Shown: one piece after another, positions 1-64,000 of the stretch
How positions within the stretch are numbered: the stretch's first letter is position 1
Layout of the letters: each line of letters begins with the position of its first letter
NCBI RefSeq assembly: GCF_011759705.1
Contig: NZ_JAAOZF010000001.1
Coordinates: 310,001 to 374,000 of the forward strand
DNA from: Microbacterium ulmi
Lineage (GTDB): Bacteria > Actinomycetota > Actinomycetes > Actinomycetales > Microbacteriaceae
DNA: 64,000 nt
Direction of reading: 5' to 3'
The notes under the pieces: model-generated
The model's input: only the letters and a program-made list of their open reading frames with translations
Database searches by the model: none
Told to the model about the DNA's origin: nothing
Made by a program: the position numbers and the translations under genes

Positions 1-122
1 TCGGCGAGTTCAACACGCGCAACTACGTCGGCTGGCCGTCGGAGGAGGATCCGTACGCGGTTCCCGAGCCGACCCGCCCGCAGATGCTGCTGGTGCTGAC
101 GAAGCTCCAGGCCGCCGAGTAG
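1..122 (+). CDS. C-terminal end of an ABC transporter substrate-binding protein (partial)
   Basis: The reading frame is open from the left edge and stops at TAG 120-122, giving about 39 residues that end in LTKLQAAE. The stretch with NYVGWPSEEDPYAVP resembles the C-terminus of family-5 (peptide/oligosaccharide) extracellular solute-binding proteins, where a Trp-Pro-rich segment precedes the last helix. The call rests mainly on position: two ATPases and two permeases of the Opp/Dpp type follow on the same strand after a strong stem-loop. The rest of the gene is outside the window, so the substrate class cannot be read from this fragment. Confidence 0.7.
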   Translation, partial: GEFNTRNYVGWPSEEDPYAVPEPTRPQMLLVLTKLQAAE

Positions 123-133
123 GCGCATGACAG

Positions 134-169
134 GGTGGGTGCTCCCGGCCGCGTCCGGGGGCACCCACC
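134..169 (+). terminator. Intercistronic stem-loop after the binding-protein gene
   Basis: A 15-bp stem (134-148 with 155-169, one G-U wobble) closes a 6-nt loop between the binding-protein stop and the first ATPase gene. No T-tract follows. Such hairpins after binding-protein genes usually stabilise the upstream message or partly terminate, so that the binding protein is made in excess over the membrane subunits. Confidence 0.6.
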
Positions 170-233
170 CCCATGCAGGCAGGATCCCGGCGGGCGAACC
201 CGAATCGCACCGCCGTCAGAGACAGAGGAACCC

Positions 234-1091
234 GTGACCGACCGACCGCTCCTGACGATCGACGACATCCACGTCGTGTACGACGTCGACCCTCCTGTGC
301 ACGCCGTGCGCGGGGTCTCGCTCGAGCTCCGGCGCGGCGAGATCCTGGGCCTGGCCGGCGAGTCCGGCTGCGGCAAGACGACGCTCGCCTACGGCATCCA
401 GCGCCTCCTGAAGCCGCCCGCCGTCATCAGCGCCGACGGCGTCGTCTTCCACGACGCCTCGGGCGAGGACATCGACATCACGAAGCTCGGCACGGACGAG
501 CTGCGCCGGTTCCGATGGAACAAGGTGTCGATGGTCTTCCAGGGCGCCATGAACGCCCTCAACCCCGTGAAGAACATCGGCAGCCAGCTCGACGACGTCT
601 TCGTGACGCATCGCCCCTCCATGTCGGCGACCGAGCGCCGCGAGGAGTGCGCCGAGCTCCTCGACATCGTTCAGGTGGGCCGCGACCGGCTGCGGTCGTT
701 CCCCCATGAGCTGTCGGGCGGGATGCGCCAGCGCGTCATGATCGCGATGGCCCTCGCGCTCAAGCCCCAGCTCATGATCATGGACGAGCCCACGACGGCG
801 CTCGACGTCCTGATCCAGCGCGAGATCCTCGAGCAGATCTCCGAGCTGCGCGTGCAGTTCGGCTTCTCCGTCATCTTCATCACCCACGACCTGCCGCTGC
901 TGCTCGAGATCAGCGACCGGATCGCCGTCATGCGCGCGGGAGAGGTCGTCGAGCTCGACACGCCGGCGAACATCTACCACGGTGCCGCGCACGAGTACAC
1001 CCGCACGCTGCTGAGCTCGTTCCCGAGCCTCACGGGCGACCGAGGCGGCTTCGTCCGGGGAACGCAGACGCGGGACGGAGCGGCGCGATGA
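234..1091 (+). CDS. Opp/Dpp-type ABC transporter ATP-binding protein (first ATPase)
   Basis: This 285-residue protein is the first of two ATPases of a peptide/oligosaccharide importer. Walker A is GESGCGKT (Lys about residue 48), the signature is LSGGMRQR, and Walker B is LMIMDEP followed by an H-loop in ITHDL. The C-terminus is short, and the oligopeptide/dipeptide C-terminal motif is reduced to the YHGAAHEYTRTLL region. I chose GTG 234 because AGAGGA precedes it and homology begins directly after; a longer frame from 135 would start inside the stem-loop. The stop overlaps the next start by 4 nt (ATGA), so translation is probably coupled. Confidence 0.9.
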   Translation: MTDRPLLTIDDIHVVYDVDPPVHAVRGVSLELRRGEILGLAGESGCGKTTLAYGIQRLLKPPAVISADGVVFHDASGEDIDITKLGTDELRRFRWNKVSMVFQGAMNALNPVKNIGSQLDDVFVTHRPSMSATERREECAELLDIVQVGRDRLRSFPHELSGGMRQRVMIAMALALKPQLMIMDEPTTALDVLIQREILEQISELRVQFGFSVIFITHDLPLLLEISDRIAVMRAGEVVELDTPANIYHGAAHEYTRTLLSSFPSLTGDRGGFVRGTQTRDGAAR

Positions 1092-1915
1092 CGACGCTCG
1101 AGTTCTCCCATGTGACCCGCCGCTACCGCGTCCGCGGCGCCGGCGACATGCTCGCCCTCGACGATGTCAGCTTCACCCTCACCTCCGGCCGGACGATCGC
1201 CCTGGTCGGCCAGAGCGGCAGCGGCAAGTCGACGATCGCGAAGATCCTGACCCAGCTCGAGACGCCGACGTCGGGCACGATCCTGCTCGACGGCACGCCG
1301 ATCCCGCGCCGCGGCCGGGCTCTTCGCGCCTACCGACAGCACGTGCGGATGGTGTTCCAGGACCCGTACGCGTCGCTGAACCCGTACCACACGATCCGGC
1401 ACCATCTCGAGCGCCCGCTGCGGCTGCACCGCGTCGTGCCCCGCGACGGGATCGAGGGGGAGGTGCGCAGGCTCCTCGATCGCGTGCGGCTCTCCCCCGA
1501 GCTCGCGGACCGCCATCCGCACGAGCTCTCGGGCGGTCAGCGTCAGCGCGTGGCCATCGCGCGCGCGCTCGCGTCACGGCCGAGACTGCTCATCGCGGAC
1601 GAGCCCGTGTCCATGCTCGACGTCTCGATCCGCCTCGGCGTGCTGAACCTGCTCGCCGACCTGCAGCGCGACGAGAACCTCGGCGTGCTCTACATCACGC
1701 ACGACCTCGCGACGGCCCGTCACTTCAGCGACGAGATCATGGTGCTCAACCGCGGGGTCGTCGTCGAGTCCGGGCCGGCCGACGAGGTCATCCTCCACCC
1801 GAGAGACCCCTACACCCGGCGGCTCCGCGACGCATCGCCCAATCCGGATGCGCTGTTCGGCGGTCGTGCGACTCCCGATGCGGGCCCCGGCCGCGCCGAG
1901 GAGGCACAGGCATGA
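1088..1915 (+). CDS. Opp/Dpp-type ABC transporter ATP-binding protein (second ATPase)
   Basis: This 275-residue ATPase is the partner of the preceding one. Walker A is GQSGSGKST, the Q-loop lies in MVFQDPYASLNPY (typical of the DppF/OppF side), the signature is LSGGQRQR, Walker B is LLIADEP and the H-loop is ITHDL. HPRDPYTRRL near the C-terminus is the usual end of this family. It starts with ATG in a 4-nt overlap with the upstream ATPase gene and itself overlaps the permease start by 4 nt. The operon as a whole would energise import across the cytoplasmic membrane. Confidence 0.9.
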   Translation: MTTLEFSHVTRRYRVRGAGDMLALDDVSFTLTSGRTIALVGQSGSGKSTIAKILTQLETPTSGTILLDGTPIPRRGRALRAYRQHVRMVFQDPYASLNPYHTIRHHLERPLRLHRVVPRDGIEGEVRRLLDRVRLSPELADRHPHELSGGQRQRVAIARALASRPRLLIADEPVSMLDVSIRLGVLNLLADLQRDENLGVLYITHDLATARHFSDEIMVLNRGVVVESGPADEVILHPRDPYTRRLRDASPNPDALFGGRATPDAGPGRAEEAQA

Positions 1916-2895
1916 GGTTCTTCCTGCGACGCGCCGCGTTCTACCTGTTCACGCTGTGGGCGGCCATCACGATCAACTTCTTCCTTCCCCGTTTCATGAA
2001 GGGGGACCCGATCACGGCGTACCTCGCCCGCAATCAGGGCAAGGTGAGCCCCGAGGCGATCGAGTCGCTCAAGATCCTGTTCGGCCTCGAGCAGGACCGC
2101 CCGCTGTGGGATCAGTACATCCAGTACTGGGGGCTCCTCCTGCGCGGCGACCTCGGCCGGTCGCTCTCGAAGGGTCTCGCCCCCGTGGGCGAGGTCATCC
2201 TCGACGCCCTCCCCTGGACGATCGGGCTCGTCGGCATCGCGACGCTCATCAGCTTCTTCGTGGGCACATCGGTCGGCACCTACATCGGGTGGAAGCGCGG
2301 CAGCAGAGCGGAGTTCGTCGTGCCGGTCGCGACGTTCCTCTCGACCGTCCCCTACTTCTGGCTCGGCCTCATCATGATCGCCGTGTTCTCCACGACCCTC
2401 GGCTGGTTCCCCGCCTCCCACGCGTACGACAAGACGCTGCATCCGCAGCTCAGCTGGGAGTTCGTCTCCAACGTGATCTATCACGGCACCCTGCCCGCGC
2501 TGACGATCGTCATCACGTCGCTCGGCGGCTGGATCCTCGGCATGCGCAACATGATGATCACCGTGCTCGACGAGGACTATGTGACGGTGGCCCAGGCGAA
2601 GGGCCTGACGCCCCGCCGCGTGGTCGTCAACTACGCCGCTCGCAACGCCGTCCTTCCGCAGCTGTCGAGCTTCGCACTGTCGCTCGGCTTCATCGTCGGG
2701 GGCACGCTCATCATGGAGATGATCTTCTCCTACCCGGGCCTGGGCCTGCGGCTGTTCGAGGCGACGCTCGCCAAGGACTATCCGCTCATGCAGGGCATCT
2801 TCCTCGTCATCACGCTCTCGGTCCTCGTCGCGAACGTCATCGCCGACATCGCGTACGCGGCGCTGGACCCCCGCACCCGTCAGGAGGCACAGTGA
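1912..2895 (+). CDS. Opp/Dpp-type ABC transporter permease (DppB-like)
   Basis: This 327-residue integral membrane protein begins MRFFLRRAAFYLFTLW, the typical first helix of DppB-class permeases. About six hydrophobic segments follow. The coupling (EAA-type) loop lies near DEDYVTVAQAKGLTPRRV and meets the ATPases. The extracytoplasmic loop after helix 1 (GDPITAYL to the LGRSLSKG motif) is typical of members that import oligosaccharides as well as peptides. The gene overlaps its neighbours by 4 nt on both sides, consistent with a strictly coupled operon. Confidence 0.9.
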   Translation: MRFFLRRAAFYLFTLWAAITINFFLPRFMKGDPITAYLARNQGKVSPEAIESLKILFGLEQDRPLWDQYIQYWGLLLRGDLGRSLSKGLAPVGEVILDALPWTIGLVGIATLISFFVGTSVGTYIGWKRGSRAEFVVPVATFLSTVPYFWLGLIMIAVFSTTLGWFPASHAYDKTLHPQLSWEFVSNVIYHGTLPALTIVITSLGGWILGMRNMMITVLDEDYVTVAQAKGLTPRRVVVNYAARNAVLPQLSSFALSLGFIVGGTLIMEMIFSYPGLGLRLFEATLAKDYPLMQGIFLVITLSVLVANVIADIAYAALDPRTRQEAQ

Positions 2896-3884
2896 CCGCC
2901 GCAACCGGCACGATCGAGGAGGTCACGCCCTCCCCTCGATCCCGGCGCTTCAGCGAGGGCCTGTCGATGTTCCGCAACCCGAAGTCGCTCGTCGGGATCG
3001 GCATCCTGGGATTCTTCGCCCTCCTCGCGATCATCGGACCGTGGATCGCGCCCTACGACCCGAACGCGATCGATCTGCAGGCGCGCAACTCCCCGCCGAC
3101 GCCCCAGCACTGGCTGGGGACGACCCACATGGGCCAGGACGTGCTCAGCCAGATCATCATCGGCACGCGAGACGTCATGTTCGTCGGGTTCATGGCGGGC
3201 GTGCTCGGCACGCTCCTCGCGGTGATCGTCGGCGTGACGGCGGGCTACATCCGGGGCACGGGCAGCGAGGCGCTCTCGGCGCTGTCGAACGTGTTCCTGG
3301 TCATTCCGGGGCTTCCGCTCATCATCATCATCACGTCGCAGTTCGACGATCCCAACATGCTCCTCATCGCCGTCGTGCTCGCGATCACCGGCTGGGCATG
3401 GGGTGCTCGCGTCCTGCGCGCGCAGACGATGTCGCTGCGCAACCGCGACTTCGTGCAGGCTGCGCGTGCCAACGGCGAGCCGCTGTGGCGCATCATCGGC
3501 GTCGAGATGCTGCCGAACCTCATGGCGGTCATCGCGTCGAGCTTCGTGGGCACCGTGACGGCCGCCATCCTCACCCAGACCACGCTGGCGTTCGTCGGGA
3601 TCACGCCGATCAGCCAGTGGAACTGGGGCACGATCCTGTTCTGGGCGCAGAGCCAGAACGCCTTCCCCGATCGATGGTGGTGGTACCTGCCCGCGGGTCT
3701 GTGCATCGCGCTCGTCGGCATGGCCCTCGCCCTCCTGAACTTCGGCATCGACGAGTACGTCAATCCGCGTCTGCGCACGGCGGGTCAGCGCGCCCGCGCG
3801 CTGAAGAAGAAGGGGATGTCGATCTCGAGCGACATCACGGTCGTGCGCGCCGCGCCGCCCGTCGACTCCCCCTCGGGCGCCTGA
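2892..3884 (+). CDS. Opp/Dpp-type ABC transporter permease (DppC-like)
   Basis: This 330-residue second permease has a cytoplasmic N-terminal stretch (MFRNPKSLVGIGIL), a first helix leading to IAPYDPNAIDL, the DppC hallmark LGTTHMGQDVLSQIIIGTR, and a coupling loop around RNRDFVQAARANGEP. I chose GTG 2892, which gives a 4-nt GTGA overlap with the DppB-like gene; a longer open frame upstream is only a shadow of that gene. It forms the translocation channel with the preceding permease. Confidence 0.9.
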   Translation: MTAATGTIEEVTPSPRSRRFSEGLSMFRNPKSLVGIGILGFFALLAIIGPWIAPYDPNAIDLQARNSPPTPQHWLGTTHMGQDVLSQIIIGTRDVMFVGFMAGVLGTLLAVIVGVTAGYIRGTGSEALSALSNVFLVIPGLPLIIIITSQFDDPNMLLIAVVLAITGWAWGARVLRAQTMSLRNRDFVQAARANGEPLWRIIGVEMLPNLMAVIASSFVGTVTAAILTQTTLAFVGITPISQWNWGTILFWAQSQNAFPDRWWWYLPAGLCIALVGMALALLNFGIDEYVNPRLRTAGQRARALKKKGMSISSDITVVRAAPPVDSPSGA

Positions 3885-3936
3885 CGAACCCGCACATCGA
3901 CCTCTGCGCGCGACAGCGCACCGATTTGGAGCCATC

Positions 3937-6270
3937 GTGACCTCATCCCCGCCCTACCTCGACCAGACGCTGCCCGTGGGCGAGCGGATCGACGACCTCC
4001 TCGGGCGCATGACGCTCGAGGAGAAGATCGGCCAGATGCTGCAGCTGGACGCGCGCGAGGATCTCGAGCACGAGGTGCTCGGGATGCACGCCGGCTCGAT
4101 CCTGCACGCGTCGCCGGAGCGCGTCGTGCGCGCGCGAGAGCTCACGCTGCGCACGCGGCTGCGGATCCCGCTCATCGTCGGGGAGGACTGCATCCACGGC
4201 CACTCCTTCTGGGAGGGCGGGACGGTGTTCCCGACGCAGCTGGGCATGGCGGCGACGTGGGATCCCGAGCTCGTCGAGCGCGTCGCCCGCTCGACCGCCG
4301 CCGAGGTCGCCGCGACCGGCATCCACTGGACGTTCTCCCCCGTGCTGTGCATCTCGCGCGACCTGCGCTGGGGCCGCGTCGACGAGACGTTCGGCGAGGA
4401 CCCCTTCCTCATCGGCGAGCTCGCCTCGGCGATGGTGCGCGGCTATCAGGGCGACGGCCTCGGCGACCCCACGGCGATCCTCGCGACGGCCAAGCACTTC
4501 GCGGGCTACTCCGAGACGCAGGGCGGCCGCGACGCGAGCGAGGCGGACATCTCGCGTCGCAAGCTGCGCTCGTGGTTCCTGCCTCCGTTCGAGCGAGTGG
4601 CACGGGAAGGATGCCGCACGTTCATGCTGGGCTACCAGACGACCGACGGCGTGCCGATCACGGTCAACGAGTGGCTGCTGGGCGACGTCCTCCGCGGCGA
4701 GTGGGGCTACACGGGCACGCTCATCACCGACTGGGACAACGTGGGCCGCATGGTGTGGGAGCAGAAGGTGCAGCCCGACTACGCCCACGCTGCGGCCGCC
4801 GCCGTCAAGGCGGGCAACGACATGGTCATGACGACGCCCGGCTTCTTCCAGGGAGCCCTCGACGCCGTCGCCCAGGGCCTCATCACGGAGCGGGACCTCG
4901 ACCGCGCCGTCGCCCGGATCCTGCTGCTGAAGTTCGAGTTCGGCCTGTTCGAGGATCCGCGGCTGCCCGACGCCGAGCGCATCCGGACCGTCATCGGCTC
5001 CGCGGCGCACACGGCCCTCAACCTCGAGACGTCTCGCCGCTCGCTCGTCCTGCTGCGCAACGACGACGGCGTGCTACCCCTTGCCGGCGGTCTGACGCCG
5101 GATGCCGCGGGCCGCGCCTTCGGAAACGGCTCGCCGCGGCGCATCGCTGTGGTCGGACCCCTGGCCGACGATGCGCAGAGCCAGCTCGGCGACTGGGCCG
5201 GCTCGTCGGGGCAGGTCGACTGGCTGCCGGACGGCCAGCCGCGCGAGCTGATCACGACGGTGCTCGACGGCCTGCTGGCCCACGTTCCCGCGGACTGGGC
5301 CGTCGACTATGCGAAGGGCGCCGACATCCTGACGCTCGCGGACGACCCCGAGGGGGCCTTCTTCCCCGACGGCCAGCCCCGCCCGCAGGTGGTCGTGCCC
5401 TGCGAGCCCGACGAGGCCCAGATCGCCGCAGCCGTCGCCGCGGCAGAGGGCGCGGACTGGGTCGTCGCGGTCGTGGGCGATCGCGTCGAGCTCGTGGGCG
5501 AGGGCCGGTCCACGGCGACGCTCGAGCTCATCGGCGGTCAGCGGGCGCTCCTGGACGCCCTCGCGGCGACCGGCACCCCGCTGGTCGTCGTGCTGCTCGC
5601 GTCGAAGCCGCTCGTGCTTCCCGCATCCGTGCAGGATGCCGCGCTGGTGTGGGCCGCGAATCCGGGCATGCAGGGCGGTCGCGCGATCGCCGAGCTGCTG
5701 CTCGGGCTCATCGAGCCGACGGGGCGTTTGCCCATCTCGTTCGCGCGTCATGTGGGGCAGCAGCCCACCTACTACAACCAGATCCGCGGCCAGCACGGCA
5801 ACAGGTACGCCGACCTCACCCAGAGCCCCGCGCACGCGTTCGGCGAGGGCCTCTCGTATTCGACGGTCGAGTACGCCGGGGTGAGGATCGACGACGACGT
5901 CCTCACGGCGGACGGCGTCGTGCGCGCCGAACTCGTGCTGCGCAACACGGGCACGCGGCCCGCTCACGAGGTCGTGCAGGCGTACGTCCGCGACACCGTG
6001 ACCTCGGTCAGCTGGGCGGACAAGGAGCTCAAGGCGTACCGCCACGTCGACCTCGCCCCCGGCGAGGAGGCGACGGTCGAGATCACGGTTCCCGTCTCCG
6101 AGTGCACGATCGTGGATGCCGCGGGCCGCCGCATGGTCGAAGCCGGCGCGTTCGAGCTCCTCGTCGGGCCCTCGTCGCGCGACGAGGCGCTGCTCGGGGC
6201 GGGCTTCTGGGTCCTCCCCGCCGCCGAGCGGACCGAGGACGTCCCGGAGGCGGTCGCCGACCGGCGCTGA
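3937..6270 (+). CDS. Glycoside hydrolase family 3 protein, beta-glucosidase/xylosidase-like
   Basis: This 777-residue retaining glycosidase has the full three-part GH3 layout: an N-terminal TIM-barrel-like domain (about 10-340), an alpha/beta sandwich (about 370-620) and a C-terminal fibronectin-III-like domain (about 660-750). The likely nucleophile is Asp265 in LITDWDNVG, and KHFAGYS is the substrate-binding KH motif. No signal peptide is visible, so it should act in the cytosol. The start is GTG 3937 with TTTGGAG upstream, 52 nt after the permease gene, so it is probably co-transcribed. The context suggests that the importer delivers a beta-linked oligosaccharide that this enzyme trims. 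The exact sugar is not readable. Confidence 0.92.
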   Translation: MTSSPPYLDQTLPVGERIDDLLGRMTLEEKIGQMLQLDAREDLEHEVLGMHAGSILHASPERVVRARELTLRTRLRIPLIVGEDCIHGHSFWEGGTVFPTQLGMAATWDPELVERVARSTAAEVAATGIHWTFSPVLCISRDLRWGRVDETFGEDPFLIGELASAMVRGYQGDGLGDPTAILATAKHFAGYSETQGGRDASEADISRRKLRSWFLPPFERVAREGCRTFMLGYQTTDGVPITVNEWLLGDVLRGEWGYTGTLITDWDNVGRMVWEQKVQPDYAHAAAAAVKAGNDMVMTTPGFFQGALDAVAQGLITERDLDRAVARILLLKFEFGLFEDPRLPDAERIRTVIGSAAHTALNLETSRRSLVLLRNDDGVLPLAGGLTPDAAGRAFGNGSPRRIAVVGPLADDAQSQLGDWAGSSGQVDWLPDGQPRELITTVLDGLLAHVPADWAVDYAKGADILTLADDPEGAFFPDGQPRPQVVVPCEPDEAQIAAAVAAAEGADWVVAVVGDRVELVGEGRSTATLELIGGQRALLDALAATGTPLVVVLLASKPLVLPASVQDAALVWAANPGMQGGRAIAELLLGLIEPTGRLPISFARHVGQQPTYYNQIRGQHGNRYADLTQSPAHAFGEGLSYSTVEYAGVRIDDDVLTADGVVRAELVLRNTGTRPAHEVVQAYVRDTVTSVSWADKELKAYRHVDLAPGEEATVEITVPVSECTIVDAAGRRMVEAGAFELLVGPSSRDEALLGAGFWVLPAAERTEDVPEAVADRR

Positions 6271-6290
6271 GCTGCGGGCCCTGCCGCGTT

Positions 6291-6316
6291 CGCGGGGATC
6301 GTGCGCGATCCCCGCG
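6291..6316. terminator. Rho-independent-like hairpin between convergent genes
   Basis: A perfect 10-bp stem (6291-6300 with 6307-6316) closes a 6-nt loop just after the GH3 stop and before the end of the convergent DUF3027 gene. There is no clear U-run, as is common in high-GC actinobacteria. Confidence 0.6.
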
Positions 6317-6364
6317 GCACGATCACCCGACGGCGGCGATCACGCCTCGGAGAGGCGGAGTGGA

Positions 6365-7321
6365 TCAGTCCCGGTCGTCGGGGTCGTCGTCTTCATCGGG
6401 GTCGTCGGGGTCGTCGTCGTCGGGGTCGTCGTCGTCCGAGTCGTCATCGTCCGAGTCGTCGTCGTCCGAGTCGTCATCGTCCGAGTCGTCATCGGCAAAG
6501 TCGTCGTCGGAGTCGTCCTCATCGTCCGAGTCGTCATCGTCCGAGTCGTCCTCATCGTCCGAGTCGTCATCGTCCGAGTCGTCCTCGTCGAAGTCGTCCT
6601 CGTCCGAGTCGTCATCGTCGAAGTCGTCGGAGTCGTCCTCGTCGTCCGAGTCGTCGTCGCTCGCCGTGTCATCCGGCCCGTCGAGCTCGTCGATGTCGAC
6701 GCCGTCGACGTCGCCCGAGTGCAGGATCGGCGATCCGTCGTCGTCGAAGTCGACGGCGTCCAGATCGTCCAGATCCTCGACGTCGTCGAGGTCCTCGGCG
6801 CCGGTCGCGGCATCCTGCCCCGCGGCGGCGAGCGCGGCCTGCGCGGCCTCGTAGTCCGCGAGCCGAACGGCCCACGGGATCCACTCGGGCGCGAGGAGCG
6901 CGCCGTCGCCGGGGAGCAGCTCGGTCTCGAGCACGGTCGGCTCGGCGTCGTCGACGCGCGCGACGCTGACGGTCCAGAACCATCCGGGGTACCCTGCCAG
7001 CCGGTTGGCGAAGCGCAGCGAGACGACGCCGCCCGGTTCGAGCGTGTACCCCGCCGGTTCGCCGATGGTCGCGGCGGGCGTGATCTCCTTCAGCGCAGCG
7101 AGCGCGAGGTCGTGGGCCTCGACGAGCCGCTCGTCGGGCACGCGCTCCTCGACGGTCTCGGCGGCGACGACCGCTTCCTCCTCGGCGGCCGCGGCCGCGT
7201 CGGAGCCGGCGACGTGCTCGACGTCGCCCTCGAGCGCGTCGACCTCCACGGCGGATGCCGCGGCATCCGTCTGCGAGTCATCGGCCGGGGCGGCGTCGAC
7301 CGGCTCAGGCGTCGAGTTCAT
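6365..7321 (-). CDS. DUF3027 domain protein with a long Asp/Ser-rich C-terminal tail
   Basis: The protein has 318 residues. The conserved DUF3027 core contains RFANRLAGYPGWFWTVSVARV and LLAPEWIPW (about residues 98-155); its molecular role is not known to me. From about residue 190 the protein becomes almost entirely Asp, Ser and Glu, with repeats such as DDSDDED for about 120 residues, presumably disordered and strongly negative. I took ATG 7321, which overlaps the end of the upstream cold-shock gene by 17 nt; a longer frame would lie inside that gene. The DUF3027/cold-shock/XPB neighbourhood resembles the mycobacterial Rv0861c-Rv0883c region. Confidence 0.85.
   Translation of the reverse strand: MNSTPEPVDAAPADDSQTDAAASAVEVDALEGDVEHVAGSDAAAAAEEEAVVAAETVEERVPDERLVEAHDLALAALKEITPAATIGEPAGYTLEPGGVVSLRFANRLAGYPGWFWTVSVARVDDAEPTVLETELLPGDGALLAPEWIPWAVRLADYEAAQAALAAAGQDAATGAEDLDDVEDLDDLDAVDFDDDGSPILHSGDVDGVDIDELDGPDDTASDDDSDDEDDSDDFDDDDSDEDDFDEDDSDDDDSDDEDDSDDDDSDDEDDSDDDFADDDSDDDDSDDDDSDDDDSDDDDPDDDDPDDPDEDDDPDDRD
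6369..6660. repeat. Degenerate 15/18-bp coding minisatellite (Asp/Ser repeats)
   Basis: About 290 bp consist of variants of GTCGTCATCGTCCGA and GTCGTCGTCGGG in tandem. On the minus strand they encode DSDDD- and DSDDE-type units. Some units are identical over 15-18 bp (for example around 6440-6490 and 6530-6580), so slippage and length variation between strains are likely. Confidence 0.85.
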
Positions 7322-7688
7322 CGGCCACCTTGCGGAGGACCGCCGCGACCTTCTTCGCGTGCGCACCGCTGGGGTAGCGGCCCCGGCGGAGGTCGCCGCC
7401 GATGCCGTCGAGAAGCTTGACGAGGTCCTCGATGATGATCGCCATGTCGTCGGCGGGCTTGCGGGAGCGCTTCGCGAGGCTCACGGGAGCCTCGAGCACG
7501 CGCACCGAGAGCGCCTGCAGACCGCGCTTGCCGTCGGCGACTCCGAACTCCAGGCGCGCGCCGGGCTTGGGCGCGGGCGTGCCTGCGGGCAGGGCCGTGG
7601 CGTGCAGGAAGACGTCCTGGCCGTCATCCGTCGTGATGAAGCCGAACCCCTTCTCCTCGTCGTAGAACCTGACCTTGCCGGTGGGCAT
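7305..7688 (-). CDS. Cold-shock-domain protein with C-terminal extension
   Basis: The protein has 127 residues. Residues 1-66 form a cold-shock domain with the RNP1-like motif GFGFIT and the RNP2-like motif VFLHATAL; it begins MPTGKVRFYDEEKG. The remaining 60 residues (RKPADDMAIIIEDLVKLLDGIGG) form a basic-then-helical extension found in actinobacterial CspB-type proteins near DUF3027. It should bind single-stranded RNA or DNA in the cytosol. It overlaps the DUF3027 start by 17 nt and is read first, so the two are probably co-expressed. Confidence 0.9.
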   Translation of the reverse strand: MPTGKVRFYDEEKGFGFITTDDGQDVFLHATALPAGTPAPKPGARLEFGVADGKRGLQALSVRVLEAPVSLAKRSRKPADDMAIIIEDLVKLLDGIGGDLRRGRYPSGAHAKKVAAVLRKVADELDA

Positions 7689-7783
7689 CGAGACCTCGCT
7701 GCGCTTCGCCCGCGGTCTGCGGGCGTGGTGGAAGAGGGCCGGTGGGTCCCCTGCATCAAGCCTAGAGCACTGCCGCGAGCGGG

Positions 7784-7789
7784 TAGGCT
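7784..7789 (+). promoter_or_regulatory. -10 box TAGGCT of a leaderless promoter
   Basis: TAGGCT ends 7 nt before ATG 7797. Transcription would begin at or next to the start codon, which favours 7797 over the in-frame ATG at 7791. Confidence 0.55.
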
Positions 7790-7796
7790 GATGCGG

Positions 7797-8069
7797 ATGA
7801 GCACGCAGACCCCCGGCGACGTACCCGTCCGCCGCATCGACCGGATCCTCGCCTTCATGTCGTTGGGCCTCCTGGTTCTGTCGGTCTTGTGCTTCGTCGC
7901 GATCATGATCGGCACCGCGACGGGCATGGAGCAGGCGGACTTCGCCGGCGGCGTGTGGCCGGTCGTCGGCATCCTGGTCTACATCGCTCCGATCCTCGCC
8001 TTCCTGCTGCTGATCTCGGTCGTGATCATGGCCTTCGTCCGGAGGGCTCGCGCCAACCGAGGGCGCTGA
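7797..8069 (+). CDS. Small two-helix membrane protein
   Basis: The product has 90 residues. A short hydrophilic N-terminus (STQTPGDVPVRRIDRI) is followed by two hydrophobic segments (about residues 19-41 and 55-80) and a basic cytoplasmic tail RRARANRGR. I do not recognise a named family. Similar small multi-pass proteins occur beside the Rv0862c-type gene in Microbacteriaceae. It has no Shine-Dalgarno sequence but a -10 box 7 nt upstream, so it is probably leaderless. The helicase-associated gene follows after 3 nt and is likely co-transcribed. Confidence 0.75.
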   Translation: MSTQTPGDVPVRRIDRILAFMSLGLLVLSVLCFVAIMIGTATGMEQADFAGGVWPVVGILVYIAPILAFLLLISVVIMAFVRRARANRGR

Positions 8070-8072
8070 CCC

Positions 8073-9803
8073 GTGGCCGACGCCTCCGACGAACGCACGC
8101 TCGCGACCTGGGTCGCCGGGCGGTCGGCGGGGGCGCTCGGAGCCCTCTTCGCCGCGCGCGGAGTCTCGCCGAGCGCGGCGTGGCGCGATCCCTTCGACGC
8201 GGCGGAAGGACTCCTCGAGGCCGCGTCGATCGACCGCGCGCTGATCCGGATGCCGCGCCCCGTGCTCGCAGCCCTCGCGAGCGCCGTCGATGAGTCCGCC
8301 GACGCCGACGCGCCCGAGCGCGGCACGCTGCGCGATCTCGCCCTCGTCGACGAGGACGGCGCTGCCTACCGGGCCGTCGCCGCCCGGGTCGGCGCGCTGC
8401 GGGCGCTGCATCCCGACGCCTTCGTCCGCGATGCCGCGGCGTTGCCCCTCCCTCCCGCGGATCCGCGGGAGGAGGCGACCGCTGCCGAGCACGCCTTCTC
8501 GAGCAGCGCGTCGCTCGCCGACATCCTGCTCTCGATGCTCCACGCGCCCCTCGGCCGCACCTCGACGGGCACGGTGAGCGCGACCGACCGCCGGCGTCTC
8601 GTCGAGGCGGGCTCCGTGGCGGACGGCGAAGAGCTCGACGATCTGCTCGCCGCGGCCCACGACGCACGCCTCATCCGCAGCGCGGAGCGCGAGTGGCTCG
8701 TGACGCGCCGCGGCTCACGCTGGCTCGGCGCCTCGACCGCCGCGCGCTGGGAGAAGATCGCGGGCGGGTTCGTCGCCGCCCTCCCCCGTGCGCTGCGCAC
8801 GGCATCCGGCGGATTCCTGCCGCTCGGGCTGTGGGCCGGCGCCTTCCCGCTCGATCCGGACTGGCCGGCCCAGGCCGCACGCCTTGCGCGCGTCGCCGAG
8901 GCGTGGGGTCTCGTGACGGCGACGAGCGAGACGCCGTGGGGCGCCGCGCTGCGCGAGACGGGCGAGGTCGACTCCGAGCGCCTGTCGGCGCACCTCCCGC
9001 CCGAGATCGACCGCATCTACCTGCAGGCCGACCTGAGCGCCATCGCGCCGGGTCCGCTCGCGCCCGCGCTCGATCTGCGGCTGCGCGGCATCGCCGTGCG
9101 CGAGTCGCGCGCACAGGCGTCGACCTACCGCTTCACGGCGGACTCCGTCGCCGCCGGGATGACGGAAGGCGAGACGGCCGAGTCGATCCGCGCGTTCCTC
9201 ACGGAGCTGTCGCTGACCGGCATCCCGCAGCCGCTCGCGTATCTCATCGAGAGCACGGCGGCCCGGCACGGGCTCGTGCGCGTGAAGGCCGAGGACGACC
9301 GCACCCGGGTCGAGAGCGCGAATGCCGGAGTGCTCGCCGCGATCGAGGTCGACCAGTCGCTGCGCTCTCTCGGCCTCGTCGCCGATCGAGGCACGCTCGT
9401 CTCGAAGGTCGGCCGCGATGCCGTCTACTGGTCGCTCGCGGACGCCCGCTACCCCGTCGTCGCGGTCGATGCCTCGGGGGCGTCCGAGCCTCTGCGCCGG
9501 CATCGGGTCGCTCCGAAGGCGCCTGCGGACGACCCGACGGCTCCCTACGCGTCGCTCGTCGCGCGCGTCCAGGCCGCCTACGGCGAGGACACCGACGCGG
9601 CGTGGCGCGAGCGCGAGCTCGATCAGGCCGTGCGCAATCGATCCGTCGTCGCGGTCATGGTGAAGCTGCCGGACGGCACGACCCGCGAGTTCGTGCTCGA
9701 GGCGACGGGGCTCGGCGGCGGGCGGCTGCGCGGACGCGACCGGCGCGCCGACATCGAGCGCACCCTGCCGGTCTCGAGCATCGAGAGCGTCCGCCCGGCC
9801 TGA
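8073..9803 (+). CDS. Helicase-associated protein of the XPB partner type (Rv0862c-like)
   Basis: This 576-residue protein matches the actinobacterial family annotated as helicase C-terminal/XPB-Ssl2-like associated protein. It has no Walker motifs. Recognisable parts are an alpha-helical N-terminus (TLATWVAGRSAGALGAL), a central winged-helix-like section, and a C-terminal block (VRVKAEDDRTRVESANAGVLAAIE...LRSLGLVADRGTLVSKVG) shared by the family. It probably works with the XPB helicase encoded next in DNA repair or transcription-coupled processes; that pairing is known from synteny, while the mechanism is inferred. The start is GTG 8073, 3 nt after the preceding stop. The stop lies in a tandem duplication. 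Confidence 0.85.
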   Translation: MADASDERTLATWVAGRSAGALGALFAARGVSPSAAWRDPFDAAEGLLEAASIDRALIRMPRPVLAALASAVDESADADAPERGTLRDLALVDEDGAAYRAVAARVGALRALHPDAFVRDAAALPLPPADPREEATAAEHAFSSSASLADILLSMLHAPLGRTSTGTVSATDRRRLVEAGSVADGEELDDLLAAAHDARLIRSAEREWLVTRRGSRWLGASTAARWEKIAGGFVAALPRALRTASGGFLPLGLWAGAFPLDPDWPAQAARLARVAEAWGLVTATSETPWGAALRETGEVDSERLSAHLPPEIDRIYLQADLSAIAPGPLAPALDLRLRGIAVRESRAQASTYRFTADSVAAGMTEGETAESIRAFLTELSLTGIPQPLAYLIESTAARHGLVRVKAEDDRTRVESANAGVLAAIEVDQSLRSLGLVADRGTLVSKVGRDAVYWSLADARYPVVAVDASGASEPLRRHRVAPKAPADDPTAPYASLVARVQAAYGEDTDAAWRERELDQAVRNRSVVAVMVKLPDGTTREFVLEATGLGGGRLRGRDRRADIERTLPVSSIESVRPA

Positions 9804-9858
9804 CGCGGCGGGCCGCCGTCCGCCCCGCCTGACGCGGCGGGCCGCCGTCCGCCCCACG
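9801..9858. repeat. 29-bp tandem duplication starting at the stop codon
   Basis: Copy 1 (9801-9829) and copy 2 (9830-9858) agree except at their last two positions. Each begins with the TGA stop and carries a small GC-rich inverted repeat. The second TGA is in a different frame (shift of 29 nt). Confidence 0.9.
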
Positions 9859-9952
9859 CCGTGCCGGCTCGGTCGCGTGCATCGACGACACGTCCAGACG
9901 CGTGCGCGGCATCCATCCCCCCTCATGTGAGCCTCGGCGACGAGGGCACGGG

Positions 9953-9958
9953 TAGAAT
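9953..9958 (+). promoter_or_regulatory. -10 box TAGAAT upstream of the XPB helicase gene
   Basis: TAGAAT ends 8 nt before ATG 9967 and there is no Shine-Dalgarno sequence, so the message is probably leaderless. It also rules out an upstream TTG start at 9958, which would fall inside the box. Confidence 0.6.
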
Positions 9959-9966
9959 TGCTCCTT

Positions 9967-11607
9967 ATGGCTGACGGCCCCCTCATCGTGCAGAGCGACC
10001 GGACGGTGCTGCTCGAAGTGGCGCACCCGGATGCGGAGAGCGCGCGCCACGAGCTCGCGATCTTCGCCGAGCTGGAGCGCGCCCCCGAGCACATCCACAC
10101 GTATCGCATCACGCGCCTCGGCCTGTGGAACGCCCGCGCCGCAGGTCACGACGCGGAGGACATGCTCGCGACCCTCGATCGCTGGTCGCGCTTCCCCGTG
10201 CCGCCGTCGGTCGCGATCGACATCCGCGAGACGGTGGGCCGCTACGGCCGCCTCGTCATCGAGCGCGACGAGGAGGGGCAGCTGGTCCTGCGGGCGACGG
10301 ATGCCGCGGTGCTCGCCGAGGTCTCCAAGAACAAGCGCATCCAGCCGCTGCTGCTCGGGCGCCCCTCCCCCGACGCGTTCGTCGTCGATGCGTGGGCGCG
10401 CGGGCACATCAAGCAGGAGCTCCTCAAGATCGGGTGGCCCGCGGAGGACCGCGCCGGCTACACGCCGGGGACGCCGCATCCGATCGAGCTCGCGGAGAAC
10501 GGCTGGGCGCTTCGCCCCTACCAGCGCGAGGCCGTCGACAAGTTCACGGAAGGCGGATCGGGCGTCGTCGTGCTCCCCTGCGGCGCCGGGAAGACGCTCG
10601 TCGGCGCGGGGGCGATGGCCGACACGAAGACGACGACGCTCATCCTCGTGACCAACACGGTGAGCGCCCGTCAGTGGCGCGACGAGCTGCTCAAGCGCAC
10701 GTCGCTCACGGCGGAGGAGATCGGCGAGTACTCGGGCCAGGTCAAGGAGATCAAGCCCGTCACGATCGCGACGTACCAGATCCTCACGGCCAAGCGCGCC
10801 GGTCAGTACGCGCACCTCGCGCTGCTGGACGCCCTCGACTGGGGGCTCATCCTCTACGACGAGGTGCATCTCCTGCCCGCGCCCGTGTTCAAGCTCACCG
10901 CGGATCTGCAGGCGCGGCGGCGCCTCGGGCTCACGGCGACGCTCGTGCGCGAGGACGGCCGCGAGGGCGACGTCTTCAGCCTCATCGGGCCCAAGCGCTT
11001 CGACGCGCCGTGGAAGGAGATCGAGGCGCAGGGCTTCATCTCGCCCGCCGCGTGCTACGAGGTGCGCGTCGACCTCCCCGCGGGCGATCGTCTCGAGTAC
11101 GCCGCGTCCGCCGACGACGAGCGGTACCGCCTCGCCGCGACGGCGCCCGCGAAGATCAACGTCGTCAAACGGCTCGTCCGGCGCCACAAAGGCGAGCGCA
11201 TCCTCGTGATCGGCCAGTACCTCGACCAGATCGACGTGCTCGCCGAGGCGCTCGACGCCCCGCAGATCACGGGCGCGACGCCCGTCGACGAGCGCGAGAA
11301 GCTCTACCAGGCGTTCCGCGTGGGCGAGATCGACCTGCTCGTCGTGTCGAAGGTCGCGAACTTCTCGATCGATCTTCCCGAGGCATCCGTCGCGATCCAG
11401 GTGTCTGGATCGTTCGGCTCTCGGCAGGAGGAGGCGCAGCGCCTCGGTCGCCTGCTGCGTCCCAAGGAGTCGGGCAACACCGCGAGCTTCTACACCCTCA
11501 TCGCGCGCGACACGGTCGACCAGGACTTCGCGCAGAACCGTCAGCGCTTCCTCGCGGAGCAGGGGTACGCGTACACGATCCTCGACGCGGAGTCGATCGC
11601 GGCGTGA
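9967..11607 (+). CDS. DNA repair helicase XPB (bacterial XPB, SF2)
   Basis: This 546-residue superfamily-2 helicase has an N-terminal XPB-type damage-recognition-like domain (about 1-170). Motif I is CGAGKT (Lys209), motif II is the DEVH box at 298-301, motif III is GLTATLVRED, which includes the XPB-specific RED motif, and motif VI is QRLGRLLRP. It should unwind DNA 3' to 5' in the cytosol, as bacterial XPB homologues do. It follows its Rv0862c-like partner, separated by 163 bp with its own -10 box. Length and motifs are complete. Confidence 0.93.
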   Translation: MADGPLIVQSDRTVLLEVAHPDAESARHELAIFAELERAPEHIHTYRITRLGLWNARAAGHDAEDMLATLDRWSRFPVPPSVAIDIRETVGRYGRLVIERDEEGQLVLRATDAAVLAEVSKNKRIQPLLLGRPSPDAFVVDAWARGHIKQELLKIGWPAEDRAGYTPGTPHPIELAENGWALRPYQREAVDKFTEGGSGVVVLPCGAGKTLVGAGAMADTKTTTLILVTNTVSARQWRDELLKRTSLTAEEIGEYSGQVKEIKPVTIATYQILTAKRAGQYAHLALLDALDWGLILYDEVHLLPAPVFKLTADLQARRRLGLTATLVREDGREGDVFSLIGPKRFDAPWKEIEAQGFISPAACYEVRVDLPAGDRLEYAASADDERYRLAATAPAKINVVKRLVRRHKGERILVIGQYLDQIDVLAEALDAPQITGATPVDEREKLYQAFRVGEIDLLVVSKVANFSIDLPEASVAIQVSGSFGSRQEEAQRLGRLLRPKESGNTASFYTLIARDTVDQDFAQNRQRFLAEQGYAYTILDAESIAA

Positions 11608-11623
11608 TGTCGGCGGCCTCCGG

Positions 11624-11629
11624 TAGACC
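11624..11629 (+). promoter_or_regulatory. -10 box TAGACC of a leaderless promoter
   Basis: TAGACC lies exactly 6 nt before ATG 11636, the same geometry as several other genes in the window. Confidence 0.5.
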
Positions 11630-11635
11630 GGAGCC

Positions 11636-11983
11636 ATGTCCGAGCACAACCGCATCGACCTGATCGAGCTCCCCGCGCACCCCGACGCCCTCGCCGCGAC
11701 CCGCGGGTTCTACGAGTCCGCCTTCGGCTGGGCGTTCACCGACTACGGCGCGTACGTCGACACTGCGAGCGGCGGCACGACGTTCGGTGTCAACGCGATC
11801 CCCGACGAGAACCAGCAGCGGATGCCGCTCACGGTCCTCTACGCCGACGACCTCGAGGCGGCGCGGCAGCGGGTGACGGATGCCGGGGGCACGATCGTGC
11901 ACGACATCTACTCGTTCCCGGGCGGGCGACGATTCCACTTCGCCGATCCCGCGGGCAACGAGCTCGCCGTCTGGTCGCAGTGA
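11636..11983 (+). CDS. VOC (glyoxalase/bleomycin-resistance fold) protein
   Basis: This 115-residue single vicinal-oxygen-chelate module begins with the ASP-type pattern IDLIELPAHPDALAATRGFYESAFGW and ends FHFADPAGNELAVWSQ, where the final Glu sits at the usual metal-ligand position. Members range from glyoxalases to antibiotic-binding proteins, and no substrate can be assigned. It has a likely leaderless promoter and stands alone between the XPB gene and a convergent hydrolase. Confidence 0.85.
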   Translation: MSEHNRIDLIELPAHPDALAATRGFYESAFGWAFTDYGAYVDTASGGTTFGVNAIPDENQQRMPLTVLYADDLEAARQRVTDAGGTIVHDIYSFPGGRRFHFADPAGNELAVWSQ

Positions 11984-12028
11984 GCCGCCCCGGGTCGCGT
12001 GCTCCCTGCACGGGCGCGGGGAGCATGC

Positions 12029-12051
12029 GGCGCCGCTGACCGCTCGGCGCC
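12029..12051. terminator. Stem-loop between convergent VOC and hydrolase genes
   Basis: A 7-bp GGCGCCG/CGGCGCC stem with a 9-nt loop lies between two genes that converge. A second 7-bp stem lies just left of it (12000-12006 with 12019-12025). Together they can act in both directions. Confidence 0.5.
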
Positions 12052-12064
12052 GTTCACGCCCGCG

Positions 12065-12982
12065 CTATGCGCTCGCCCTGCCGGGATGGGCCTCGAAGAA
12101 CTCGGCGACGAGCCGCGCGGTCGCTGCAGGCGCCTCGTCGGCGACGAAGTGGGCGGCGCCCTCGACGAACGCGAGCTCGACGTCGTCGCCGAACTCCGCC
12201 GTGTCCGCCAGGACGGCGCGCGCGACGGCCGGCGGGAACGCGACATCCTCCGCGCCGAACGCGAAGAGCGACGGCATGGCGTATCTCGTGCCCCGGTACG
12301 TTCCGCGCACGATCCGCCCGAGCTCGGGCAGCACCATCCGGCGGTTGAGCATGCTCCCGGCGCGGGCGAGCCCGGGATCGCGCAGGAGGCTCACGTAGCG
12401 ATCGACGACGTCGTCGGCCAGCGGCCGAGCGCTGAAGTGCGAGTAGAGCCACCGCGGCAGCCGCCCGCCGCGCAGCAGCCTCGCCCCGAGGCCGGGGATC
12501 GCGAGCGCCTCCTCGAACCACAGGTGGCGCATGCCCGGCAGCAGTGCGGGCGAGAACCTCATCTGCACGGGCGGGACACCGAGCATGACCTGGGCGACGA
12601 CGCGATCGGGATGCTGGAGAGCGAGCTGCATCGCCGTGATCGCGCCCATGTCATGGCTCACGATCCGCACGCGGTCGAGCTCGAGCGCCGAGAGCAGCTC
12701 GAGCACGTCCGCGCAGCGCCGCGTGCGCGATATCGCGTCGACGGGAAGCTCGCTCCACCCCTCGCCGCGGAGGTCCGGCGCGATGAGCCGGTAGCGCGGC
12801 GCGAGGGCGGGGATGATGTCCCGCCACTCCCACCACGTCTGGCCGAAGCCGGACAGCAGGAGCACGGGGTCGCCGGCTCCGGCAAGAGCGACGTGCATGC
12901 GACCGTCGGACAGCGCGATCCATCGATGCTCGACGCCCTCGACGGTGGGCATCGCGGGCGGGGCGGAGAGCTGAGTTTCCAT
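12065..12982 (-). CDS. Alpha/beta hydrolase of the epoxide hydrolase/haloalkane dehalogenase type
   Basis: The protein has 305 residues with an alpha/beta-hydrolase fold. The nucleophile elbow is SHDMGA, placing Asp111 (not Ser) as nucleophile, as in epoxide hydrolases and dehalogenases. The oxyanion region reads SGFGQTWWEWR instead of the usual HGFP. The later acid lies near FGAEDVAFPP and the catalytic His near EGAAHFVADE. ATG 12982 has GAGGAG upstream. It is divergent from a TetR gene across two operator palindromes, so it is probably repressed by that TetR and induced by a hydrophobic xenobiotic or its product. Confidence 0.85.
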   Translation of the reverse strand: METQLSAPPAMPTVEGVEHRWIALSDGRMHVALAGAGDPVLLLSGFGQTWWEWRDIIPALAPRYRLIAPDLRGEGWSELPVDAISRTRRCADVLELLSALELDRVRIVSHDMGAITAMQLALQHPDRVVAQVMLGVPPVQMRFSPALLPGMRHLWFEEALAIPGLGARLLRGGRLPRWLYSHFSARPLADDVVDRYVSLLRDPGLARAGSMLNRRMVLPELGRIVRGTYRGTRYAMPSLFAFGAEDVAFPPAVARAVLADTAEFGDDVELAFVEGAAHFVADEAPAATARLVAEFFEAHPGRASA

Positions 12983-13007
12983 GAGGGACTCCTCGCGGCA
13001 TCCAGGT

Positions 13008-13059
13008 ACTACGTTCGTAGTATCTGCTACTGTACTCTCTAGAGCACTACTTTCGTAGT
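13008..13059. promoter_or_regulatory. Two TetR operators ACTAC[G/T]TTCGTAGT
   Basis: Operator 1 (13008-13021) is a perfect 14-bp palindrome. Operator 2 (13046-13059) differs from it by one base. Their centres are 38 bp apart in the 97-bp gap between the divergent hydrolase and tetR genes. Operator 2 lies just upstream of the tetR -10 box (13068-13073), so the regulator probably represses both directions. Confidence 0.85.
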
Positions 13060-13067
13060 GCCGCCGA

Positions 13068-13073
13068 TAGGCT
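13068..13073 (+). promoter_or_regulatory. -10 box TAGGCT of the tetR promoter (leaderless)
   Basis: TAGGCT ends 6 nt before GTG 13080. Operator 2 covers about positions -34 to -21 of this promoter, a standard repressor position. Confidence 0.6.
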
Positions 13074-13079
13074 CGTCTC

Positions 13080-13631
13080 GTGACGACCACGAAGGAGCGG
13101 GCACTCGACGCCGCGATCTGTCTCGCGGGCTCCCAGGGCATCCGCGCGATGACGCACGCCCGCGTGGATGCCGCGGCCGGCCTTCCGAAGGGATCCACCT
13201 CCAACCACTTCCGCACGAGGGACGCGCTGCTCGCGGGTGTCATCGCGCGCATCGCGGAGGGTGAGCGCGCGGACCTCGCGCCCGCCGCGAGAGGCCCCAT
13301 CCACTCCATCGACGAGTTCGTCGATGTCTTCACGGCGGTCGTGACGACCCTCACCGGCCCCCATGCGGATCGCACACGCGCCCGGTACGCGCTGTTCCTC
13401 GAGCTCTCGTCCGACCCGGAGCTGCAGGCGCCGCTGCGCGCTCAGCGAGCCGCGTTCGCCGAGCTGGCCCGCATCCTCCTCGCGGGCCTCGGCGCGAAGC
13501 ATCCCGACGCGGCCGTCGAGGCCTTCATGGCTTTCGGCGACGGGCTCATCCTGCATCGCCTGACCGTCGATCCGGGGGCTCCTGTGCGCAGGTCCGTCGC
13601 CATCGCGGTCCGCGGCTGCCTCGAGGCCTGA
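13080..13631 (+). CDS. TetR/AcrR family transcriptional regulator
   Basis: The protein has 183 residues. The N-terminal helix-turn-helix is complete (ALDAAICLAGSQGIRAMT, then RVDAAAGLPKGSTSNHF, then RDALL). The C-terminal ligand domain is all-helical and not diagnostic. It is divergent from the epoxide-hydrolase-like gene and flanked by two matching palindromes, so local autoregulation is the simplest reading. GTG 13080 has no Shine-Dalgarno sequence and fits a leaderless start. Confidence 0.9.
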   Translation: MTTTKERALDAAICLAGSQGIRAMTHARVDAAAGLPKGSTSNHFRTRDALLAGVIARIAEGERADLAPAARGPIHSIDEFVDVFTAVVTTLTGPHADRTRARYALFLELSSDPELQAPLRAQRAAFAELARILLAGLGAKHPDAAVEAFMAFGDGLILHRLTVDPGAPVRRSVAIAVRGCLEA

Positions 13632-13799
13632 TCCCGCCCCGGATGTCCGCGAGGTGCCGTCGTCTGCCGCGTCGCAGAGCGCGCGCGCGACGGCCGCGAA
13701 GCCGTTCCGGCGCCCGCGACGGGCGCCGCCGCGCCGCCGCGCGACCCGCGGATCCCCATTCGAACGACGGATATCCAGCCTGCGAGCGGCATCCGTCAC

Positions 13800-13805
13800 C
13801 ATAAT
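13800..13805 (+). promoter_or_regulatory. -10 box CATAAT of the response-regulator promoter
   Basis: CATAAT (5/6 match to TATAAT) ends 6 nt before ATG 13812. The 168 bp before it, back to the tetR stop, show no other feature I can support. Confidence 0.6.
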
Positions 13806-13811
13806 GGGCCT

Positions 13812-14504
13812 ATGACCGCACCGCGCATCCTCGTCGTCGACGACGAGCCGAACATCCGCGACCTGCTCATCACGAGCCTCCGGTTCGCTGGATTCCAGGT
13901 CCGCGCCGTCTCGAACGGGGCCCAGACCATCTCGGCCGTCCTCGAGGAAGAACCCGACCTCATCATCCTCGACGTGATGCTTCCCGACATGAACGGGTTC
14001 AGCGTCACGAAGCGGCTGCGCGGCGCCGGCTACACCGCCCCGATCCTCTTCCTCACCGCCAAGGACGAGACGGAGGACAAGATCACGGGCCTGAACGCCG
14101 GCGGCGACGACTACGTCACGAAGCCGTTCAGCCTCGACGAGATCGTCGCCCGCATCCAGGCGATCCTGCGCCGCACGATGCAGGCCGACGAGGAGTCGAT
14201 CATCCGAGCGGGCGAGCTCACGATGGACCAGGACACGCACGACGTCCTCGTCGGCGACTCGTCGATCGAGCTGAGCCCGACCGAGTTCAAGCTCCTGCGC
14301 TACCTCATGCTCAACCCGAACCGCGTCCTGTCGAAGGCCCAGATCCTCGACCACGTGTGGGAGTACGACTTCAACGGCGACGCGGGGATCGTGGAGAGCT
14401 ACATCTCCTATCTGCGCCGCAAGATCGACCCGCACTCGACCGAGCCGCTCATCCAGACCAAGCGCGGCTTCGGCTACATGCTGAAGGCGGGCAAGTCCGC
14501 CTGA
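13812..14504 (+). CDS. OmpR/PhoB-family response regulator
   Basis: The protein has 230 residues. The receiver domain (1-120) has the acidic pocket VVDDE, the phosphoacceptor Asp54 in IILDVMLPDMNG, a Thr in LFLTAKD and Lys104 in VTKPFS. The C-terminal winged helix (about 135-228) contains LSPTEFKLLRYLM and the wing KRGFGYML. It is followed after 28 nt by its histidine kinase. The pair resembles the mycobacterial TcrX/TrcR group, but the signal is not known. The message is probably leaderless. Confidence 0.92.
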   Translation: MTAPRILVVDDEPNIRDLLITSLRFAGFQVRAVSNGAQTISAVLEEEPDLIILDVMLPDMNGFSVTKRLRGAGYTAPILFLTAKDETEDKITGLNAGGDDYVTKPFSLDEIVARIQAILRRTMQADEESIIRAGELTMDQDTHDVLVGDSSIELSPTEFKLLRYLMLNPNRVLSKAQILDHVWEYDFNGDAGIVESYISYLRRKIDPHSTEPLIQTKRGFGYMLKAGKSA

Positions 14505-14532
14505 TCAGGCGAGACGTTCGAGGGGGTGCGTC

Positions 14533-16305
14533 GTGGCGGGCAAGTCCGACGCCGTGACCCGGTGGTGGCGGGGGCTCAGCCTTCGTGCCAAGGTGACCGG
14601 GGTCACCGTCGCGCTCCTCGTCGTGGGCCTCGTGGCGGCGGGCGTGGGCACGATGGCGTTCCTTCGCAACACCCTCGTCGCCGCGCTGGACACGTCGCTG
14701 TCGCAAGCCGTCTCGAGCGATGTCGCGAGCGGCCTCATCGGCATCGAGGTGGTCGACGGCGAGCCCCTCTTCACCGTCAAGGACGACGTCGCACCGAACG
14801 ACATGTGGGTCGCCCTCTACGGTCCGGACGGCGAGAGGGTCATCACGGCGGGCGGGGACGATCCCGACAGGGCGCCCGTCTTCCCCGACACGATCACGCT
14901 CGAGTACACGGCCCGCGAGCGCGGCACGCCGTTCACGATCCCGAGCGCCGACGGCGGGTCGGGGTTCCGCGCCGCCGTCGACATCTACCCCGTCGGCGGC
15001 GTCGGCACGCTCTTCACGCAGCTCATCGCCCGCCCCCTCGCGCCGATCAACGAGGTGGTGGGCACCTTCCTCGGCATCTACGCCATCCTCGCCCTCATCA
15101 CGATCGTGGGCGGCGCGCTGCTCACGCGCTGGCTCGTGACGCTGACCTTCCGCAGTCTCGGCCAGGTCGAGACGACGGCGATGGCGATCGCGCAGGGCGA
15201 CTTCAGTCAGCGCCTCACCGACATCGAGCCCACCACGACCGAGGTCGGGCGGCTCAAGACGGCGCTCAACACGATGCTCGGGCGGATGGATGCCGCGATC
15301 ACGCAGCGCGACGCGACCGTGCGGCAGATGCGCCGGTTCATCGGCGACGCGAGCCATGAGCTGCGCACGCCACTGGTGACGGTCCGCGGCTGGGCCGAGC
15401 TCTACCGTCTCGGCGCGATCTCCGGCGACGACGACGTCGCGCAGGCGATGGACCGCATCGAGAGCGAGGCCAAGCGCATGGGCCTGCTCGTCGAGGACCT
15501 GCTCGCGCTCGCGCGGCTCGACGAGCGCCGGGACGTCGTGTTCGGTCCCGTCGACCTGCGGCCCGTGGCCCGAGATGCCGCCCTCGACGTCCGCGCGACA
15601 TCCCCTCTGCGTGCCGTCACGGTCATCGACACGACGATCGAGCCGCGCGACGGGACGGATGCCGCGCCCGGCGAGCCCGCCTCGAACGACCCGGGCGAGC
15701 AGGCCAGACGCCGCGGCGCGCCCACCACCGCGATCGCCAGAGCGGGGGCGACGCTGTCGCTGCTGCGCCGCAAGCCGCGGCCGGTCCCGGCTTCCCAGGC
15801 GTCCGGCGTCGGCGAACCGCCGCCCGTCGCGCCGATCGATCTCGCACCGCCCGCGACGGGCCCGACGTCGCTGCCGCCTGTCGTGTTCGGCGACGAGAAC
15901 CGCATCCGGCAGGTCGTCGCGAACCTCCTCGGCAACGCGCGACGCTTCACCGCCGAGGACTCCCCCATCGAGCTGCGCGTCGGCATCGATGCCGCGGCGG
16001 GAATGGGCTGGATCGAGGTCGCCGACCACGGCGAGGGCGTCCCCGACCAGATCAAGGACAAGATCTTCCAGCGCTTCTGGCGCGCCGACACCTCGCGCGC
16101 GAGGGAGACCGGCGGCACGGGCCTGGGCCTGTCGATCGTCGCGTCGATCGTCGAGGCGCTGCACGGCCGGGTCAGGGTGAAGGACACGCCGGGCGGCGGC
16201 GCGACGTTCCACGTCGCGTTCCCGCTCGCCTCCTCGCGGACGGCGCAGGAGCACCTGCACATCGAGACGCAGCCCATCCGTCCGGTCCGCCGCGGCGCCG
16301 ACTGA
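14533..16305 (+). CDS. HAMP-domain sensor histidine kinase
   Basis: This 590-residue partner of the response regulator has TM1 at about 20-42, an extracytoplasmic sensor loop to about 175, TM2 at about 178-200, HAMP to about 255, and a dimerisation helix with the phosphoacceptor His275 in DASHELRTPL. The catalytic domain has an N-box (VVANLLGNARRF), a G1 box (VADHGEGVPD) and a G2 box (GTGLGLSIV). Between the dimerisation region and the N-box sits an unusual Pro/Ala/Arg-rich insert of about 80 residues (about 370-450), probably a disordered loop. GTG 14533 has GAGGGGG upstream. Confidence 0.92.
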   Translation: MAGKSDAVTRWWRGLSLRAKVTGVTVALLVVGLVAAGVGTMAFLRNTLVAALDTSLSQAVSSDVASGLIGIEVVDGEPLFTVKDDVAPNDMWVALYGPDGERVITAGGDDPDRAPVFPDTITLEYTARERGTPFTIPSADGGSGFRAAVDIYPVGGVGTLFTQLIARPLAPINEVVGTFLGIYAILALITIVGGALLTRWLVTLTFRSLGQVETTAMAIAQGDFSQRLTDIEPTTTEVGRLKTALNTMLGRMDAAITQRDATVRQMRRFIGDASHELRTPLVTVRGWAELYRLGAISGDDDVAQAMDRIESEAKRMGLLVEDLLALARLDERRDVVFGPVDLRPVARDAALDVRATSPLRAVTVIDTTIEPRDGTDAAPGEPASNDPGEQARRRGAPTTAIARAGATLSLLRRKPRPVPASQASGVGEPPPVAPIDLAPPATGPTSLPPVVFGDENRIRQVVANLLGNARRFTAEDSPIELRVGIDAAAGMGWIEVADHGEGVPDQIKDKIFQRFWRADTSRARETGGTGLGLSIVASIVEALHGRVRVKDTPGGGATFHVAFPLASSRTAQEHLHIETQPIRPVRRGAD

Positions 16306-16443
16306 TCGCGACACGGGCGGCCGGCGCTCCTCCCCAGCCATCCCCGCCGGCCCCGGAACGCACAGGTCGGTGCGGTCCCGCTCTGGATGGACGGGGCGGC
16401 TTCTAGCGTGGGTGCTCCCATCCCCTCTTCACAGGAGTCACTC

Positions 16444-16731
16444 ATGGCCGTCTTCTCCGTCGACAGCGACGCCGTCCTCACCGCCACCGCATCCGTCCGG
16501 GGCACCGCCGACCGCCTTCAGGCCGAGACGCAGGCGATGCTGGCGCAGCTGACCAACCTCCAGTCCGCGTGGACCGGCACGGCATCCGTGGCCTTCCACG
16601 GCGTCGTAGACCGCTGGCGCGCGACGCAGCGCCAGGTCGAGGAGTCGCTCGCCGAGATCAGCACCGCGCTCGGTGTCGCGGGGCGGCAGTACGCGGATGC
16701 CGAGCAGGCCTCGGCGAGCCTGTTCCGATGA
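16444..16731 (+). CDS. WXG100-family (ESAT-6-like) secreted protein
   Basis: The product has 95 residues, the standard size for WXG100 type VII substrates. Two long helices are separated by the turn motif WTG (about residue 42), and the C-terminus carries YADAEQAS, consistent with the YxxxE-type secretion signal. ATG 16444 has AGGAG upstream. No ESX/type VII secretion gene is in the window, so the export machinery must be elsewhere and the role is unknown. It is followed by a strong terminator. Confidence 0.85.
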   Translation: MAVFSVDSDAVLTATASVRGTADRLQAETQAMLAQLTNLQSAWTGTASVAFHGVVDRWRATQRQVEESLAEISTALGVAGRQYADAEQASASLFR

Positions 16732-16805
16732 AGGTCGCCGCGACTGCTGCGCTCGGCGGGTGCGGGCTGCACGTCGCTTCGCCCGCCTGACCCCGCCAGA
16801 TGCAC

Positions 16806-16837
16806 GGATGCCCCGGCCCTTGCGGGCCGGGGCATCC
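16806..16837. terminator. Strong bidirectional hairpin terminator
   Basis: A perfect 14-bp stem (16806-16819 with 16824-16837) and a TTGC loop lie between the convergent WXG100 and groL genes. The stem ends are the GGATGCC/GGCATCC word that recurs throughout the window. Confidence 0.8.
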
Positions 16838-16862
16838 GGTGTGTCAGCGCGTCAGCGTGGAC

Positions 16863-18543
<1,681 letters not shown>

Positions 18544-18546
18544 AAC

Positions 18547-18575
18547 CCATTCTGGCACTCGCCCCTGGCGAGTGC
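18547..18575 (-). promoter_or_regulatory. groL: groL promoter TTGCAC-N17-CAGAAT
   Basis: On the minus strand the -35 TTGCAC (18570-18575) and the -10 CAGAAT (18547-18552) are separated by exactly 17 nt. CIRCE element 2 fills the space between them. Confidence 0.8.
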
Positions 18576-18576
18576 A
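18550..18576 (-). promoter_or_regulatory. CIRCE element 2 (imperfect)
   Basis: GCACTC-N9-GAGTGC keeps the inner six bases of each CIRCE arm and the 9-nt spacing; the outer bases diverge. It lies between the -35 and -10 boxes, so HrcA bound here would directly block polymerase. Confidence 0.85.
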
Positions 18577-18606
18577 AGCTGTGACGGACGCAGCCGGACA
18601 CACGAA

Positions 18607-18632
18607 GACGGGATGCCTCTCGGCATCCCGTC
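18607..18632 (-). terminator. Hairpin terminator of the cold-shock gene
   Basis: A perfect 11-bp stem (GACGGGATGCC and its complement) with a TCTC loop lies directly downstream of cspA on the minus strand. Confidence 0.75.
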
Positions 18633-18652
18633 TGGGCCTTCCGCCGCGGGTG

Positions 18653-18856
18653 TCAGGCGACGATGCGCACGGACTCGGCCTGAGGACCCTTCTGTCCCGT
18701 GCCGACCGTGAACTCCACGGTCTGCCCTTCCTCGAGCACGCGGAAGCCCGACATGTCGATATTCGAGTAATGGACGAAGACGTCCTGGCCGCCGACCACG
18801 GTGATGAAGCCGTAGCCCTTCTCGGCGTTGAACCATTTGACGGTGCCCTGGGTCAT
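18653..18856 (-). CDS. cspA: Cold-shock protein CspA
   Basis: This 67-residue canonical cold-shock domain begins [18 protein letters not shown], has RNP1 (KGYGFI) and RNP2 (VFVHYS), and ends QAESVRIVA. It acts as an RNA chaperone in the cytosol. ATG 18856 has AGGAG upstream. The preceding 100 bp or so carry no clear promoter, so a long leader, as in other csp genes, is possible. It lies downstream of, and is separated by a terminator from, the LytR_C gene. Confidence 0.95.
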
Positions 18857-18956
18857 GCGAATCTCCTGTAGCTGTGGGTCATCGCCATGAAATCACGGCC
18901 CGCGAAGGCGTGAGCCCCGTTCGAGCGACTATTGACACGCGCGCATAGAAGTGTTT

Positions 18957-18977
18957 ACCCGCGTGAAACACGCGGGT
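18957..18977 (-). terminator. Hairpin terminator after the LytR_C gene
   Basis: A perfect 9-bp stem ACCCGCGTG/CACGCGGGT with a 3-nt loop lies 9 nt beyond the stop of the minus-strand LytR_C gene. Confidence 0.65.
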
Positions 18978-18986
18978 CGAAGGGCT

Positions 18987-19562
18987 TCAGGATGTCGGAG
19001 CCGGCGTCGCTCCCGCGGCCGTGCGGTCGAGGCCGATGACGATCGCGAGCTGCCGCGCCTCCGGGTCGTCGAGGGGCTGATAGACATCGCTCTGCGCCGT
19101 CTTGGCGCCCCCGATGACCTGCGCGAGTCCCAGCGCCGCCGCCTCGTCCTCCGGGTAGGCGAAGAAGACCGTCGTCTCGGCGAAGTCCTGCGACTGCGCA
19201 TCGCCCGCCGTGACGGAGTCCGCCGCCCAGCCGCCCGCGACGACCACGTCCTTCAGCTGCGTCGCGAGCCCGTCCTCGGGCGTCGCATTGAGGATCAGCA
19301 CGCGGTAGCTCGTGTCGACGACCGGCTCCACGGCGGGGGGTGCGACGACCGTCGGAGTGGGCGTCGGGAAGAGCACGACGCGGCCGGAGGCCAGCAGGGT
19401 TCCGAAGATGCCGAGCGTCACGAGCACGATCGTCGCGAGCGCCGCCCAGAGGAACACGACCCAGCCGCGCATGCGGGGCTGCTCCGCGCGGTGGGCGCCG
19501 ACGCGGTCGACGTCCTCGGGGAGGTCGTCGAAGCGGTCCCGGGGGAAGGTCGTTTTCGGCAC
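18987..19562 (-). CDS. LytR C-terminal-domain membrane protein
   Basis: The protein has 191 residues. A cytoplasmic N-terminus is followed by one membrane helix (WVVFLWAALATIVLVTLGIFG, about 33-55), a Pro/Thr linker and a LytR_C domain (about 85-180: YRVLILNATPEDGLATQLKDVVVAGGW...VFFAYPEDEAAALGLAQVIGGA). In LytR-CpsA-Psr proteins this domain follows the phosphotransferase; here it stands alone, anchored outside the membrane, with an unknown cell-wall role. GTG 19562 is 6 nt from the -10 box TAACAT, so it is probably leaderless. Confidence 0.88.
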   Translation of the reverse strand: MPKTTFPRDRFDDLPEDVDRVGAHRAEQPRMRGWVVFLWAALATIVLVTLGIFGTLLASGRVVLFPTPTPTVVAPPAVEPVVDTSYRVLILNATPEDGLATQLKDVVVAGGWAADSVTAGDAQSQDFAETTVFFAYPEDEAAALGLAQVIGGAKTAQSDVYQPLDDPEARQLAIVIGLDRTAAGATPAPTS

Positions 19563-19568
19563 CCCACG

Positions 19569-19574
19569 ATGTTA
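19569..19574 (-). promoter_or_regulatory. -10 box TAACAT of the LytR_C gene
   Basis: On the minus strand TAACAT lies exactly 6 nt before GTG 19562. Confidence 0.5.
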
Positions 19575-19626
19575 CCCGGCCGCGCGTCGCGCTCCCCGTG
19601 AGGCGGCGGCACGCCGGCATCCATCG

Positions 19627-19878
19627 TCAGCGCGGGGCGCCCGCAGCCCGCGCGAGGCGAGCCCGCAGCCGCTCGTCGCGCAGCCGCCTGAGCCTCTTGA
19701 CGAGCATGGGATCGTGCTCCTGCGCATCCGTCGTCTCGATGAGGCGGCCGAGCAGCTGGTAGTACCGCGCGGGCGAGAGCCCGAGATCCGCGCGGATCGC
19801 CTCCTCCTTCGCCCCGGCGTGCCGACGCCACTCCGCTTCGAAGTCGAGGATGGCGCGGTCGCGGTCGGAGAGGGGCAC
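19627..19878 (-). CDS. DUF3263 domain protein
   Basis: This 83-residue all-helical protein begins MPLSDRDRAILDFEAEWWRH-like and contains LGLSPARYYQLLGRLI, a helix-turn-helix-like segment that defines DUF3263. The C-terminus is Arg-rich (RLRRLRDERLRARLARAAG), so nucleic-acid binding is plausible but unproven. It usually sits beside the LytR_C gene in actinobacteria, as here. GTG 19878 has no Shine-Dalgarno sequence. The -10 box TAGCGT lies 6 nt upstream, and its TAG is also the stop codon of the upstream DUF2332 gene. Confidence 0.9.
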   Translation of the reverse strand: MPLSDRDRAILDFEAEWRRHAGAKEEAIRADLGLSPARYYQLLGRLIETTDAQEHDPMLVKRLRRLRDERLRARLARAAGAPR

Positions 19879-19884
19879 GACGCC

Positions 19885-19890
19885 ACGCTA
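19885..19890 (-). promoter_or_regulatory. -10 box TAGCGT overlapping a stop codon
   Basis: The first three bases of the hexamer (19888-19890) are the TAG stop of the DUF2332 gene; DUF3263 starts 6 nt downstream. Confidence 0.5.
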
Positions 19891-20877
19891 CCGCCGGCCG
19901 CCCGCAGTCCCCGCGCGCCACTCCACGGATGCCCCGAGCGGATCGACGGCCGCGAGAGGCACGCCGTCGCGGCCGAGGACGAACCCTCCCCACGAGTGCG
20001 GATCGAGCGGCGGATGCCACGCCTCGTGGAGTCCGGGCGGGTCGATCGTGATCCAGACGGCGTCGAGCTCGCGCAGCGTCGCGATGAGCCGCTCACGCCC
20101 TGCACGCGGGATGTGCGGGAGCACGCCCGGTGTCGTGACGACGAGCGTCGCGCCGCGCGGCGCGCGGGACGCGGCATCCCGCAGCACGTCCGGCCGGGAC
20201 GCGTCACCGCGGATCATGAGCGGCGGGTCGGCAGCGACGATGTCGAGGGCCGCCTCGATGCGTGCCGCCCGGCCCTCCTCCCCCGGCCAGACGAGGGTCG
20301 TGAGGAACCGGCGGTCGCGGGCGTCTGCGGCGTCGAGGGGCTCGAGGTCGAGACCGGCGCGCCAGACGACGTCCGGAAGCCGCAGCAGCGGGTCGCCGGT
20401 CAGCGCGGCGTCGAGCACGACGCGCGACGGGCCGCGTGCGGGATCGAGCGAGGGACCGCCCCGATAGCGGTACGAGTACCTGTCGGGATACAGGCACAGC
20501 CCCGCGCTCGCGCCCAGCTCGAGCAGCGCGACAGGCCCCACCACGGTGCTCAGCGCGGGAAGGAGCGCCGCGCAGCGCAGCGGCTCGTTCGTCTGCAGGC
20601 TCCGGCGCCCCGCCTCGTCGACGAGCTCGTCGGCGTGCCCGGCGACCCACGACGCCCAGCCCGCGTATCGGCCCTCGCGGGCTCCGAGCAGGCGCGTCAC
20701 GGCGAACACGAGCGGAGGCTGCCGTCGTGCCGAGGGGATGCGCGCGAGGATCCGCGCCACGTCGTCGTCGGCCGCGACGCCCGCCGCCCACTCCTCGTAC
20801 ACGGCGGATCGCCCGGGGGCCTCGTCGCGCGCGAACCGCGCGAAGCGCTCCTGCACGGCGCGGGTCTCGGCATCCAT
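19888..20877 (-). CDS. DUF2332 family protein
   Basis: The protein has 329 residues. Family features are GWASWVAGHADELVDE, LLELGASAGLCLYPDRYSY (a Gly-rich, methyltransferase-like loop) and WITIDPPGLHEAWHPPLDPHSW near the C-terminus. The function is not established; the LELGASAGL pattern suggests a Rossmann-type fold. ATG 20877 begins 6 nt after GAGAAT, so it is probably leaderless. Its stop overlaps the promoter of the downstream DUF3263 gene. Confidence 0.88.
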   Translation of the reverse strand: MDAETRAVQERFARFARDEAPGRSAVYEEWAAGVAADDDVARILARIPSARRQPPLVFAVTRLLGAREGRYAGWASWVAGHADELVDEAGRRSLQTNEPLRCAALLPALSTVVGPVALLELGASAGLCLYPDRYSYRYRGGPSLDPARGPSRVVLDAALTGDPLLRLPDVVWRAGLDLEPLDAADARDRRFLTTLVWPGEEGRAARIEAALDIVAADPPLMIRGDASRPDVLRDAASRAPRGATLVVTTPGVLPHIPRAGRERLIATLRELDAVWITIDPPGLHEAWHPPLDPHSWGGFVLGRDGVPLAAVDPLGASVEWRAGTAGGRR

Positions 20878-20883
20878 CGCCCC

Positions 20884-20889
20884 ATTCTC
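20884..20889 (-). promoter_or_regulatory. -10 box GAGAAT of the DUF2332 gene
   Basis: On the minus strand GAGAAT is exactly 6 nt before ATG 20877. Confidence 0.45.
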
Positions 20890-21030
20890 CCGGCTGACCT
20901 GAAGCTCCCACGGGACCGCACCGGCCCGGCGTCGGGTTGAATAGAGGGGCGACGCGTCGGTGCGACCCCCTCTCCGGGCGGCCGCGACGCGCCGCCATCC
21001 GCTCCGAGAGGAGCCGTGAAGGAGCCAGCG

Positions 21031-21432
21031 ATGACCTACGCAGTGAAGAAGTCCGACGACGAGTGGCGCCAGGAGCTCGACCCCCAGCAGTACGCCGTCC
21101 TCCGCGAGGCGGCGACCGAGCGGGCCTGGACGGGCGAGCTGCTCGACGAGAGCCGCGCGGGCCTCTACACGTGCGCCGCGTGCGGCGCCGAGCTGTTCAA
21201 GAGCGGGACGAAGTTCGACTCGCACTGCGGCTGGCCGAGCTTCTACGAGTCGATCCGGCCTGAGGCCGTCGAGCTCATCGAGGACCGCAGCCACGGGATG
21301 CTGCGCACCGAGGTGCGCTGCGCGAACTGCGGATCGCATCTGGGGCACGTGTTCCCCGACGGCTTCGGAACGCCCACGGGCGACCGCTACTGCATGAACT
21401 CGATCGCCCTCGAGTTCACCCCCGAGTCGTGA
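21031..21432 (+). CDS. msrB: Peptide-methionine (R)-S-oxide reductase MsrB
   Basis: The protein has 133 residues. Two zinc-binding CxxC motifs (CAAC and CANC), the substrate motif HCGWPSFY and the catalytic Cys in RYCMNSIALEF are all present. It reduces the R epimer of methionine sulfoxide, with thioredoxin as electron donor. ATG 21031 is preceded by AAGGAG; an in-frame upstream start at 21016 would contain this ribosome site. The stop overlaps the next gene by 4 nt (GTGA), so the nitroreductase-like gene is coupled to it. Confidence 0.96.
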   Translation: MTYAVKKSDDEWRQELDPQQYAVLREAATERAWTGELLDESRAGLYTCAACGAELFKSGTKFDSHCGWPSFYESIRPEAVELIEDRSHGMLRTEVRCANCGSHLGHVFPDGFGTPTGDRYCMNSIALEFTPES

Positions 21433-22031
21433 CGGTCGCCGCGCCCTCGCCGCACGCCGCCCTCGACGCGGTGCGGTCGCGCCGCTCGTGGTCGAAGGTG
21501 ACGGATGCCGCGCCCACCCGCTCCGAGCTGCTCACGCTCGTCTCGGCCGCCGGCCGCGTCGCCGACCACTCCTCGCTGCGCCCGTGGCGGCTCATCGAGC
21601 TGCGCGGCGACGACCGCGAACGGCTCGGCCGCGCGATCGCGAAGGCCGAAGGCGACGCCAAGCCCTCGACCAAGCCGCTGCGCGCGCCCCTGCTCATCGC
21701 CGTCGTCGCGAGCTACCGCAAGAGCGACAAGGTCCCCCGCTGGGAGCAGGAGGCTGTGGCATCCGGTGTCGCACACGTGCTGAGCCTGCTGCTCGACGAA
21801 GCGGGGTGGGGCGTCATCTGGCGGACGGGCCACTACACGCGCTCGAAGGCCGTCGCGAAGGCGCACGGACTCGGCAAGAGCGAGGAGCTCCTGGGCTGGC
21901 TGTACGTCGGCGGCAAGCCGCCGCGGACGCGGCCGGAGAGGCGCAAGGCGGTCGACGCGCGTCACCACGTGTCCCGGATGCCGAAGAAGGGCGCGAGCGC
22001 GGACGCGGAAGCGGATCCGACACTGCTCTGA
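21429..22031 (+). CDS. Nitroreductase-family flavoprotein
   Basis: The protein has 200 residues. The N-terminal RSRRSWSKVTDAAPTRSELL followed by AGRVADHSSLRPWRL is the FMN-binding entry of the nitroreductase family; LLLDEAGWGVIWRTG and LGWLYVGG complete the fold. It probably reduces small electrophiles with NAD(P)H. Coupling to msrB suggests an oxidative-stress role (inference). The start is GTG 21429. The last codons and stop lie in a 20-bp tandem duplication. Confidence 0.88.
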   Translation: MTVAAPSPHAALDAVRSRRSWSKVTDAAPTRSELLTLVSAAGRVADHSSLRPWRLIELRGDDRERLGRAIAKAEGDAKPSTKPLRAPLLIAVVASYRKSDKVPRWEQEAVASGVAHVLSLLLDEAGWGVIWRTGHYTRSKAVAKAHGLGKSEELLGWLYVGGKPPRTRPERRKAVDARHHVSRMPKKGASADAEADPTLL

Positions 22032-22053
22032 GCGATCCGACGCTGCTCTGAGC
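22014..22053. repeat. 20-bp tandem duplication spanning the nitroreductase stop codon
   Basis: Copy 1 (22014-22033) and copy 2 (22034-22053) differ by one base. Both contain a TGA; the second is in another frame. A short GAGCC/GGCTC inverted repeat follows. Confidence 0.9.
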
Positions 22054-22058
22054 CGGGC

Positions 22059-23021
22059 TCAGCGCCGCCGCGGGGCCCATCGCCACGGCACGGACGCGAC
22101 GACGACGGAGGCCAGGGCGATCGTGACGATCGCGAGCTCGACGGCGAGCCCTGGGCTCGCCGACGCCGGCCATGCCAGATCGAGCACGAGCGCCGCAACG
22201 AGCTGTCCCGCGATCGCGCCGAGCCCCAGCAGCAGGACGCCCGTGTACACGACGATCGCCGACGACAGGAAGATGTACGCGACGCCGAGCGCCCCGCCGA
22301 GGTAGATCCAGGGATCGGTCGGGAAGGGCTCGGGGCTTCCGACGATCGCGACGTGCACGATCGTCGCGAGCGCGAGCAGGATCGTGCCGCCGACGAAGTT
22401 GACGAGGGTCGCGGTGAGCGCGGTCCCCACGCGCTGACCGAGGCGTCCGTTGATCGCCTGCTGCCACGCGACGCCGACGCCCGCGAGCAGCGGCAGGACG
22501 AGCATCCACGGCGGAACGCTCCCGAGGCCACCGCCCGACAGCGAGAATCCGACGGCGACGAGCGCGAGCGCCGCGCCGGCGACACGAGGCATCGTGACGG
22601 CGACGACACCGGCGGGGCCGAAGCCGATGCGGTCGACGATCAGCCCGCACAGCGTCTGCCCCGCGACATAGCCGACCGTGAACAGCGACACCCCGATGAT
22701 CGCGACGGTGAGCCCCTGCGTCGCGACCGTGAGGGCGCCTGCCGCTCCGCCCGCGAGCATCCACCACGGAACGGAGCGGTCGCGGATGCCGGATGCCAGC
22801 CGCCCGAACCCCGCGCGTCCCGCGGGGAGCACGAGCGACAGCACGATGAGGATCGCAAGACCCGAGCCGAACGAGACGACCGCCGCGGCGAACCCGTCGT
22901 CGAGGCGGATGCCGAGCTGCCCGTTGATGCGGGCCTGCACGGCCGTGAGGACTCCGACGAAGACTGCGCCCGACACGGCGATCCAGGCGGGAACGCGCCT
23001 CCCGCCGCCCCCTGATGACAC
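22059..23021 (-). CDS. YdcZ-type (DUF606) DMT transporter
   Basis: The protein has about 320 residues with ten hydrophobic segments in two homologous halves (VFVGVLTAVQARINGQLG and GVGVAWQQAINGRLGQRVG start the two repeats). This is the duplicated DMT_YdcZ architecture. The substrate is unknown. The start is uncertain: GTG 23021 precedes the first helix by about 10 residues; GTG 23042 and GTG 23105 are also in frame, but both lie in a 63-bp repeat next to the tRNA and none has a convincing ribosome site. Confidence 0.82.
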   Translation of the reverse strand: MSSGGGGRRVPAWIAVSGAVFVGVLTAVQARINGQLGIRLDDGFAAAVVSFGSGLAILIVLSLVLPAGRAGFGRLASGIRDRSVPWWMLAGGAAGALTVATQGLTVAIIGVSLFTVGYVAGQTLCGLIVDRIGFGPAGVVAVTMPRVAGAALALVAVGFSLSGGGLGSVPPWMLVLPLLAGVGVAWQQAINGRLGQRVGTALTATLVNFVGGTILLALATIVHVAIVGSPEPFPTDPWIYLGGALGVAYIFLSSAIVVYTGVLLLGLGAIAGQLVAALVLDLAWPASASPGLAVELAIVTIALASVVVASVPWRWAPRRR

Positions 23022-23113
23022 GTTCGAGTCGACGCCGGACACGAGCCGATCGCGACGCTCGCTCTCGCCACCCCCTGATGACACGTTCGAGTCGACGCCG
23101 GGCACGAGCCGAC
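23006..23113. repeat. 63-bp-period direct repeat downstream of tRNA-Thr
   Basis: A 45-bp segment at 23006-23050 recurs at 23069-23113 with about four differences. The right copy includes the last few bases of the tRNA gene. The repeat also extends the reading frame of the adjacent transporter gene in phase. Confidence 0.85.
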
Positions 23114-23179
23114 TGCGGGACTCGAACCCGCAACCCCCTAATTACAAGTTAGGTGCGCTACCAATTGCGCCAAGCCGGC
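23107..23179 (-). tRNA. tRNA-Thr (anticodon TGT)
   Basis: The minus strand folds into a full cloverleaf of 73 nt. The acceptor stem is GCCGGCT/AGTCGGC with one G-U pair, the anticodon loop is CTTGTAA with TGT, and the T-arm is GCGGG-TTCGAGT-CCCGC. The discriminator base is T and CCA is not encoded. TGT reads ACA/ACG threonine codons. Confidence 0.95.
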
Positions 23180-23219
23180 AGGGGGCCCAGTCTACCGGGC
23201 CGCACGCCTCGGCCCCGTG

Positions 23220-24155
23220 CTACGGGGTCGTGCTCGGGGTCGGGCTGGGGGTCACGTAGTAGTCGTCGCTCGCGATCGTCAGGACGAACTGCGCGAACTC
23301 GGCGGCGTCGTCGAGAGCGCCCACGTAGGTCTTGCCGTTGACGAGCACCATGGGCGCGCCCGTGAGGGCCGCTCCGTCGGTGTCGGGCAGGCCCTTCAGC
23401 GCGCGCTCCGTCGCTCCCTTGGCCCAGGTCGCGTACGTCTCGTCCTGGATGCACGAGCGCACGGTCTTGGGCGACTCGGCGCCCGAGGCGATCGCCAGGT
23501 CGGCCAGCGCCTTGTCGTCGAGGCCGTCCGAGTCGACGGTCGGCTGCTGCGTGAGCAGCGCGTGGTTGAAGGCGAAGAAGGAGTCGCGCGAGAACGACGC
23601 GACGCACGCCGCCGCGCTCGCGGCCCGCAGCGAGTACTTCGTGCCGTTGGACTTCGACGTGAGCATCGCGACGGGGTAGTACGTGAGGGTCGCGGCATCC
23701 TGATCGACCCAGGAGGCGAGCTGCTGCGCGTTGGCGACCTGGAAGTCGCGCGACTGCGGCGACAGGTAGTCGACGTACACGCGGATGTCGACCGCGCCGC
23801 GCTGCGTCTCGGTCGGATCGGGCGTGGGCTCCTCCGCCACGGGCGTCGGAGTCGGCGTGGGGTCGCCGAGGCCGCTCAGCCCCGCGGTCGCGGCGACGCC
23901 CGTGACGGCGGTCACGGCGAAGCCGTCGTGGGTGGAGTTGGCGGGGGTGAGCATCGGCTTCGACACGGCCGAGCCGACGACCCACGTCACGACGACGGCC
24001 GCCACCGCGACGACGGCCACGATGCCTGTCGCCAGCGCACCGCGGCGGATCGCGCGGGCACGGGACTGCTGGGCCTGCACGAGTTGCGCCTTCTCGCGCA
24101 CCGCCTCGCGGCGGTCGCGCTTCTCGGGCACGTGCGAAGAATCGTCGCTCGACAT
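23220..24155 (-). CDS. DsbA-like (thioredoxin-fold) membrane-anchored protein without catalytic cysteines
   Basis: The protein has 311 residues. A basic N-terminus leads to one membrane helix (about 38-62), then a Pro/Thr-rich linker and an extracytoplasmic DsbA_4-like domain starting RVYVDYLSPQSRDFQ. The usual YxCPxC active site reads LSPQS, so both redox cysteines are replaced by Ser. The cis-Pro loop TGAPMVLVNGKTYVGAL is kept. Two other cysteines (AACVASF and RSCIQDE) could form a structural disulfide. It probably binds or chaperones rather than oxidises. ATG 24155 has AGAGG upstream. Confidence 0.88.
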   Translation of the reverse strand: MSSDDSSHVPEKRDRREAVREKAQLVQAQQSRARAIRRGALATGIVAVVAVAAVVVTWVVGSAVSKPMLTPANSTHDGFAVTAVTGVAATAGLSGLGDPTPTPTPVAEEPTPDPTETQRGAVDIRVYVDYLSPQSRDFQVANAQQLASWVDQDAATLTYYPVAMLTSKSNGTKYSLRAASAAACVASFSRDSFFAFNHALLTQQPTVDSDGLDDKALADLAIASGAESPKTVRSCIQDETYATWAKGATERALKGLPDTDGAALTGAPMVLVNGKTYVGALDDAAEFAQFVLTIASDDYYVTPSPTPSTTP

Positions 24156-24391
24156 GGAACCTCTTGGGACGGCGGGGCCGCTCTGGGCGGACGGCAGCAC
24201 GGGGTGGCGCAGCCGAGCACGATGCTAGCCAGAGTGGCTGGGAGATTCCCAGACGCTGCCTCCGTGCGCGCCGTGTCGCGCCGCCATGTCATACTGAGAG
24301 GTGCGCCCGAAGGCGGGCGTGCGGGTCAAGCCCCCGCTCATCCTCACTACGGATCGTCCGGCACGTACCTGCCGGTGAAGGAGAAGAAAGC

Positions 24392-25495
<1,104 letters not shown>

Positions 25496-25509
25496 CACCT
25501 CGCATCGTC

Positions 25510-25545
25510 GCGGCGCGGGTCTCGGGATTCCGGGGCCCGCGCCGC
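25510..25545 (+). terminator. Hairpin terminator after the MsiK/UgpC gene
   Basis: A 10-bp perfect stem GCGGCGCGGG/CCCGCGCCGC with a 16-nt loop begins 15 nt after the stop codon. Confidence 0.75.
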
Positions 25546-25581
25546 GCGGTTAACCATCCCGCCGACGAGGAGAGCGAGTCC

Positions 25582-26892
25582 GTGTCGAAGTCACTGAGCA
25601 TCACCGCGAGCTCCGTCGATCCGGGAATCCTGACGCTGCCGTGGTCCACCACCCTCGGGGAGTGGCCGAGCAGTCACATCGTCTTCCTGCCCAAGGGCAT
25701 CTCCCGCCACCTCGTGCGCTTCGCGAACCTGTCGGGCCGCGTCGTGGCGATCAAGGAGACGACGGAGGAGATGGCGCGGCGCGAGTACGACATGCTGGGC
25801 AACCTCTCGCGCCTCGACGCTCCGTGCGTCGAGCGCGTCGCCGTCATCGCGGGGCGGGTGGATGCCGCGGGAGCACCGCTGCCCGCCGCGCTCGTGACGG
25901 CTCACTTGAAGTTCTCCCTCCCGTACCGTGCGCTGTTCACGCAGGTGCTGCGCCCGGACACCGCGACCCGCCTCGTCGACGCTCTGGCGCTGCTGCTGGT
26001 CCGGCTGCACAACGTCGGGTTCTTCTGGGGGGACGTGTCGCTGTCGAACACGCTGTTCCGTCGTGACGCGGGCGCGTTCGCCGCCTACCTCGTCGACGCC
26101 GAGACGGGAGAGCTCCACGAGTCGGGCCTCACGCGGGGCCAGCGACTGCACGACCTCGACGTCGCGCGCACGAACATCGCGGGCGAGATCATGGACCTGG
26201 AGGCCGGAGGGCGGCTCGAGGGCGGAGTCGACGCCGTCGCGATCGCCGACGGCATCGTCTCGTCGTACCACTCGCTGTGGGCCGCTCTGACCGACCAGGA
26301 GACGTTCCGCGCCGACGAGTCGTGGCACATCACGGAGCGTGTCCGCAAACTCAACGATCTGGGCTTCGACATCGGTGAGATGTCGATCGAGGCGACGGTG
26401 GACGGCACCCGCGTCTCGATCCAGCCGAAGGTCGTCGACGCCGGCCACCACCAGCGCCGCCTCCTGCGGCTGACGGGCCTCGACGTCGAGGAGAACCAGG
26501 CGCGCAGGCTCCTCAACGACCTCGACGAGTTCAGCGCCCGGGTGTCGCGGCTCGGCTCCGACGAGGACATGGTCGCGCACGAATGGCTGACGCGCGTGTT
26601 CGAGCCCGTCGTCCAGGCGATCCCCTTCGATCTGCGCGCGAAGCTCGAGCCCGCCGAGGTGTACCACCAGGTGCTCGAGCACCGCTGGTACGTATCGCAG
26701 GCGAACGGCCGCTCCGTTCCGCTCGCGGAGGCGCTCACGTCGTACATCGACGGCGTGCTGCGGCACCGCCGCGACGAGGCCACCCTCATGGGGCCGCCCA
26801 CCGAGACGATGACGCTGCCGATCCAGGTGCTCGGCGACGCCGCCATCGAGGCCGACGAGGACGAGGACGTCGACTGGCGCGACCTCGTCTGA
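25582..26892 (+). CDS. DUF4032 protein with kinase-like N-terminal domain
   Basis: The protein has 436 residues. The N-terminal half resembles lipopolysaccharide/aminoglycoside kinases: VAIKETTEEMARREYDML supplies a Lys-Glu pair, and LHNVGFFWGDVSLSNTLF is a Brenner-like HxxxxxxxGDxxxxN loop, followed by YLVDAETGE as the metal-binding segment. The C-terminal half (about 225-400) is DUF4032. The substrate is not known. GTG 25582 has GAGGAGAG upstream. It is the last core-like gene before the accessory region. Confidence 0.88.
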   Translation: MSKSLSITASSVDPGILTLPWSTTLGEWPSSHIVFLPKGISRHLVRFANLSGRVVAIKETTEEMARREYDMLGNLSRLDAPCVERVAVIAGRVDAAGAPLPAALVTAHLKFSLPYRALFTQVLRPDTATRLVDALALLLVRLHNVGFFWGDVSLSNTLFRRDAGAFAAYLVDAETGELHESGLTRGQRLHDLDVARTNIAGEIMDLEAGGRLEGGVDAVAIADGIVSSYHSLWAALTDQETFRADESWHITERVRKLNDLGFDIGEMSIEATVDGTRVSIQPKVVDAGHHQRRLLRLTGLDVEENQARRLLNDLDEFSARVSRLGSDEDMVAHEWLTRVFEPVVQAIPFDLRAKLEPAEVYHQVLEHRWYVSQANGRSVPLAEALTSYIDGVLRHRRDEATLMGPPTETMTLPIQVLGDAAIEADEDEDVDWRDLV

Positions 26893-26906
26893 CCTCCGAC
26901 TCCGCG

Positions 26907-27314
26907 TCACGCCGCTCCGGCGGGCCGCTCTCCCGCGACGTCCGTCGCGGCGCCAGCAGCGATGCTCGCCGCGGGGGGCGTCGGCTCGTCACCGGATCCG
27001 ACATCCTGTGCGGGGGTTGCAGGACCGGCATCCCGCCTGTCGCCGTACGGCGCCGGCGGCGAATCGTCCAGGAGCGCGTTGCGGATGATGAGTCGCGGGT
27101 CGTACTGCCGCGGATCGAGTCGGCGCCAGTCGATCTGCTCGTAGTCGTCGCCGAGGTCGCGCCGCACCTCCTCCGTCGTCTTGTCGGCCAGCTCGCGCAG
27201 GCGCCTGATGACCTGGGCTGCCCGCGACGCCAGCCCGGGGAGCCGTTCGGGCCCGAGCAGGAAGACCGCTGCGGCGAGGATGATGACGATCTTGTCGATC
27301 GAGATGCCGAGCAT
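26907..27314 (-). CDS. tatB: Sec-independent protein translocase subunit TatB
   Basis: The protein has 135 residues. One N-terminal membrane helix (ISIDKIVIILAAAVFLLGPERLP) ends with the LGPERLP hinge typical of TatB. An amphipathic helix (ASRAAQVIRRLRELADKTTEEVRRDLG) and a long Pro/Ala-rich tail follow. With TatC it forms the receptor for twin-arginine signal peptides. It is the last gene of a tatA-tatC-tatB operon, separated from tatC by 1 nt. The YDPRLIIRNALLDD segment is common in actinobacterial TatB. Confidence 0.9.
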   Translation of the reverse strand: MLGISIDKIVIILAAAVFLLGPERLPGLASRAAQVIRRLRELADKTTEEVRRDLGDDYEQIDWRRLDPRQYDPRLIIRNALLDDSPPAPYGDRRDAGPATPAQDVGSGDEPTPPAASIAAGAATDVAGERPAGAA

Positions 27315-27315
27315 G

Positions 27316-28113
27316 TCACGCTCCCGCGGGCATCGCGTCGAGCGCGAGGGCCCTGGCGCGCCGTCGGTCGTGCAGGAAGGCGACCCCGATCGCAGCGAAG
27401 TACAGCGCGACCATCGGCAGAGCGAGCAGGAACATCGACAGGACGTCTGCTGCGGGGGTCGCGAACGCCGCGAACACGGTGATGAGCAGGATCGCGGTCC
27501 GCCAGCCCTTCAGGATCCCCGCCGCCGAGACGACGCCCGCGAAGTTCAGGACGACGAGGAACACGGGCACGACGAACGCGACCCCGGTCGCGACGAGCAG
27601 CTTCAGCACGAAGTCGTAGTACGCGCGAGCATCGAGCAGAGCAGCGGAGTTCGCCGTCGTGAAGCCGAGCATCAGCTCGACGATGTGCGGCAGCACGAGC
27701 CATCCCGCTGCACATCCCGCAAGGAAGAGCGGGATGGCGGTCGCGAGGAAGGCCAGCGCGTACTGGCGCTCCCTGCGCACGAGTCCGGGCACCAGGAAGG
27801 CCCACACCTCATACAGCCAGACGGGGCTCGCGATGACGATGCCGACCGTCACCGCGATCTGCAGCTTCAGATCGAAGGCCTGGGTCACGGCTGTGAAGTT
27901 GAGGCCCGTCACTCGGCCCTCGGCCATGCCCGTATGCGCGATGGGTGCGCCCAGGAGCTGGAAGATCGGGTCGGCCAGGATGAATCCCGCGATGCCGCCG
28001 ACGACGACACCCGCCGCCGCGATCGTGAGCCGCTTGCGCAGTTCGCGGAGGTGGGATCCGACCGACATCCTCAGATCGACGGGTGGCCGGCCCTTCTTCC
28101 GCGTGCGTTCCAT
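27316..28113 (-). CDS. tatC: Sec-independent protein translocase subunit TatC
   Basis: This 265-residue protein has six membrane helices. The N-terminal MSVGSHLRELRKRL is the conserved TatC entry motif with the signal-binding Glu, and ASPVWLYEVWAFLVPGL is the family signature. It is the core receptor of the twin-arginine pathway. It lies 4 nt after tatA and 1 nt before tatB. The promoter before tatA carries two operators shared with two Tat-signal amidohydrolases 7 kb away. Confidence 0.97.
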   Translation of the reverse strand: MERTRKKGRPPVDLRMSVGSHLRELRKRLTIAAAGVVVGGIAGFILADPIFQLLGAPIAHTGMAEGRVTGLNFTAVTQAFDLKLQIAVTVGIVIASPVWLYEVWAFLVPGLVRRERQYALAFLATAIPLFLAGCAAGWLVLPHIVELMLGFTTANSAALLDARAYYDFVLKLLVATGVAFVVPVFLVVLNFAGVVSAAGILKGWRTAILLITVFAAFATPAADVLSMFLLALPMVALYFAAIGVAFLHDRRRARALALDAMPAGA

Positions 28114-28117
28114 CGTG

Positions 28118-28357
28118 TCAGTTCCGCGGTGTGGGGCCGACGGTGGATTCCGCCGCGGCGGACGGGTCGGCGGCGCTTGCGCGAGGCTTGTCGTCCGCGC
28201 CGCTCTCGTCGGCGCTCAGGGATCGCGTCTCGGTGCGCAGGATCCGCATCGACTGTCCTATGCTGCGCGCGAGCGCGGGAAGCTTCGTCGCTCCGAACAG
28301 GAGCAGCAGCACTGCGACGAGGACGAGCAGGTGCATTCCGGTCAAGTTGCCGATCAT
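28118..28357 (-). CDS. tatA: Sec-independent protein translocase subunit TatA
   Basis: The protein has 79 residues. A short N-terminus and a membrane helix (MHLLVLVAVLLLLFG) are followed by the FGATKLPALARSIGQSMRIL hinge and amphipathic helix that define TatA. TatA oligomers form the protein-conducting assembly. I chose ATG 28357 so that only a few residues precede the helix; longer in-frame starts would add a Pro/Arg-rich extension unlike TatA. The promoter lies about 160 nt upstream, leaving a long leader. Confidence 0.93.
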   Translation of the reverse strand: MIGNLTGMHLLVLVAVLLLLFGATKLPALARSIGQSMRILRTETRSLSADESGADDKPRASAADPSAAAESTVGPTPRN

Positions 28358-28519
28358 CGTTGATCCACTTTCTCTCGCTGGGCTTCTCGTGGCCGGGGGG
28401 ACGGGTCGTCCTCCGGTCGGCAGACGGTGCGGCAGCATCGCCCACGTCGGTGAGGGCGATGGCCGCCGCGCCAGCCGCGGCATTCGGGAGCATCCTGTGC
28501 GGGTGCGAAAAGACACTTC

Positions 28520-28559
28520 TGTCCAATTATGGTGCACAGCTGTCCAGTGTCAATGGACA
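28520..28559 (-). promoter_or_regulatory. tatACB promoter covered by two TGTCCA-type operators
   Basis: On the minus strand TTGACA (28548-28553) and CATAAT (28526-28531) are 16 nt apart. Operator A2 (28541-28559, TGTCCA-N7-TGGACA, perfect) contains the -35 in its spacer. Operator A1 (28520-28538, TGTCCA-N7-TGCACA) contains the -10. Their centres are 21 bp apart, on the same face of the helix. The rest of the 256-bp gap between the E2 and tatA genes shows nothing else I can support. Confidence 0.8.
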
Positions 28560-28613
28560 TTGCTGTTCAGTTATAGCAGAGATGCCTTTCGAGTGTCAGG
28601 GCAATGTGCGCGT

Positions 28614-29909
28614 TCAGACCAGCATCCCGACCGGGTTCTCGATGCGGTGCACGAACGCCGCGAGCCACCGCGCTGCGAGGGCGCCATCGAGCACACGGTG
28701 ATCGGCGGAGAGTGTGACGGTCATGATCGACGCGACACCCACCGAACCGTCGGACTCGACGATCGGGCGACGCGTCGCCGCTCCCACTGCGAGGATCCCC
28801 GCGTGGGGCGGGTTTATGATCGCCGAGAACTCACGCGTGCCGTACATCCCGAGGTTCGATACCGAGAACGACCCGCCCTCCAGCTCATGCTGCTTGAGCC
28901 TGCCCTCTCGCGCGCGGGCCGCCAGCTCGCCGATCGCCGAGCTCAGCTCGCCGAGCGTCATCCGCTCGACGCCGCGGACGACCGGGGTGAGCAGTCCCGT
29001 CGGCACCGATACGGCGATCGCGATGTCGACGCTCGAGAAGCGCCGGGTCGCATCGTCGGTCCAGATCGCGTTCGCCTCGGGAACGTCGCGCATCGCCCAG
29101 GCGACGGCCTTCACGACGAGGTCGTTGACCGAGATCCTGACGTCGCCCTGTTCGTTGATGCGCGCACGCAGAGCGAGCAGCTCGTCGACGCGGCAGTCGG
29201 CGACGACGTAGAAGTGCGGGATCGTGCTCTTGCTCTCGGTGAGCCGCCGGGCGATCGCGCGCCGCATGCCGGTGTGAGGGATCTCGGTGAACTGGCCGAC
29301 CTCGACTCCACTGCTCGGGGCGGGCACGGCGGATGCGGGCGGAGCGGAGGCCGCGGCGGGCGGCGGCGTCGCCGGCGCGGAGGACAGCTCATCGATGTCA
29401 CGACGCACGATCCGGCCGTGAGGACCCGACCCGGCGACCAGCGTCAGATCGATCCCGCGATCGCGGGCGAGACGGCGGACGAGCGGACTCGCGAACAAGC
29501 GCACCGGTGCGCTGTGCGATTCGGATGCCTCCGCCGACGGGGCAGGCTGAACATCGGCCATGACCCGCGCCTCGGCTGCCGCAGCGGGTGCGGCATCCGG
29601 CGTCGCCGCCGCCACGGCACCCGCTTCCTCCACGGCACCCGCTTCGCGCATCGCCTCCTCGCGGGTCTCGCCGGGCGCGGCGAGCACCGCGATCGGCGCA
29701 CCCACGGGTGCGGAGTCGCCGGCGGCGACGAGGATCCCGGCGAGCGTCCCCTCCGCCTCCGCCTCGTACTCGACGACGGCCTTCTCGGTCTCGATCTCGA
29801 CGATCGTCTGTCCGAGCGCGACGACGTCGCCGACATCGACGAGCCACGTCTGGATCGCCGCCTCGGCGCCGCCGGCGGCGAGCTGCGGCATCCGCACGAC
29901 GGCGGTCAT
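28614..29909 (-). CDS. Dihydrolipoamide acyltransferase (E2) of a 2-oxo-acid dehydrogenase complex
   Basis: The protein has 431 residues. A lipoyl domain (1-80) carries Lys43 in the ETEKAV motif. An Ala/Pro linker, a peripheral-subunit-binding domain (about 139-172: ASPLVRRLARDRGIDL) and a catalytic domain with His404 in SADHRVLDG follow. It transfers an acyl group from the lipoyl arm to CoA. ATG 29909 overlaps the E1 stop by 4 nt. No E3 (dihydrolipoyl dehydrogenase) is nearby, so the housekeeping E3 would be used. The acyl specificity is not readable. Confidence 0.93.
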   Translation of the reverse strand: MTAVVRMPQLAAGGAEAAIQTWLVDVGDVVALGQTIVEIETEKAVVEYEAEAEGTLAGILVAAGDSAPVGAPIAVLAAPGETREEAMREAGAVEEAGAVAAATPDAAPAAAAEARVMADVQPAPSAEASESHSAPVRLFASPLVRRLARDRGIDLTLVAGSGPHGRIVRRDIDELSSAPATPPPAAASAPPASAVPAPSSGVEVGQFTEIPHTGMRRAIARRLTESKSTIPHFYVVADCRVDELLALRARINEQGDVRISVNDLVVKAVAWAMRDVPEANAIWTDDATRRFSSVDIAIAVSVPTGLLTPVVRGVERMTLGELSSAIGELAARAREGRLKQHELEGGSFSVSNLGMYGTREFSAIINPPHAGILAVGAATRRPIVESDGSVGVASIMTVTLSADHRVLDGALAARWLAAFVHRIENPVGMLV

Positions 29910-32098
29910 CCCCGGCCTCCCCACGCGGCGCGCACGCGTTGGAGGCCCGCGGCGACCTCTTCGGCGCGGGCGATCGCGGCCCGCTCCAGCACCTTCGAGA
30001 TGCTCGGACTCGCCTCGCCGCCGGTCACGCGCTCGACGGGCTGGTCGAGCCAGTCGAAGTATCGCCGCTGGATCTCGTCGGAGAGCCATCCGCCGTACGA
30101 CGGTCCCTTCGCCCCCTGCTCGACGATGAGCACGTTGTTCGTCTTCCTGATGCTCTCGCCGATCGTGTCCCAGTCGATCGATGCGCGGTCGAGCCAGCGC
30201 AGGTCGATCACCTCGGCGTCGATGCCCGTCTGAGCGGTGGCCTCCAGAGCGTGGCCCACCATCGAGAGGTAGGTGAGGACCGTCACGTCGGAGCCGGCTC
30301 TGCGGACGGCCGCCGATCCTGGCGGGATGATGTAGTCGAGGTCTCCGTCGGGCACACGATCGGCGGCGCCGTAGAGATCGACGTGCTCGATGACGAGCAC
30401 AGGATCGTCGAGGGCGAGGGCGGCGTTCATGAGCCCGACGTAGTCCGCCGCCGTCGAGGCCGCGACGATCCGCCAGCCCGCCGACGTGGCGAAGATGCCC
30501 GCCGGGTCCATGAGGTGCTGCGAACCGTAGCCCGACCCCATGGCGACCTTCGTGCGAAGCACGAGCGGCACGCGGTTGTTGTCGCCGAACATGTGGCGCG
30601 CCTTGCCGATCTGGTTGAAGACCTGGTCGGCTGCGACCCACATGAAGTCGGGATACATGAACTCGACGATGGGCCGGAACCTGCCGTCGAGTGCGATTCC
30701 GCCCGCGAGTCCGACGAAGCCGTTCTCGCTGATGGGCGTGCCGATGACGCGGTCTGGACCGTACTTCTTCGCAAGACCCTTCGTGGCGCCGTTGGTGCCG
30801 CCGTTGAGGCGATGCACGTCTTCTCCCAGCACGATGATGCGGTCATCGGTCTCCATGCGGCGATCCATCGTCGCGGCGACGGCGTCGACGAACTTGGTGT
30901 CGCGCCACGCTCCGGAGTAGCTCGCCGGCTCGCCCGCGGTGAGACCTGCGAGCTCGCTCGCGTCGCCGCGGATGCCGGTGTCGACGACACTCGGATCGGG
31001 CCAGAGCCCGGGGCGGATGCGCCGACGCCCTGCGCTGTCGGGGTCGTCTTCGAGAAGCCGGCCCGCCGCTGCGGCCATCGCCGCCTGCGCCTGTTCGCGC
31101 ACGGCGCCGACGCCGGCTTCGTCGATGAGTCCGAGCGCCACCATTTCTCGCGCGACGCGGTCGAGCGGGTCGCGAGACCGCCACTGCGCCTCCTCGTCCT
31201 TCGTGCGGTATCCGAAGGCGCTTCCCGGGTACGGGCCGTTCTGGTGGAAGAAGCGGTACACCTCCGCCTCGATGATCGCCGGGCCCTCCCCTGCCCTCAT
31301 GCGCGCGAGCGCCTCCTGCGTCGCGAGGTGCACAGCGAGCGGGTCCATCCCGTCGACGCGCCACGATGGGATGCCGAATCCCTGGCCGCGCACGGAGAAG
31401 CGCGGGTCGGCCGTCACCTCGTCGGCATGCGTCGAGACCGCGTAGAGGTTGTTCTCGATGAAGTACATGACGGGGAGCTTCCACGCCGCCGCGAGGTTCA
31501 TGGACTCGAGCACCGAGCCGATCTGGCTCGCACCGTCGCCGAAGTAGTTGACCGAGACGTCGTGCGTGCTCGAGTGCTTCTGCGCCCACGCGTTGCCTGC
31601 TGCGATGGGCGCACCGCCGCCCACGATGGCGTTCGTGCCCAGTGCTCCGGCCTCGAGCCACTGCAGATGCATCGAGCCGCCGCGGCCGCCGGAGAACCCC
31701 TGCGCGAGCCCGAGGATCTCGGCGAGCGTGCGCTGAAGCATCGCCTGGAGCTCGGGGGTCACGAGGGCCGCAGGATCGAGCGTGCCGCCCGAGACGTGGC
31801 CGATCGCCTTGGCGAGGAACTGGTGGTGTCCGCGGTGCGAGCCGTTGACGGCATCCGTCGACGTGAGTGCCACGATCGACCCGACGGCCCCGCCCTCCTG
31901 GCCGATGCTCGAATGCGCCGGGCCGTGCACGAGGCCGGCCGCGGCGAGGTCGAGAACCGTCTCCTCGAACGCGCGAATGAGGTTGAGCTGTCCGAGCATG
32001 GTGCCCAGCAGCGCCGGATCCGCGCGCTTCCAGTCTGCGGCGGTCGTGGTCAGCTCGACCCAGGGCACTCCCGTCTCGAGCGTGCGTCGTCGAGGCAT
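29906..32098 (-). CDS. Thiamine-diphosphate-dependent dehydrogenase E1, alpha and beta fused
   Basis: This 730-residue protein has an E1-alpha part (about 20-340) with the TPP motif GDGASQIGSV...ENN, and an E1-beta transketolase-type part (about 375-725: MDRRMETDDRIIVLGEDV, then VIGTPISENGFVGLAGGIA). Fused E1 proteins occur in branched-chain, acetoin and other 2-oxo-acid dehydrogenases. It decarboxylates a 2-oxo acid and passes the acyl group to E2. I chose ATG 32098 with GGAG 6 nt upstream; ATG 32110 is also in frame. It is divergent from a VOC/GntR pair. Confidence 0.9.
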   Translation of the reverse strand: MPRRRTLETGVPWVELTTTAADWKRADPALLGTMLGQLNLIRAFEETVLDLAAAGLVHGPAHSSIGQEGGAVGSIVALTSTDAVNGSHRGHHQFLAKAIGHVSGGTLDPAALVTPELQAMLQRTLAEILGLAQGFSGGRGGSMHLQWLEAGALGTNAIVGGGAPIAAGNAWAQKHSSTHDVSVNYFGDGASQIGSVLESMNLAAAWKLPVMYFIENNLYAVSTHADEVTADPRFSVRGQGFGIPSWRVDGMDPLAVHLATQEALARMRAGEGPAIIEAEVYRFFHQNGPYPGSAFGYRTKDEEAQWRSRDPLDRVAREMVALGLIDEAGVGAVREQAQAAMAAAAGRLLEDDPDSAGRRRIRPGLWPDPSVVDTGIRGDASELAGLTAGEPASYSGAWRDTKFVDAVAATMDRRMETDDRIIVLGEDVHRLNGGTNGATKGLAKKYGPDRVIGTPISENGFVGLAGGIALDGRFRPIVEFMYPDFMWVAADQVFNQIGKARHMFGDNNRVPLVLRTKVAMGSGYGSQHLMDPAGIFATSAGWRIVAASTAADYVGLMNAALALDDPVLVIEHVDLYGAADRVPDGDLDYIIPPGSAAVRRAGSDVTVLTYLSMVGHALEATAQTGIDAEVIDLRWLDRASIDWDTIGESIRKTNNVLIVEQGAKGPSYGGWLSDEIQRRYFDWLDQPVERVTGGEASPSISKVLERAAIARAEEVAAGLQRVRAAWGGRG

Positions 32099-32124
32099 CG
32101 TCATCTCCATCGATCAGCGAGCGG

Positions 32125-32179
32125 TCGGTCGTCGACCGACTCCCATCGTAGGAATGATTGGATGCAATTACAAGCAATC
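32125..32179. promoter_or_regulatory. Two inverted repeats between the E1 gene and the VOC/GntR genes
   Basis: TCGGTCG-T-CGACCGA (32125-32139) is a perfect palindrome in the E1 leader. GATTG-N14-CAATC (32156-32179) lies in the centre of the divergent gap. Either could be the binding site of the GntR regulator encoded in the adjacent operon. The TGTCCA box is absent here. Confidence 0.45.
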
Positions 32180-32265
32180 GACACGTGGTACTCCAGAATC
32201 CTTCGATATTGACCCCGTGCTGGATACAATGAGCTTCTCGCAAGGCATTGACGAAGGGGTTGAGC

Positions 32266-32793
32266 GTGGCGATTCCAGGACTGCGGGGTTCAGATCACAT
32301 CGGCATCACGGTTCCCGACATCGACGCCGCCGAGCGTTTCCTCGTCGATGTCCTCGGCGCGCACGCCGTCTACACGCTCGGTGCGAAGAGATCGGACGAC
32401 GACGACTGGATGACCGTCCAGCTGGGCGTTCACCCGCGCACCGTGATCCGCGAGATCCGCTTCTACCGCCTCGGCAACGGGACGAACCTCGAGGTGTTCC
32501 AGTACGACAGCGCCGACGGCCAGGCTCCCCCGCCGCGCAACAGCGACATCGGCGGCCACCATCTCGCACTGTACGTCGACGACATGGACGCGGCCGTCGA
32601 CTATCTGCGCGCCGAGGGCGTCGAGATCATGGGCGAGCCCGTCGCCAGTGCCGGCGCATCGGCGGGTCAGCGCTGGCTCTACTTCCGTTCGCCGTGGGGA
32701 ATGCAGTTCGAGCTCGTGAGCTTTCCCGAGGGGAAGGCGTACGAGCGGGATGCCGAGATCCTGCTGTGGCACCCCGGGCAGCCCGAACGATGA
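32266..32793 (+). CDS. VOC-family (glyoxalase-like) enzyme
   Basis: The protein has 175 residues and two half-modules. The first begins GSDHIGITVPDIDAAERFLVDVLG with His at the metal position; the second has GGHHLALYVDDMDAAVDYL and ends WGMQFELVSFPEG with the Glu ligand. This resembles methylmalonyl-CoA-epimerase/glyoxalase members more than antibiotic-resistance ones. GTG 32266 has AAGGGG 7 nt upstream. A -10 (TACAAT, 32225-32230) is likely. The stop overlaps the GntR start by 4 nt. Confidence 0.85.
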   Translation: MAIPGLRGSDHIGITVPDIDAAERFLVDVLGAHAVYTLGAKRSDDDDWMTVQLGVHPRTVIREIRFYRLGNGTNLEVFQYDSADGQAPPPRNSDIGGHHLALYVDDMDAAVDYLRAEGVEIMGEPVASAGASAGQRWLYFRSPWGMQFELVSFPEGKAYERDAEILLWHPGQPER

Positions 32794-33488
32794 GCGCTGA
32801 CGGCACGGCCGAGCAGTCTCGCGCGCGGGACGGCGACGCGGGCGCGCGCATCGCCCTCGCCGTGCGTGAGGGGATCATGGCCGGCGAGTACCCGCCCGGC
32901 GCACGCATCCGTCAGGAGAACCTCGCCGAACAGTTCGGCGCGAGCCGCGTGCCCGTGCGCGAGGCGCTGCGGCAGCTCGAGTACGAGGGGCTCGTCCGGG
33001 TCGTCGCGAACACGGGGGCGTGGGTCTCTCGCCTGACTCTCGAGGAATGCGAAGAGGTCTACCAGATGCGCGAGCGCCTCGAACCGCTGCTCCTCCACTA
33101 CAGCGCACCGGCCCTCGATGCCGCCGCCATCGCGGGCCTTGCCCAGCTCGCCCAGCGGATCAGCAGCGTCGGGGCGGACACGGATGCCTTCCTCGCACTC
33201 GATCGTGAGTTCCACATGGCGAGCTACAAGGGCGCGCACACCGCGCAGCTGAGCGATCTCATCGAGAAGCTCTGGAACACGACGGCGCCCTATCGGCGCG
33301 CCTACGTCTCGAAGTGGGACGCGGACTCGCGCAAGATCGCGCACGAAGAGCACCACCTCATGGTCGCGGCCCTCCGCGACGGCGATTCGGAGGATGCCGA
33401 GCGTATCCTGGCGGGACACATCCGGCGAACCCGGCGACAGCTCGCGCGGCATCCCGACATCTTCGACGTCGAGTCGTCGGGCCGCTGA
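32790..33488 (+). CDS. GntR-family (FadR/FCD) transcriptional regulator
   Basis: The protein has 232 residues. The winged helix-turn-helix (about 22-85) includes REGIMAGEYPPGARIRQENLAEQFGASRVPVREALRQL in segments. The C-terminal FCD domain keeps the metal-site pattern Asp (DREFHMAS), His and the late HHLMVAALRDGD. It is translationally coupled to the VOC gene and divergent from the E1-E2 operon. It lies between the tat operon and the Tat-signal amidohydrolases, making it a candidate for control of any of these, though no operator is proven. Confidence 0.92.
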   Translation: MSADGTAEQSRARDGDAGARIALAVREGIMAGEYPPGARIRQENLAEQFGASRVPVREALRQLEYEGLVRVVANTGAWVSRLTLEECEEVYQMRERLEPLLLHYSAPALDAAAIAGLAQLAQRISSVGADTDAFLALDREFHMASYKGAHTAQLSDLIEKLWNTTAPYRRAYVSKWDADSRKIAHEEHHLMVAALRDGDSEDAERILAGHIRRTRRQLARHPDIFDVESSGR

Positions 33489-33493
33489 CGAAA

Positions 33494-33526
33494 GGCCGGG
33501 TGGGACTCGTGTCACCCCACCCGGCC
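33494..33526. terminator. Bidirectional hairpin between gntR and amidohydrolase
   Basis: An 11-bp perfect stem GGCCGGGTGGG/CCCACCCGGCC with an 11-nt loop separates two convergent genes. Confidence 0.8.
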
Positions 33527-33551
33527 CTCTGGCGGCGTGTCGCAGGCGGCG

Positions 33552-35429
33552 CTACTGCCACCAGCTCGCGTCGAACACGTGGTCGCTGTCGTGCGACCAG
33601 TCACGACTTCCGCGCACGACACCCGTGTCATGGACGATCGCTCCGTCGACGAACGTCATGACCGGCAGAATGCGGCGGACCTCGGCATCCGGGATCGTGA
33701 AGTAGTCCTTGTCGAGCACGAGGAGGTCGGCGAACTTGCCCGGCTCGATCGAGCCGAGATCGTCTTCGCGGTTGAGGTACCACGCGTTGCCGCGCGTGTA
33801 CGCGTGCAGGGCCTCCTGACGCGTCAGCTGCTGGCCGGGGTTGATCTGCTGGCCGGACACGTTGAGCCCGGTCGTCGCGTAGTGCAGGGCGAACCACGGG
33901 TTGTGCGGCGCGATGTGCACGCCGTCCTCGTGCAGACCCATGTGGATGCCGCTGTCATGGATCTGCCGGAACAGCGGGCCGACGGGAAGGCCGTCCGTCC
34001 TCGGCACACCGCCGAGCCACCGGAAGCCAGATGTCGAGACAGCGGCGTTCAACGCCTTGAGCCTCTCGAGATGGTCGGGCGTCGCGAAGTCGGCGTGCTG
34101 CAGACCCCATCGGAGCTCCTTGATGCCGAACTCCTGGTCCATCTGCTCATACGTCGCCACGACCTGCTCGATCGCGGCTGCGCTGGTGGGGCTTCCGCCC
34201 TGTGCATTCTCGTTGCGCCACCCCGCCTGCGCCACGAGCCGCTGCGACTCGAACCACACCGCGTACGCGTCCGCGTTGGTGGGCGCAGCGAAGGGAGCGG
34301 CCCATTCGCCGATGCCGCCGGTGCGGAGCATGTCGTCGCCGAAGAAGGGGAACTGGTTCCTGAGCCGATCCTTGAGCTCAGGCAGCTGCTGGGCGAGCCC
34401 GCCGAGGGCGGGAATGAACCCCTGGTTGTGCAGGAAGTTCATCTGCAGGCGCACGTATGCCTTGCCCTCGCCATGCAGCGACAGCCACGCGTCGTACATG
34501 CGGAAGTGATCCAGGCGGAACAGCGCGTCGTTCGGCTGCGGCGGCAGCAGCGACGGGTCGAGGGTCGCGCCGGCGGTCGCGGGGAGCACCTGGTCGAGGA
34601 TCGACGTGAGGCCGACCTTGGCGGTGAACGCCATGGAGTCCAGCGCGCTGCGGCGCTTATCGGCGAACGTCTGACGGATCCGCAAGTGGTAGAGCCCCGC
34701 GTTCGCGTTCGCGCCGGCGAGCGAGCCATCCTCGGCCACCGTCACGACGGGGTTGGTGACGGACTCGAAGAACTGCTTGCCGAGCGTGTTGACGCGTGCC
34801 GGCCCGAATCCGCTCTGGTAGAGGAACACTGGCCGGTCGGAGATGACGGCGTCTATCTCCGACAGCGTCGGCAGCCGGCGCTCGGCGAACATGCCGGAGG
34901 TGCCCGAGCCCATCGCCGTGATGAACTGGCCTTCCGGCACGTCGGGTCGGCGCGCGGCGAGGATCGCGAGCACTTCGCTGACGTTGTTCGCGAGCTCCCA
35001 CTCGGCGACGTGGTACCCCGGCCGGTTCGCGAGACTCACGAAGTGCGAGTGGCTCTCGATGAGTCCGGGGACCACGGTGCGGCCGCCCAGGTCGATCCGG
35101 TTCTCGGGGCTGCCGTTGCGGATCGCGTCCGCTCCGACGTCGACGATGCGGTCTCTCACGATCCGCACGGCGTTCACGACGGTGTTGCTGTCGTCCATCG
35201 TGTGGATCTTCCCGTTGACCAGGAGGCGGCCGACATCGCCACTGCCGTGCCATGGGCGATCCACGGTGTGGATCGGGCCCACGACGGCGGTAGCGGGGGA
35301 TGCCACGGCACTGCCGCTCAGGACTGCGGCTGCCGCCGCAGCGCTTCCACCGATGATCAGTCCTCGGCGCGAGATGCCTTCGGTGGCATCCTGCGGGTTC
35401 TCGCCGAACTGCTCTGACTTCTTTCCCAT
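33552..35429 (-). CDS. Tat-exported YtcJ-type amidohydrolase
   Basis: The protein has 625 residues. A twin-arginine signal (ISRRGLIIGG with Arg21-Arg22, then a hydrophobic Ala-rich stretch and a likely AVA cleavage site near 43) precedes an Amidohydrolase_3 domain. The first metal site is HSH in GLIESHSHF, and the C-terminus has GSIEPGKFADLLVLD. It would be exported folded with its metal and hydrolyse an amide or similar bond outside the membrane. The first 46 residues equal those of the divergent paralogue although the rest is far more diverged. ATG 35429 has AGGAG upstream; an extension to 35558 would read through the operator. Confidence 0.9.
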   Translation of the reverse strand: MGKKSEQFGENPQDATEGISRRGLIIGGSAAAAAAVLSGSAVASPATAVVGPIHTVDRPWHGSGDVGRLLVNGKIHTMDDSNTVVNAVRIVRDRIVDVGADAIRNGSPENRIDLGGRTVVPGLIESHSHFVSLANRPGYHVAEWELANNVSEVLAILAARRPDVPEGQFITAMGSGTSGMFAERRLPTLSEIDAVISDRPVFLYQSGFGPARVNTLGKQFFESVTNPVVTVAEDGSLAGANANAGLYHLRIRQTFADKRRSALDSMAFTAKVGLTSILDQVLPATAGATLDPSLLPPQPNDALFRLDHFRMYDAWLSLHGEGKAYVRLQMNFLHNQGFIPALGGLAQQLPELKDRLRNQFPFFGDDMLRTGGIGEWAAPFAAPTNADAYAVWFESQRLVAQAGWRNENAQGGSPTSAAAIEQVVATYEQMDQEFGIKELRWGLQHADFATPDHLERLKALNAAVSTSGFRWLGGVPRTDGLPVGPLFRQIHDSGIHMGLHEDGVHIAPHNPWFALHYATTGLNVSGQQINPGQQLTRQEALHAYTRGNAWYLNREDDLGSIEPGKFADLLVLDKDYFTIPDAEVRRILPVMTFVDGAIVHDTGVVRGSRDWSHDSDHVFDASWWQ

Positions 35430-35462
35430 GAGTGCTCCTGCTTGCTTGTCGACACTGACATT
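35293..35462 (-). repeat. Left arm of a 170-bp inverted repeat
   Basis: This arm holds the ribosome site, start and signal-peptide codons of the minus-strand amidohydrolase. Its complement equals 35853-36022 except at one position (35454 versus 35861). Confidence 0.95.
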
Positions 35463-35538
35463 TGGCGTGCATGCGTGCGCTGCATGCGCGGAGACCCGTC
35501 TCCGGGCGGGCCGGGTATTTATCCAGGGTTGTTCAGAG

Positions 35539-35557
35539 TGTCTAGCTATACTGGACA
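35539..35557. promoter_or_regulatory. Operator B TGTCTA-N7-TGGACA
   Basis: A near-perfect 6-7-6 inverted repeat 110 bp before the minus-strand amidohydrolase. It is flanked 3 nt away on each side by TGTTCA (35530 and 35561). Its left arm, read on the minus strand as TAGACA, may serve as the -35 box. Confidence 0.75.
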
Positions 35558-35721
35558 CACTGTTCAGGCCCGCACCCTAGCAGTAATCAGGAGTGTTGCG
35601 CGACTGTTCTGCCTGATGGACGAGGCACCTCCGACTGGCCTCGTGAATTGCCGCTTTCCTCGCGAGACGAATCGAGCGTTGTCGACTCTCGCTTGATCTG
35701 CTACCGTCCACACTGAACGCA

Positions 35722-35740
35722 TGTCCAGCCCCACTGGACA
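35722..35740. promoter_or_regulatory. Operator C TGTCCA-N7-TGGACA
   Basis: A perfect 6-7-6 inverted repeat, the same as operator A2 of the tat promoter, lies 146 bp before the plus-strand amidohydrolase and just upstream of a possible -10 box GATACT. Confidence 0.8.
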
Positions 35741-35852
35741 GCGATACTCGGACACCGCTGTCCGTTTACGAGTGTGGCCCCGATGACGCACCACGCCAGG
35801 GAAGGGGAGTGGAGCGCGGTGCGAGGTCGTCCGCACAGGTCCGGAATGGCTG

Positions 35853-36022
35853 AATGTCAGCGTCGACAAGCAAGCAGGAGCACTCATGGGAAAGAAGTCA
35901 GAGCAGTTCGGCGAGAACCCGCAGGATGCCACCGAAGGCATCTCGCGCCGAGGACTGATCATCGGTGGAAGCGCTGCGGCGGCAGCCGCAGTCCTGAGCG
36001 GCAGTGCCGTGGCATCCCCCGC
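35853..36022 (+). repeat. Right arm of a 170-bp inverted repeat
   Basis: This arm covers the leader, ribosome site and first 45 codons of the plus-strand amidohydrolase, identical to the left arm except for one base. Similarity drops abruptly at both ends of the arm. Confidence 0.95.
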
Positions 36023-37949
36023 GGCAGTCGCCGCACCGCCGGGATACACGACAGCCGTCGGCGGCGGCGGCAATGACGACCTGCTGTTCGTGAACGGGAG
36101 CATCCACACCTACGACGACGACAACTCCGTCGTCGACGCGGTGCGCATTCGGAACGGCCGCTTCATCGCGGTCGGGCAGGACGCCATCAACGCCGGCGAC
36201 TCCAGGTTCAAGGTCGACCTCGGCGGTCGTACCGTGATTCCCGGCATCATCGACTCGCACAACCACATCGGGCTGGTCAGCAACCGCCCCGGTCACTGGG
36301 TCGGACTGGAAGACGTCTTCACCCATGAGGATGCGGTCGCACGCCTCACGGCGAAGGCCGACTCCGTGCCCGAGGGCGAGCTGGTCACGTCTCTCGGCCC
36401 GATCGTCGCGATGCAGTTCCCCGGCAATGTGCTGCCGAACCTCACGACTCTGAACGCCGTGCCGCGACCGGTGATGATCATGGCCGAGCAGGGCGGCAAT
36501 GCCGTGAACCAGGCCGCGATCGACTACTTCGCCGCCAAGGGGATCACGATCACCGTCAACGCGGCGGGGTACCCGACCGGCGCCGGCGTGGGCCTCGCGC
36601 TCCAGCGGCTCCGGCAGGAGCTGACGGACGCCGACCGCGAGACCAACGCCCAGGCGGCGCTTCAGTACTACTCGACCCTCGGCATCACGACGCACCTCGA
36701 CGAGGGCGCCTTCCACGTCGACACACCAGGCACGGCCATCTGGAACGAGAACGCATACACGCTGCACCGGGGCTTCCTCGCGCGCAACGCGAAGAAGGCT
36801 CTGCCTGCCCGCATTCGCTTCGACTACCTGGAGGAGGACAGCACGGCGGATCTCCCCCGGCTCACGGCGCGTCTGAAGAACGCGTTCCCATTCTTCGGGA
36901 GCGACATGATGCGCTCCGGCGGAATCGGCGAGTTCACGGTGAACGGCTTCGGCGGCGGCGCCGTCGCCATCGGGGGTCCGGTCTGGCTGGCGGGCACCAA
37001 GATGGTCGCGCAGGCAGGCTGGCGCAACGAGAACCACTCGCTGTCGGCCACCGACATCGGCCAGATCGTCGCCGGCTGGGAAGCGGTCAACGCGGAGATC
37101 CCGATCGACGGTCTGCGTTGGGTCGTCGCGCACGTGCCGAACATCACCGAGGATCACGCCAACCGGCTCAAGGCGATGGGCGTGGGCGTCAAGGTCGGCT
37201 GGGGCCCGACGCGAACAGGGTCGAACCTCGGCCCGAAGCATCGCATGCTCATCGACAGCGGCATCCACGTGGGCTACCACTCGGACGGTGGCGACATCAC
37301 GTCGATCAACCCGTGGCTCAACCTCTACACGATGATCACCGGCCGCAACCTCCTCGGCAACGTGGTCTGGGAGGCGGGTCAGTCGATCACGCGCGACGAG
37401 GCGATCCAGCTCGCGACGAAGGACAACTCGTGGTTCATCCACGAGGACGACCTCGGCGGGATCAAGGTCGGCAATCACGCAGATCTCCTGGTGCTCGACC
37501 GCGACTTCTACACGATTCCGGACGCGGACATCCCGAAGATCCACTCCGACCTCACCGTCGTGGGCGGCGACATCATCCACGACAGCGGCGCGATCCCCGG
37601 CGACCGCAGCTGGGCCGAGGGCTGGACGAACCGCTACAACCATCCGGCGGCGGTGCGGCGGATCGATCTGGCCGTCTCGTCGACGCCGCGCACGGTGGCC
37701 GGCAAGGCCTACGTCACGGTCGTGGCGACGAACAACGAAGCGGTGCCGGTGGATGTCGTCATCACGACGGCGTTCGGCACGAAGTCGTTCACCAACGTCG
37801 CACCGGGCAAGTCCGCGAGTGTCTCGTTCAACTCCACGCTCGCATCGATCGGAGCGGGTGAGGCGACGATCGAGGTGACCGCCGTGCTCAACGGAGCGAG
37901 TGTGACCAACACCAAGATCGCGCCGTACCCGGCATTCCCCGCTGCGTGA
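35886..37949 (+). CDS. Tat-exported YtcJ-type amidohydrolase with C-terminal beta domain
   Basis: The protein has 687 residues. The twin-arginine signal is identical to that of the divergent paralogue. The Amidohydrolase_3 domain has HNH at the first metal site (GIIDSHNHIG), LRWVVAHVPNITEDH, GYHSDGGDI and KVGNHADLLVLD. About 85 extra C-terminal residues (from RRIDLAVSSTP) form an Ig-like beta segment lacking in the paralogue, perhaps for wall or substrate binding. ATG 35886 has AGGAG upstream. A strong hairpin follows the stop. Confidence 0.9.
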   Translation: MGKKSEQFGENPQDATEGISRRGLIIGGSAAAAAAVLSGSAVASPAAVAAPPGYTTAVGGGGNDDLLFVNGSIHTYDDDNSVVDAVRIRNGRFIAVGQDAINAGDSRFKVDLGGRTVIPGIIDSHNHIGLVSNRPGHWVGLEDVFTHEDAVARLTAKADSVPEGELVTSLGPIVAMQFPGNVLPNLTTLNAVPRPVMIMAEQGGNAVNQAAIDYFAAKGITITVNAAGYPTGAGVGLALQRLRQELTDADRETNAQAALQYYSTLGITTHLDEGAFHVDTPGTAIWNENAYTLHRGFLARNAKKALPARIRFDYLEEDSTADLPRLTARLKNAFPFFGSDMMRSGGIGEFTVNGFGGGAVAIGGPVWLAGTKMVAQAGWRNENHSLSATDIGQIVAGWEAVNAEIPIDGLRWVVAHVPNITEDHANRLKAMGVGVKVGWGPTRTGSNLGPKHRMLIDSGIHVGYHSDGGDITSINPWLNLYTMITGRNLLGNVVWEAGQSITRDEAIQLATKDNSWFIHEDDLGGIKVGNHADLLVLDRDFYTIPDADIPKIHSDLTVVGGDIIHDSGAIPGDRSWAEGWTNRYNHPAAVRRIDLAVSSTPRTVAGKAYVTVVATNNEAVPVDVVITTAFGTKSFTNVAPGKSASVSFNSTLASIGAGEATIEVTAVLNGASVTNTKIAPYPAFPAA

Positions 37950-37954
37950 ACCAT

Positions 37955-37990
37955 GTGGTCCGGGCTCGCCCGTCGGCGCTCCCGGACCAC
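37955..37990 (+). terminator. Hairpin terminator after the second Tat amidohydrolase
   Basis: A perfect 10-bp stem GTGGTCCGGG/CCCGGACCAC with a 16-nt loop begins 6 nt after the stop. It separates the amidohydrolase from the WxL-like gene. Confidence 0.7.
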
Positions 37991-38075
37991 GTCGAACCTC
38001 GGCGCGTCTGCGCACCGATGGGCGAAGCACCCGAGCTTCGAAGCCCCCACTCAGTCACATTTCAAAGGAGAGACA

Positions 38076-38705
38076 ATGAAGACCAAGAAGTCCTTCGCGC
38101 TGCGCGTCGCAGCTGCCGCGTTCGGCGTGGCGGTGCTGACCGCCGCGGGAACCGCGATCGCGTCCGCGGACGACGAGCTCGGCGACGAGGGTGTCGACGT
38201 CAACGTCGACATCAGCCCGATCGTTGAGCCCGGAGTCCTCGCTCTGAGCGTCGCGGATGACAGCACCACCCTCACGGAGGACGGGTCGACCGACGTCGTG
38301 CGCCAGTTCACAGGCACGCTGCCGCTCGTCACCGTTACCGACACGCGCACCGGCGACGAGATCCCCGACGGCGCGTTCTGGGCCGTCGTCGGCTCCGCCA
38401 GCGCGTTCCTGAACCAGACGGCCCCCGACGCCGCCCCGATCGGGGCGGATCACCTCGGCTGGGAGCCGGCACTCGTTCAGGGTGAAGGCGAAGCGTTCAT
38501 CAGCGTCGGCGACGACGTCCAGACCGTCCTCGACGGGGACCGCGGTCTGGTCAACCAGGAATTGCTGTTCCTGGCCGACTCCGCCGCCGACGCGGCGGCG
38601 GCGGGCGGCACATGGAGTGCGAACGCCAACCTGTTCCTGCGCGTGCCGGCCACGGTCACACCCGGCTCGTACACGTCCGTCCTGACCCTGTCGCTGTTCG
38701 AGTAG
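38076..38705 (+). CDS. Secreted WxL-like surface protein
   Basis: The protein has 209 residues. A Sec signal peptide (KTKKSFALRVAAAAFGVAVL, likely cleavage after AIASA) precedes a beta-rich domain with ISPIVEPGVLALSV, VTDTRTGD and a C-terminal VPATVTPGSYTSVLTLSLFE. This pattern is that of WxL-type domains that bind peptidoglycan without a covalent anchor; the WxL tryptophan itself is represented by GWEPAL. ATG 38076 has AAAGGAG upstream. The DUF916 gene follows, a usual partner. Confidence 0.75.
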   Translation: MKTKKSFALRVAAAAFGVAVLTAAGTAIASADDELGDEGVDVNVDISPIVEPGVLALSVADDSTTLTEDGSTDVVRQFTGTLPLVTVTDTRTGDEIPDGAFWAVVGSASAFLNQTAPDAAPIGADHLGWEPALVQGEGEAFISVGDDVQTVLDGDRGLVNQELLFLADSAADAAAAGGTWSANANLFLRVPATVTPGSYTSVLTLSLFE

Positions 38706-38824
38706 CCGCACCGCTCGGATGCGGACGGCGGGTGCGACCGCCGCCCGCATCCAGGCTCGAAAGACGACCGCAGTCCGGGAAGCCGGATGCGAGGCCCCGC
38801 ACACCACTGACCGTCGAGGATCCG

Positions 38825-40120
38825 ATGCGCTGGAGAAGTCTGCTCGCCACGGCGTTCGCCGCCGCCTTCGCCGTCGCCCCGCTGGCGCCGGGTTCCGCCA
38901 TGGCGGACGACGACACGTCGACGGTGAGCTGGTCCGTGCGGCCGAGCAGCGCGGACGGTCCCGACGGACGCGCGTGGATCGAGCTGGACGTCGACCCGGG
39001 CGAAGAGGTCGCGGAGCACCTGAGCGTGTTCAATTACGGAGACCGCGACGTGGACTTCCGGCTCAGCGCAGCCGATGGCTACTTCACCGAGACCGGACGC
39101 TTCAACATGCTGCCCGCGGATCACGAGTCCGTCGACGCAGGGACGTGGATCTCGCTGCAGACCTCGGTGAGCGTGCCGGCGAAGTCCGGGGTGACGGTGC
39201 CGTTCACCATCTCGGTGCCCGAGAACGCCACTCCCGGCGATCACCTCGCCGGTGTCGCCGCCTCCATCTCGTCGGCGGGGAGCGGCAATGTCGCCGTGGA
39301 GTCCCGCGTCGGCTTCCGTGTCCTCTCACGCGTGAGCGGCGAGTTGCAGCCTGCGCTCACCGCCTACGTGCTGGCGACATACGAGGGGTCCGTCAACCCG
39401 TTCGAGCCCGGAACCGCCGTCGTGGACTACGCCATCTCGAACACGGGGAACACTCGTCTGGCAGCGACCCCTGTCATCGCCGTGTCGGGCCCATTCGGTG
39501 CGTTCGCCCAGTCGATCCCCGGCGACGCCATCGATGAGATGGGCCCGGGCGAGACGCGCACGTTCCGGGTGGAAGTGCCGGACGTCTGGCCGCTCGGCCT
39601 CCTGTCCGTCGACGTGAGCGCCGACCCGCACGTCGTGCCGGCGGAGAGCGACACGACGCCGCTGCCGGCCGCGCAGAGCACGGCGCTGACGGCGGCGATC
39701 CCCTGGAGTCAGCTCGTCGTCGTCCTCGTCGTCGTTCTGCTCGTCTGGTGGTGGCGGCGCGATCGTCGTCGTCTTCGCCGCGACCTCCAGCGGCAGGTCG
39801 CTGAGGCGCGAGAGCAGGTGCGAACCGAGGGCGAGGGCAGAGCGAGCGTCGGTGTCGGCATCGCGGCCGTGATCGTCGCCGTCGGACTCATTCTCGCCGT
39901 CCCCGTGTCTGCGACGGCGGATACCGGAGCCGATGGGATCGTGATCGACATCGAGATCCAGCCTGTCGAGCCGCCCGAACGGGCTTCGACGGTTCCGCGG
40001 CTTCCGGCTACCGGCGCAGAGATCGATGCCTGGACGATCGCCGCGGGCGGGACGCTGTCGGCGCTCGGCGTCCTGCTCGTGGCCTCCCGCCGCCGGCGCA
40101 CCGCTGCGCCGGATCGCTGA
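38825..40120 (+). CDS. DUF916 (WxP-type) protein fused to an LPXTG tail
   Basis: The protein has 431 residues. A signal peptide (to about residue 27) is followed by a DUF916 domain (about 30-275: DDDTSTVSWSVRPSS, ISVPENATPGDHLAGV) and a first membrane helix (about 297-313) with the basic cytoplasmic stop RRDRRRLRRD. Then comes a second hydrophobic stretch resembling a fresh signal peptide (about 340-362), and finally LPATG near 398, a third helix and RRRR. The layout looks like a DUF916-TM protein joined to a small LPXTG protein. An internal GTG (39818) could start the second part separately. No sortase is nearby. Confidence 0.8.
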   Translation: MRWRSLLATAFAAAFAVAPLAPGSAMADDDTSTVSWSVRPSSADGPDGRAWIELDVDPGEEVAEHLSVFNYGDRDVDFRLSAADGYFTETGRFNMLPADHESVDAGTWISLQTSVSVPAKSGVTVPFTISVPENATPGDHLAGVAASISSAGSGNVAVESRVGFRVLSRVSGELQPALTAYVLATYEGSVNPFEPGTAVVDYAISNTGNTRLAATPVIAVSGPFGAFAQSIPGDAIDEMGPGETRTFRVEVPDVWPLGLLSVDVSADPHVVPAESDTTPLPAAQSTALTAAIPWSQLVVVLVVVLLVWWWRRDRRRLRRDLQRQVAEAREQVRTEGEGRASVGVGIAAVIVAVGLILAVPVSATADTGADGIVIDIEIQPVEPPERASTVPRLPATGAEIDAWTIAAGGTLSALGVLLVASRRRRTAAPDR

Positions 40121-40131
40121 GCGCGTCGCCG

Positions 40132-40761
40132 TCAGCCGTGGGGAACGGCATCCCCTGGATTGCGATCGCGGACGAACCAGATCGCGCGGACGTCGACGTC
40201 GGACTCGTTCCAGAATCGATGCGGCAGACTCGAGTCGAACACGATCGAGTCCCCCGGCTCGAGAACGGCGACAGCGCCGTCGACCATGACGTTCATCCTG
40301 CCCGAGATCACGATCCCGTACTCGCGTCCCTCGTGCCTGATGTCCTCCGAGGGCGCCGTCGTGCCGGGTGAGTAGACGACCTCGAGAAACTCGGCATCCA
40401 CCTCACCGGCCGCCGTCAGGCGGCTCCACCGGGGACCCGAGCTGAGCTTGATGGTCGGATGATCGGCGGCCCGCTGGATGATTCCGGCGACAGCGAGATC
40501 GCCGCCGGAGGACACACCCACGGCCACCGATGCGTGGGGGTTCGGCGGGTCGAGCAGCTCGTTCATCGAGACTCCGAGTTCACGCGCAACAGCGTACAGC
40601 GCGGGCACGCTGAACGCGCCGATCCCCCGCTCGACCTGCGACACGTGGCTCGCGGAGACGCCGATACGACGCGAGAGCTCGCGCACCGTCATCCCGGCGG
40701 CAACTCGGGCGCTGCGCACCCGCACTCCGACGGTGTTCCACGGGGTATCGAGATCTGGCAT
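40132..40761 (-). CDS. XRE-family regulator with cupin sensor domain (1)
   Basis: The protein has 209 residues. The helix-turn-helix (about 10-65: SARVAAGMTVRELSRRIGVSASHVSQVERG) is followed by a cupin (about 110-205) with HEGREYGIVISG, EPGDSIVFDSSLPHRFWN and RAIWFV. Such proteins, for example PuuR, repress catabolic genes and sense the pathway substrate with the cupin. It lies 22 nt downstream of a second, related regulator and is probably co-transcribed with it. It converges with the DUF916 gene without a visible terminator. Confidence 0.9.
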   Translation of the reverse strand: MPDLDTPWNTVGVRVRSARVAAGMTVRELSRRIGVSASHVSQVERGIGAFSVPALYAVARELGVSMNELLDPPNPHASVAVGVSSGGDLAVAGIIQRAADHPTIKLSSGPRWSRLTAAGEVDAEFLEVVYSPGTTAPSEDIRHEGREYGIVISGRMNVMVDGAVAVLEPGDSIVFDSSLPHRFWNESDVDVRAIWFVRDRNPGDAVPHG

Positions 40762-40783
40762 GACCCTCCTCGGAGCGAGAGCG

Positions 40784-41452
40784 TCAGCTCTCGGTGCGGC
40801 CGGGCAGCCGGCTCATGGCATCGAGCACGTCGACGGCGCTGCGCATCGTGCCGGAGGCGGCGACCCGCTCGTCGTCTCCTGTGGAGGAGCGACCGACGAC
40901 GAACCAGACTCCCTCCGCCACGGCATCCGTGCGGTTCTGGTACAGGTGCGGACGCATCGAGTCGAAGCAGAACGAGTCGCCCGCCCGCAGCACGTATGTC
41001 TCGAAGTCGAGGCGCAGCGTGAGCTCGCCGCGGATCAGGTAGCCGTACTCGGTGCCCGAGTGGCGCATGTGGGTGTCGTCGATCGAGCTCGATGCGCCCG
41101 GCCCGTATGTCACGAGGAGCGAGTCGACGCTCGAGTCGATGACGGCGAGGCCGCGCCACGTGACACCGTTCTCCATCACGATCTCGGGCGCCGCCGCGGC
41201 GAGCTGGACGGGCTCGACGTGCGCGGAGCGCTTCGGCGCGTCGGCGGCGGCCTCGTGCCCGAGCACGTCGTCCACGGAGAGTCCGAGACACGTCACGATC
41301 GCCCACAGCGTGCTCACCGAGGGCTGCACCTTGCCCGTCTCGACCTGCGAGAGCAGGCTCGGCGAGATCTCGGCCTCGGCGGCGAGCGCACGAAGGCTGC
41401 GACCCTTCGCGATGCGGGCCGCGCGGATGCGGGCCCCCAGCTCTGCTGTCAT
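40784..41452 (-). CDS. XRE-family regulator with cupin sensor domain (2)
   Basis: The protein has 222 residues. The helix-turn-helix spans IRAARIAKGRSLRALAAEAE and SPSLLSQVETGKVQPS. The cupin has HSGTEYGYLIRG, RAGDSFCFDSMRPHLYQN and VWFVVG. It is a paralogue of the next gene. ATG 41452 has GAGAGGGGG upstream. Its promoter region holds two ATGAACA words 21 bp apart, like the core of PuuR sites, so autoregulation is plausible. It follows the end of the Liv/amidohydrolase operon. Confidence 0.9.
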   Translation of the reverse strand: MTAELGARIRAARIAKGRSLRALAAEAEISPSLLSQVETGKVQPSVSTLWAIVTCLGLSVDDVLGHEAAADAPKRSAHVEPVQLAAAAPEIVMENGVTWRGLAVIDSSVDSLLVTYGPGASSSIDDTHMRHSGTEYGYLIRGELTLRLDFETYVLRAGDSFCFDSMRPHLYQNRTDAVAEGVWFVVGRSSTGDDERVAASGTMRSAVDVLDAMSRLPGRTES

Positions 41453-41482
41453 CGGCGCCCCCTCTCTGACGGATCGAACGAT

Positions 41483-41510
41483 ATGAACAGTTGTATCGCG
41501 AGAATGAACA
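41483..41510. promoter_or_regulatory. Two direct ATGAACA boxes 21 bp apart
   Basis: ATGAACA occurs at 41483-41489 and 41504-41510 in the 90-bp gap before the second XRE-cupin gene. The 21-bp step places both on one face of the helix. Confidence 0.5.
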
Positions 41511-41542
41511 CAGTACCTGGATGCCGGTTGTCCCGCGGCGCG

Positions 41543-42844
41543 TCAGTACGGACTCGCCACGAACAGCTGCTGCGCGGGGAACTTCGTGAGCACCTCGATG
41601 CCGTAGTCCGTGACGACGACCTCCTCCTCGATGCGCGCGGCGGAGAAGCCGTCGGATGCCGGGCAGTACGTCTCCATCGCGAAGACCATCCCCGCACGCA
41701 GCTCGACGGGGTCCCTCATGGAGTTGAGCCTCGAGATGATGGGCCGCTCGTGCAGGCCCAGCCCGAGTCCGTGCGCGAACTGCAGCCCGAACGCGGCGAG
41801 CTCGTTCTCGAAGCCGAAGTCCTCCGCGCGCGGCAGGACCGCGGCGACCTCGTCCGTCCCGACGCCGGGGCGGATCGCATCGAGCGCGGCATCCATCCAC
41901 TCCCGCGCCTGCTCGTACGCGTCGCGCTGGCTCTCGGTGGCCCAGCCGACGCCGAACGTGCGGTAGTAGCACGTGCGGTAACCGTTGAAGGAGTGGATGA
42001 TGTCGAAGAACGCCTGGTCACCGGGGCGGATGATGCGATCGGTGAAGTTGTGCGGGTGCGGATTGCACCGCTCCCCCGAGATCGCGTTGACGGCCTCGAC
42101 CTGATCGCTGCCGTACTCGTAGAGCCGCTTGTTGGCGAGCGCGACGATCTCGTTCTCTCGCACGCCGGGCTTGAGCGCCTCCACGATGTCCTGGTAGACG
42201 CCGTCGACCATGGCCGCCGCCTGATTGAGCAGCATGATCTCGTCCTGGTTCTTGATGACGCGCGCGTCGAGCATGGACTGCTGCGCATCGGCGACCCGCA
42301 CACCCTGCCGCTGCAGCTCGAAGAGGAACGGCGGCTCGACGATGTCGAGCCCGACGGGCGCATCAGCAAGGCCCCCTTCGCGCAGCAGCGACACGATCTC
42401 GCCGACGGCGTCGCGCATGAGACCCGCACCCTCGGGATCGACGGCGCCGCGGAAGCCCAGGAAGCCCGCGCGGTAATTCTCGTCGGGCACCCAGTCGGAG
42501 TAGATCTTGTGGTGGCGCACGGCGGAGCCGAAGTCCCACAGGATCGGGTCGCGTCCCCGCATGAGCAGGGCGTAGCGGATCATCTTGTCGCCGAGTGCAC
42601 CTCCGATCCACGTCTGCGTCGTGTACCGGATGTTGTAGAAGTCGAACAGCAGGAACGCTCCGCACTCGCTCGCGTCGAGCGCCGCCTGGGCCCGCCCGAG
42701 CCGGTACCCGCGCAGGCGGTCGAAGTCGACTCGGTGCTCGTAGTCGACGCCGTTCTGCCCCGGCGCACCGAGAGGACGCACCCCCGGCGGCCGCGAGGGA
42801 GGCCGTTCGAACCTGCGACCGCCGTGGTCGTGGTGGGCGCTCAT
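41543..42844 (-). CDS. M24-family (creatinase/aminopeptidase fold) hydrolase (1)
   Basis: The protein has 433 residues: a creatinase N-domain (about 40-195) and a pita-bread domain (about 200-430). Metal-site residues seen are Asp281 (FFDII), His358 (QFAHGLG) and the two Glu in METYCP and RIEEEVVV. The second canonical Asp is Cys292 in GYRTCYYRTF. It is therefore unlikely to be a standard di-metal Xaa-Pro peptidase and may be a creatinase- or ectoine-hydrolase-like C-N hydrolase. It is the last gene of the Liv/amidohydrolase operon and overlaps the upstream gene by 1 nt. Confidence 0.88.
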   Translation of the reverse strand: MSAHHDHGGRRFERPPSRPPGVRPLGAPGQNGVDYEHRVDFDRLRGYRLGRAQAALDASECGAFLLFDFYNIRYTTQTWIGGALGDKMIRYALLMRGRDPILWDFGSAVRHHKIYSDWVPDENYRAGFLGFRGAVDPEGAGLMRDAVGEIVSLLREGGLADAPVGLDIVEPPFLFELQRQGVRVADAQQSMLDARVIKNQDEIMLLNQAAAMVDGVYQDIVEALKPGVRENEIVALANKRLYEYGSDQVEAVNAISGERCNPHPHNFTDRIIRPGDQAFFDIIHSFNGYRTCYYRTFGVGWATESQRDAYEQAREWMDAALDAIRPGVGTDEVAAVLPRAEDFGFENELAAFGLQFAHGLGLGLHERPIISRLNSMRDPVELRAGMVFAMETYCPASDGFSAARIEEEVVVTDYGIEVLTKFPAQQLFVASPY

Positions 42845-43779
42845 CAGATCGCCTCGAGTCCGTCAGCGACCTCTGCCTCCTCCGAGACGATGTCCAGGCC
42901 CGACCCTCGTGCGACCGTCAGGATGAGCGACGCGAAGTCCTGGTGGACGTTGCCGCCGCCGACCTCCTGTGCGACGAGATTGCGCGTCACGCTCGCGACG
43001 GGCATGACGACGCCGAGCTCCTTCGCCGCCGCGAGTCCGAGGTCGAAGTCCTTCTGCAGCAGGACGTTCGTGAACGTCGGCGCGAAGTCGAGATTGACGA
43101 GCGCGGGAGTCTTGTACCGCGTGAAGACCGAACCCATGACCGAGTCGTTGAGAAAGCCCAGGAACGCCTCGCGCGTGACACCCGCCTTCTCGGCGAGCAC
43201 CGTGATCTCGGCGAGGGATTGGATGACGACGCCGAGGAACACGTTGTGCGCGATCTTCACGATCCGCGCGACCTCGCCGTCGCCGACGTAGGTGACGCTG
43301 CGGCCCCACGTGCGAAGGAGCGGCTCGGCGAGGTCGAACACCTCTCGGGGTCCGGATGCCGCAACGGTGAGCTTGCCCGCCGCGATGACCTTCGGATTGC
43401 CCGACACGGGAGTCGCGAGGAATCCCACTCCCCGCGCCTCGGCGGCCGCACGGACGAGTGCGCTCGCCTCGATCGAGACGGTGGACGCATCCGCGATCGC
43501 CGTGGGTGCACGCTGCGAGTCGCTGAGGAGTCCGTCGGGACCGAGCATCACGTGCTCGAGGTCGTTCGAGGCCGAGACCATGCTGAACACGACGTCGCGG
43601 TCGGCGAGGTCTGCGGGTCGGTCGACGATCGTCGCGCCGAGCTCCGCGAGCGGCTCGGCCTTCGCCCTCGTGCGGTTGTAGACGGCGACGTCGTAGCCGG
43701 CCGTGAGGAGGCGCTTGGCGAGCTGGGATCCCATTCTTCCGGCTCCGATCCATCCAACGGTCGGTGTGTTGTCTGTCAT
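42844..43779 (-). CDS. NAD(P)-dependent beta-hydroxyacid dehydrogenase (HIBADH-like)
   Basis: The protein has 311 residues. The Rossmann motif is GWIGAGRMGSQLAKRL with NRT for cofactor binding. The substrate motif reads IADASTVSIEAS (usually DxSTxxP), GFLATPVSGNPKVIAAGKL is the second signature, and VKIAHNVFLG carries the catalytic Lys (KIAHN). It should oxidise a 3-hydroxy acid such as 3-hydroxyisobutyrate or tartronate semialdehyde. ATG 43779 overlaps the amidohydrolase stop by 4 nt. Confidence 0.9.
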   Translation of the reverse strand: MTDNTPTVGWIGAGRMGSQLAKRLLTAGYDVAVYNRTRAKAEPLAELGATIVDRPADLADRDVVFSMVSASNDLEHVMLGPDGLLSDSQRAPTAIADASTVSIEASALVRAAAEARGVGFLATPVSGNPKVIAAGKLTVAASGPREVFDLAEPLLRTWGRSVTYVGDGEVARIVKIAHNVFLGVVIQSLAEITVLAEKAGVTREAFLGFLNDSVMGSVFTRYKTPALVNLDFAPTFTNVLLQKDFDLGLAAAKELGVVMPVASVTRNLVAQEVGGGNVHQDFASLILTVARGSGLDIVSEEAEVADGLEAI

Positions 43780-45506
43780 GTTCTCTCCTCGAGGGCTGGT
43801 GACGGTGGGGTGTCGCTCACGCGACCGGTGTCAGCGGTCAGCACGCCGGCGTCGAAGGTGACGTGGCCGCCCATGATCGTCAGATCGCTCAGGATCTCGC
43901 GCAGCTCGTCGTCGGCGCATGTCAGCGGGTCGAGGGTCGGCACGCACAGATCGGCGTCGTAGCCCGGCAGCAGACGGCCGCGGTGCCCCTGCTCGCCCGT
44001 GAACCACGCGGCGTCCCGTGTATATGCGGCCAGGGCGTCGCGCCGCGACATCCTGTGCCGCTCGGAGCGGATGCCGCGTCCGTCGAGGGACTCACCCGTC
44101 ACGAGCCACCAGATCGAGGCCCACGGCGAGAACCAGTTCGCGCGCGTCGCGTCGGTGCCGCCGCCGATCACGATGCCGAGCTCGCGCATGTCGTCGATCC
44201 GCGGCGCCGACGTCACCGCCTCCTCGCCCCACGCCTCGACGTAGTCGCCGCCCTTGAGGACGAGCCTGTCTTGGACGAGGACGCCGGCGCCGAGGCGCGC
44301 GATCCGTTCGAGGCTCGAGCGCGAGGCCTCGTCGGCATGCACGATCGAGAAGCCTCGGCCCGCGACCTGCCCGCTCTCGCGCTCGACCTCTTCCCATGCG
44401 TCGAGGATGCGCCTGAGCGTCGCGTCGAGCACGGCATGGATGCTCATCCGCCAGCCGCGGTGCGCGCACAGCCGCACGATGTCGACGAGCTCGCGGTACG
44501 CGTCATCGCCGATCCGGAACGGGTCGAGGCCTTCCATGTCGTGACATCCGAGGTGGGGGATCTCGCCGACGCCGACGACCCGCAGCATCCCGTCGCCGCT
44601 GTCGGGCTGCACGAGCGTCGTCAGGGCGTCGATGTCCGCGACCTCACCGCCGCGGTTCCAGACGGAGATGAACAGGCGGTGGCGGACGTCGAGGCCGCCG
44701 CTGCGCCAGACCGCGTACAGAGGGTCGTAGTCGCGCGGCGTCACGAGCAGGCCGCCGCCGTCGACGACGCCCGTGAGTCCGTGCCGCGCGAAGACCGCGT
44801 TCATGGCGCGGATGCCCGCTCGCGAATCAGACGCCTCACCTGCAAGGGCCAGCGCCGTCGGGACGGCGAAGGCCCCGACGCCACGGACTTCGCCCGTCGG
44901 GCGCCCCGCGGCATCCCGGATCAGGTGTCCCTTGGGCGGGTCTGCCGACTCGTCGCCGAACCCGCAGGCGGCGAGCGCCGCCGAGTTCAGGATGCCGCGA
45001 TCGTACAGCTCCTGCACGAACACCGGGTTGCCGGGCGCGGCCTCGTCGAGCTCGGCGCGCGTCGGGACGCGTCGCTCGGCGACCTGCGACGAGTGCCAGC
45101 CGCCGACGACGCTCACCCACTCGCCCGGTCCGCGCCGAGCGCATTCGCCCCGCACACGCTCGAGCGCCTCGTCGATCGAGCGCACGTCCTCCCAGTGCAT
45201 CGTGCGATCCCACGACACACCGGCACGCACGGCGTGGATGTGCGAGTCGTTGAGCCCGGGGACGACGCGTCGTCCCTCGAGGTCGATGACGCGTGCCGCG
45301 AGCGCGATGTGCGGCGCGAGGTCGGCGTCGGTGCCGATCGCGACGACCCGGCCGCCCGCGATCGCGATGGCGTCGACATCGCTCGGGCCCTGCTCGGCAT
45401 CCGCGAGGGTCAGGATCCGGCCGCCGTGCAGCACGAGGTCCACGAGCGGACGCTGTCGTGCGGCGGCGTCGGTGGTCACGCTGTCGGTGGTCACAGTGTC
45501 GCCCAC
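43776..45506 (-). CDS. Cytosolic YtcJ-type amidohydrolase
   Basis: The protein has 576 residues with no signal peptide. The Amidohydrolase_3 features are LVLHGGRILTLAD, GLNDSHIHAVR (HIH metal site), WRMSIHAVLDATL, GIVIGGGTDAT and GRLLPGYDADLCV. It is a paralogue of the two exported enzymes but cytosolic, so it may act on the product brought in by the adjacent Liv-type importer. GTG 45506 lies 2 nt from the ABC ATPase stop. Confidence 0.9.
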   Translation of the reverse strand: MGDTVTTDSVTTDAAARQRPLVDLVLHGGRILTLADAEQGPSDVDAIAIAGGRVVAIGTDADLAPHIALAARVIDLEGRRVVPGLNDSHIHAVRAGVSWDRTMHWEDVRSIDEALERVRGECARRGPGEWVSVVGGWHSSQVAERRVPTRAELDEAAPGNPVFVQELYDRGILNSAALAACGFGDESADPPKGHLIRDAAGRPTGEVRGVGAFAVPTALALAGEASDSRAGIRAMNAVFARHGLTGVVDGGGLLVTPRDYDPLYAVWRSGGLDVRHRLFISVWNRGGEVADIDALTTLVQPDSGDGMLRVVGVGEIPHLGCHDMEGLDPFRIGDDAYRELVDIVRLCAHRGWRMSIHAVLDATLRRILDAWEEVERESGQVAGRGFSIVHADEASRSSLERIARLGAGVLVQDRLVLKGGDYVEAWGEEAVTSAPRIDDMRELGIVIGGGTDATRANWFSPWASIWWLVTGESLDGRGIRSERHRMSRRDALAAYTRDAAWFTGEQGHRGRLLPGYDADLCVPTLDPLTCADDELREILSDLTIMGGHVTFDAGVLTADTGRVSDTPPSPALEERT

Positions 45507-45508
45507 GG

Positions 45509-46225
45509 CTAGATGCTGAGGTGGCGTTCGAGGAGCCGCTCGTCGGCACGGAGATCGGCGGGGGCGCCGGACCAGGCGATCGTTCCGGAGTCGTCGATGA
45601 CGAGGACGTGCTCGACGATGTCGAGCGCGAGATCGACGTTCTGCTCGGCGACGAGGATCGACAGGCCGGAGGCGCGCAGGCCCTCGAGTCGGTCCTGGAT
45701 GACGTCGAGGATGCTGGGCGCGAGTCCCTCGCTCGGCTCGTCCATGATGAGCAGCGTCGGATCGGTCATGAGCGCGCGTCCGATCGCGAGCATCTGCTGC
45801 TCTCCCCCCGACAGGGAGCGCGCCATCGAGGTGCGACGCTCAGCGAGCCGCGGGAAGAAGTCGAAGACGCGCTCGACGCTCCAGCGCTCGCCGGGCACGG
45901 CAACGCGCCTGCGGGGCACGACCGTCAGGTTCTCGAGAGTCGTGAGCGATCCGAAGACCCGCCGCCCCTGCGGGACGATCGCGATGCCCGCGCGAGCGAT
46001 CCGGTAGCTCGGCAGGTGAGTGATGTCGACGCCGTTGTACAGGATCGTCCCGCTCGTGACGACGGGCGGACGCAGTCCGCAGATCGTCCGTACGAGTGTC
46101 GTCTTGCCCATGCCGTTGCGACCGAGGAGCGCGACGCTCTGTCCGTCCGCGATCTCGAAGTCGATGCCGCCCAGCACTCTCGCCGTCGCGTAGCCGGCGT
46201 GCAGTCCCGTGACCCGAAGACTCAC
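45509..46225 (-). CDS. Liv-type ABC transporter ATP-binding protein (LivF-like)
   Basis: This 238-residue ATPase of the branched-chain/amide class has Walker A GRNGMGKTT, the signature LSGGEQQ, Walker B LLIMDEPSEGLAP (typical of LivF) and the late VAEQNVDLAL. GTG 46225 overlaps the LivG-type stop by 4 nt; longer frames lie inside that gene. It energises import together with the next ATPase. Confidence 0.92.
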   Translation of the reverse strand: MSLRVTGLHAGYATARVLGGIDFEIADGQSVALLGRNGMGKTTLVRTICGLRPPVVTSGTILYNGVDITHLPSYRIARAGIAIVPQGRRVFGSLTTLENLTVVPRRRVAVPGERWSVERVFDFFPRLAERRTSMARSLSGGEQQMLAIGRALMTDPTLLIMDEPSEGLAPSILDVIQDRLEGLRASGLSILVAEQNVDLALDIVEHVLVIDDSGTIAWSGAPADLRADERLLERHLSI

Positions 46226-47025
46226 TTCTTGTCGCGCCTTCCCAGATAGATCTCCTTGACGGTGGGATGCTCGCGCACCTCGTCCGGAGTGCCCGTCACG
46301 ACGTGCCTGCCGTTCTCCATGCACATGACACGGTCGGTGAGGCCGAGCGCGAGCGTCATGTCGTGCTCGATGAGCAGGATCGGGAGCGTGCGGGGCAGCT
46401 CCTCGATCAGCTGACGAAGCGTCGCGCGCTCCGCGGCGGAGAGTCCGGCCGCGGGCTCGTCCAGCAGCAGGATGCTCGGGTGGCTCACGAGCGCCATCGC
46501 GATCTCGAGCTGGCGCTTCTCGCCGTGCGACAGGTCGGCGACGGTGTCGTCTCTGCGACCCGTGAGTCCGAGCGAGTCGAGCATGAGGATCGACTCGCGT
46601 GTCACGTCGTCGGTCATGCCCTGCGTACGCCAGAACGCGCGGGCCTTCGAGGACCCGCCGCGCGCTGCGACGCGCACGTTGTCGAGGACCGACATGTCGC
46701 GGAACAGATTCGACACCTGGAACGTCCGCCCGACCCCGAGCCGTGCGCGCGGCGCCGTGCTCATGTGGGTGACGTCGCGGCCGAACAGCTCGATCGTTCC
46801 CGTCGTGGGTGCGACATCCCCCGCGATCATCTTGAACAGCGTGGTCTTTCCGGCGCCATTGGGCCCGATCACGCCCATCCGCTCGCCGGCCGCCAGCTCG
46901 AGCGAGATCCCGTCGACGGCCTGGACTCCGCCGTAGCGCTTGCCGAGGCCCGTCACGACGAGCGCGGGGGCGGCGGCCCCGGACCCCCTCGGGTCCGGGG
47001 CCTTCGCCTGTGCGGTCGAGGTCAA
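46222..47025 (-). CDS. Liv-type ABC transporter ATP-binding protein (LivG-like)
   Basis: The protein has 267 residues. Walker A is GPNGAGKTT, GVGRTFQVSNLFRDMSV is typical of LivG, the signature is LSHGEKRQ, Walker B is LLLDEPAAGLS and the H-loop is IEHDM. The start is TTG 47025 with AAGGA about 8 nt upstream, 1 nt from the binding-protein stop. The order in this operon is permeases first, then the binding protein, then the ATPases. Confidence 0.92.
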   Translation of the reverse strand: MTSTAQAKAPDPRGSGAAAPALVVTGLGKRYGGVQAVDGISLELAAGERMGVIGPNGAGKTTLFKMIAGDVAPTTGTIELFGRDVTHMSTAPRARLGVGRTFQVSNLFRDMSVLDNVRVAARGGSSKARAFWRTQGMTDDVTRESILMLDSLGLTGRRDDTVADLSHGEKRQLEIAMALVSHPSILLLDEPAAGLSAAERATLRQLIEELPRTLPILLIEHDMTLALGLTDRVMCMENGRHVVTGTPDEVREHPTVKEIYLGRRDKK

Positions 47026-47026
47026 C

Positions 47027-48325
47027 TCAGATTCCTTGGAACTGCGCCGAGTAGTTCGGCTGTGCGAGCGCGTCCTCCGGAGTGCGACCGAGCCACTGGT
47101 CGACGTCCTCGAACGTCGCGATCGGCACGTTGTACAGGTTGCCGTCGTCGAACTTCTCGACCTCGCGGATGAACACGGGTCCGACCGTGTTGTTGTAGTC
47201 GTCCCACGAGACCCTGCCGAAGATGCTGTCCTCGAACGTGAACTCGGTGATGGCCGACACGAGGTCGGCGCCCGTCACGAGTCCGTTCTCAGCGAGCACC
47301 GAGGCCACGAGCGACGCTGTGATGTAGCCGCCTGCGACGTAGGCGCCCGGCACCTTGCCGTCCGAGAACTCCTTGTACGCGTCGATGAACTCCGTCACGA
47401 CATCGCTGTCGCGACCCTCCGCCCAGTAGCTGACGGACTTCAGTCCGACGATCTGGTCGCCCATCGCGCGGAGGGTGCCCTGGTCTGCCGCACAACAGTT
47501 CAGGAGCAGCTTGTCCATGTCCTGGCCCAGGCCCAGGTACGCGTTGAGGAAGTTCGGTCCCGGGGCGCCGCCGGCCGTCGCGACGTAGACGAGGTCGGCG
47601 TTCGCCGCCTGGATCTGCGAGACGTAGGTCGAGAAGTCCGTCGTGGTGTTGGGGAACCAGATCTGCTGGACGACGTCTCCGCCGTTCTGCTCGAATCCCT
47701 GCGCGAAGCCGGCGCACGATTCCCACCCGAAGGCGTAGTCCGCGCACAGCGTGACGGCGGTCTTGAATCCGCCGTCCGTCGCGGCCCACTCGCCGCCGGG
47801 GAAGTTCGCCTGCGAGCCGCCCATCGATCCCGTGCGCACCGTCAGGTCGTTCGCGTTGCGCTGCGTCAAGTCGTCGGATGCCGCGACCGGCTGGAGGTTG
47901 GGGATGCCGACGCTCGCCGTGTACTCGGCGACCGCGAGCGCCGTGTTGGCCAGGAGGGGACCGACGATGACGTCGACGCCGTCCTGCTCGACGAGCTTGT
48001 GCGCCTTCGTGAGCGACGTCTCGGGGTTGCCCGCGTCGTCTTCGACGATCGTCTCAACGGTGACGCCGTTGACCTCGTTGCCGTTCGTGTCCCAGTACAG
48101 ATTCCAGCCGTCCACCATCTCCTGCCCCGCGACGGCGAAGTTGCCCGTCGTCGGGGAGATGTAGCCGACCTTGAGCGTTCCGGTGGCCGTGGTCTCCGTG
48201 GGTTCGGGCGTCACCTCTTGCGAGGCTCCGGGAGGAGCACAGGCCGAGAGCGCGAGCATGGCCGCGACTCCCAGGCCGGCGACCGCTGCGAGGCGGCCGC
48301 GAGTCGACATCGTTATCGACTTCAT
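47027..48325 (-). CDS. Liv-type ABC transporter substrate-binding lipoprotein
   Basis: The protein has 432 residues. A lipoprotein signal ends in LSAC (lipobox), followed by a Thr/Glu-rich linker and a type I periplasmic-binding fold (VGYISPTTGNFAVAGQEMVDG, VDVIVGPLLANTALAVAEY, TLCADYAFGWES). Family members bind amino acids, amides, urea or aromatic acids. An unusual adjacent Cys pair (LLNCCAAD) occurs at about residue 260. ATG 48325 has AAAGGA upstream and overlaps the LivM-type stop by 4 nt. The ligand is unknown. Confidence 0.92.
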   Translation of the reverse strand: MKSITMSTRGRLAAVAGLGVAAMLALSACAPPGASQEVTPEPTETTATGTLKVGYISPTTGNFAVAGQEMVDGWNLYWDTNGNEVNGVTVETIVEDDAGNPETSLTKAHKLVEQDGVDVIVGPLLANTALAVAEYTASVGIPNLQPVAASDDLTQRNANDLTVRTGSMGGSQANFPGGEWAATDGGFKTAVTLCADYAFGWESCAGFAQGFEQNGGDVVQQIWFPNTTTDFSTYVSQIQAANADLVYVATAGGAPGPNFLNAYLGLGQDMDKLLLNCCAADQGTLRAMGDQIVGLKSVSYWAEGRDSDVVTEFIDAYKEFSDGKVPGAYVAGGYITASLVASVLAENGLVTGADLVSAITEFTFEDSIFGRVSWDDYNNTVGPVFIREVEKFDDGNLYNVPIATFEDVDQWLGRTPEDALAQPNYSAQFQGI

Positions 48326-49404
48326 GGCAGGTCCTTTCCATCTTGGTGCGTTGTGACTGCAGCGGACACGGCTGTGCCCTGTGGTGAGCCCGGATCGTCC
48401 CGGGACTCGGATGTCGCGCGCCGGCGAATCCAGTTGACGAGCTTGCGGACACTGCCCGCGATGCCGGCGCGCGCGAAGAGGATGACGAGGATGAAGATGA
48501 GTCCGAGGATCGTCGGCCAGCGGTCGACGTAGCTCGAGAGCACGTTCTCGACGAGCACGACGACGGCAGCGCCGATGAGCGGCCCGAGAAGCGTTCCCAC
48601 GCCGCCGAGGATCACCATCACGATGAGGTGGACGGAGCGGTCGACGCCCGCCGAGGACGGGCTCATGAAGTGCGTGTTCCAGACCGCGAGCAGTCCCGCG
48701 AGACCCGCGACGGCGCCGGAGATCATGAACGCGCCGAGCTTGTAGGCGGGGACGCTGTAGCCGAGGCTGCGCATGCGGCTCTCGCTGTCGCGGACCCCCC
48801 GAAGGCTCGCGCCGAACGGCGAGCTGCCGACGACCCAAAGGCCTGCCGTGACGAGGACGAAGGCCCCGAGCACGACGTAGTAGTAGACCCAGTAGGAGTC
48901 CATCCACTCCGGTCGGTCGATGCCGGAGATGCCGTTCTCCCCTCCCGTCAGGGAGGAGAAGCGGAACGCGAGGCCGTAGACCAGCATGCCGACCGCCAGC
49001 GTCACCATGAGGAAGTAGATGCCGCTCGTGCGCATCGACAGAAGGCCGTAGGCGAGCGAGACGAGCAGAGTCATCCCGAGCGCGAAGAGCGCTTGCACGC
49101 CCGGGTCGAAGCCCTCGCGCGACGCCCATGCCACGCCGTATGCGGATGCCGCGGCGATGCCGGCGTGGCCGAGCGAGACCATTCCGCCCTGGCCCGCGAG
49201 GAAGTTGACGCTCGAGGCCAGGATCGCGGCGATGAGGATCGTCGAGGACAGCGTCACCGTGAAGCTCGTCGCGCCGAGGTACGGCAGCGCGATGCCTGCC
49301 GCGAGGAGGAGGACGAGGAGGATGAGGTTCACGGTCTGCGCGCGCCCCGGGCGCGGAGCGCCGAGGGTGCGGACTGTCCTGGTCTCGACGAGGCGATTGC
49401 TCAT
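48322..49404 (-). CDS. Liv-type ABC transporter permease (LivM-like)
   Basis: The protein has 360 residues and about nine hydrophobic segments. NFLAGQGGMVSLGHAGI is the LivM hallmark, and RGVRDSESRMRSLGYSV is the conserved cytoplasmic coupling segment. It pairs with the LivH-like permease with which it overlaps by 1 nt. The C-terminal 40 residues are hydrophilic and variable. Confidence 0.93.
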   Translation of the reverse strand: MSNRLVETRTVRTLGAPRPGRAQTVNLILLVLLLAAGIALPYLGATSFTVTLSSTILIAAILASSVNFLAGQGGMVSLGHAGIAAASAYGVAWASREGFDPGVQALFALGMTLLVSLAYGLLSMRTSGIYFLMVTLAVGMLVYGLAFRFSSLTGGENGISGIDRPEWMDSYWVYYYVVLGAFVLVTAGLWVVGSSPFGASLRGVRDSESRMRSLGYSVPAYKLGAFMISGAVAGLAGLLAVWNTHFMSPSSAGVDRSVHLIVMVILGGVGTLLGPLIGAAVVVLVENVLSSYVDRWPTILGLIFILVILFARAGIAGSVRKLVNWIRRRATSESRDDPGSPQGTAVSAAVTTHQDGKDLP

Positions 49405-50270
49405 CAGGCGGCCTTTCCGAACAGGCCGGTCGGTCGCACCACGAGGACGATGGCCATCGGCAGGAAGATCGTGAAGTACGCGAGCTCGGGGATCCAGGCT
49501 TTCGCGAACGCGTCGATGAGGCCGATGAGAACGCTGCCGACGGCAGCGCCTGGGATGCTGCCGAGCCCTCCGATGATGATGACGACGAGCGCGTAGAGGA
49601 GCACTTCATTTTGCACGCCCGGCAGAATGCTCTGCATGCCGGAGCCGATCGTGCCGCCGATCGCGGCGAGCGCCGCGCCGACCACGAACATCCCCGTGAA
49701 CACCCAGCGGATGTTGACCCCCATCGCCGTGATGATCTCGCGGTCGTCGACTCCGGCGCGGACGATCGCCCCGACGCGTGTGCGGTTCTGCACGAGGGCG
49801 AGGGCGATTCCAATGAGGAGTGCGACCCCGATGACGAAGATCCGGTACCAGGGGTAGGCGAAGGACCCGATCATGAGCGCGCCGGGGACCTTGACGGAGT
49901 TCGGCAGATTCTGCGGGTCGCCGCCGAAGATCGCGAGGCACAGGTCGGTGATGACGAACGAGACTCCGATCGTGAGCAGCACTTCGGGCAGCTCCTGCCC
50001 GCGCACGAAACGCAGGAGCACGACCTCGACGACGAAGGCCGTCACGCAGACGGCGACGACGGCGGCGATGAGGGCGACGAGCAGGTTGCCCGTCAGTGTC
50101 GCGACGACGACTCCGATGTAGCCGCCCAGCACGTAGAACGCGCCGTGCGCCATGTTCACGATGCGCATGAGGCCGAACACGAGCGTCAGCCCGCTCGCGA
50201 GGAGGAACAGGAGAGCGCCGAAGCTCAGACCGTTGAGCACCTGCTGCGCGAGGAAGACGGGTTCGAACAC
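49404..50270 (-). CDS. Liv-type ABC transporter permease (LivH-like)
   Basis: The protein has 288 residues and about eight membrane segments. It begins FLAQQVLNGLSFGALLFLLASGLTLVFGLMRIVN (in part), the typical LivH entry, and has RAGVDDREIITAMGVNI as the coupling loop. It is the first gene of an eight-gene minus-strand operon (LivH, LivM, binding protein, LivG, LivF, amidohydrolase, HIBADH-like, M24). GTG 50270 is preceded by a promoter at about 50330-50357. Confidence 0.93.
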   Translation of the reverse strand: MFEPVFLAQQVLNGLSFGALLFLLASGLTLVFGLMRIVNMAHGAFYVLGGYIGVVVATLTGNLLVALIAAVVAVCVTAFVVEVVLLRFVRGQELPEVLLTIGVSFVITDLCLAIFGGDPQNLPNSVKVPGALMIGSFAYPWYRIFVIGVALLIGIALALVQNRTRVGAIVRAGVDDREIITAMGVNIRWVFTGMFVVGAALAAIGGTIGSGMQSILPGVQNEVLLYALVVIIIGGLGSIPGAAVGSVLIGLIDAFAKAWIPELAYFTIFLPMAIVLVVRPTGLFGKAA

Positions 50271-50329
50271 CGAGGTTTCAGACCTTCCACGTCGTCGGGG
50301 AGTTGCCTGCGGGAGTGCTGGTTCGTCCT

Positions 50330-50376
50330 AGTACAGCAAGGGGGGTGGATACTGTCAAGTGGCACTGCACAACGTT
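50330..50376 (-). promoter_or_regulatory. Promoter of the Liv operon with CAACRTYGTGCAGT box
   Basis: On the minus strand TTGACA (50352-50357) and TGTACT (50330-50335) are 16 nt apart. Just upstream lies CAACGTTGTGCAGT (50363-50376), which recurs with two changes in the promoter of the cupin operon (54774-54787). A GCACTG-N16-CAGTGC inverted repeat (50361-50388) overlaps it. Confidence 0.65.
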
Positions 50377-50428
50377 GAAGTAACAGTGCACACTCACCTT
50401 TGCGCAGAAACTCACCTTGCGCAGAACG

Positions 50429-51598
50429 TCAGCCACCGCGGACCGTGTAGCGTGCGCGCGAGATCGTCCCCGCGATCGCGAATCCGCTCGACACGGCGAT
50501 CGAGGCGACGAAGAGTGTGGGGAATGCGTCCAGTCCCACCGCCACCGAGCCCAGCGCCGCGCCCGCCGCGCCGCCGAGCATGAGCGAGATGGAGAAGAGC
50601 GTCATGCCGAGCGCACGTGTCGCGGCCGCGGCATCCGTCATCCAGGTCTGCAGGGTCGTATGGGCCAGCGCCCACGAGGTCCCCATGAGCCCGGCGCCGA
50701 CGAGCACAGCCACCGGCGAGACACCGGTCGCCAGCACGGTGAAGGCGGCGACGGCGCACGCGCCCCCGACCGCGATGAACGCGGCAGGGGGGATGCGGGT
50801 GATGACGGACTTCATGACCTGGCTGACGACGACGACCGCGACTCCGAACACCGAGGTGACGAGCCCCGACACGAAGACGTCCTCGCCCTCCTGCTGGAGG
50901 GCGACAGGGAGCAGGTTGTACACGCCGATGAGAAGGAGTCCCTCGACCGCCACGAGCGCGCACACACCGAGCCCCCAGCGGTTGCGCAGGAGCAGCCGCA
51001 GCTGCACGAGCACACGCTCCTCGTGCCGGTCCGCCGCGTCCGGCAGCCGCGAGATCGCCCACGCCATCGCGATGGTCACGACGGCGAATCCGCCGAAGAT
51101 CGACCGCCATGACACGGCCGTCACGATCGCGCCGGACACGAGCGTGCCGAACCCGAGGGCGAGCGCCGTCGCCGTCGCGAGGTTCGACATCGCGGCAGGA
51201 CGACGTTCGAGCGGGAGCGTGTCGCCGAAGTACGTGAGCACGGCAGCGAACGTCGCGGCGAAGGCGCCGCCCGACGCCGTGCGGGCGATGAGGAACCACG
51301 TGAGGTCGGGAGCGAGCGCGCTCCCGACGTTCGCCGCGGCGGCGATCGCGGTCGAGAGCCACAGCACGCGCACCCGCCCCCATCGCGTCGACAGCGGCCC
51401 CCACAGGATCTGCAGCAGCGAGTAGGCGAGCGCCTGCAGCGTGATGGCGGTCGCCGCGCCCGGAACCGTCGCCCCGAGGTCGCGCGCGATCGTGGGGACC
51501 AGCGGCAGGATCAGCGACCGGTCGAGCGTGGACCAGAAGATCGCGAACGTGAGGACGGTGGTCGGGTGCAGCATGCGGAGCGCCCATCGTCCCCGCAC
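50429..51598 (-). CDS. MFS transporter
   Basis: The protein has 389 residues and twelve hydrophobic segments. The motif-A-like loop after helix 2 is WGPLSTRWGRVRVLWLS, and ISRARYTVRGG ends the protein. It is a drug/metabolite:H+ antiporter-type member with unknown substrate, perhaps exporting a pathway product. GTG 51598 lies 13 nt from the M24 stop, with GAGGA upstream; ATG 51574 is an alternative. It is the last gene of the cupin-SDR-M24 operon. Confidence 0.87.
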   Translation of the reverse strand: MRGRWALRMLHPTTVLTFAIFWSTLDRSLILPLVPTIARDLGATVPGAATAITLQALAYSLLQILWGPLSTRWGRVRVLWLSTAIAAAANVGSALAPDLTWFLIARTASGGAFAATFAAVLTYFGDTLPLERRPAAMSNLATATALALGFGTLVSGAIVTAVSWRSIFGGFAVVTIAMAWAISRLPDAADRHEERVLVQLRLLLRNRWGLGVCALVAVEGLLLIGVYNLLPVALQQEGEDVFVSGLVTSVFGVAVVVVSQVMKSVITRIPPAAFIAVGGACAVAAFTVLATGVSPVAVLVGAGLMGTSWALAHTTLQTWMTDAAAATRALGMTLFSISLMLGGAAGAALGSVAVGLDAFPTLFVASIAVSSGFAIAGTISRARYTVRGG

Positions 51599-51611
51599 GC
51601 GAGACCGTTCC

Positions 51612-53000
51612 TCAGTCGTGGGCTTCTCCGCGGCCCTCGGGCGTGTTGAGGTGCGACTGGGAGTCTCGGATGCCGGGAAGCGGGCCGTTCACCGTGAAGT
51701 AGCGTCCACCGCCGGCGACGAGGAGATCCTCGGCAGGGAACTTCGTGATCACCTCGCAGCCGTCGGCCGTCACGACGACCTCCTCCTCGATGCGCGCCGC
51801 GCCCCACCCGTCGGCCGCGGGCCAGTAGGTCTCGAGGGCGAAGACCATCCCCTCCTGCAGCTCCTCGGGGTGCTCGAGCGAGGTGAGCCGCGAGAAGATC
51901 GGCTTCTCCCAGATCGAGAGGCCGACGCCGTGGCCGTACTGCAGGGCGAACGCCGCCTCCTCGTCGGGGAAGCCGAACTCCTGCGCCGTGGGCCAGAGCG
52001 TCACGATGTCGGCGGTCGTCGCGCCGGGGCGCACCGACGCGATCGCGACGTCCATGTACTCGCGAGCGCGCGTGTACGCGTCGACCTGGGCCCTGCTCGC
52101 CGAGCCGACCGCGAAGGTGCGGTAGTAGCACGTGCGATAGCCGTTGAAGGAATGCAGGATGTCGAAGAACGCGGGGTCGCCGGGGCGGACGGCGCGGTCC
52201 GAGTACACGTGCGGATGCGGCGCGCACCGCTCCCCCGAGATGGCGTTGACGCCCTCGACGTACTCCGAGCCCTGATCGTAGAGCGCCTTCGCGACGAGGC
52301 CGACGCACTCGTTCTCGCGCACGCCGGGGCGCAGGAACTCGTAGAGCTGGTCGTACGCGGCATCCACCATCGATGCGGCCGTCGTGAGGAGCGTGATCTC
52401 GTCCGGGGTCTTGATGCGGCGCGCCTCCATGAACACCTGCTGCCCGTCGACGACCTGGATGCCCTCCGCCTGCAGCGCGAACAGGACGGGGAGCTCGACG
52501 ATGTCGACGCCGAGCGGCTCGCCGAGCAGCCCGAACTTCTCGAGCTCCCGGCGGATCTTGCGCGCCACCCCCTGCGCGATCCCGGCAGACGGGGGGAACG
52601 CGCCGCGCAGCGTCGAGATGCCGGCGCGCGCGCCCGACTCGAGCCGAGGGCTCGTCGCGCCGTGGTGCGGCGCGTGGGGATCGGCATCCGCCTCCATGTG
52701 GGTCTCGTGCAGCCACGGGTTCAGCAGCGCGTGATGCTTCGCGGCAGAGCCGAAGTCCCACACGATCGGGTCGGTCTTGCGCGTCACGAGACAGAAGCGG
52801 ATGAGCTTGTCCATGGCCCACGTGCCGATGTGGGTCGCGGACGCGTATCGGATGTTGCCGAAGTCGAACGCGAGCACGGCCCCCATCGACGATCGCTCGA
52901 GCTCCGCGCGCAGTCGCGCGAGGCGCTCCTCCCTGAGCCGGTCGAAGTCGACCCGGGCTTCCCAGTCGACACCCATCGTGCCGCGCGTGGCGATGCTCAT
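51612..53000 (-). CDS. M24-family (creatinase/aminopeptidase fold) hydrolase (2)
   Basis: The protein has 462 residues and is a close paralogue of the M24 protein at 41543-42844, with which it shares NAISGERC, the HSFNGYRTCYYRTF segment and RIEEEVVVT. It also lacks the second metal Asp (Cys in its place), but keeps Asp in FFDIL, His in QYGHGVG and both Glu. An insert of about 30 residues after WLHETHM is specific to it. I chose ATG 53000; GTG 53012 is an in-frame alternative. It is translated between the SDR and MFS genes. Confidence 0.87.
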   Translation of the reverse strand: MSIATRGTMGVDWEARVDFDRLREERLARLRAELERSSMGAVLAFDFGNIRYASATHIGTWAMDKLIRFCLVTRKTDPIVWDFGSAAKHHALLNPWLHETHMEADADPHAPHHGATSPRLESGARAGISTLRGAFPPSAGIAQGVARKIRRELEKFGLLGEPLGVDIVELPVLFALQAEGIQVVDGQQVFMEARRIKTPDEITLLTTAASMVDAAYDQLYEFLRPGVRENECVGLVAKALYDQGSEYVEGVNAISGERCAPHPHVYSDRAVRPGDPAFFDILHSFNGYRTCYYRTFAVGSASRAQVDAYTRAREYMDVAIASVRPGATTADIVTLWPTAQEFGFPDEEAAFALQYGHGVGLSIWEKPIFSRLTSLEHPEELQEGMVFALETYWPAADGWGAARIEEEVVVTADGCEVITKFPAEDLLVAGGGRYFTVNGPLPGIRDSQSHLNTPEGRGEAHD

Positions 53001-53057
53001 CTTCCACTCCACTTCATCTTCGTACGGTCGAATCGCCGGTGGCCGGCTCCGGCGGGA

Positions 53058-53765
53058 TCACGTGATGCGCCAGCCCCGGTCCACGTTGAGGCTGTGGGCC
53101 GAGACGCCGCGGTTGAACAGGAGGAACTTCGCGGCATCCACGATGTCGGCCATCGTCGCGAGCTCCCCTCCCGGCGTGCGGCCCTGGTACCCCGCCAGCA
53201 CTCCCTCGGGCTTGCCTGCCCAGAACGGGCTGTCGCCGATGATCCCGGGGTGCAGCGAGTTGACACGGATCGGCGCCAGCTCGTGCGCGAGCGTGTTCAT
53301 GAGCCCGTCGACGCCGCCGTTGATCGTCGACACTGTCGTCGAGCCGGGATACGGGGCATCCTTCGCGCGACCGCCGAACAGCACGATGCCCGTGTCGACC
53401 GACGGCGTGAGGCGATCGAGCAGCGCGTGCACGGTCTCGGTGTAGCCGATCAGCTTGAGGGTGATGAGCCGGCGTGCCCGCGCGATGTCGTACTCGCGGA
53501 TCGTGTTGGCGTCCCGTTCGATCGCCCCGAGCACGAGCCCGTCGAGCTGTTCGACGGAGGCGAGGCGCCCGGCGATCTCCTCGGGCTCCGAGACGTCGAG
53601 CGCGATGCCGCGGGCGTTCGGCCCGAGCTCGGCGGCGACGGCATCCGCCGTCGCCTGGCTGCGACTCGTGACGATCACGCGGTCGCCCCCCGCGATGAGA
53701 TCCTTCGCGAGCTCGTTGCAGATCCCGGAGGATCCTCCCACGACGAGAATGACGCGTCCGCTCAT
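53058..53765 (-). CDS. SDR-fold oxidoreductase lacking the usual YxxxK
   Basis: The protein has 235 residues. The cofactor loop GGSSGICNELAKDL is recognisable (normally TGxxxGIG). LDVSEPEEI and VNSLHPGIIGDSPFW match the late SDR motifs. Where the catalytic YxxxK should be, the sequence reads VSTINGGVDGLM, with neither Tyr nor Lys. It may be a non-catalytic or altered reductase. It overlaps the bicupin gene by 4 nt. Confidence 0.85.
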   Translation of the reverse strand: MSGRVILVVGGSSGICNELAKDLIAGGDRVIVTSRSQATADAVAAELGPNARGIALDVSEPEEIAGRLASVEQLDGLVLGAIERDANTIREYDIARARRLITLKLIGYTETVHALLDRLTPSVDTGIVLFGGRAKDAPYPGSTTVSTINGGVDGLMNTLAHELAPIRVNSLHPGIIGDSPFWAGKPEGVLAGYQGRTPGGELATMADIVDAAKFLLFNRGVSAHSLNVDRGWRIT

Positions 53766-54655
53766 AGCTCCTCCTCCAGATGTTCTGTCAAGTACTCCCA
53801 GTCCCGGGCGAACCGGTACGCGTGGCGCGGCGGCATCTGCGGCGACTGCGTCTCGAGCCACCGCACCGGCGCGCCGGTGGCGGCGAACGAGTGCACGCAG
53901 CCGACCCCGGCCCATGCGATGTCGCCCTCCTTCAGGAGGAACTCCTCGCCGTCGAAGGTCGCGATCACCTCGCCCTCCGTGATGAGGTACGCCTCCTCGA
54001 GGGGGTGGTCGTGGGGTCCGGCCTTGCCGTCTGGGTCGTACTGCACCATGAAGAGCGTCCCGAGCGTCGCGCCGAGATCGGAGTCGACCATCATCTTGAG
54101 CGTGATCCCGCTGTAGACGAGGAGGGCCGTGCGCATGCTGGCAGAGACGGCGAGCAGCTCCTGCGACTGCCTGGCCGGGTTCATGTGCTCCGTCGTGATG
54201 TTTCCGAAGGAGCGCGTGCGCGGGTCTCGGGTGTCGACGCGCACGGGCGTCGCGTCGGGGATCTCGGGCACGCGGTAGGTGTCGGATCCGTACCGCTCGC
54301 GCGCAGGCGGAGTGAACAGGTCCGCCCACGCGGCCTCGGCGTCGCCGACCGCGCGCCAGGCATGCGGCACGCCGATCGGGATGAGGCCGTAGTCGCCCGC
54401 GACGAGTCGCACCGTCGCTTCGGACGTTGCGAGCACGACCTCGCCCTCGAGGACGTGGAAGCTCTCCTCGAACGAGTGCACGTGCGCCGCGGTGCGGCCG
54501 CCCGGGGCCAGGCGAGTGATCCCGAAGTCGGTGTGCGCGGCGCCGTCGGCCTCGCCGACGGCACGCCAGCGCGTGAGGCCTTGCGCCCCGGGAGCCAGGG
54601 GGCCCGGATCGAGGTAGTCCGCCTCATCCCTTCGGCGGACGACGAATCTCGCCAT
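53762..54655 (-). CDS. Bicupin protein
   Basis: The protein has 297 residues with two cupin domains. The first (about 40-110) has HVHSFEESFHVLEG and GVPHAW. The second (about 200-275) has GPHDHPLEEAYLITEG and CVHSF. Each retains the HxH...E...H metal ligands. The layout resembles ureidoglycine aminohydrolase, quercetinase-like and other bicupins; the substrate is unknown. ATG 54655 has GGAGGAG upstream. It is the first gene of the operon with the SDR, M24 and MFS genes. Confidence 0.87.
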   Translation of the reverse strand: MARFVVRRRDEADYLDPGPLAPGAQGLTRWRAVGEADGAAHTDFGITRLAPGGRTAAHVHSFEESFHVLEGEVVLATSEATVRLVAGDYGLIPIGVPHAWRAVGDAEAAWADLFTPPARERYGSDTYRVPEIPDATPVRVDTRDPRTRSFGNITTEHMNPARQSQELLAVSASMRTALLVYSGITLKMMVDSDLGATLGTLFMVQYDPDGKAGPHDHPLEEAYLITEGEVIATFDGEEFLLKEGDIAWAGVGCVHSFAATGAPVRWLETQSPQMPPRHAYRFARDWEYLTEHLEEEL

Positions 54656-54762
54656 GTGCTCCTCCTTGAGAACGGCATCGTCCTCGTTGACCGCGCAGGT
54701 TCGCGCTCGGACTGCTCCGCTGGACCGACGATCCGAGCGGATGTTCAGTGGTACTAAACTAA

Positions 54763-54791
54763 AGTGAACTGAAACTGCACGATGTTGTCAA
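54763..54791 (-). promoter_or_regulatory. Promoter of the cupin operon with shared box
   Basis: On the minus strand TTGACA (54786-54791) is followed after 17 nt by TTCACT (54763-54768). CAACATCGTGCAGT (54774-54787) overlaps the -35 and matches the Liv-operon box in 12 of 14 positions. A TTCAGT...ACTGAA inverted repeat and a TGTTCA (54742-54747) lie downstream. Confidence 0.55.
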
Positions 54792-54809
54792 GGCTCCGCG
54801 CCCGGCGAT

Positions 54810-55868
54810 TCACCGGGCGTGGACCGCCGGTCTCGGCTCGGCGATCCACGGGTCGACGAGCGTCTTGATCTGCGTCGAGCTGCCCTCGAGCAGCGGTCGC
54901 AGAGCCCCGTCGAGCAGGAGATCGAGCGGCAGGACCTCGCTCGCGATGTCCGACCAGTCGGTGCGTGCCCCGAGGAGCCGGACGGCCTCGGGAAGGTCGT
55001 CGGCGATGACGTGAGCGACGGAGCCGACGATCGTGTACTCGCGCAGCGTCCACGATCCGAGGGGCACCGTGACCGGCTCCTTCTGCACGCCGACGGGCAC
55101 GATGACGGCTCCCGGAAGGGCCGCCCCGAGCACGTCGGCCAGACCTGCGGGCGACCCGCTCACCTCGAACAGCACGTCGGCCTCGACGCCGAGGCTCGCC
55201 AGCACATCCGCGAGAGCCCGCTCTCCCGCGATCACGACGTCGCTCGCGCCGAGATCACGCGCGAGATCGAGCCGATCGGGCACACGGTCCAGCGCGATGA
55301 CCCGCGCGCCCGTCGCGGCGGCGGCGAAGGTGATGAACGCGCCGATTCCCCCGACGCCCACGACGACGGCATCCTGCCCCGCCTTCAGGCCAGATCTGCG
55401 CACGACGTGCACCGCGATCGCCATGGGCTGAGCAAGTCCGAGGGTGTCGGACGCGAGACCCGAGTCCGACACGTCGAGCAGCGTTCGCGCGGGCACCACG
55501 ACATATCCGGCAAGCCCGCCGTCCACCTGCAATCCCGCCGTGCGGTAGCGGCGGCACAGGTTCGTGCGCCCGGCGCGGCACGGCTTGCACTCGCCGCACG
55601 AGATCCCCGCGCCGCACACGACGGCGGCCCCGACGGGCGGCGTCTCGACCCCCGCCCCGACCGCCTCTACGACCCCCGCGAACTCGTGGCCGAGCGTGAC
55701 GGGCGGTTCCGACAGCAGGCCGCGGCTGAACTCGGTCGCGTCCGTGCCGCACACGCCGCACACCGTGACGCGCACGAGGGCGTCGCCCGGACCCGGCTGC
55801 AGGATCGGCCGATCCTCCACCCGCAGATCGCCCACGGCGTGGAGGACGGCGGCCCTCATCGCGGTCAC
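54810..55868 (-). CDS. Zinc-dependent medium-chain alcohol dehydrogenase
   Basis: The protein has 352 residues. Catalytic-zinc ligands lie in VCGTD and GHEFAG. The structural-zinc loop has four Cys (CGECKPCRAGRTNLC). The Rossmann motif is VGVGGIGAF. It resembles 2,3-butanediol/threonine/sorbitol dehydrogenases and would oxidise an alcohol with NAD(P). GTG 55868 overlaps the Dabb stop by 4 nt; ATG 55859 is possible. It is the last gene of the operon led by the amidohydrolase at 56170-57648. Confidence 0.9.
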   Translation of the reverse strand: MTAMRAAVLHAVGDLRVEDRPILQPGPGDALVRVTVCGVCGTDATEFSRGLLSEPPVTLGHEFAGVVEAVGAGVETPPVGAAVVCGAGISCGECKPCRAGRTNLCRRYRTAGLQVDGGLAGYVVVPARTLLDVSDSGLASDTLGLAQPMAIAVHVVRRSGLKAGQDAVVVGVGGIGAFITFAAAATGARVIALDRVPDRLDLARDLGASDVVIAGERALADVLASLGVEADVLFEVSGSPAGLADVLGAALPGAVIVPVGVQKEPVTVPLGSWTLREYTIVGSVAHVIADDLPEAVRLLGARTDWSDIASEVLPLDLLLDGALRPLLEGSSTQIKTLVDPWIAEPRPAVHAR

Positions 55869-56170
55869 CCCGCCGCGCCGATGTCCAGCTGCGCGGCCTG
55901 CCTGCGCTCGATCATGCGGCCGAGGATCCGGTCGTAGACGGCCTTGTGCACGTCCGAATCGAGGTATCCCGTGAGTCCCTCCTCGTCATCGACCGTCGCC
56001 GCGACGACGTAGTCGGCGTCGCTCGGGCGCAGTCGCAGGTTCGGTCCGCAGTGGTAGCGGCGCAGCGACGGCACCTCGGCGGCCATCGCCGTCAGCTGCG
56101 CCGTGAGCTCGGCGACGTCCTGCGCGGTGACATCGTCCTTCCAGGTGAACATAGCGACGTGCAGGATCAT
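55865..56170 (-). CDS. Dabb (stress-responsive alpha/beta barrel) protein
   Basis: The protein has 101 residues. It begins MILHVAMFTWKDDVTAQDVAE and contains YHCGPNLRLRPSDADYVVAATVDD and a late HKAVYDRI; this is the dimeric ferredoxin-like Dabb family. Members include small ring-forming or decarboxylating enzymes and proteins of unknown role. It overlaps the amidohydrolase by 1 nt and the dehydrogenase by 4 nt, so it belongs to this catabolic unit. Confidence 0.88.
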   Translation of the reverse strand: MILHVAMFTWKDDVTAQDVAELTAQLTAMAAEVPSLRRYHCGPNLRLRPSDADYVVAATVDDEEGLTGYLDSDVHKAVYDRILGRMIERRQAAQLDIGAAG

Positions 56171-57648
56171 CAGCCCTCCGATGCGGCGGTGACGTGGGCA
56201 TCGCCCGACGTGTACTTGTAGGGGTTCTCGATCTCGGCATCCGGCTCGATCTCGGGGTGCATGTCGGCGAACCACCGGTCCTCGCCCAGCTGCGACCGGA
56301 CGTGCTCGACGGATGCCGCGACCTTGTCGGCGATGGGCTTGAGCGGCAGGCCGATCCGCTTGCCCTCGTACTTGACGATCTTGCCGTTGACGACGACGGT
56401 GTGCACGTCGGCCGTGCCCGCCTGGTACACGACGTGCGCGTAGGGGTGCAGGATCGGCGTCATCGCGGGCGACTCGTCGTTCTTGATGAGCAGGAGGTCC
56501 GCCTTCTTGCCCGGCGTGATCGAGCCGATCGCGTCCTCCATGCCGAGCGCCTTGGCGCCGCCCATCGTGGCCATCCGCACGACGTCCTCCGCGCGGAGGC
56601 GGTTCGCGACGATCGTCTCGTTGCGCGCGTGGGCCTCGAGGTGGTCGCGCGAGCGGTCGGCGCTGAGGGTCGCCCGCATCGCGGAGAAGAAGTCGGCGCT
56701 CCACCACACGCTCGTATCCATCGAGATGGAGGCGGGGATGCCGTAGTGCCTGATCGCCCAGCTCGACGGGTAGCCCTGCCCCGCGCTCTGCTCCGACTCC
56801 GTCGCGACCGAGACGGTGCCGCCCGTCGCCGCGATCTTCTGGTAGCTCTGCTCGTTGAGGGAGCTCGAGTGGACGTACGTGATCGTGTCGTCCATGACGC
56901 CGGCGTCGTACATCTGCGTGATGCCGGTGTCGGTCGTCGCTCCCCACACGCCCGCGTGCGTCGTGACGCGCAGGCCGAGCTCGCGCGCGGCCTGGAACGC
57001 GCCGAGCTCGGGGAACTCCGGCGACCCCGGCACGTCGAACGCGAGCGCGAGTCCCAGCATGTCGTCGGGCGCGTTGAAGTTCTTCGTCACGAAGTCGCGG
57101 AACTCGGGACTGTTCGACCACTCCCACGGCGCACCGAGGTAGTTGCCGTAGGCCAGCACGAAGCGCCCGGGGATCTCGCGGAAGGCCTGGATGGCGGCCT
57201 CGCCGTACTCGGGGCTGCGCAGTCCGTGCGACCAGTCGAGCGTCGTCGTGACGCCCGTGTCGACAGACTCGAGCGCGCTCAGGAGGTTCCCCGCGTAGAC
57301 GTCCTCGGGGCGGAAGACCTGCCCCCACTGCAGGTAGTAGAAGACGAAGTACTGCGTCAGTGCCCAGTCTCCGCCGTAGCCGCGCAGCGCGGTCTGCCAC
57401 ATGTGCCTGTGCGTGTCGATGAAGCCGGGCGTGATGATGCCGCCCGTCGCGTCGATCTCGAGCGTGCCCTCAGGCACCTCGAGCTGCGGTCCGACGGCCG
57501 TGATCGTCTCGCCCGTGACGAGGACGTCGCCGCCCTCGATGACGCCGGGCGAGTCGACCGTGATCACGGTCGCATTGCGGAAGACGATCGGCCTGCCTGC
57601 GACGAAGTCCTCGGCGCGGGGGGCGGCGGCCGGCTCGGGTGTGCTCAT
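56170..57648 (-). CDS. Amidohydrolase of the ATZ/TRZ (SsnA-like) group
   Basis: The protein has 492 residues. The N-terminal beta cap is followed by GFIDTHRHMWQTALRG, the HxH motif of the ATZ/TRZ deaminase/dechlorinase group, then a metal His in VTTHAGVWG, TYVHSSSL and, near the C-terminus, GSITPGKKADLLLI. It probably hydrolyses a C-N bond of a heterocycle or guanidine-like substrate. ATG 57648 has AAGGGGAG upstream. It is the first gene of an operon with the Dabb and alcohol dehydrogenase genes and is divergent from a ketopantoate-reductase-like gene. Confidence 0.9.
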   Translation of the reverse strand: MSTPEPAAAPRAEDFVAGRPIVFRNATVITVDSPGVIEGGDVLVTGETITAVGPQLEVPEGTLEIDATGGIITPGFIDTHRHMWQTALRGYGGDWALTQYFVFYYLQWGQVFRPEDVYAGNLLSALESVDTGVTTTLDWSHGLRSPEYGEAAIQAFREIPGRFVLAYGNYLGAPWEWSNSPEFRDFVTKNFNAPDDMLGLALAFDVPGSPEFPELGAFQAARELGLRVTTHAGVWGATTDTGITQMYDAGVMDDTITYVHSSSLNEQSYQKIAATGGTVSVATESEQSAGQGYPSSWAIRHYGIPASISMDTSVWWSADFFSAMRATLSADRSRDHLEAHARNETIVANRLRAEDVVRMATMGGAKALGMEDAIGSITPGKKADLLLIKNDESPAMTPILHPYAHVVYQAGTADVHTVVVNGKIVKYEGKRIGLPLKPIADKVAASVEHVRSQLGEDRWFADMHPEIEPDAEIENPYKYTSGDAHVTAASEG

Positions 57649-57666
57649 TGTTCTCCCCTTCGAGAA

Positions 57667-57737
57667 TGTTCAGCATTGATTTACACTCTCTACCGGATGC
57701 CCGGCGATTTCAACAGTCTCGACCCCTGTCGTGTTCA
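57667..57737. promoter_or_regulatory. Two TGTTCAGCA boxes in the divergent promoter region
   Basis: TGTTCAGCA occurs at 57667-57675 and 57732-57740, near each of the two divergent genes. A minus-strand TTGAAA (57708-57713) with GAGAGT 17 nt on could be the amidohydrolase promoter. These boxes match the TGAACA core seen before the XRE-cupin genes. Confidence 0.5.
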
Positions 57738-57765
57738 GCAGGGCTTTAGCCCGAAGGAGGGCGCA

Positions 57766-58764
57766 ATGACGGGACGAGTGGCAGTCGTCGGAGCGGGGGC
57801 GAACGGCGCATCGATCGGCGCAGACCTCGTGGCGGCGGGCGTGGACGTGACGCTCGTGGAGCAGTGGCCCGCGCACGTCGAGGCGATGCGCTCGGCGGGC
57901 CTGCGGGTGCGGATGGCCGACCGCGAGCTGCACGTCGAGCCGCGCGTCGTCCACCTGTGCCAGGTGGCCGAGCTGCGCGATCCGTTCGACGTCGTGCTCG
58001 TGGTCATGAAGGCGTACGACACGCGCTGGGCCACCCAGCTGCTCGCGCCGCATCTCGCCGAGGGCGCGGTCGTGGCCGCCGTGCAGAACGGCATGACGAC
58101 GGATGCCGTCGCCGACGTGGTCGGCCCCGACCGTGCGATCGGCACGGTCATCGAGATCTCCTCGACCATGACCGAGCCCGGGATCGTGCAGCGCCATACG
58201 CAGCCCGAGGCGTCGTGGTTCGCTGTCGATGCGGATCCCCGCGCCGACGGCGTCGCGGCGCTGCTGGCCTCGTCCGGGTGCGTCGAGCGGTTCGCCGACA
58301 TCGAGTCCGCGAAGTGGATGAAGCTCGTGAGCAACTGCTCGCTGCTCGTGACGACGGCCCTCCTCGGGATGCCGATGCTCGACGCGCGCGACGTGCCCGG
58401 CCTGCGCGAGCTCATGATCGCGGCGAGCGACGAGGCGCTCGCGGTCGGTATCGCACGCGGTCACGGCATCCTGCCGATCTTCGGGCTGACGCCGGCCGAC
58501 CTCGAAGGCTCCGTCGCCGAGGCGCTCCTGGACGCCGTCTACGGCTTCGTGCGACCCGGCGCCACGACGACCGTGCTGCAGGACTGGGGCAAGTCCCGGC
58601 GCAGCGAGGCGTCGGAGCTCAACGGCCTCGTGGCCGACGAAGGAGCCCGGCTCGGCATCCCGACCCCCGTCAACACGCGGATCGTCGAGCTCGCCCGTCG
58701 TGTCGAGCGGGGCGAGCTGTCGCCAGGGCCGCACAACACGGCGGCGCTGCTCGGCGGCCGGTGA
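57766..58764 (+). CDS. Ketopantoate reductase-like (PanE/ApbA) dehydrogenase
   Basis: The protein has 332 residues. The Rossmann motif is VVGAGANGASIGADL; VVMKAYDT, AAVQNGM and AKWMKLVSN (catalytic Lys with Asn) are the family signatures, and SELNGLVADEGARLGIPTPVNTRI closes the substrate site. Such paralogues often reduce or oxidise small 2-oxo/hydroxy acids in catabolic clusters rather than making pantoate. ATG 57766 has GGAGG upstream. It is divergent from the amidohydrolase operon. Confidence 0.9.
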   Translation: MTGRVAVVGAGANGASIGADLVAAGVDVTLVEQWPAHVEAMRSAGLRVRMADRELHVEPRVVHLCQVAELRDPFDVVLVVMKAYDTRWATQLLAPHLAEGAVVAAVQNGMTTDAVADVVGPDRAIGTVIEISSTMTEPGIVQRHTQPEASWFAVDADPRADGVAALLASSGCVERFADIESAKWMKLVSNCSLLVTTALLGMPMLDARDVPGLRELMIAASDEALAVGIARGHGILPIFGLTPADLEGSVAEALLDAVYGFVRPGATTTVLQDWGKSRRSEASELNGLVADEGARLGIPTPVNTRIVELARRVERGELSPGPHNTAALLGGR

Positions 58765-58794
58765 CCGTCGAGGCTGCGCCCGGCGGCCGGCCGC

Positions 58795-59436
58795 TCAGTA
58801 CCCGACGGTGAAGCGCTCGCGGCGGTGCTTCGGGTTCTCGATCTCGTCCAGGACCGCGATGGCGAAGTCGGCGCCCGAGATGTCGGAGCGGCCGTCCTCG
58901 TCCACCACGAGCACGTCGCCGCCGTCGCGGTACGAGCCCGTCCGCTGTCCCGGGTTGAACGCTCCGAAGCCCCCCGCGGGGTGGATGTAGAACCAGTCGC
59001 GTGCGGCATCCGTCGCCTGCAGGTCCTCCAGCACGCCGTACGCCTCGAGCGACTCGGGCTTGTACTCCTCGGTGAAGCCCTCCGTGTCGACCAGACGCGG
59101 GCCCCCGGGTGCGACGAGGCTACCGCCTGCACCGCCGATGACGCCGACGCGGACCGTCTCGGGAAGCGCCGCGACGAGCGCCGCGAGGTTGGGCCGCACC
59201 TTGCCGAGCATGTCGCCGCGCGGGGCGACGGCCGAGACGACGACGTCGACGCCCTGCAGCTCGGCGGCGAGGCTCGGCGCGTCCAGGAGCGTGCCCTCGA
59301 TGTAGGTCGCGCCCGCGACCCGCTCGCGCGGGTAGGAACGGGCGACCGAGACGACCGAGTGACCGCGGTCCACGGCCTCCTGGACGAGGTGGCGACCGGC
59401 GAAGCCGGTGCCTCCGATGACGGCGATGCGAGCCAT
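58795..59436 (-). CDS. NAD(P)-binding (NmrA/atypical SDR) protein
   Basis: The protein has 213 residues. The cofactor motif is GGTGFAGRHLVQEA and VARS follows beta 2. SAVAPRG, VGVIGGAGG and FYIHPAGGFG match the atypical SDR5-like family. Its role is not known. ATG 59436 has AAGGA upstream. It converges with the ketopantoate-reductase-like gene and marks the right end of the accessory region. The next 138 bp, up to the rlmB end, show nothing I can support. Confidence 0.88.
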   Translation of the reverse strand: MARIAVIGGTGFAGRHLVQEAVDRGHSVVSVARSYPRERVAGATYIEGTLLDAPSLAAELQGVDVVVSAVAPRGDMLGKVRPNLAALVAALPETVRVGVIGGAGGSLVAPGGPRLVDTEGFTEEYKPESLEAYGVLEDLQATDAARDWFYIHPAGGFGAFNPGQRTGSYRDGGDVLVVDEDGRSDISGADFAIAVLDEIENPKHRRERFTVGY

Positions 59437-59574
59437 GGTGTTCCTTCCGACGGTGGGATGTCTGCCGAATGCAATCCGCCGCCCGCGCGGTGCATTCCCG
59501 TGCATCGACCTCGTGGCCTCTCGAGCCGGGGGCGCTCTCCGGCCTGCGGCGCGGGCGGCCTGCTGCGGGGCGGC

Positions 59575-60576
59575 CTACTCCTGGGCCGCCCGGAGCGTCG
59601 CGACCTGGTACAGGGCGACGGATGCCGCGATCCCCGCGTTGAGCGACTCCGTGGCCGCCGAGATCGGGATCGACACGACCTGGTCGCACGTCTCGGTCAC
59701 GAGCCGCGAGAGGCCCTTGCCCTCGGAGCCCACCACGATGACGACGGGCCGATCGGCCAGCTCGAGGGCGGGCAGCGACACGTCCCCGCCGCCGTCGAGG
59801 CCGAGGACGAACACGCCCTGCTTCTTGAACTCCTTGAGCGTCGAGGTGAGGTTGGGCGCGATCGCGACGGGGACCCGTGCCGCCGCCCCCGCGCTCGTCT
59901 TCCACGCCGCCGAGTTGACGCCCGCCGAACGGCGCTGCGGGATGATCACGGCATCGCCGCCGAAGGCGGCCGTCGAGCGGATGATGGCCCCGAGGTTGCG
60001 CGGATCCGTCACGCCGTCGAGCGCGACGAACAGCGGGACCCCGCCGCGCTCGACGACCGCTTCGAGGAGGTCCTGCGGGTGGGCGTACTCGTACGGCGGC
60101 ACCTTGAGCGCGACGCCCTGGTGCACGCCGTCGAAGCCCGCCATGCGGTCGAGCTCGGGGCGCGTGACTTCGAGGACGGGGATGCCGCGATGCGTCGCGA
60201 TCGACAGCATCTCCTTGACGCGGTCGTCCATCTCGACGCGCTGCGCGATGTAGAACGACGTCGCGGGGATCTTGGCGCGCAGCGCCTCGAGCACCGAGTT
60301 GCGGCCCGTGACCGTCTCGGTGTCGTCGCCCGACTTCGCCTTCGGCGGGCGGTTGCCACCGGCGCCTGCCGGCTTGGCGCCCGGCCTTCCCTTGCCGCCC
60401 GCCGCCGCATAGCGCTCGGCCGCCGCCTTGCGCTTGCCGGCGACGTGCCAGCCGCGATCCTCCGCCTTGGGCGTCGGGCCCTTCCCCTCGAGCGCCTTGC
60501 GGCTGTGGCCGCCCGTGCCCTTGAGGGGACCCTTCTTCTTGCCTCTGCTTGCGCCGGGGCGCGGTGGCTTAGCCAT
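59575..60576 (-). CDS. rlmB: 23S rRNA (guanosine-2'-O-)-methyltransferase RlmB
   Basis: The protein has 333 residues. A basic, Gly/Lys-rich N-terminal tail of about 85 residues is followed by a SpoU substrate-binding domain (GRNSVLEALRA) and a SPOUT knot domain with DGVTDPRNLGAIIRSTAAFG, VVIVVGSEGKGLSRLV and LNAGIAASVALY. It methylates the 2'-O of guanosine 2251 in 23S rRNA. ATG 60576 overlaps cysS by 8 nt. Confidence 0.95.
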   Translation of the reverse strand: MAKPPRPGASRGKKKGPLKGTGGHSRKALEGKGPTPKAEDRGWHVAGKRKAAAERYAAAGGKGRPGAKPAGAGGNRPPKAKSGDDTETVTGRNSVLEALRAKIPATSFYIAQRVEMDDRVKEMLSIATHRGIPVLEVTRPELDRMAGFDGVHQGVALKVPPYEYAHPQDLLEAVVERGGVPLFVALDGVTDPRNLGAIIRSTAAFGGDAVIIPQRRSAGVNSAAWKTSAGAAARVPVAIAPNLTSTLKEFKKQGVFVLGLDGGGDVSLPALELADRPVVIVVGSEGKGLSRLVTETCDQVVSIPISAATESLNAGIAASVALYQVATLRAAQE

Positions 60577-62026
60577 GAGTCACACTCCAATGAGTCCCGT
60601 CGGGACCGTCTTCGAGGACGATGCCGGCCGCCGCGATCGCGTCGCGGATGCGGTCGGCCGCCGCCCAGTCCTTGTTCGTGCGGGCGTCTGCCCGCTGCGC
60701 GATCATCGTCTGCACGAGGGTGTCGAGAGTGGATGCCGCTCCCCCGCCGTCGCGCGCCGTCCACTCCTCTGCCCCCGGATCGATGCCGAGGATGCGCGTC
60801 ATCTCGCGCACCTGGATCGCTGCGACGTGCGCGTCGTCGCTCGCGCCCGCGTCGAGAGCCGCATTGCCCGCACGCACCTTCTCGTGGACGATCGCGAGCG
60901 CCTGCGGCACGCCGAGGTCGTCATCGAGCGCATCCGCGAACGCCTTCGGCAGGAGGTGGAAGTCGGGTTCGCTCGCGTCCGCGGCGGTCGCGGCGGGTCG
61001 CTGCGCCGACCACTCGAGTCCGCTCGGAACGCGCTGCACGCGCTGCAGGAACGTGCGGATGCGGTCGACCGCGGCATCCGCTTCGTCGAACGACGACTCT
61101 GAGATCGCGAGGCTCGAGCGGTAGTGCGCCGCGGCGAGCGCGTAGCGCACGACGAGCGGGTCGCGGTCGCGCAGGAGGTCGTCGGCGAGCACGAAGTTGC
61201 CGAGCGACTTCGACATCTTCTGGTCGCCGACCGTCACGAGGCCGTTGTGCACCCAGTAGCGCGCGAATCCGTCGCCCGCGGCCGCCGACTGGGCGAGCTC
61301 GTTCTCGTGGTGCGGGAAGCGCAGGTCGAGGCCGCCGCCGTGGATGTCGAACTCGGGGCCGAGATAGCGCCGCGACATCGCGGAGCACTCGATGTGCCAG
61401 CCGGGGCGGCCCGCACCCCACGGCGAGTCCCACACGGCCGACGACGGCTCGTCGGGCTTCGCGCCCTTCCACAGGGCGAAGTCGCGGGGGTCGCGCTTGC
61501 CCCGCGGGTCGGCGTCCTCCGCGGACTCCATGAGATCGAGCGACTGCCGCGTGAGCTGCCCGTAGTGCGGCCACGACCGCACGTCGAAGTAGACGTCGCC
61601 GGGCGCGGCATCCCCCGCCGCATACGCGTAGCCGGCCTCGACGAGGCGCCCGATGAGCTCCTGCATCTGCGGGATCGACGCCGTCGCCCGCGGTTCGTAC
61701 GTCGGGGGCAGGATGCCGATCGCGGCATACGCACGCGAGAACTCGAGCTCCATGCGGTACGCGAGGGCCCACCACGGCTCGGCGTCTGTCGCGTTCGCGA
61801 GCACCTTGTCGTCGATGTCTGTCACGTTGCGCACGAACGTCACGCGGCCGAACCTATGGGTCAGCCACCGGCGCAGGAGGTCGAACGCGAGCGCGCCGCG
61901 CAGATGCCCGATGTGCGGTCCCGACTGGACGGTCGGACCGCAGACGTAGATCGTGACGTTCGCCGGGTCGAGCGGCGCGAAGTCGCGCAGCGCCTGAGCC
62001 TTGGTGTCATAGAGCCGGACCGTCAC
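60569..62026 (-). CDS. cysS: Cysteine-tRNA ligase CysS
   Basis: The protein has 485 residues. The class I HIGH motif is HIGH in [10 protein letters not shown], zinc ligands include the Cys in YVCGPT, the Cys in IECSAM and the HHEN segment, and KMSKS is present in [11 protein letters not shown]. It charges tRNA-Cys. GTG 62026 has no Shine-Dalgarno sequence; the -10 box TAGGCT lies 6 nt upstream, so it is leaderless. The 8-nt overlap with rlmB implies co-transcription. Confidence 0.97.
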
Positions 62027-62032
62027 CGCACC

Positions 62033-62038
62033 AGCCTA
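62033..62038 (-). promoter_or_regulatory. -10 box TAGGCT of cysS (leaderless)
   Basis: On the minus strand TAGGCT ends 6 nt before GTG 62026. Confidence 0.6.
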
Positions 62039-62077
62039 CCGGCGGGGCCTGCGCGAGTCCTGGTCGTGACGACCCGG

Positions 62078-62083
62078 TAGAAC
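62078..62083 (+). promoter_or_regulatory. -10 box TAGAAC of the EamA gene (leaderless)
   Basis: TAGAAC ends 6 nt before GTG 62090, mirroring the cysS promoter 40 bp away. Confidence 0.55.
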
Positions 62084-62089
62084 TGTAGA

Positions 62090-63022
62090 GTGCTCCGCGT
62101 CTTCGCCGTCCTCGCCGCGGCCGTCCTGTTCGGCACGACGGGCACGTCGCTGGCGCTCGGGCCTGACGGGACGACGCCCCTCGCGGTGGGAGCCGTCCGC
62201 CTCGTCATCGGCGGCACGGGCCTCGCGATCGTCGCGTTCGTCCTTGCGCGACGCCACGCGCGGCGGCGCACGACCCCCGCGCCGCGCCCGAGCCGACGAG
62301 CCGTCGCGCTCATGGCCACGACGGCGGTCTGCCTCGTCGTGTACCAGCCGCTGTTCTTCCTCGGGACGGCGCGCAACGGCGTCGCGGTCGGGACGGTCGT
62401 CGCACTGGGCGCCGCTCCCGTGCTCGCGGGCATCCTCGAGTGGACGCTCACGCGCCGGATGCCCGGCGGCACGTGGATGCTCGCGACGGGCTTCGCGACG
62501 ATCGGCGTCGTGCTCCTCGGCTTCGGCGGCCAGGCGCATGCGTCGGGCGCCGCCGGAACGGATCCGCTCGGGCTGCTCGGCTCGCTCGGGGCAGGGGCGT
62601 CCTTCGCGATCCTCGCCAACGCACAGCGGCGCCTGCTCGACGAGGGCTGGGATCCGTTCACCGTCGTGGGTTCGATGGGCCTGGGCTCGGCCGTCCTGTC
62701 GGCGCTCGTGCTGCCCTTCGTCGACCTGCGCTGGCTCGGCGAGCCGGCCGGCGTCGTCATGGCGCTGTGGCTCGGGCTCGCGACGATCTCGCTCGCCTAC
62801 ACGCTGTTCACGTGGGGCCTCGGCGGCCTCACGGCGGCGACCGCCGCGACGCTGACGCTCGGCGAGCCGCTCACGGCGAGCGTCCTGGGCATCGCCGTGC
62901 TCGGCGAGCGGCTCTCGGGTCTTGCGGTCGGCGGCGTCGTCCTGCTCGCGGCGGGACTCGCGCTGCTCGCCTGGGGCTCGCGGCGCGCCCGGGACCCCGA
63001 GCCGTTCGCCGTGGAGGGCTGA
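62090..63022 (+). CDS. EamA-family (DMT) transporter
   Basis: The protein has 310 residues and ten membrane helices in two EamA repeats (first AAAVLFGTTGTSLALGPDG, second GAGASFAILANAQRRLLDEG). TLTLGEPLTASVLGIAVLGERLSG is the family hallmark near the end of the second repeat. The substrate is unknown (amino acids or related exporters are common). The start GTG 62090 fits a leaderless promoter. It is inserted with the GNAT gene between cysS and ispF, which are neighbours in many actinobacteria. Confidence 0.9.
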   Translation: MLRVFAVLAAAVLFGTTGTSLALGPDGTTPLAVGAVRLVIGGTGLAIVAFVLARRHARRRTTPAPRPSRRAVALMATTAVCLVVYQPLFFLGTARNGVAVGTVVALGAAPVLAGILEWTLTRRMPGGTWMLATGFATIGVVLLGFGGQAHASGAAGTDPLGLLGSLGAGASFAILANAQRRLLDEGWDPFTVVGSMGLGSAVLSALVLPFVDLRWLGEPAGVVMALWLGLATISLAYTLFTWGLGGLTAATAATLTLGEPLTASVLGIAVLGERLSGLAVGGVVLLAAGLALLAWGSRRARDPEPFAVEG

Positions 63023-63140
63023 GCCTGCGCGCATCGAGTGCGCCGGCCGTGCACGGCCACCCGGCCCGGCCAGGCCGGCCGGGTCGCGCGAGGCGGGACG
63101 AAACGGGCCCGACATCGCCGCGTGCGAGACTGTCGGCGAC

Positions 63141-63608
63141 ATGACCACGGACATCCAGATCCGCGTCGACGACCTCTCCGGCGCGCAGACCCAGGCCCTC
63201 GTCTCGCGCCATCTCGCGGGCATGCACGACAGCTCGCCGCCCGAGAGCGTGCACGCGCTCGACCTCGACGGGCTGCGGCATCCGTCGATCACGTTCTGGT
63301 CGGCGTGGATCGACGGCGAGCTCGCCGGGATCGCCGCGCTCAAGAGCCTCGATGCCGACCGGGGCGAGATCAAGTCGATGCGCGTCGACGACCGCTTCCG
63401 CGGGTCCGGAGTCGGGCGCGCGCTGCTGCGGCACGTGCTCGGGCAAGCGCGCCTGCGCGGAATGTCGAGCCTGTGGCTCGAGACGGGCACGCCGGCCGAG
63501 TTCCTCCCCGCACAGCGGCTCTACGAGAGCGAGGGGTTCGTCGAGTGCGGTCCGTTCGAGGACTACTCGCTCGATCCGTTCTCCCGGTTCATGACGAAGG
63601 CTCTGTAG
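63141..63608 (+). CDS. GNAT-family N-acetyltransferase
   Basis: The protein has 155 residues. The acetyl-CoA loop is RFRGSGVGRALLRHVL (Q/RxxGxG/A), EIKSMRVDD is beta 4, and AQRLYESEGFVECGPF is the C-terminal motif of YafP/PhnO-type enzymes. It acetylates an amine of unknown identity. ATG 63141 has no Shine-Dalgarno sequence; GAGACT 9 nt upstream could be a -10 box. Confidence 0.9.
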   Translation: MTTDIQIRVDDLSGAQTQALVSRHLAGMHDSSPPESVHALDLDGLRHPSITFWSAWIDGELAGIAALKSLDADRGEIKSMRVDDRFRGSGVGRALLRHVLGQARLRGMSSLWLETGTPAEFLPAQRLYESEGFVECGPFEDYSLDPFSRFMTKAL

Positions 63609-63640
63609 CGCCGGGCGGGTTCTCACGGAGGCCGCCTCCG

Positions 63641-63692
63641 GACGACGAGCCGCGCCCTCAGGCCGGAACGACGAGCCGCGGCCTCAAGCCGG
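63641..63692. repeat. 26-bp tandem duplication spanning the ispF stop codon
   Basis: Copies at 63641-63666 and 63667-63692 differ at three positions, and a truncated third copy follows inside the gene. Each full copy has a minus-strand TGA; the downstream one is in another frame. Confidence 0.85.
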
Positions 63693-64000
63693 AACGACGA
63701 GCGCGACCGCGAACGCCGCCACTCCCTCGCCGCGCCCCGTGAAGCCCAGCCCGTCGGTCGTCGTCGCCGCGACCGACACGGGGGCGCCGCCGAGTGCGGC
63801 CGACAGCGCCGCCTCGGCCTCCGCCCGACGCGATGAGAACCGCGGGCGTCCCGCCTGCACCTGGACGGACACGTTGCCGACGCGCCATCCGGCCTCGCCG
63901 AGCAGTGCCGCGGTGCGCGAGAGGAACGCGTCGGCGTGCGCCCCCGCATACTGAGGCTGGTCCGTGCCGAAGTGGGTTCCGATGTCGCCGAGCCCCGCCG
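63684..64000 (-). CDS. ispF: 2-C-methyl-D-erythritol 2,4-cyclodiphosphate synthase IspF (partial, C-terminal)
   Basis: About 105 C-terminal residues are visible; the start is beyond the right edge. The segments GDIGTHFG, then a later [13 protein letters not shown] and [27 protein letters not shown] are typical of Isp[15 protein letters not shown] is the family C-terminal signature. It forms the cyclic diphosphate in the non-mevalonate isoprenoid pathway. The stop lies in a tandem duplication. Confidence 0.93.

Follow-up and report, generated by a model that had tools for sequence, protein, structure and literature searches.

The window analyzed here is a 64,000-nt stretch of the Microbacterium ulmi genome that contains two divergently oriented amidohydrolase genes. 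Amidohydrolase 1 (gene 1; 33552-35429, minus strand) encodes 625 amino acids, and amidohydrolase 2 (gene 2; 35886-37949, plus strand) encodes 687. Both proteins match the Pfam family Amidohydro_3, and PDB sequence searches matched only distant amidohydrolases. They are 41% identical overall, and their first 46 residues are identical. Within these residues both carry SRRGLIIGG followed by an alanine-rich stretch, which we take, from the motif alone, to be a twin-arginine (Tat)-type signal. At its other end, amidohydrolase 2 has a C-terminal extension (37653-37949, residues about 590 to 687) not shared by gene 1 or by the gene-2 orthologues of the two relatives described below. In related genomes, segments of other open frames, most of them long, match the extension at about 30 to 56%.

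The identity at the protein N termini reflects a large inverted repeat. The gene-1 arm (35293-35462, minus strand) and the gene-2 arm (35853-36022, plus strand) are 170-nt reverse complements that differ at a single position. Each arm is made up of a 33-nt leader portion and the first 137 coding nt of its gene, and thereby includes the ribosome site, the start codon, and the Tat-type signal peptide. The lone mismatch, at position -25 relative to the start codons, pairs 35454 with 35861 and leaves identical runs of 161 nt (35293-35453) and 8 nt (35455-35462). Beyond these runs, matching between the arms falls to background, so the repeat has sharp ends. Between the arms lies a 390-nt spacer (35463-35852) with two divergent promoters. 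Thus, the first-pass annotation of this DNA was accurate in reporting near-perfect 170-nt inverted repeats, in what it assigned to the arms, and in its remark that identity stops sharply.

We asked how often the arm occurs in the genome (3.51 Mb in three contigs, 99.99% complete). A whole-genome search with the arm at E <= 0.001 found exactly two places, so a mobile element or multicopy repeat is unlikely. When a 1.7-kb query around the arm was compared with 72,556 plasmid records, there was one match of 48 bases, and it lay outside the arms. Among inverted pairs of at least 40 nt in the window (seed 14), the two arms are by far the longest and the most alike; the next pair is 46 nt at 80%. 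Elsewhere in the window, there is a repeat array at 6329-6805 with a spacing of mostly 15 nt, and two diverged direct copies (41556-42751 and 51715-52973; pieces at 70 to 77%) lie about 10.2 kb apart.

Gene 1 had matches at E <= 1e-50 in 3 of the 366 genus genomes searched, the source genome included. These were M. ulmi, G267, and G073, the last of which is Microbacterium salsuginis (locus L041). Both relatives carry the same divergent pair, and our between-species comparison of the pair covers these two species only. Another genome, G413, has one gene-2-like copy, and G267 has an additional gene-1-like copy that is unlinked to its pair. No further pair was found in a family sample (398 genomes, gene 1 as the query, E 1e-50) or in an order sample (396 genomes, gene 2 as the query, E 1e-90). 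A DNA search with the arm in 198 genus genomes gave a match in nine, but matches longer than 65 nt only in M. ulmi and M. salsuginis, the latter at 73% over 146/170 nt.

The promoters of the pair are built alike. In M. ulmi, CTGCTA occurs at 35578-35583 (minus strand) in the gene-1 promoter and at 35698-35703 (plus strand) in the gene-2 promoter; each is a putative -10-like element, a role suggested by its conservation. Across the six promoters of the three species, CTGCTA is found in five, and the gene-1 promoter of G267 has CTGATA instead. CTGAAC follows CTGCTA in 5/6 promoters and is absent from that of G267 gene 2. After the CTGAAC position, all six promoters have an operator-like dyad, TGTCCAG-N5-CTGGACA, with no more than two mismatches. 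The copy that defines the pattern lies at 35722-35740 in the M. ulmi gene-2 promoter, and the copy in the gene-1 promoter (35539-35557) has one mismatch. A further copy with one mismatch lies before tatA at 28541-28559, adjoined by CTGAACA. These three (35722, 35539, and 28541) are the only matches at <= 1 mismatch in the whole genome, and all lie within 7.2 kb; a simple base-composition estimate gives a chance expectation of 0.45 in 3.5 Mb. At two mismatches there were three more places, and a reversed-pattern control gave equal numbers (6 and 6 per strand). Because the control finds as many, these looser matches mean little. Within the window, there were five dyads at <= 3 mismatches against a shuffle mean of 2.08, which is not significant (6/100 shuffles reached five), and a half-operator pattern gave one match against a shuffle mean of 0.49. 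One weaker dyad at 50353-50371 (two mismatches) is almost identical to a site in the G073 flank (L064:10331-10349), which also has two mismatches. It could be a chance match or a fourth site.

We then compared gene 1 with gene 2 within each of the three genomes. In the coding part of the arm, the two genes agree at 137/137 positions in M. ulmi but at only 83/128 (65%) in M. salsuginis and 95/131 (72%) in G267. In the rest of the gene, agreement is 889/1618 in M. ulmi, 903/1609 in M. salsuginis, and 953/1603 in G267 (55 to 60%). The DNA outside the arm is thus 55% identical in M. ulmi, which agrees with the earlier remark that the mature parts are far more diverged than the 5' ends. Fourfold codons gave the same picture. 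In the arm, the third base is the same in 28/28 such codons in M. ulmi, 7/20 in M. salsuginis, and 6/20 in G267, while in the rest of the gene the counts are 61/131, 63/137, and 88/143, respectively. That agreement is complete in the M. ulmi arm and 61/131 elsewhere in the same genes demonstrates that protein constraint does not explain the equal arms. We also reject constraint alone on account of the relatives, which differ at 13/20 (M. salsuginis) and 14/20 (G267) fourfold codons of the arm.

The length of the identical run points in the same direction. The longest identical coding run in M. ulmi is 137 nt, whereas 10,000 column permutations gave runs of at most 27 nt and none reached 137; counted in codons, the run is 45 and the permutations gave at most 14. 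The longest run in M. salsuginis is 15 nt, which 1333/10,000 permutations reached, and that in G267 is 19 nt, which 466/10,000 reached. The M. ulmi arm is 62 to 75% identical to either gene of both relatives, and outside the arm orthologues are closer to each other than paralogues are. Since the arms are equal here, diverged in both relatives, and in full agreement at fourfold codons, they appear to have been homogenized recently in the M. ulmi lineage, most likely after its split from G267. Recent gene conversion as the reason for the equal 5' ends was one of two readings offered by the first-pass annotation, and this comparison of arms within and between genomes supports it well.

Near-identical repeats can be over-corrected by assemblers and polishers, which led us to consider whether the equality of two merely similar arms was produced by assembly or polishing. 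However, one mismatch between the arms (35454) is retained, neither reading frame is broken and both give plausible signal peptides, and the genome is 99.99% complete in three contigs. Furthermore, polishing would hardly have collapsed arms as diverged as those of the relatives. We consider such an artifact extremely unlikely.

It is also conceivable that the locus, already homogenized, or only its 5' end, was imported horizontally from another lineage. The gene order gives this idea some basis. In G267 and M. salsuginis, E2 and the DUF4032 gene flank the amidohydrolase pair; in M. ulmi (25582-37949) they flank tatCA, and the pair is found beyond a GntR gene. The pair is thus placed differently from both relatives, and the locus was rearranged or moved. 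However, the gene sequences outside the arms speak against it. In a tree of the gene remainder, genes 1 and 2 form separate clades with support of 100/100, and within them M. ulmi gene 1 groups with G267 gene 1 (100/99) and gene 2 with G267 gene 2 (93/96). Both M. ulmi genes are about 82% identical in DNA to their G267 counterparts outside the arms. In addition, import would still require homogenization within the pair somewhere. We therefore regard it as very unlikely. A tree of the arm, in which the two M. ulmi sequences are identical, contains no branch with support.

Inside the genes, we noted a second place where the paralogues resemble each other. An internal stretch of 73 nt is 89% identical between the two G267 genes (L050:6700-6772 and 9091-9163). 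In the protein alignment, gene 1 of M. ulmi and of G267 looks gene-2-like in the PFFG-DM-R-GGIGE region, unlike gene 1 of M. salsuginis. This stretch is possibly an older conversion tract.

The other reading offered by the first-pass annotation was an invertible switch, in which recombination between the arms flips 35463-35852 and swaps which promoter drives which gene. Inverted repeats do flank promoters here, and arms of 170 nt that are nearly identical are in principle a substrate for such recombination. We therefore asked which way the spacer lies in the relatives. Against G267, the leader-free spacer gave a local score of 65 in the same orientation and 41 inverted (shuffles, <= 43); against M. 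salsuginis, the scores were 85 and 78 (shuffles, <= 49). With the leaders included, the semi-global scores against M. salsuginis were 239.5 and 240 for the two orientations. Between M. salsuginis and G267, the leader-free spacers scored higher inverted, both locally (71 versus 64; shuffles, <= 39) and semi-globally (145.5 versus 139), probably because both promoters are paralogous, so by itself this score says little. Orientation marks are also shared by M. ulmi and G267, with GTGCGnGCCTGAACA toward gene 1 and GTCCAGCCnCACTGGACAGCG toward gene 2. The assembly shows a single orientation of the spacer, which most likely is the same as in both relatives, which is clear for G267 and weak for M. 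salsuginis.

An inversion would also be expected to accomplish little. The order CTGCTA, CTGAAC, dyad is common to both ends of the spacer, and because the promoters share this layout, a flip would probably swap like for like. Moreover, a switch that was maintained would need matching arms, and those of the relatives match at only 65% (M. salsuginis) and 72% (G267). As the annotation had itself remarked, no recombinase is adjacent: we found no recombinase family among 22 open reading frames picked between 24.3 and 43.3 kb and scanned against Pfam, 12 of which had any match. The agreement in orientation, the near-equivalence of the promoters, and the divergence of the relatives' arms all speak against the switch. 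We consider it very improbable and reject a functional one. Flipping of the spacer at low frequency is nevertheless plausible, since inversion is documented as a by-product in Salmonella. In that organism, 8% (5/59) of the recombinants obtained with inverted cassettes carried an inversion, and for the tuf genes the proportion rose as high as a quarter (PMC8262849). Natural inversions between inverted ends are likewise described for IS elements in the part of PMC3004938 available to us.

How did the two 5' ends become equal? We think it probable that intrachromosomal gene conversion did this recently in M. ulmi. The divergent pair, which no fewer than three species of the genus carry, would go back to an ancient duplication, in inverted orientation, of a Tat-type amidohydrolase and its promoter. 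In M. ulmi, one 5' end (about 161 to 170 nt) would then have overwritten the other by nonreciprocal homologous recombination, and the copied tract would comprise the leader, ribosome site, and signal peptide. Copying would have halted where homology ends, on one side shortly after the signal peptide and on the other at the leader box. The outer end of the arm does coincide with the point, shortly after the signal peptide, beyond which the paralogues no longer show alignable similarity. At the inner end, the gene-1 leader box TGTCAGTGTCGACA is the same as that of G267 gene 1, and the gene-1 base at the mismatch, 35454, is the base found in the G267 gene-1 leader. Because of the shared leader box, 35455-35462 could be older shared sequence, and the converted tract may end at 35454 and span 35293-35453.

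The direction of copying was less clear. At sites where the two genes differ in M. salsuginis, the M. ulmi arm is gene-2-like at 17 and gene-1-like at 11; at sites where they differ in G267, it is gene-1-like at 17 and gene-2-like at 12. The one strictly diagnostic site in the arm is gene-1-like. Since these counts conflict, the donor gene cannot be named.

The relatives also provide a view of what recombination may have had to work with. Between the corresponding ends of their two genes (-40 to +160, near register), the longest identical block is 11 nt in M. salsuginis and 14 nt in G267, which is short for RecA-type pairing. This suggests either that closer arms were kept until recently in the M. 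ulmi lineage or that some other mechanism began the copying. One such mechanism is replication template switching, in which synthesis at a short shared block moves to the opposite arm, copies about 160 nt, and switches back. It requires microhomology only and is specific to inverted copies, and blocks this short fit microhomology better than they fit RecA pairing. Template switching is therefore a serious rival. According to the portion of PMC8604942 that was accessible, template switching between nonidentical inverted arms homogenizes the arms and may invert spacers; what was available of the Escherichia coli quasipalindrome papers also describes template switching between inverted arms. However, the tract of about 160 nt and the spacer of 390 nt at this locus are far beyond the examples in the yeast survey, where the example arms in the accessible text are 11 and 16 bp and spacers were taken up to 70 bp (PMC8604942). 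Overall, we see template switching as a possible but doubtful explanation. Returning to gene conversion, the agent would presumably be of the RecA type rather than template switching. The crossover outcome of the same recombination could flip the spacer, and nothing indicates that such flipping is frequent or useful.

The third dyad led us to the Tat genes in the window. TatA (28118-28357, minus strand; Pfam TatA_B_E, start codon read from the sequence) and TatC (27316-28113, minus strand; Pfam TatC) are adjacent, and this TatC is an extra copy: M. ulmi has three, and G267 and M. salsuginis have one each. The M. ulmi copy that we call C2 is 67% identical to the TatC of M. salsuginis and 79% to that of G267, and it is likely the housekeeping TatC. 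The window TatC is 49 to 55% identical to the five other TatC proteins compared. Its top four matches outside its own genome, among the 366 genus genomes, are 57 to 59% identical, and in the stretches fetched from those four genomes we found no amidohydrolase of this kind and no dyad at <= 2 mismatches. The tatAC pair seems to be one that neither relative has. Upstream of tatA, the gap from CTGCTA to CTGAACA is 3 nt, compared with 9 to 10 nt at the promoters of the amidohydrolase pair; the tatA promoter thus looks similar to those promoters but not the same.

Linked by the dyad, the amidohydrolase pair and tatAC seem to be under one control site, and the dyad together with the extra tatAC suggests a small, possibly dedicated export regulon. 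Regulator genes of the GntR/FCD (about 32.8 to 33.5 kb) and XRE-cupin (40132-40761) types in the window are candidates for acting at the dyad. Equal signal peptides and an extra, possibly coregulated Tat pair occur together in one of the three species, which is suggestive of a link from a single instance. An adaptive reading can be built on this joint occurrence: in the M. ulmi lineage, the pair would have entered one regulon together with a TatAC translocase of its own, and conversion of the ribosome site and the Tat-type signal peptide would have been selected so that both substrates fit this new translocase in equal dose. We consider this unlikely. If it were true, a private export machine would be what made the signal peptides alike.

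Inverted genes that undergo gene conversion, template switching, and the inversion of promoters are all established phenomena; our literature searches found no published account of the present locus. What it offers is a clear-cut actinobacterial example of partial concerted evolution, in which the inverted paralogues are strongly diverged and two relatives without the conversion allow comparison. It also lends itself to asking which of two processes, RecA-type conversion or template switching, operates when identical blocks are short.

Three known systems resemble the locus in part. Like fimS, as far as the accessible descriptions of that element go, it has a promoter segment of a few hundred base pairs between inverted repeats. 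However, fimS is inverted by a tyrosine integrase, and no recombinase was among the open reading frames scanned here; in addition, at our locus the arms consist mostly of coding sequence and enclose two similar promoters, and in the relatives they are not nearly identical. The tuf genes of Salmonella are alike throughout and lie far apart, whereas here about 160 nt of the 5' ends are equal in paralogues that are 55% identical and 390 nt apart. The likeness to tuf, as described in the available parts of PMC8262849 and PMC5485169, is in inversely oriented duplicates, nonreciprocal copying, and inversion as a minority by-product. Finally, quasipalindromes corrected by template switching have short arms and spacers in the accessible text of PMC8604942, unlike the arms of about 160 nt and the spacer of 390 nt seen here. 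In both, an imperfect inverted repeat is made nearly perfect from a nearby template.
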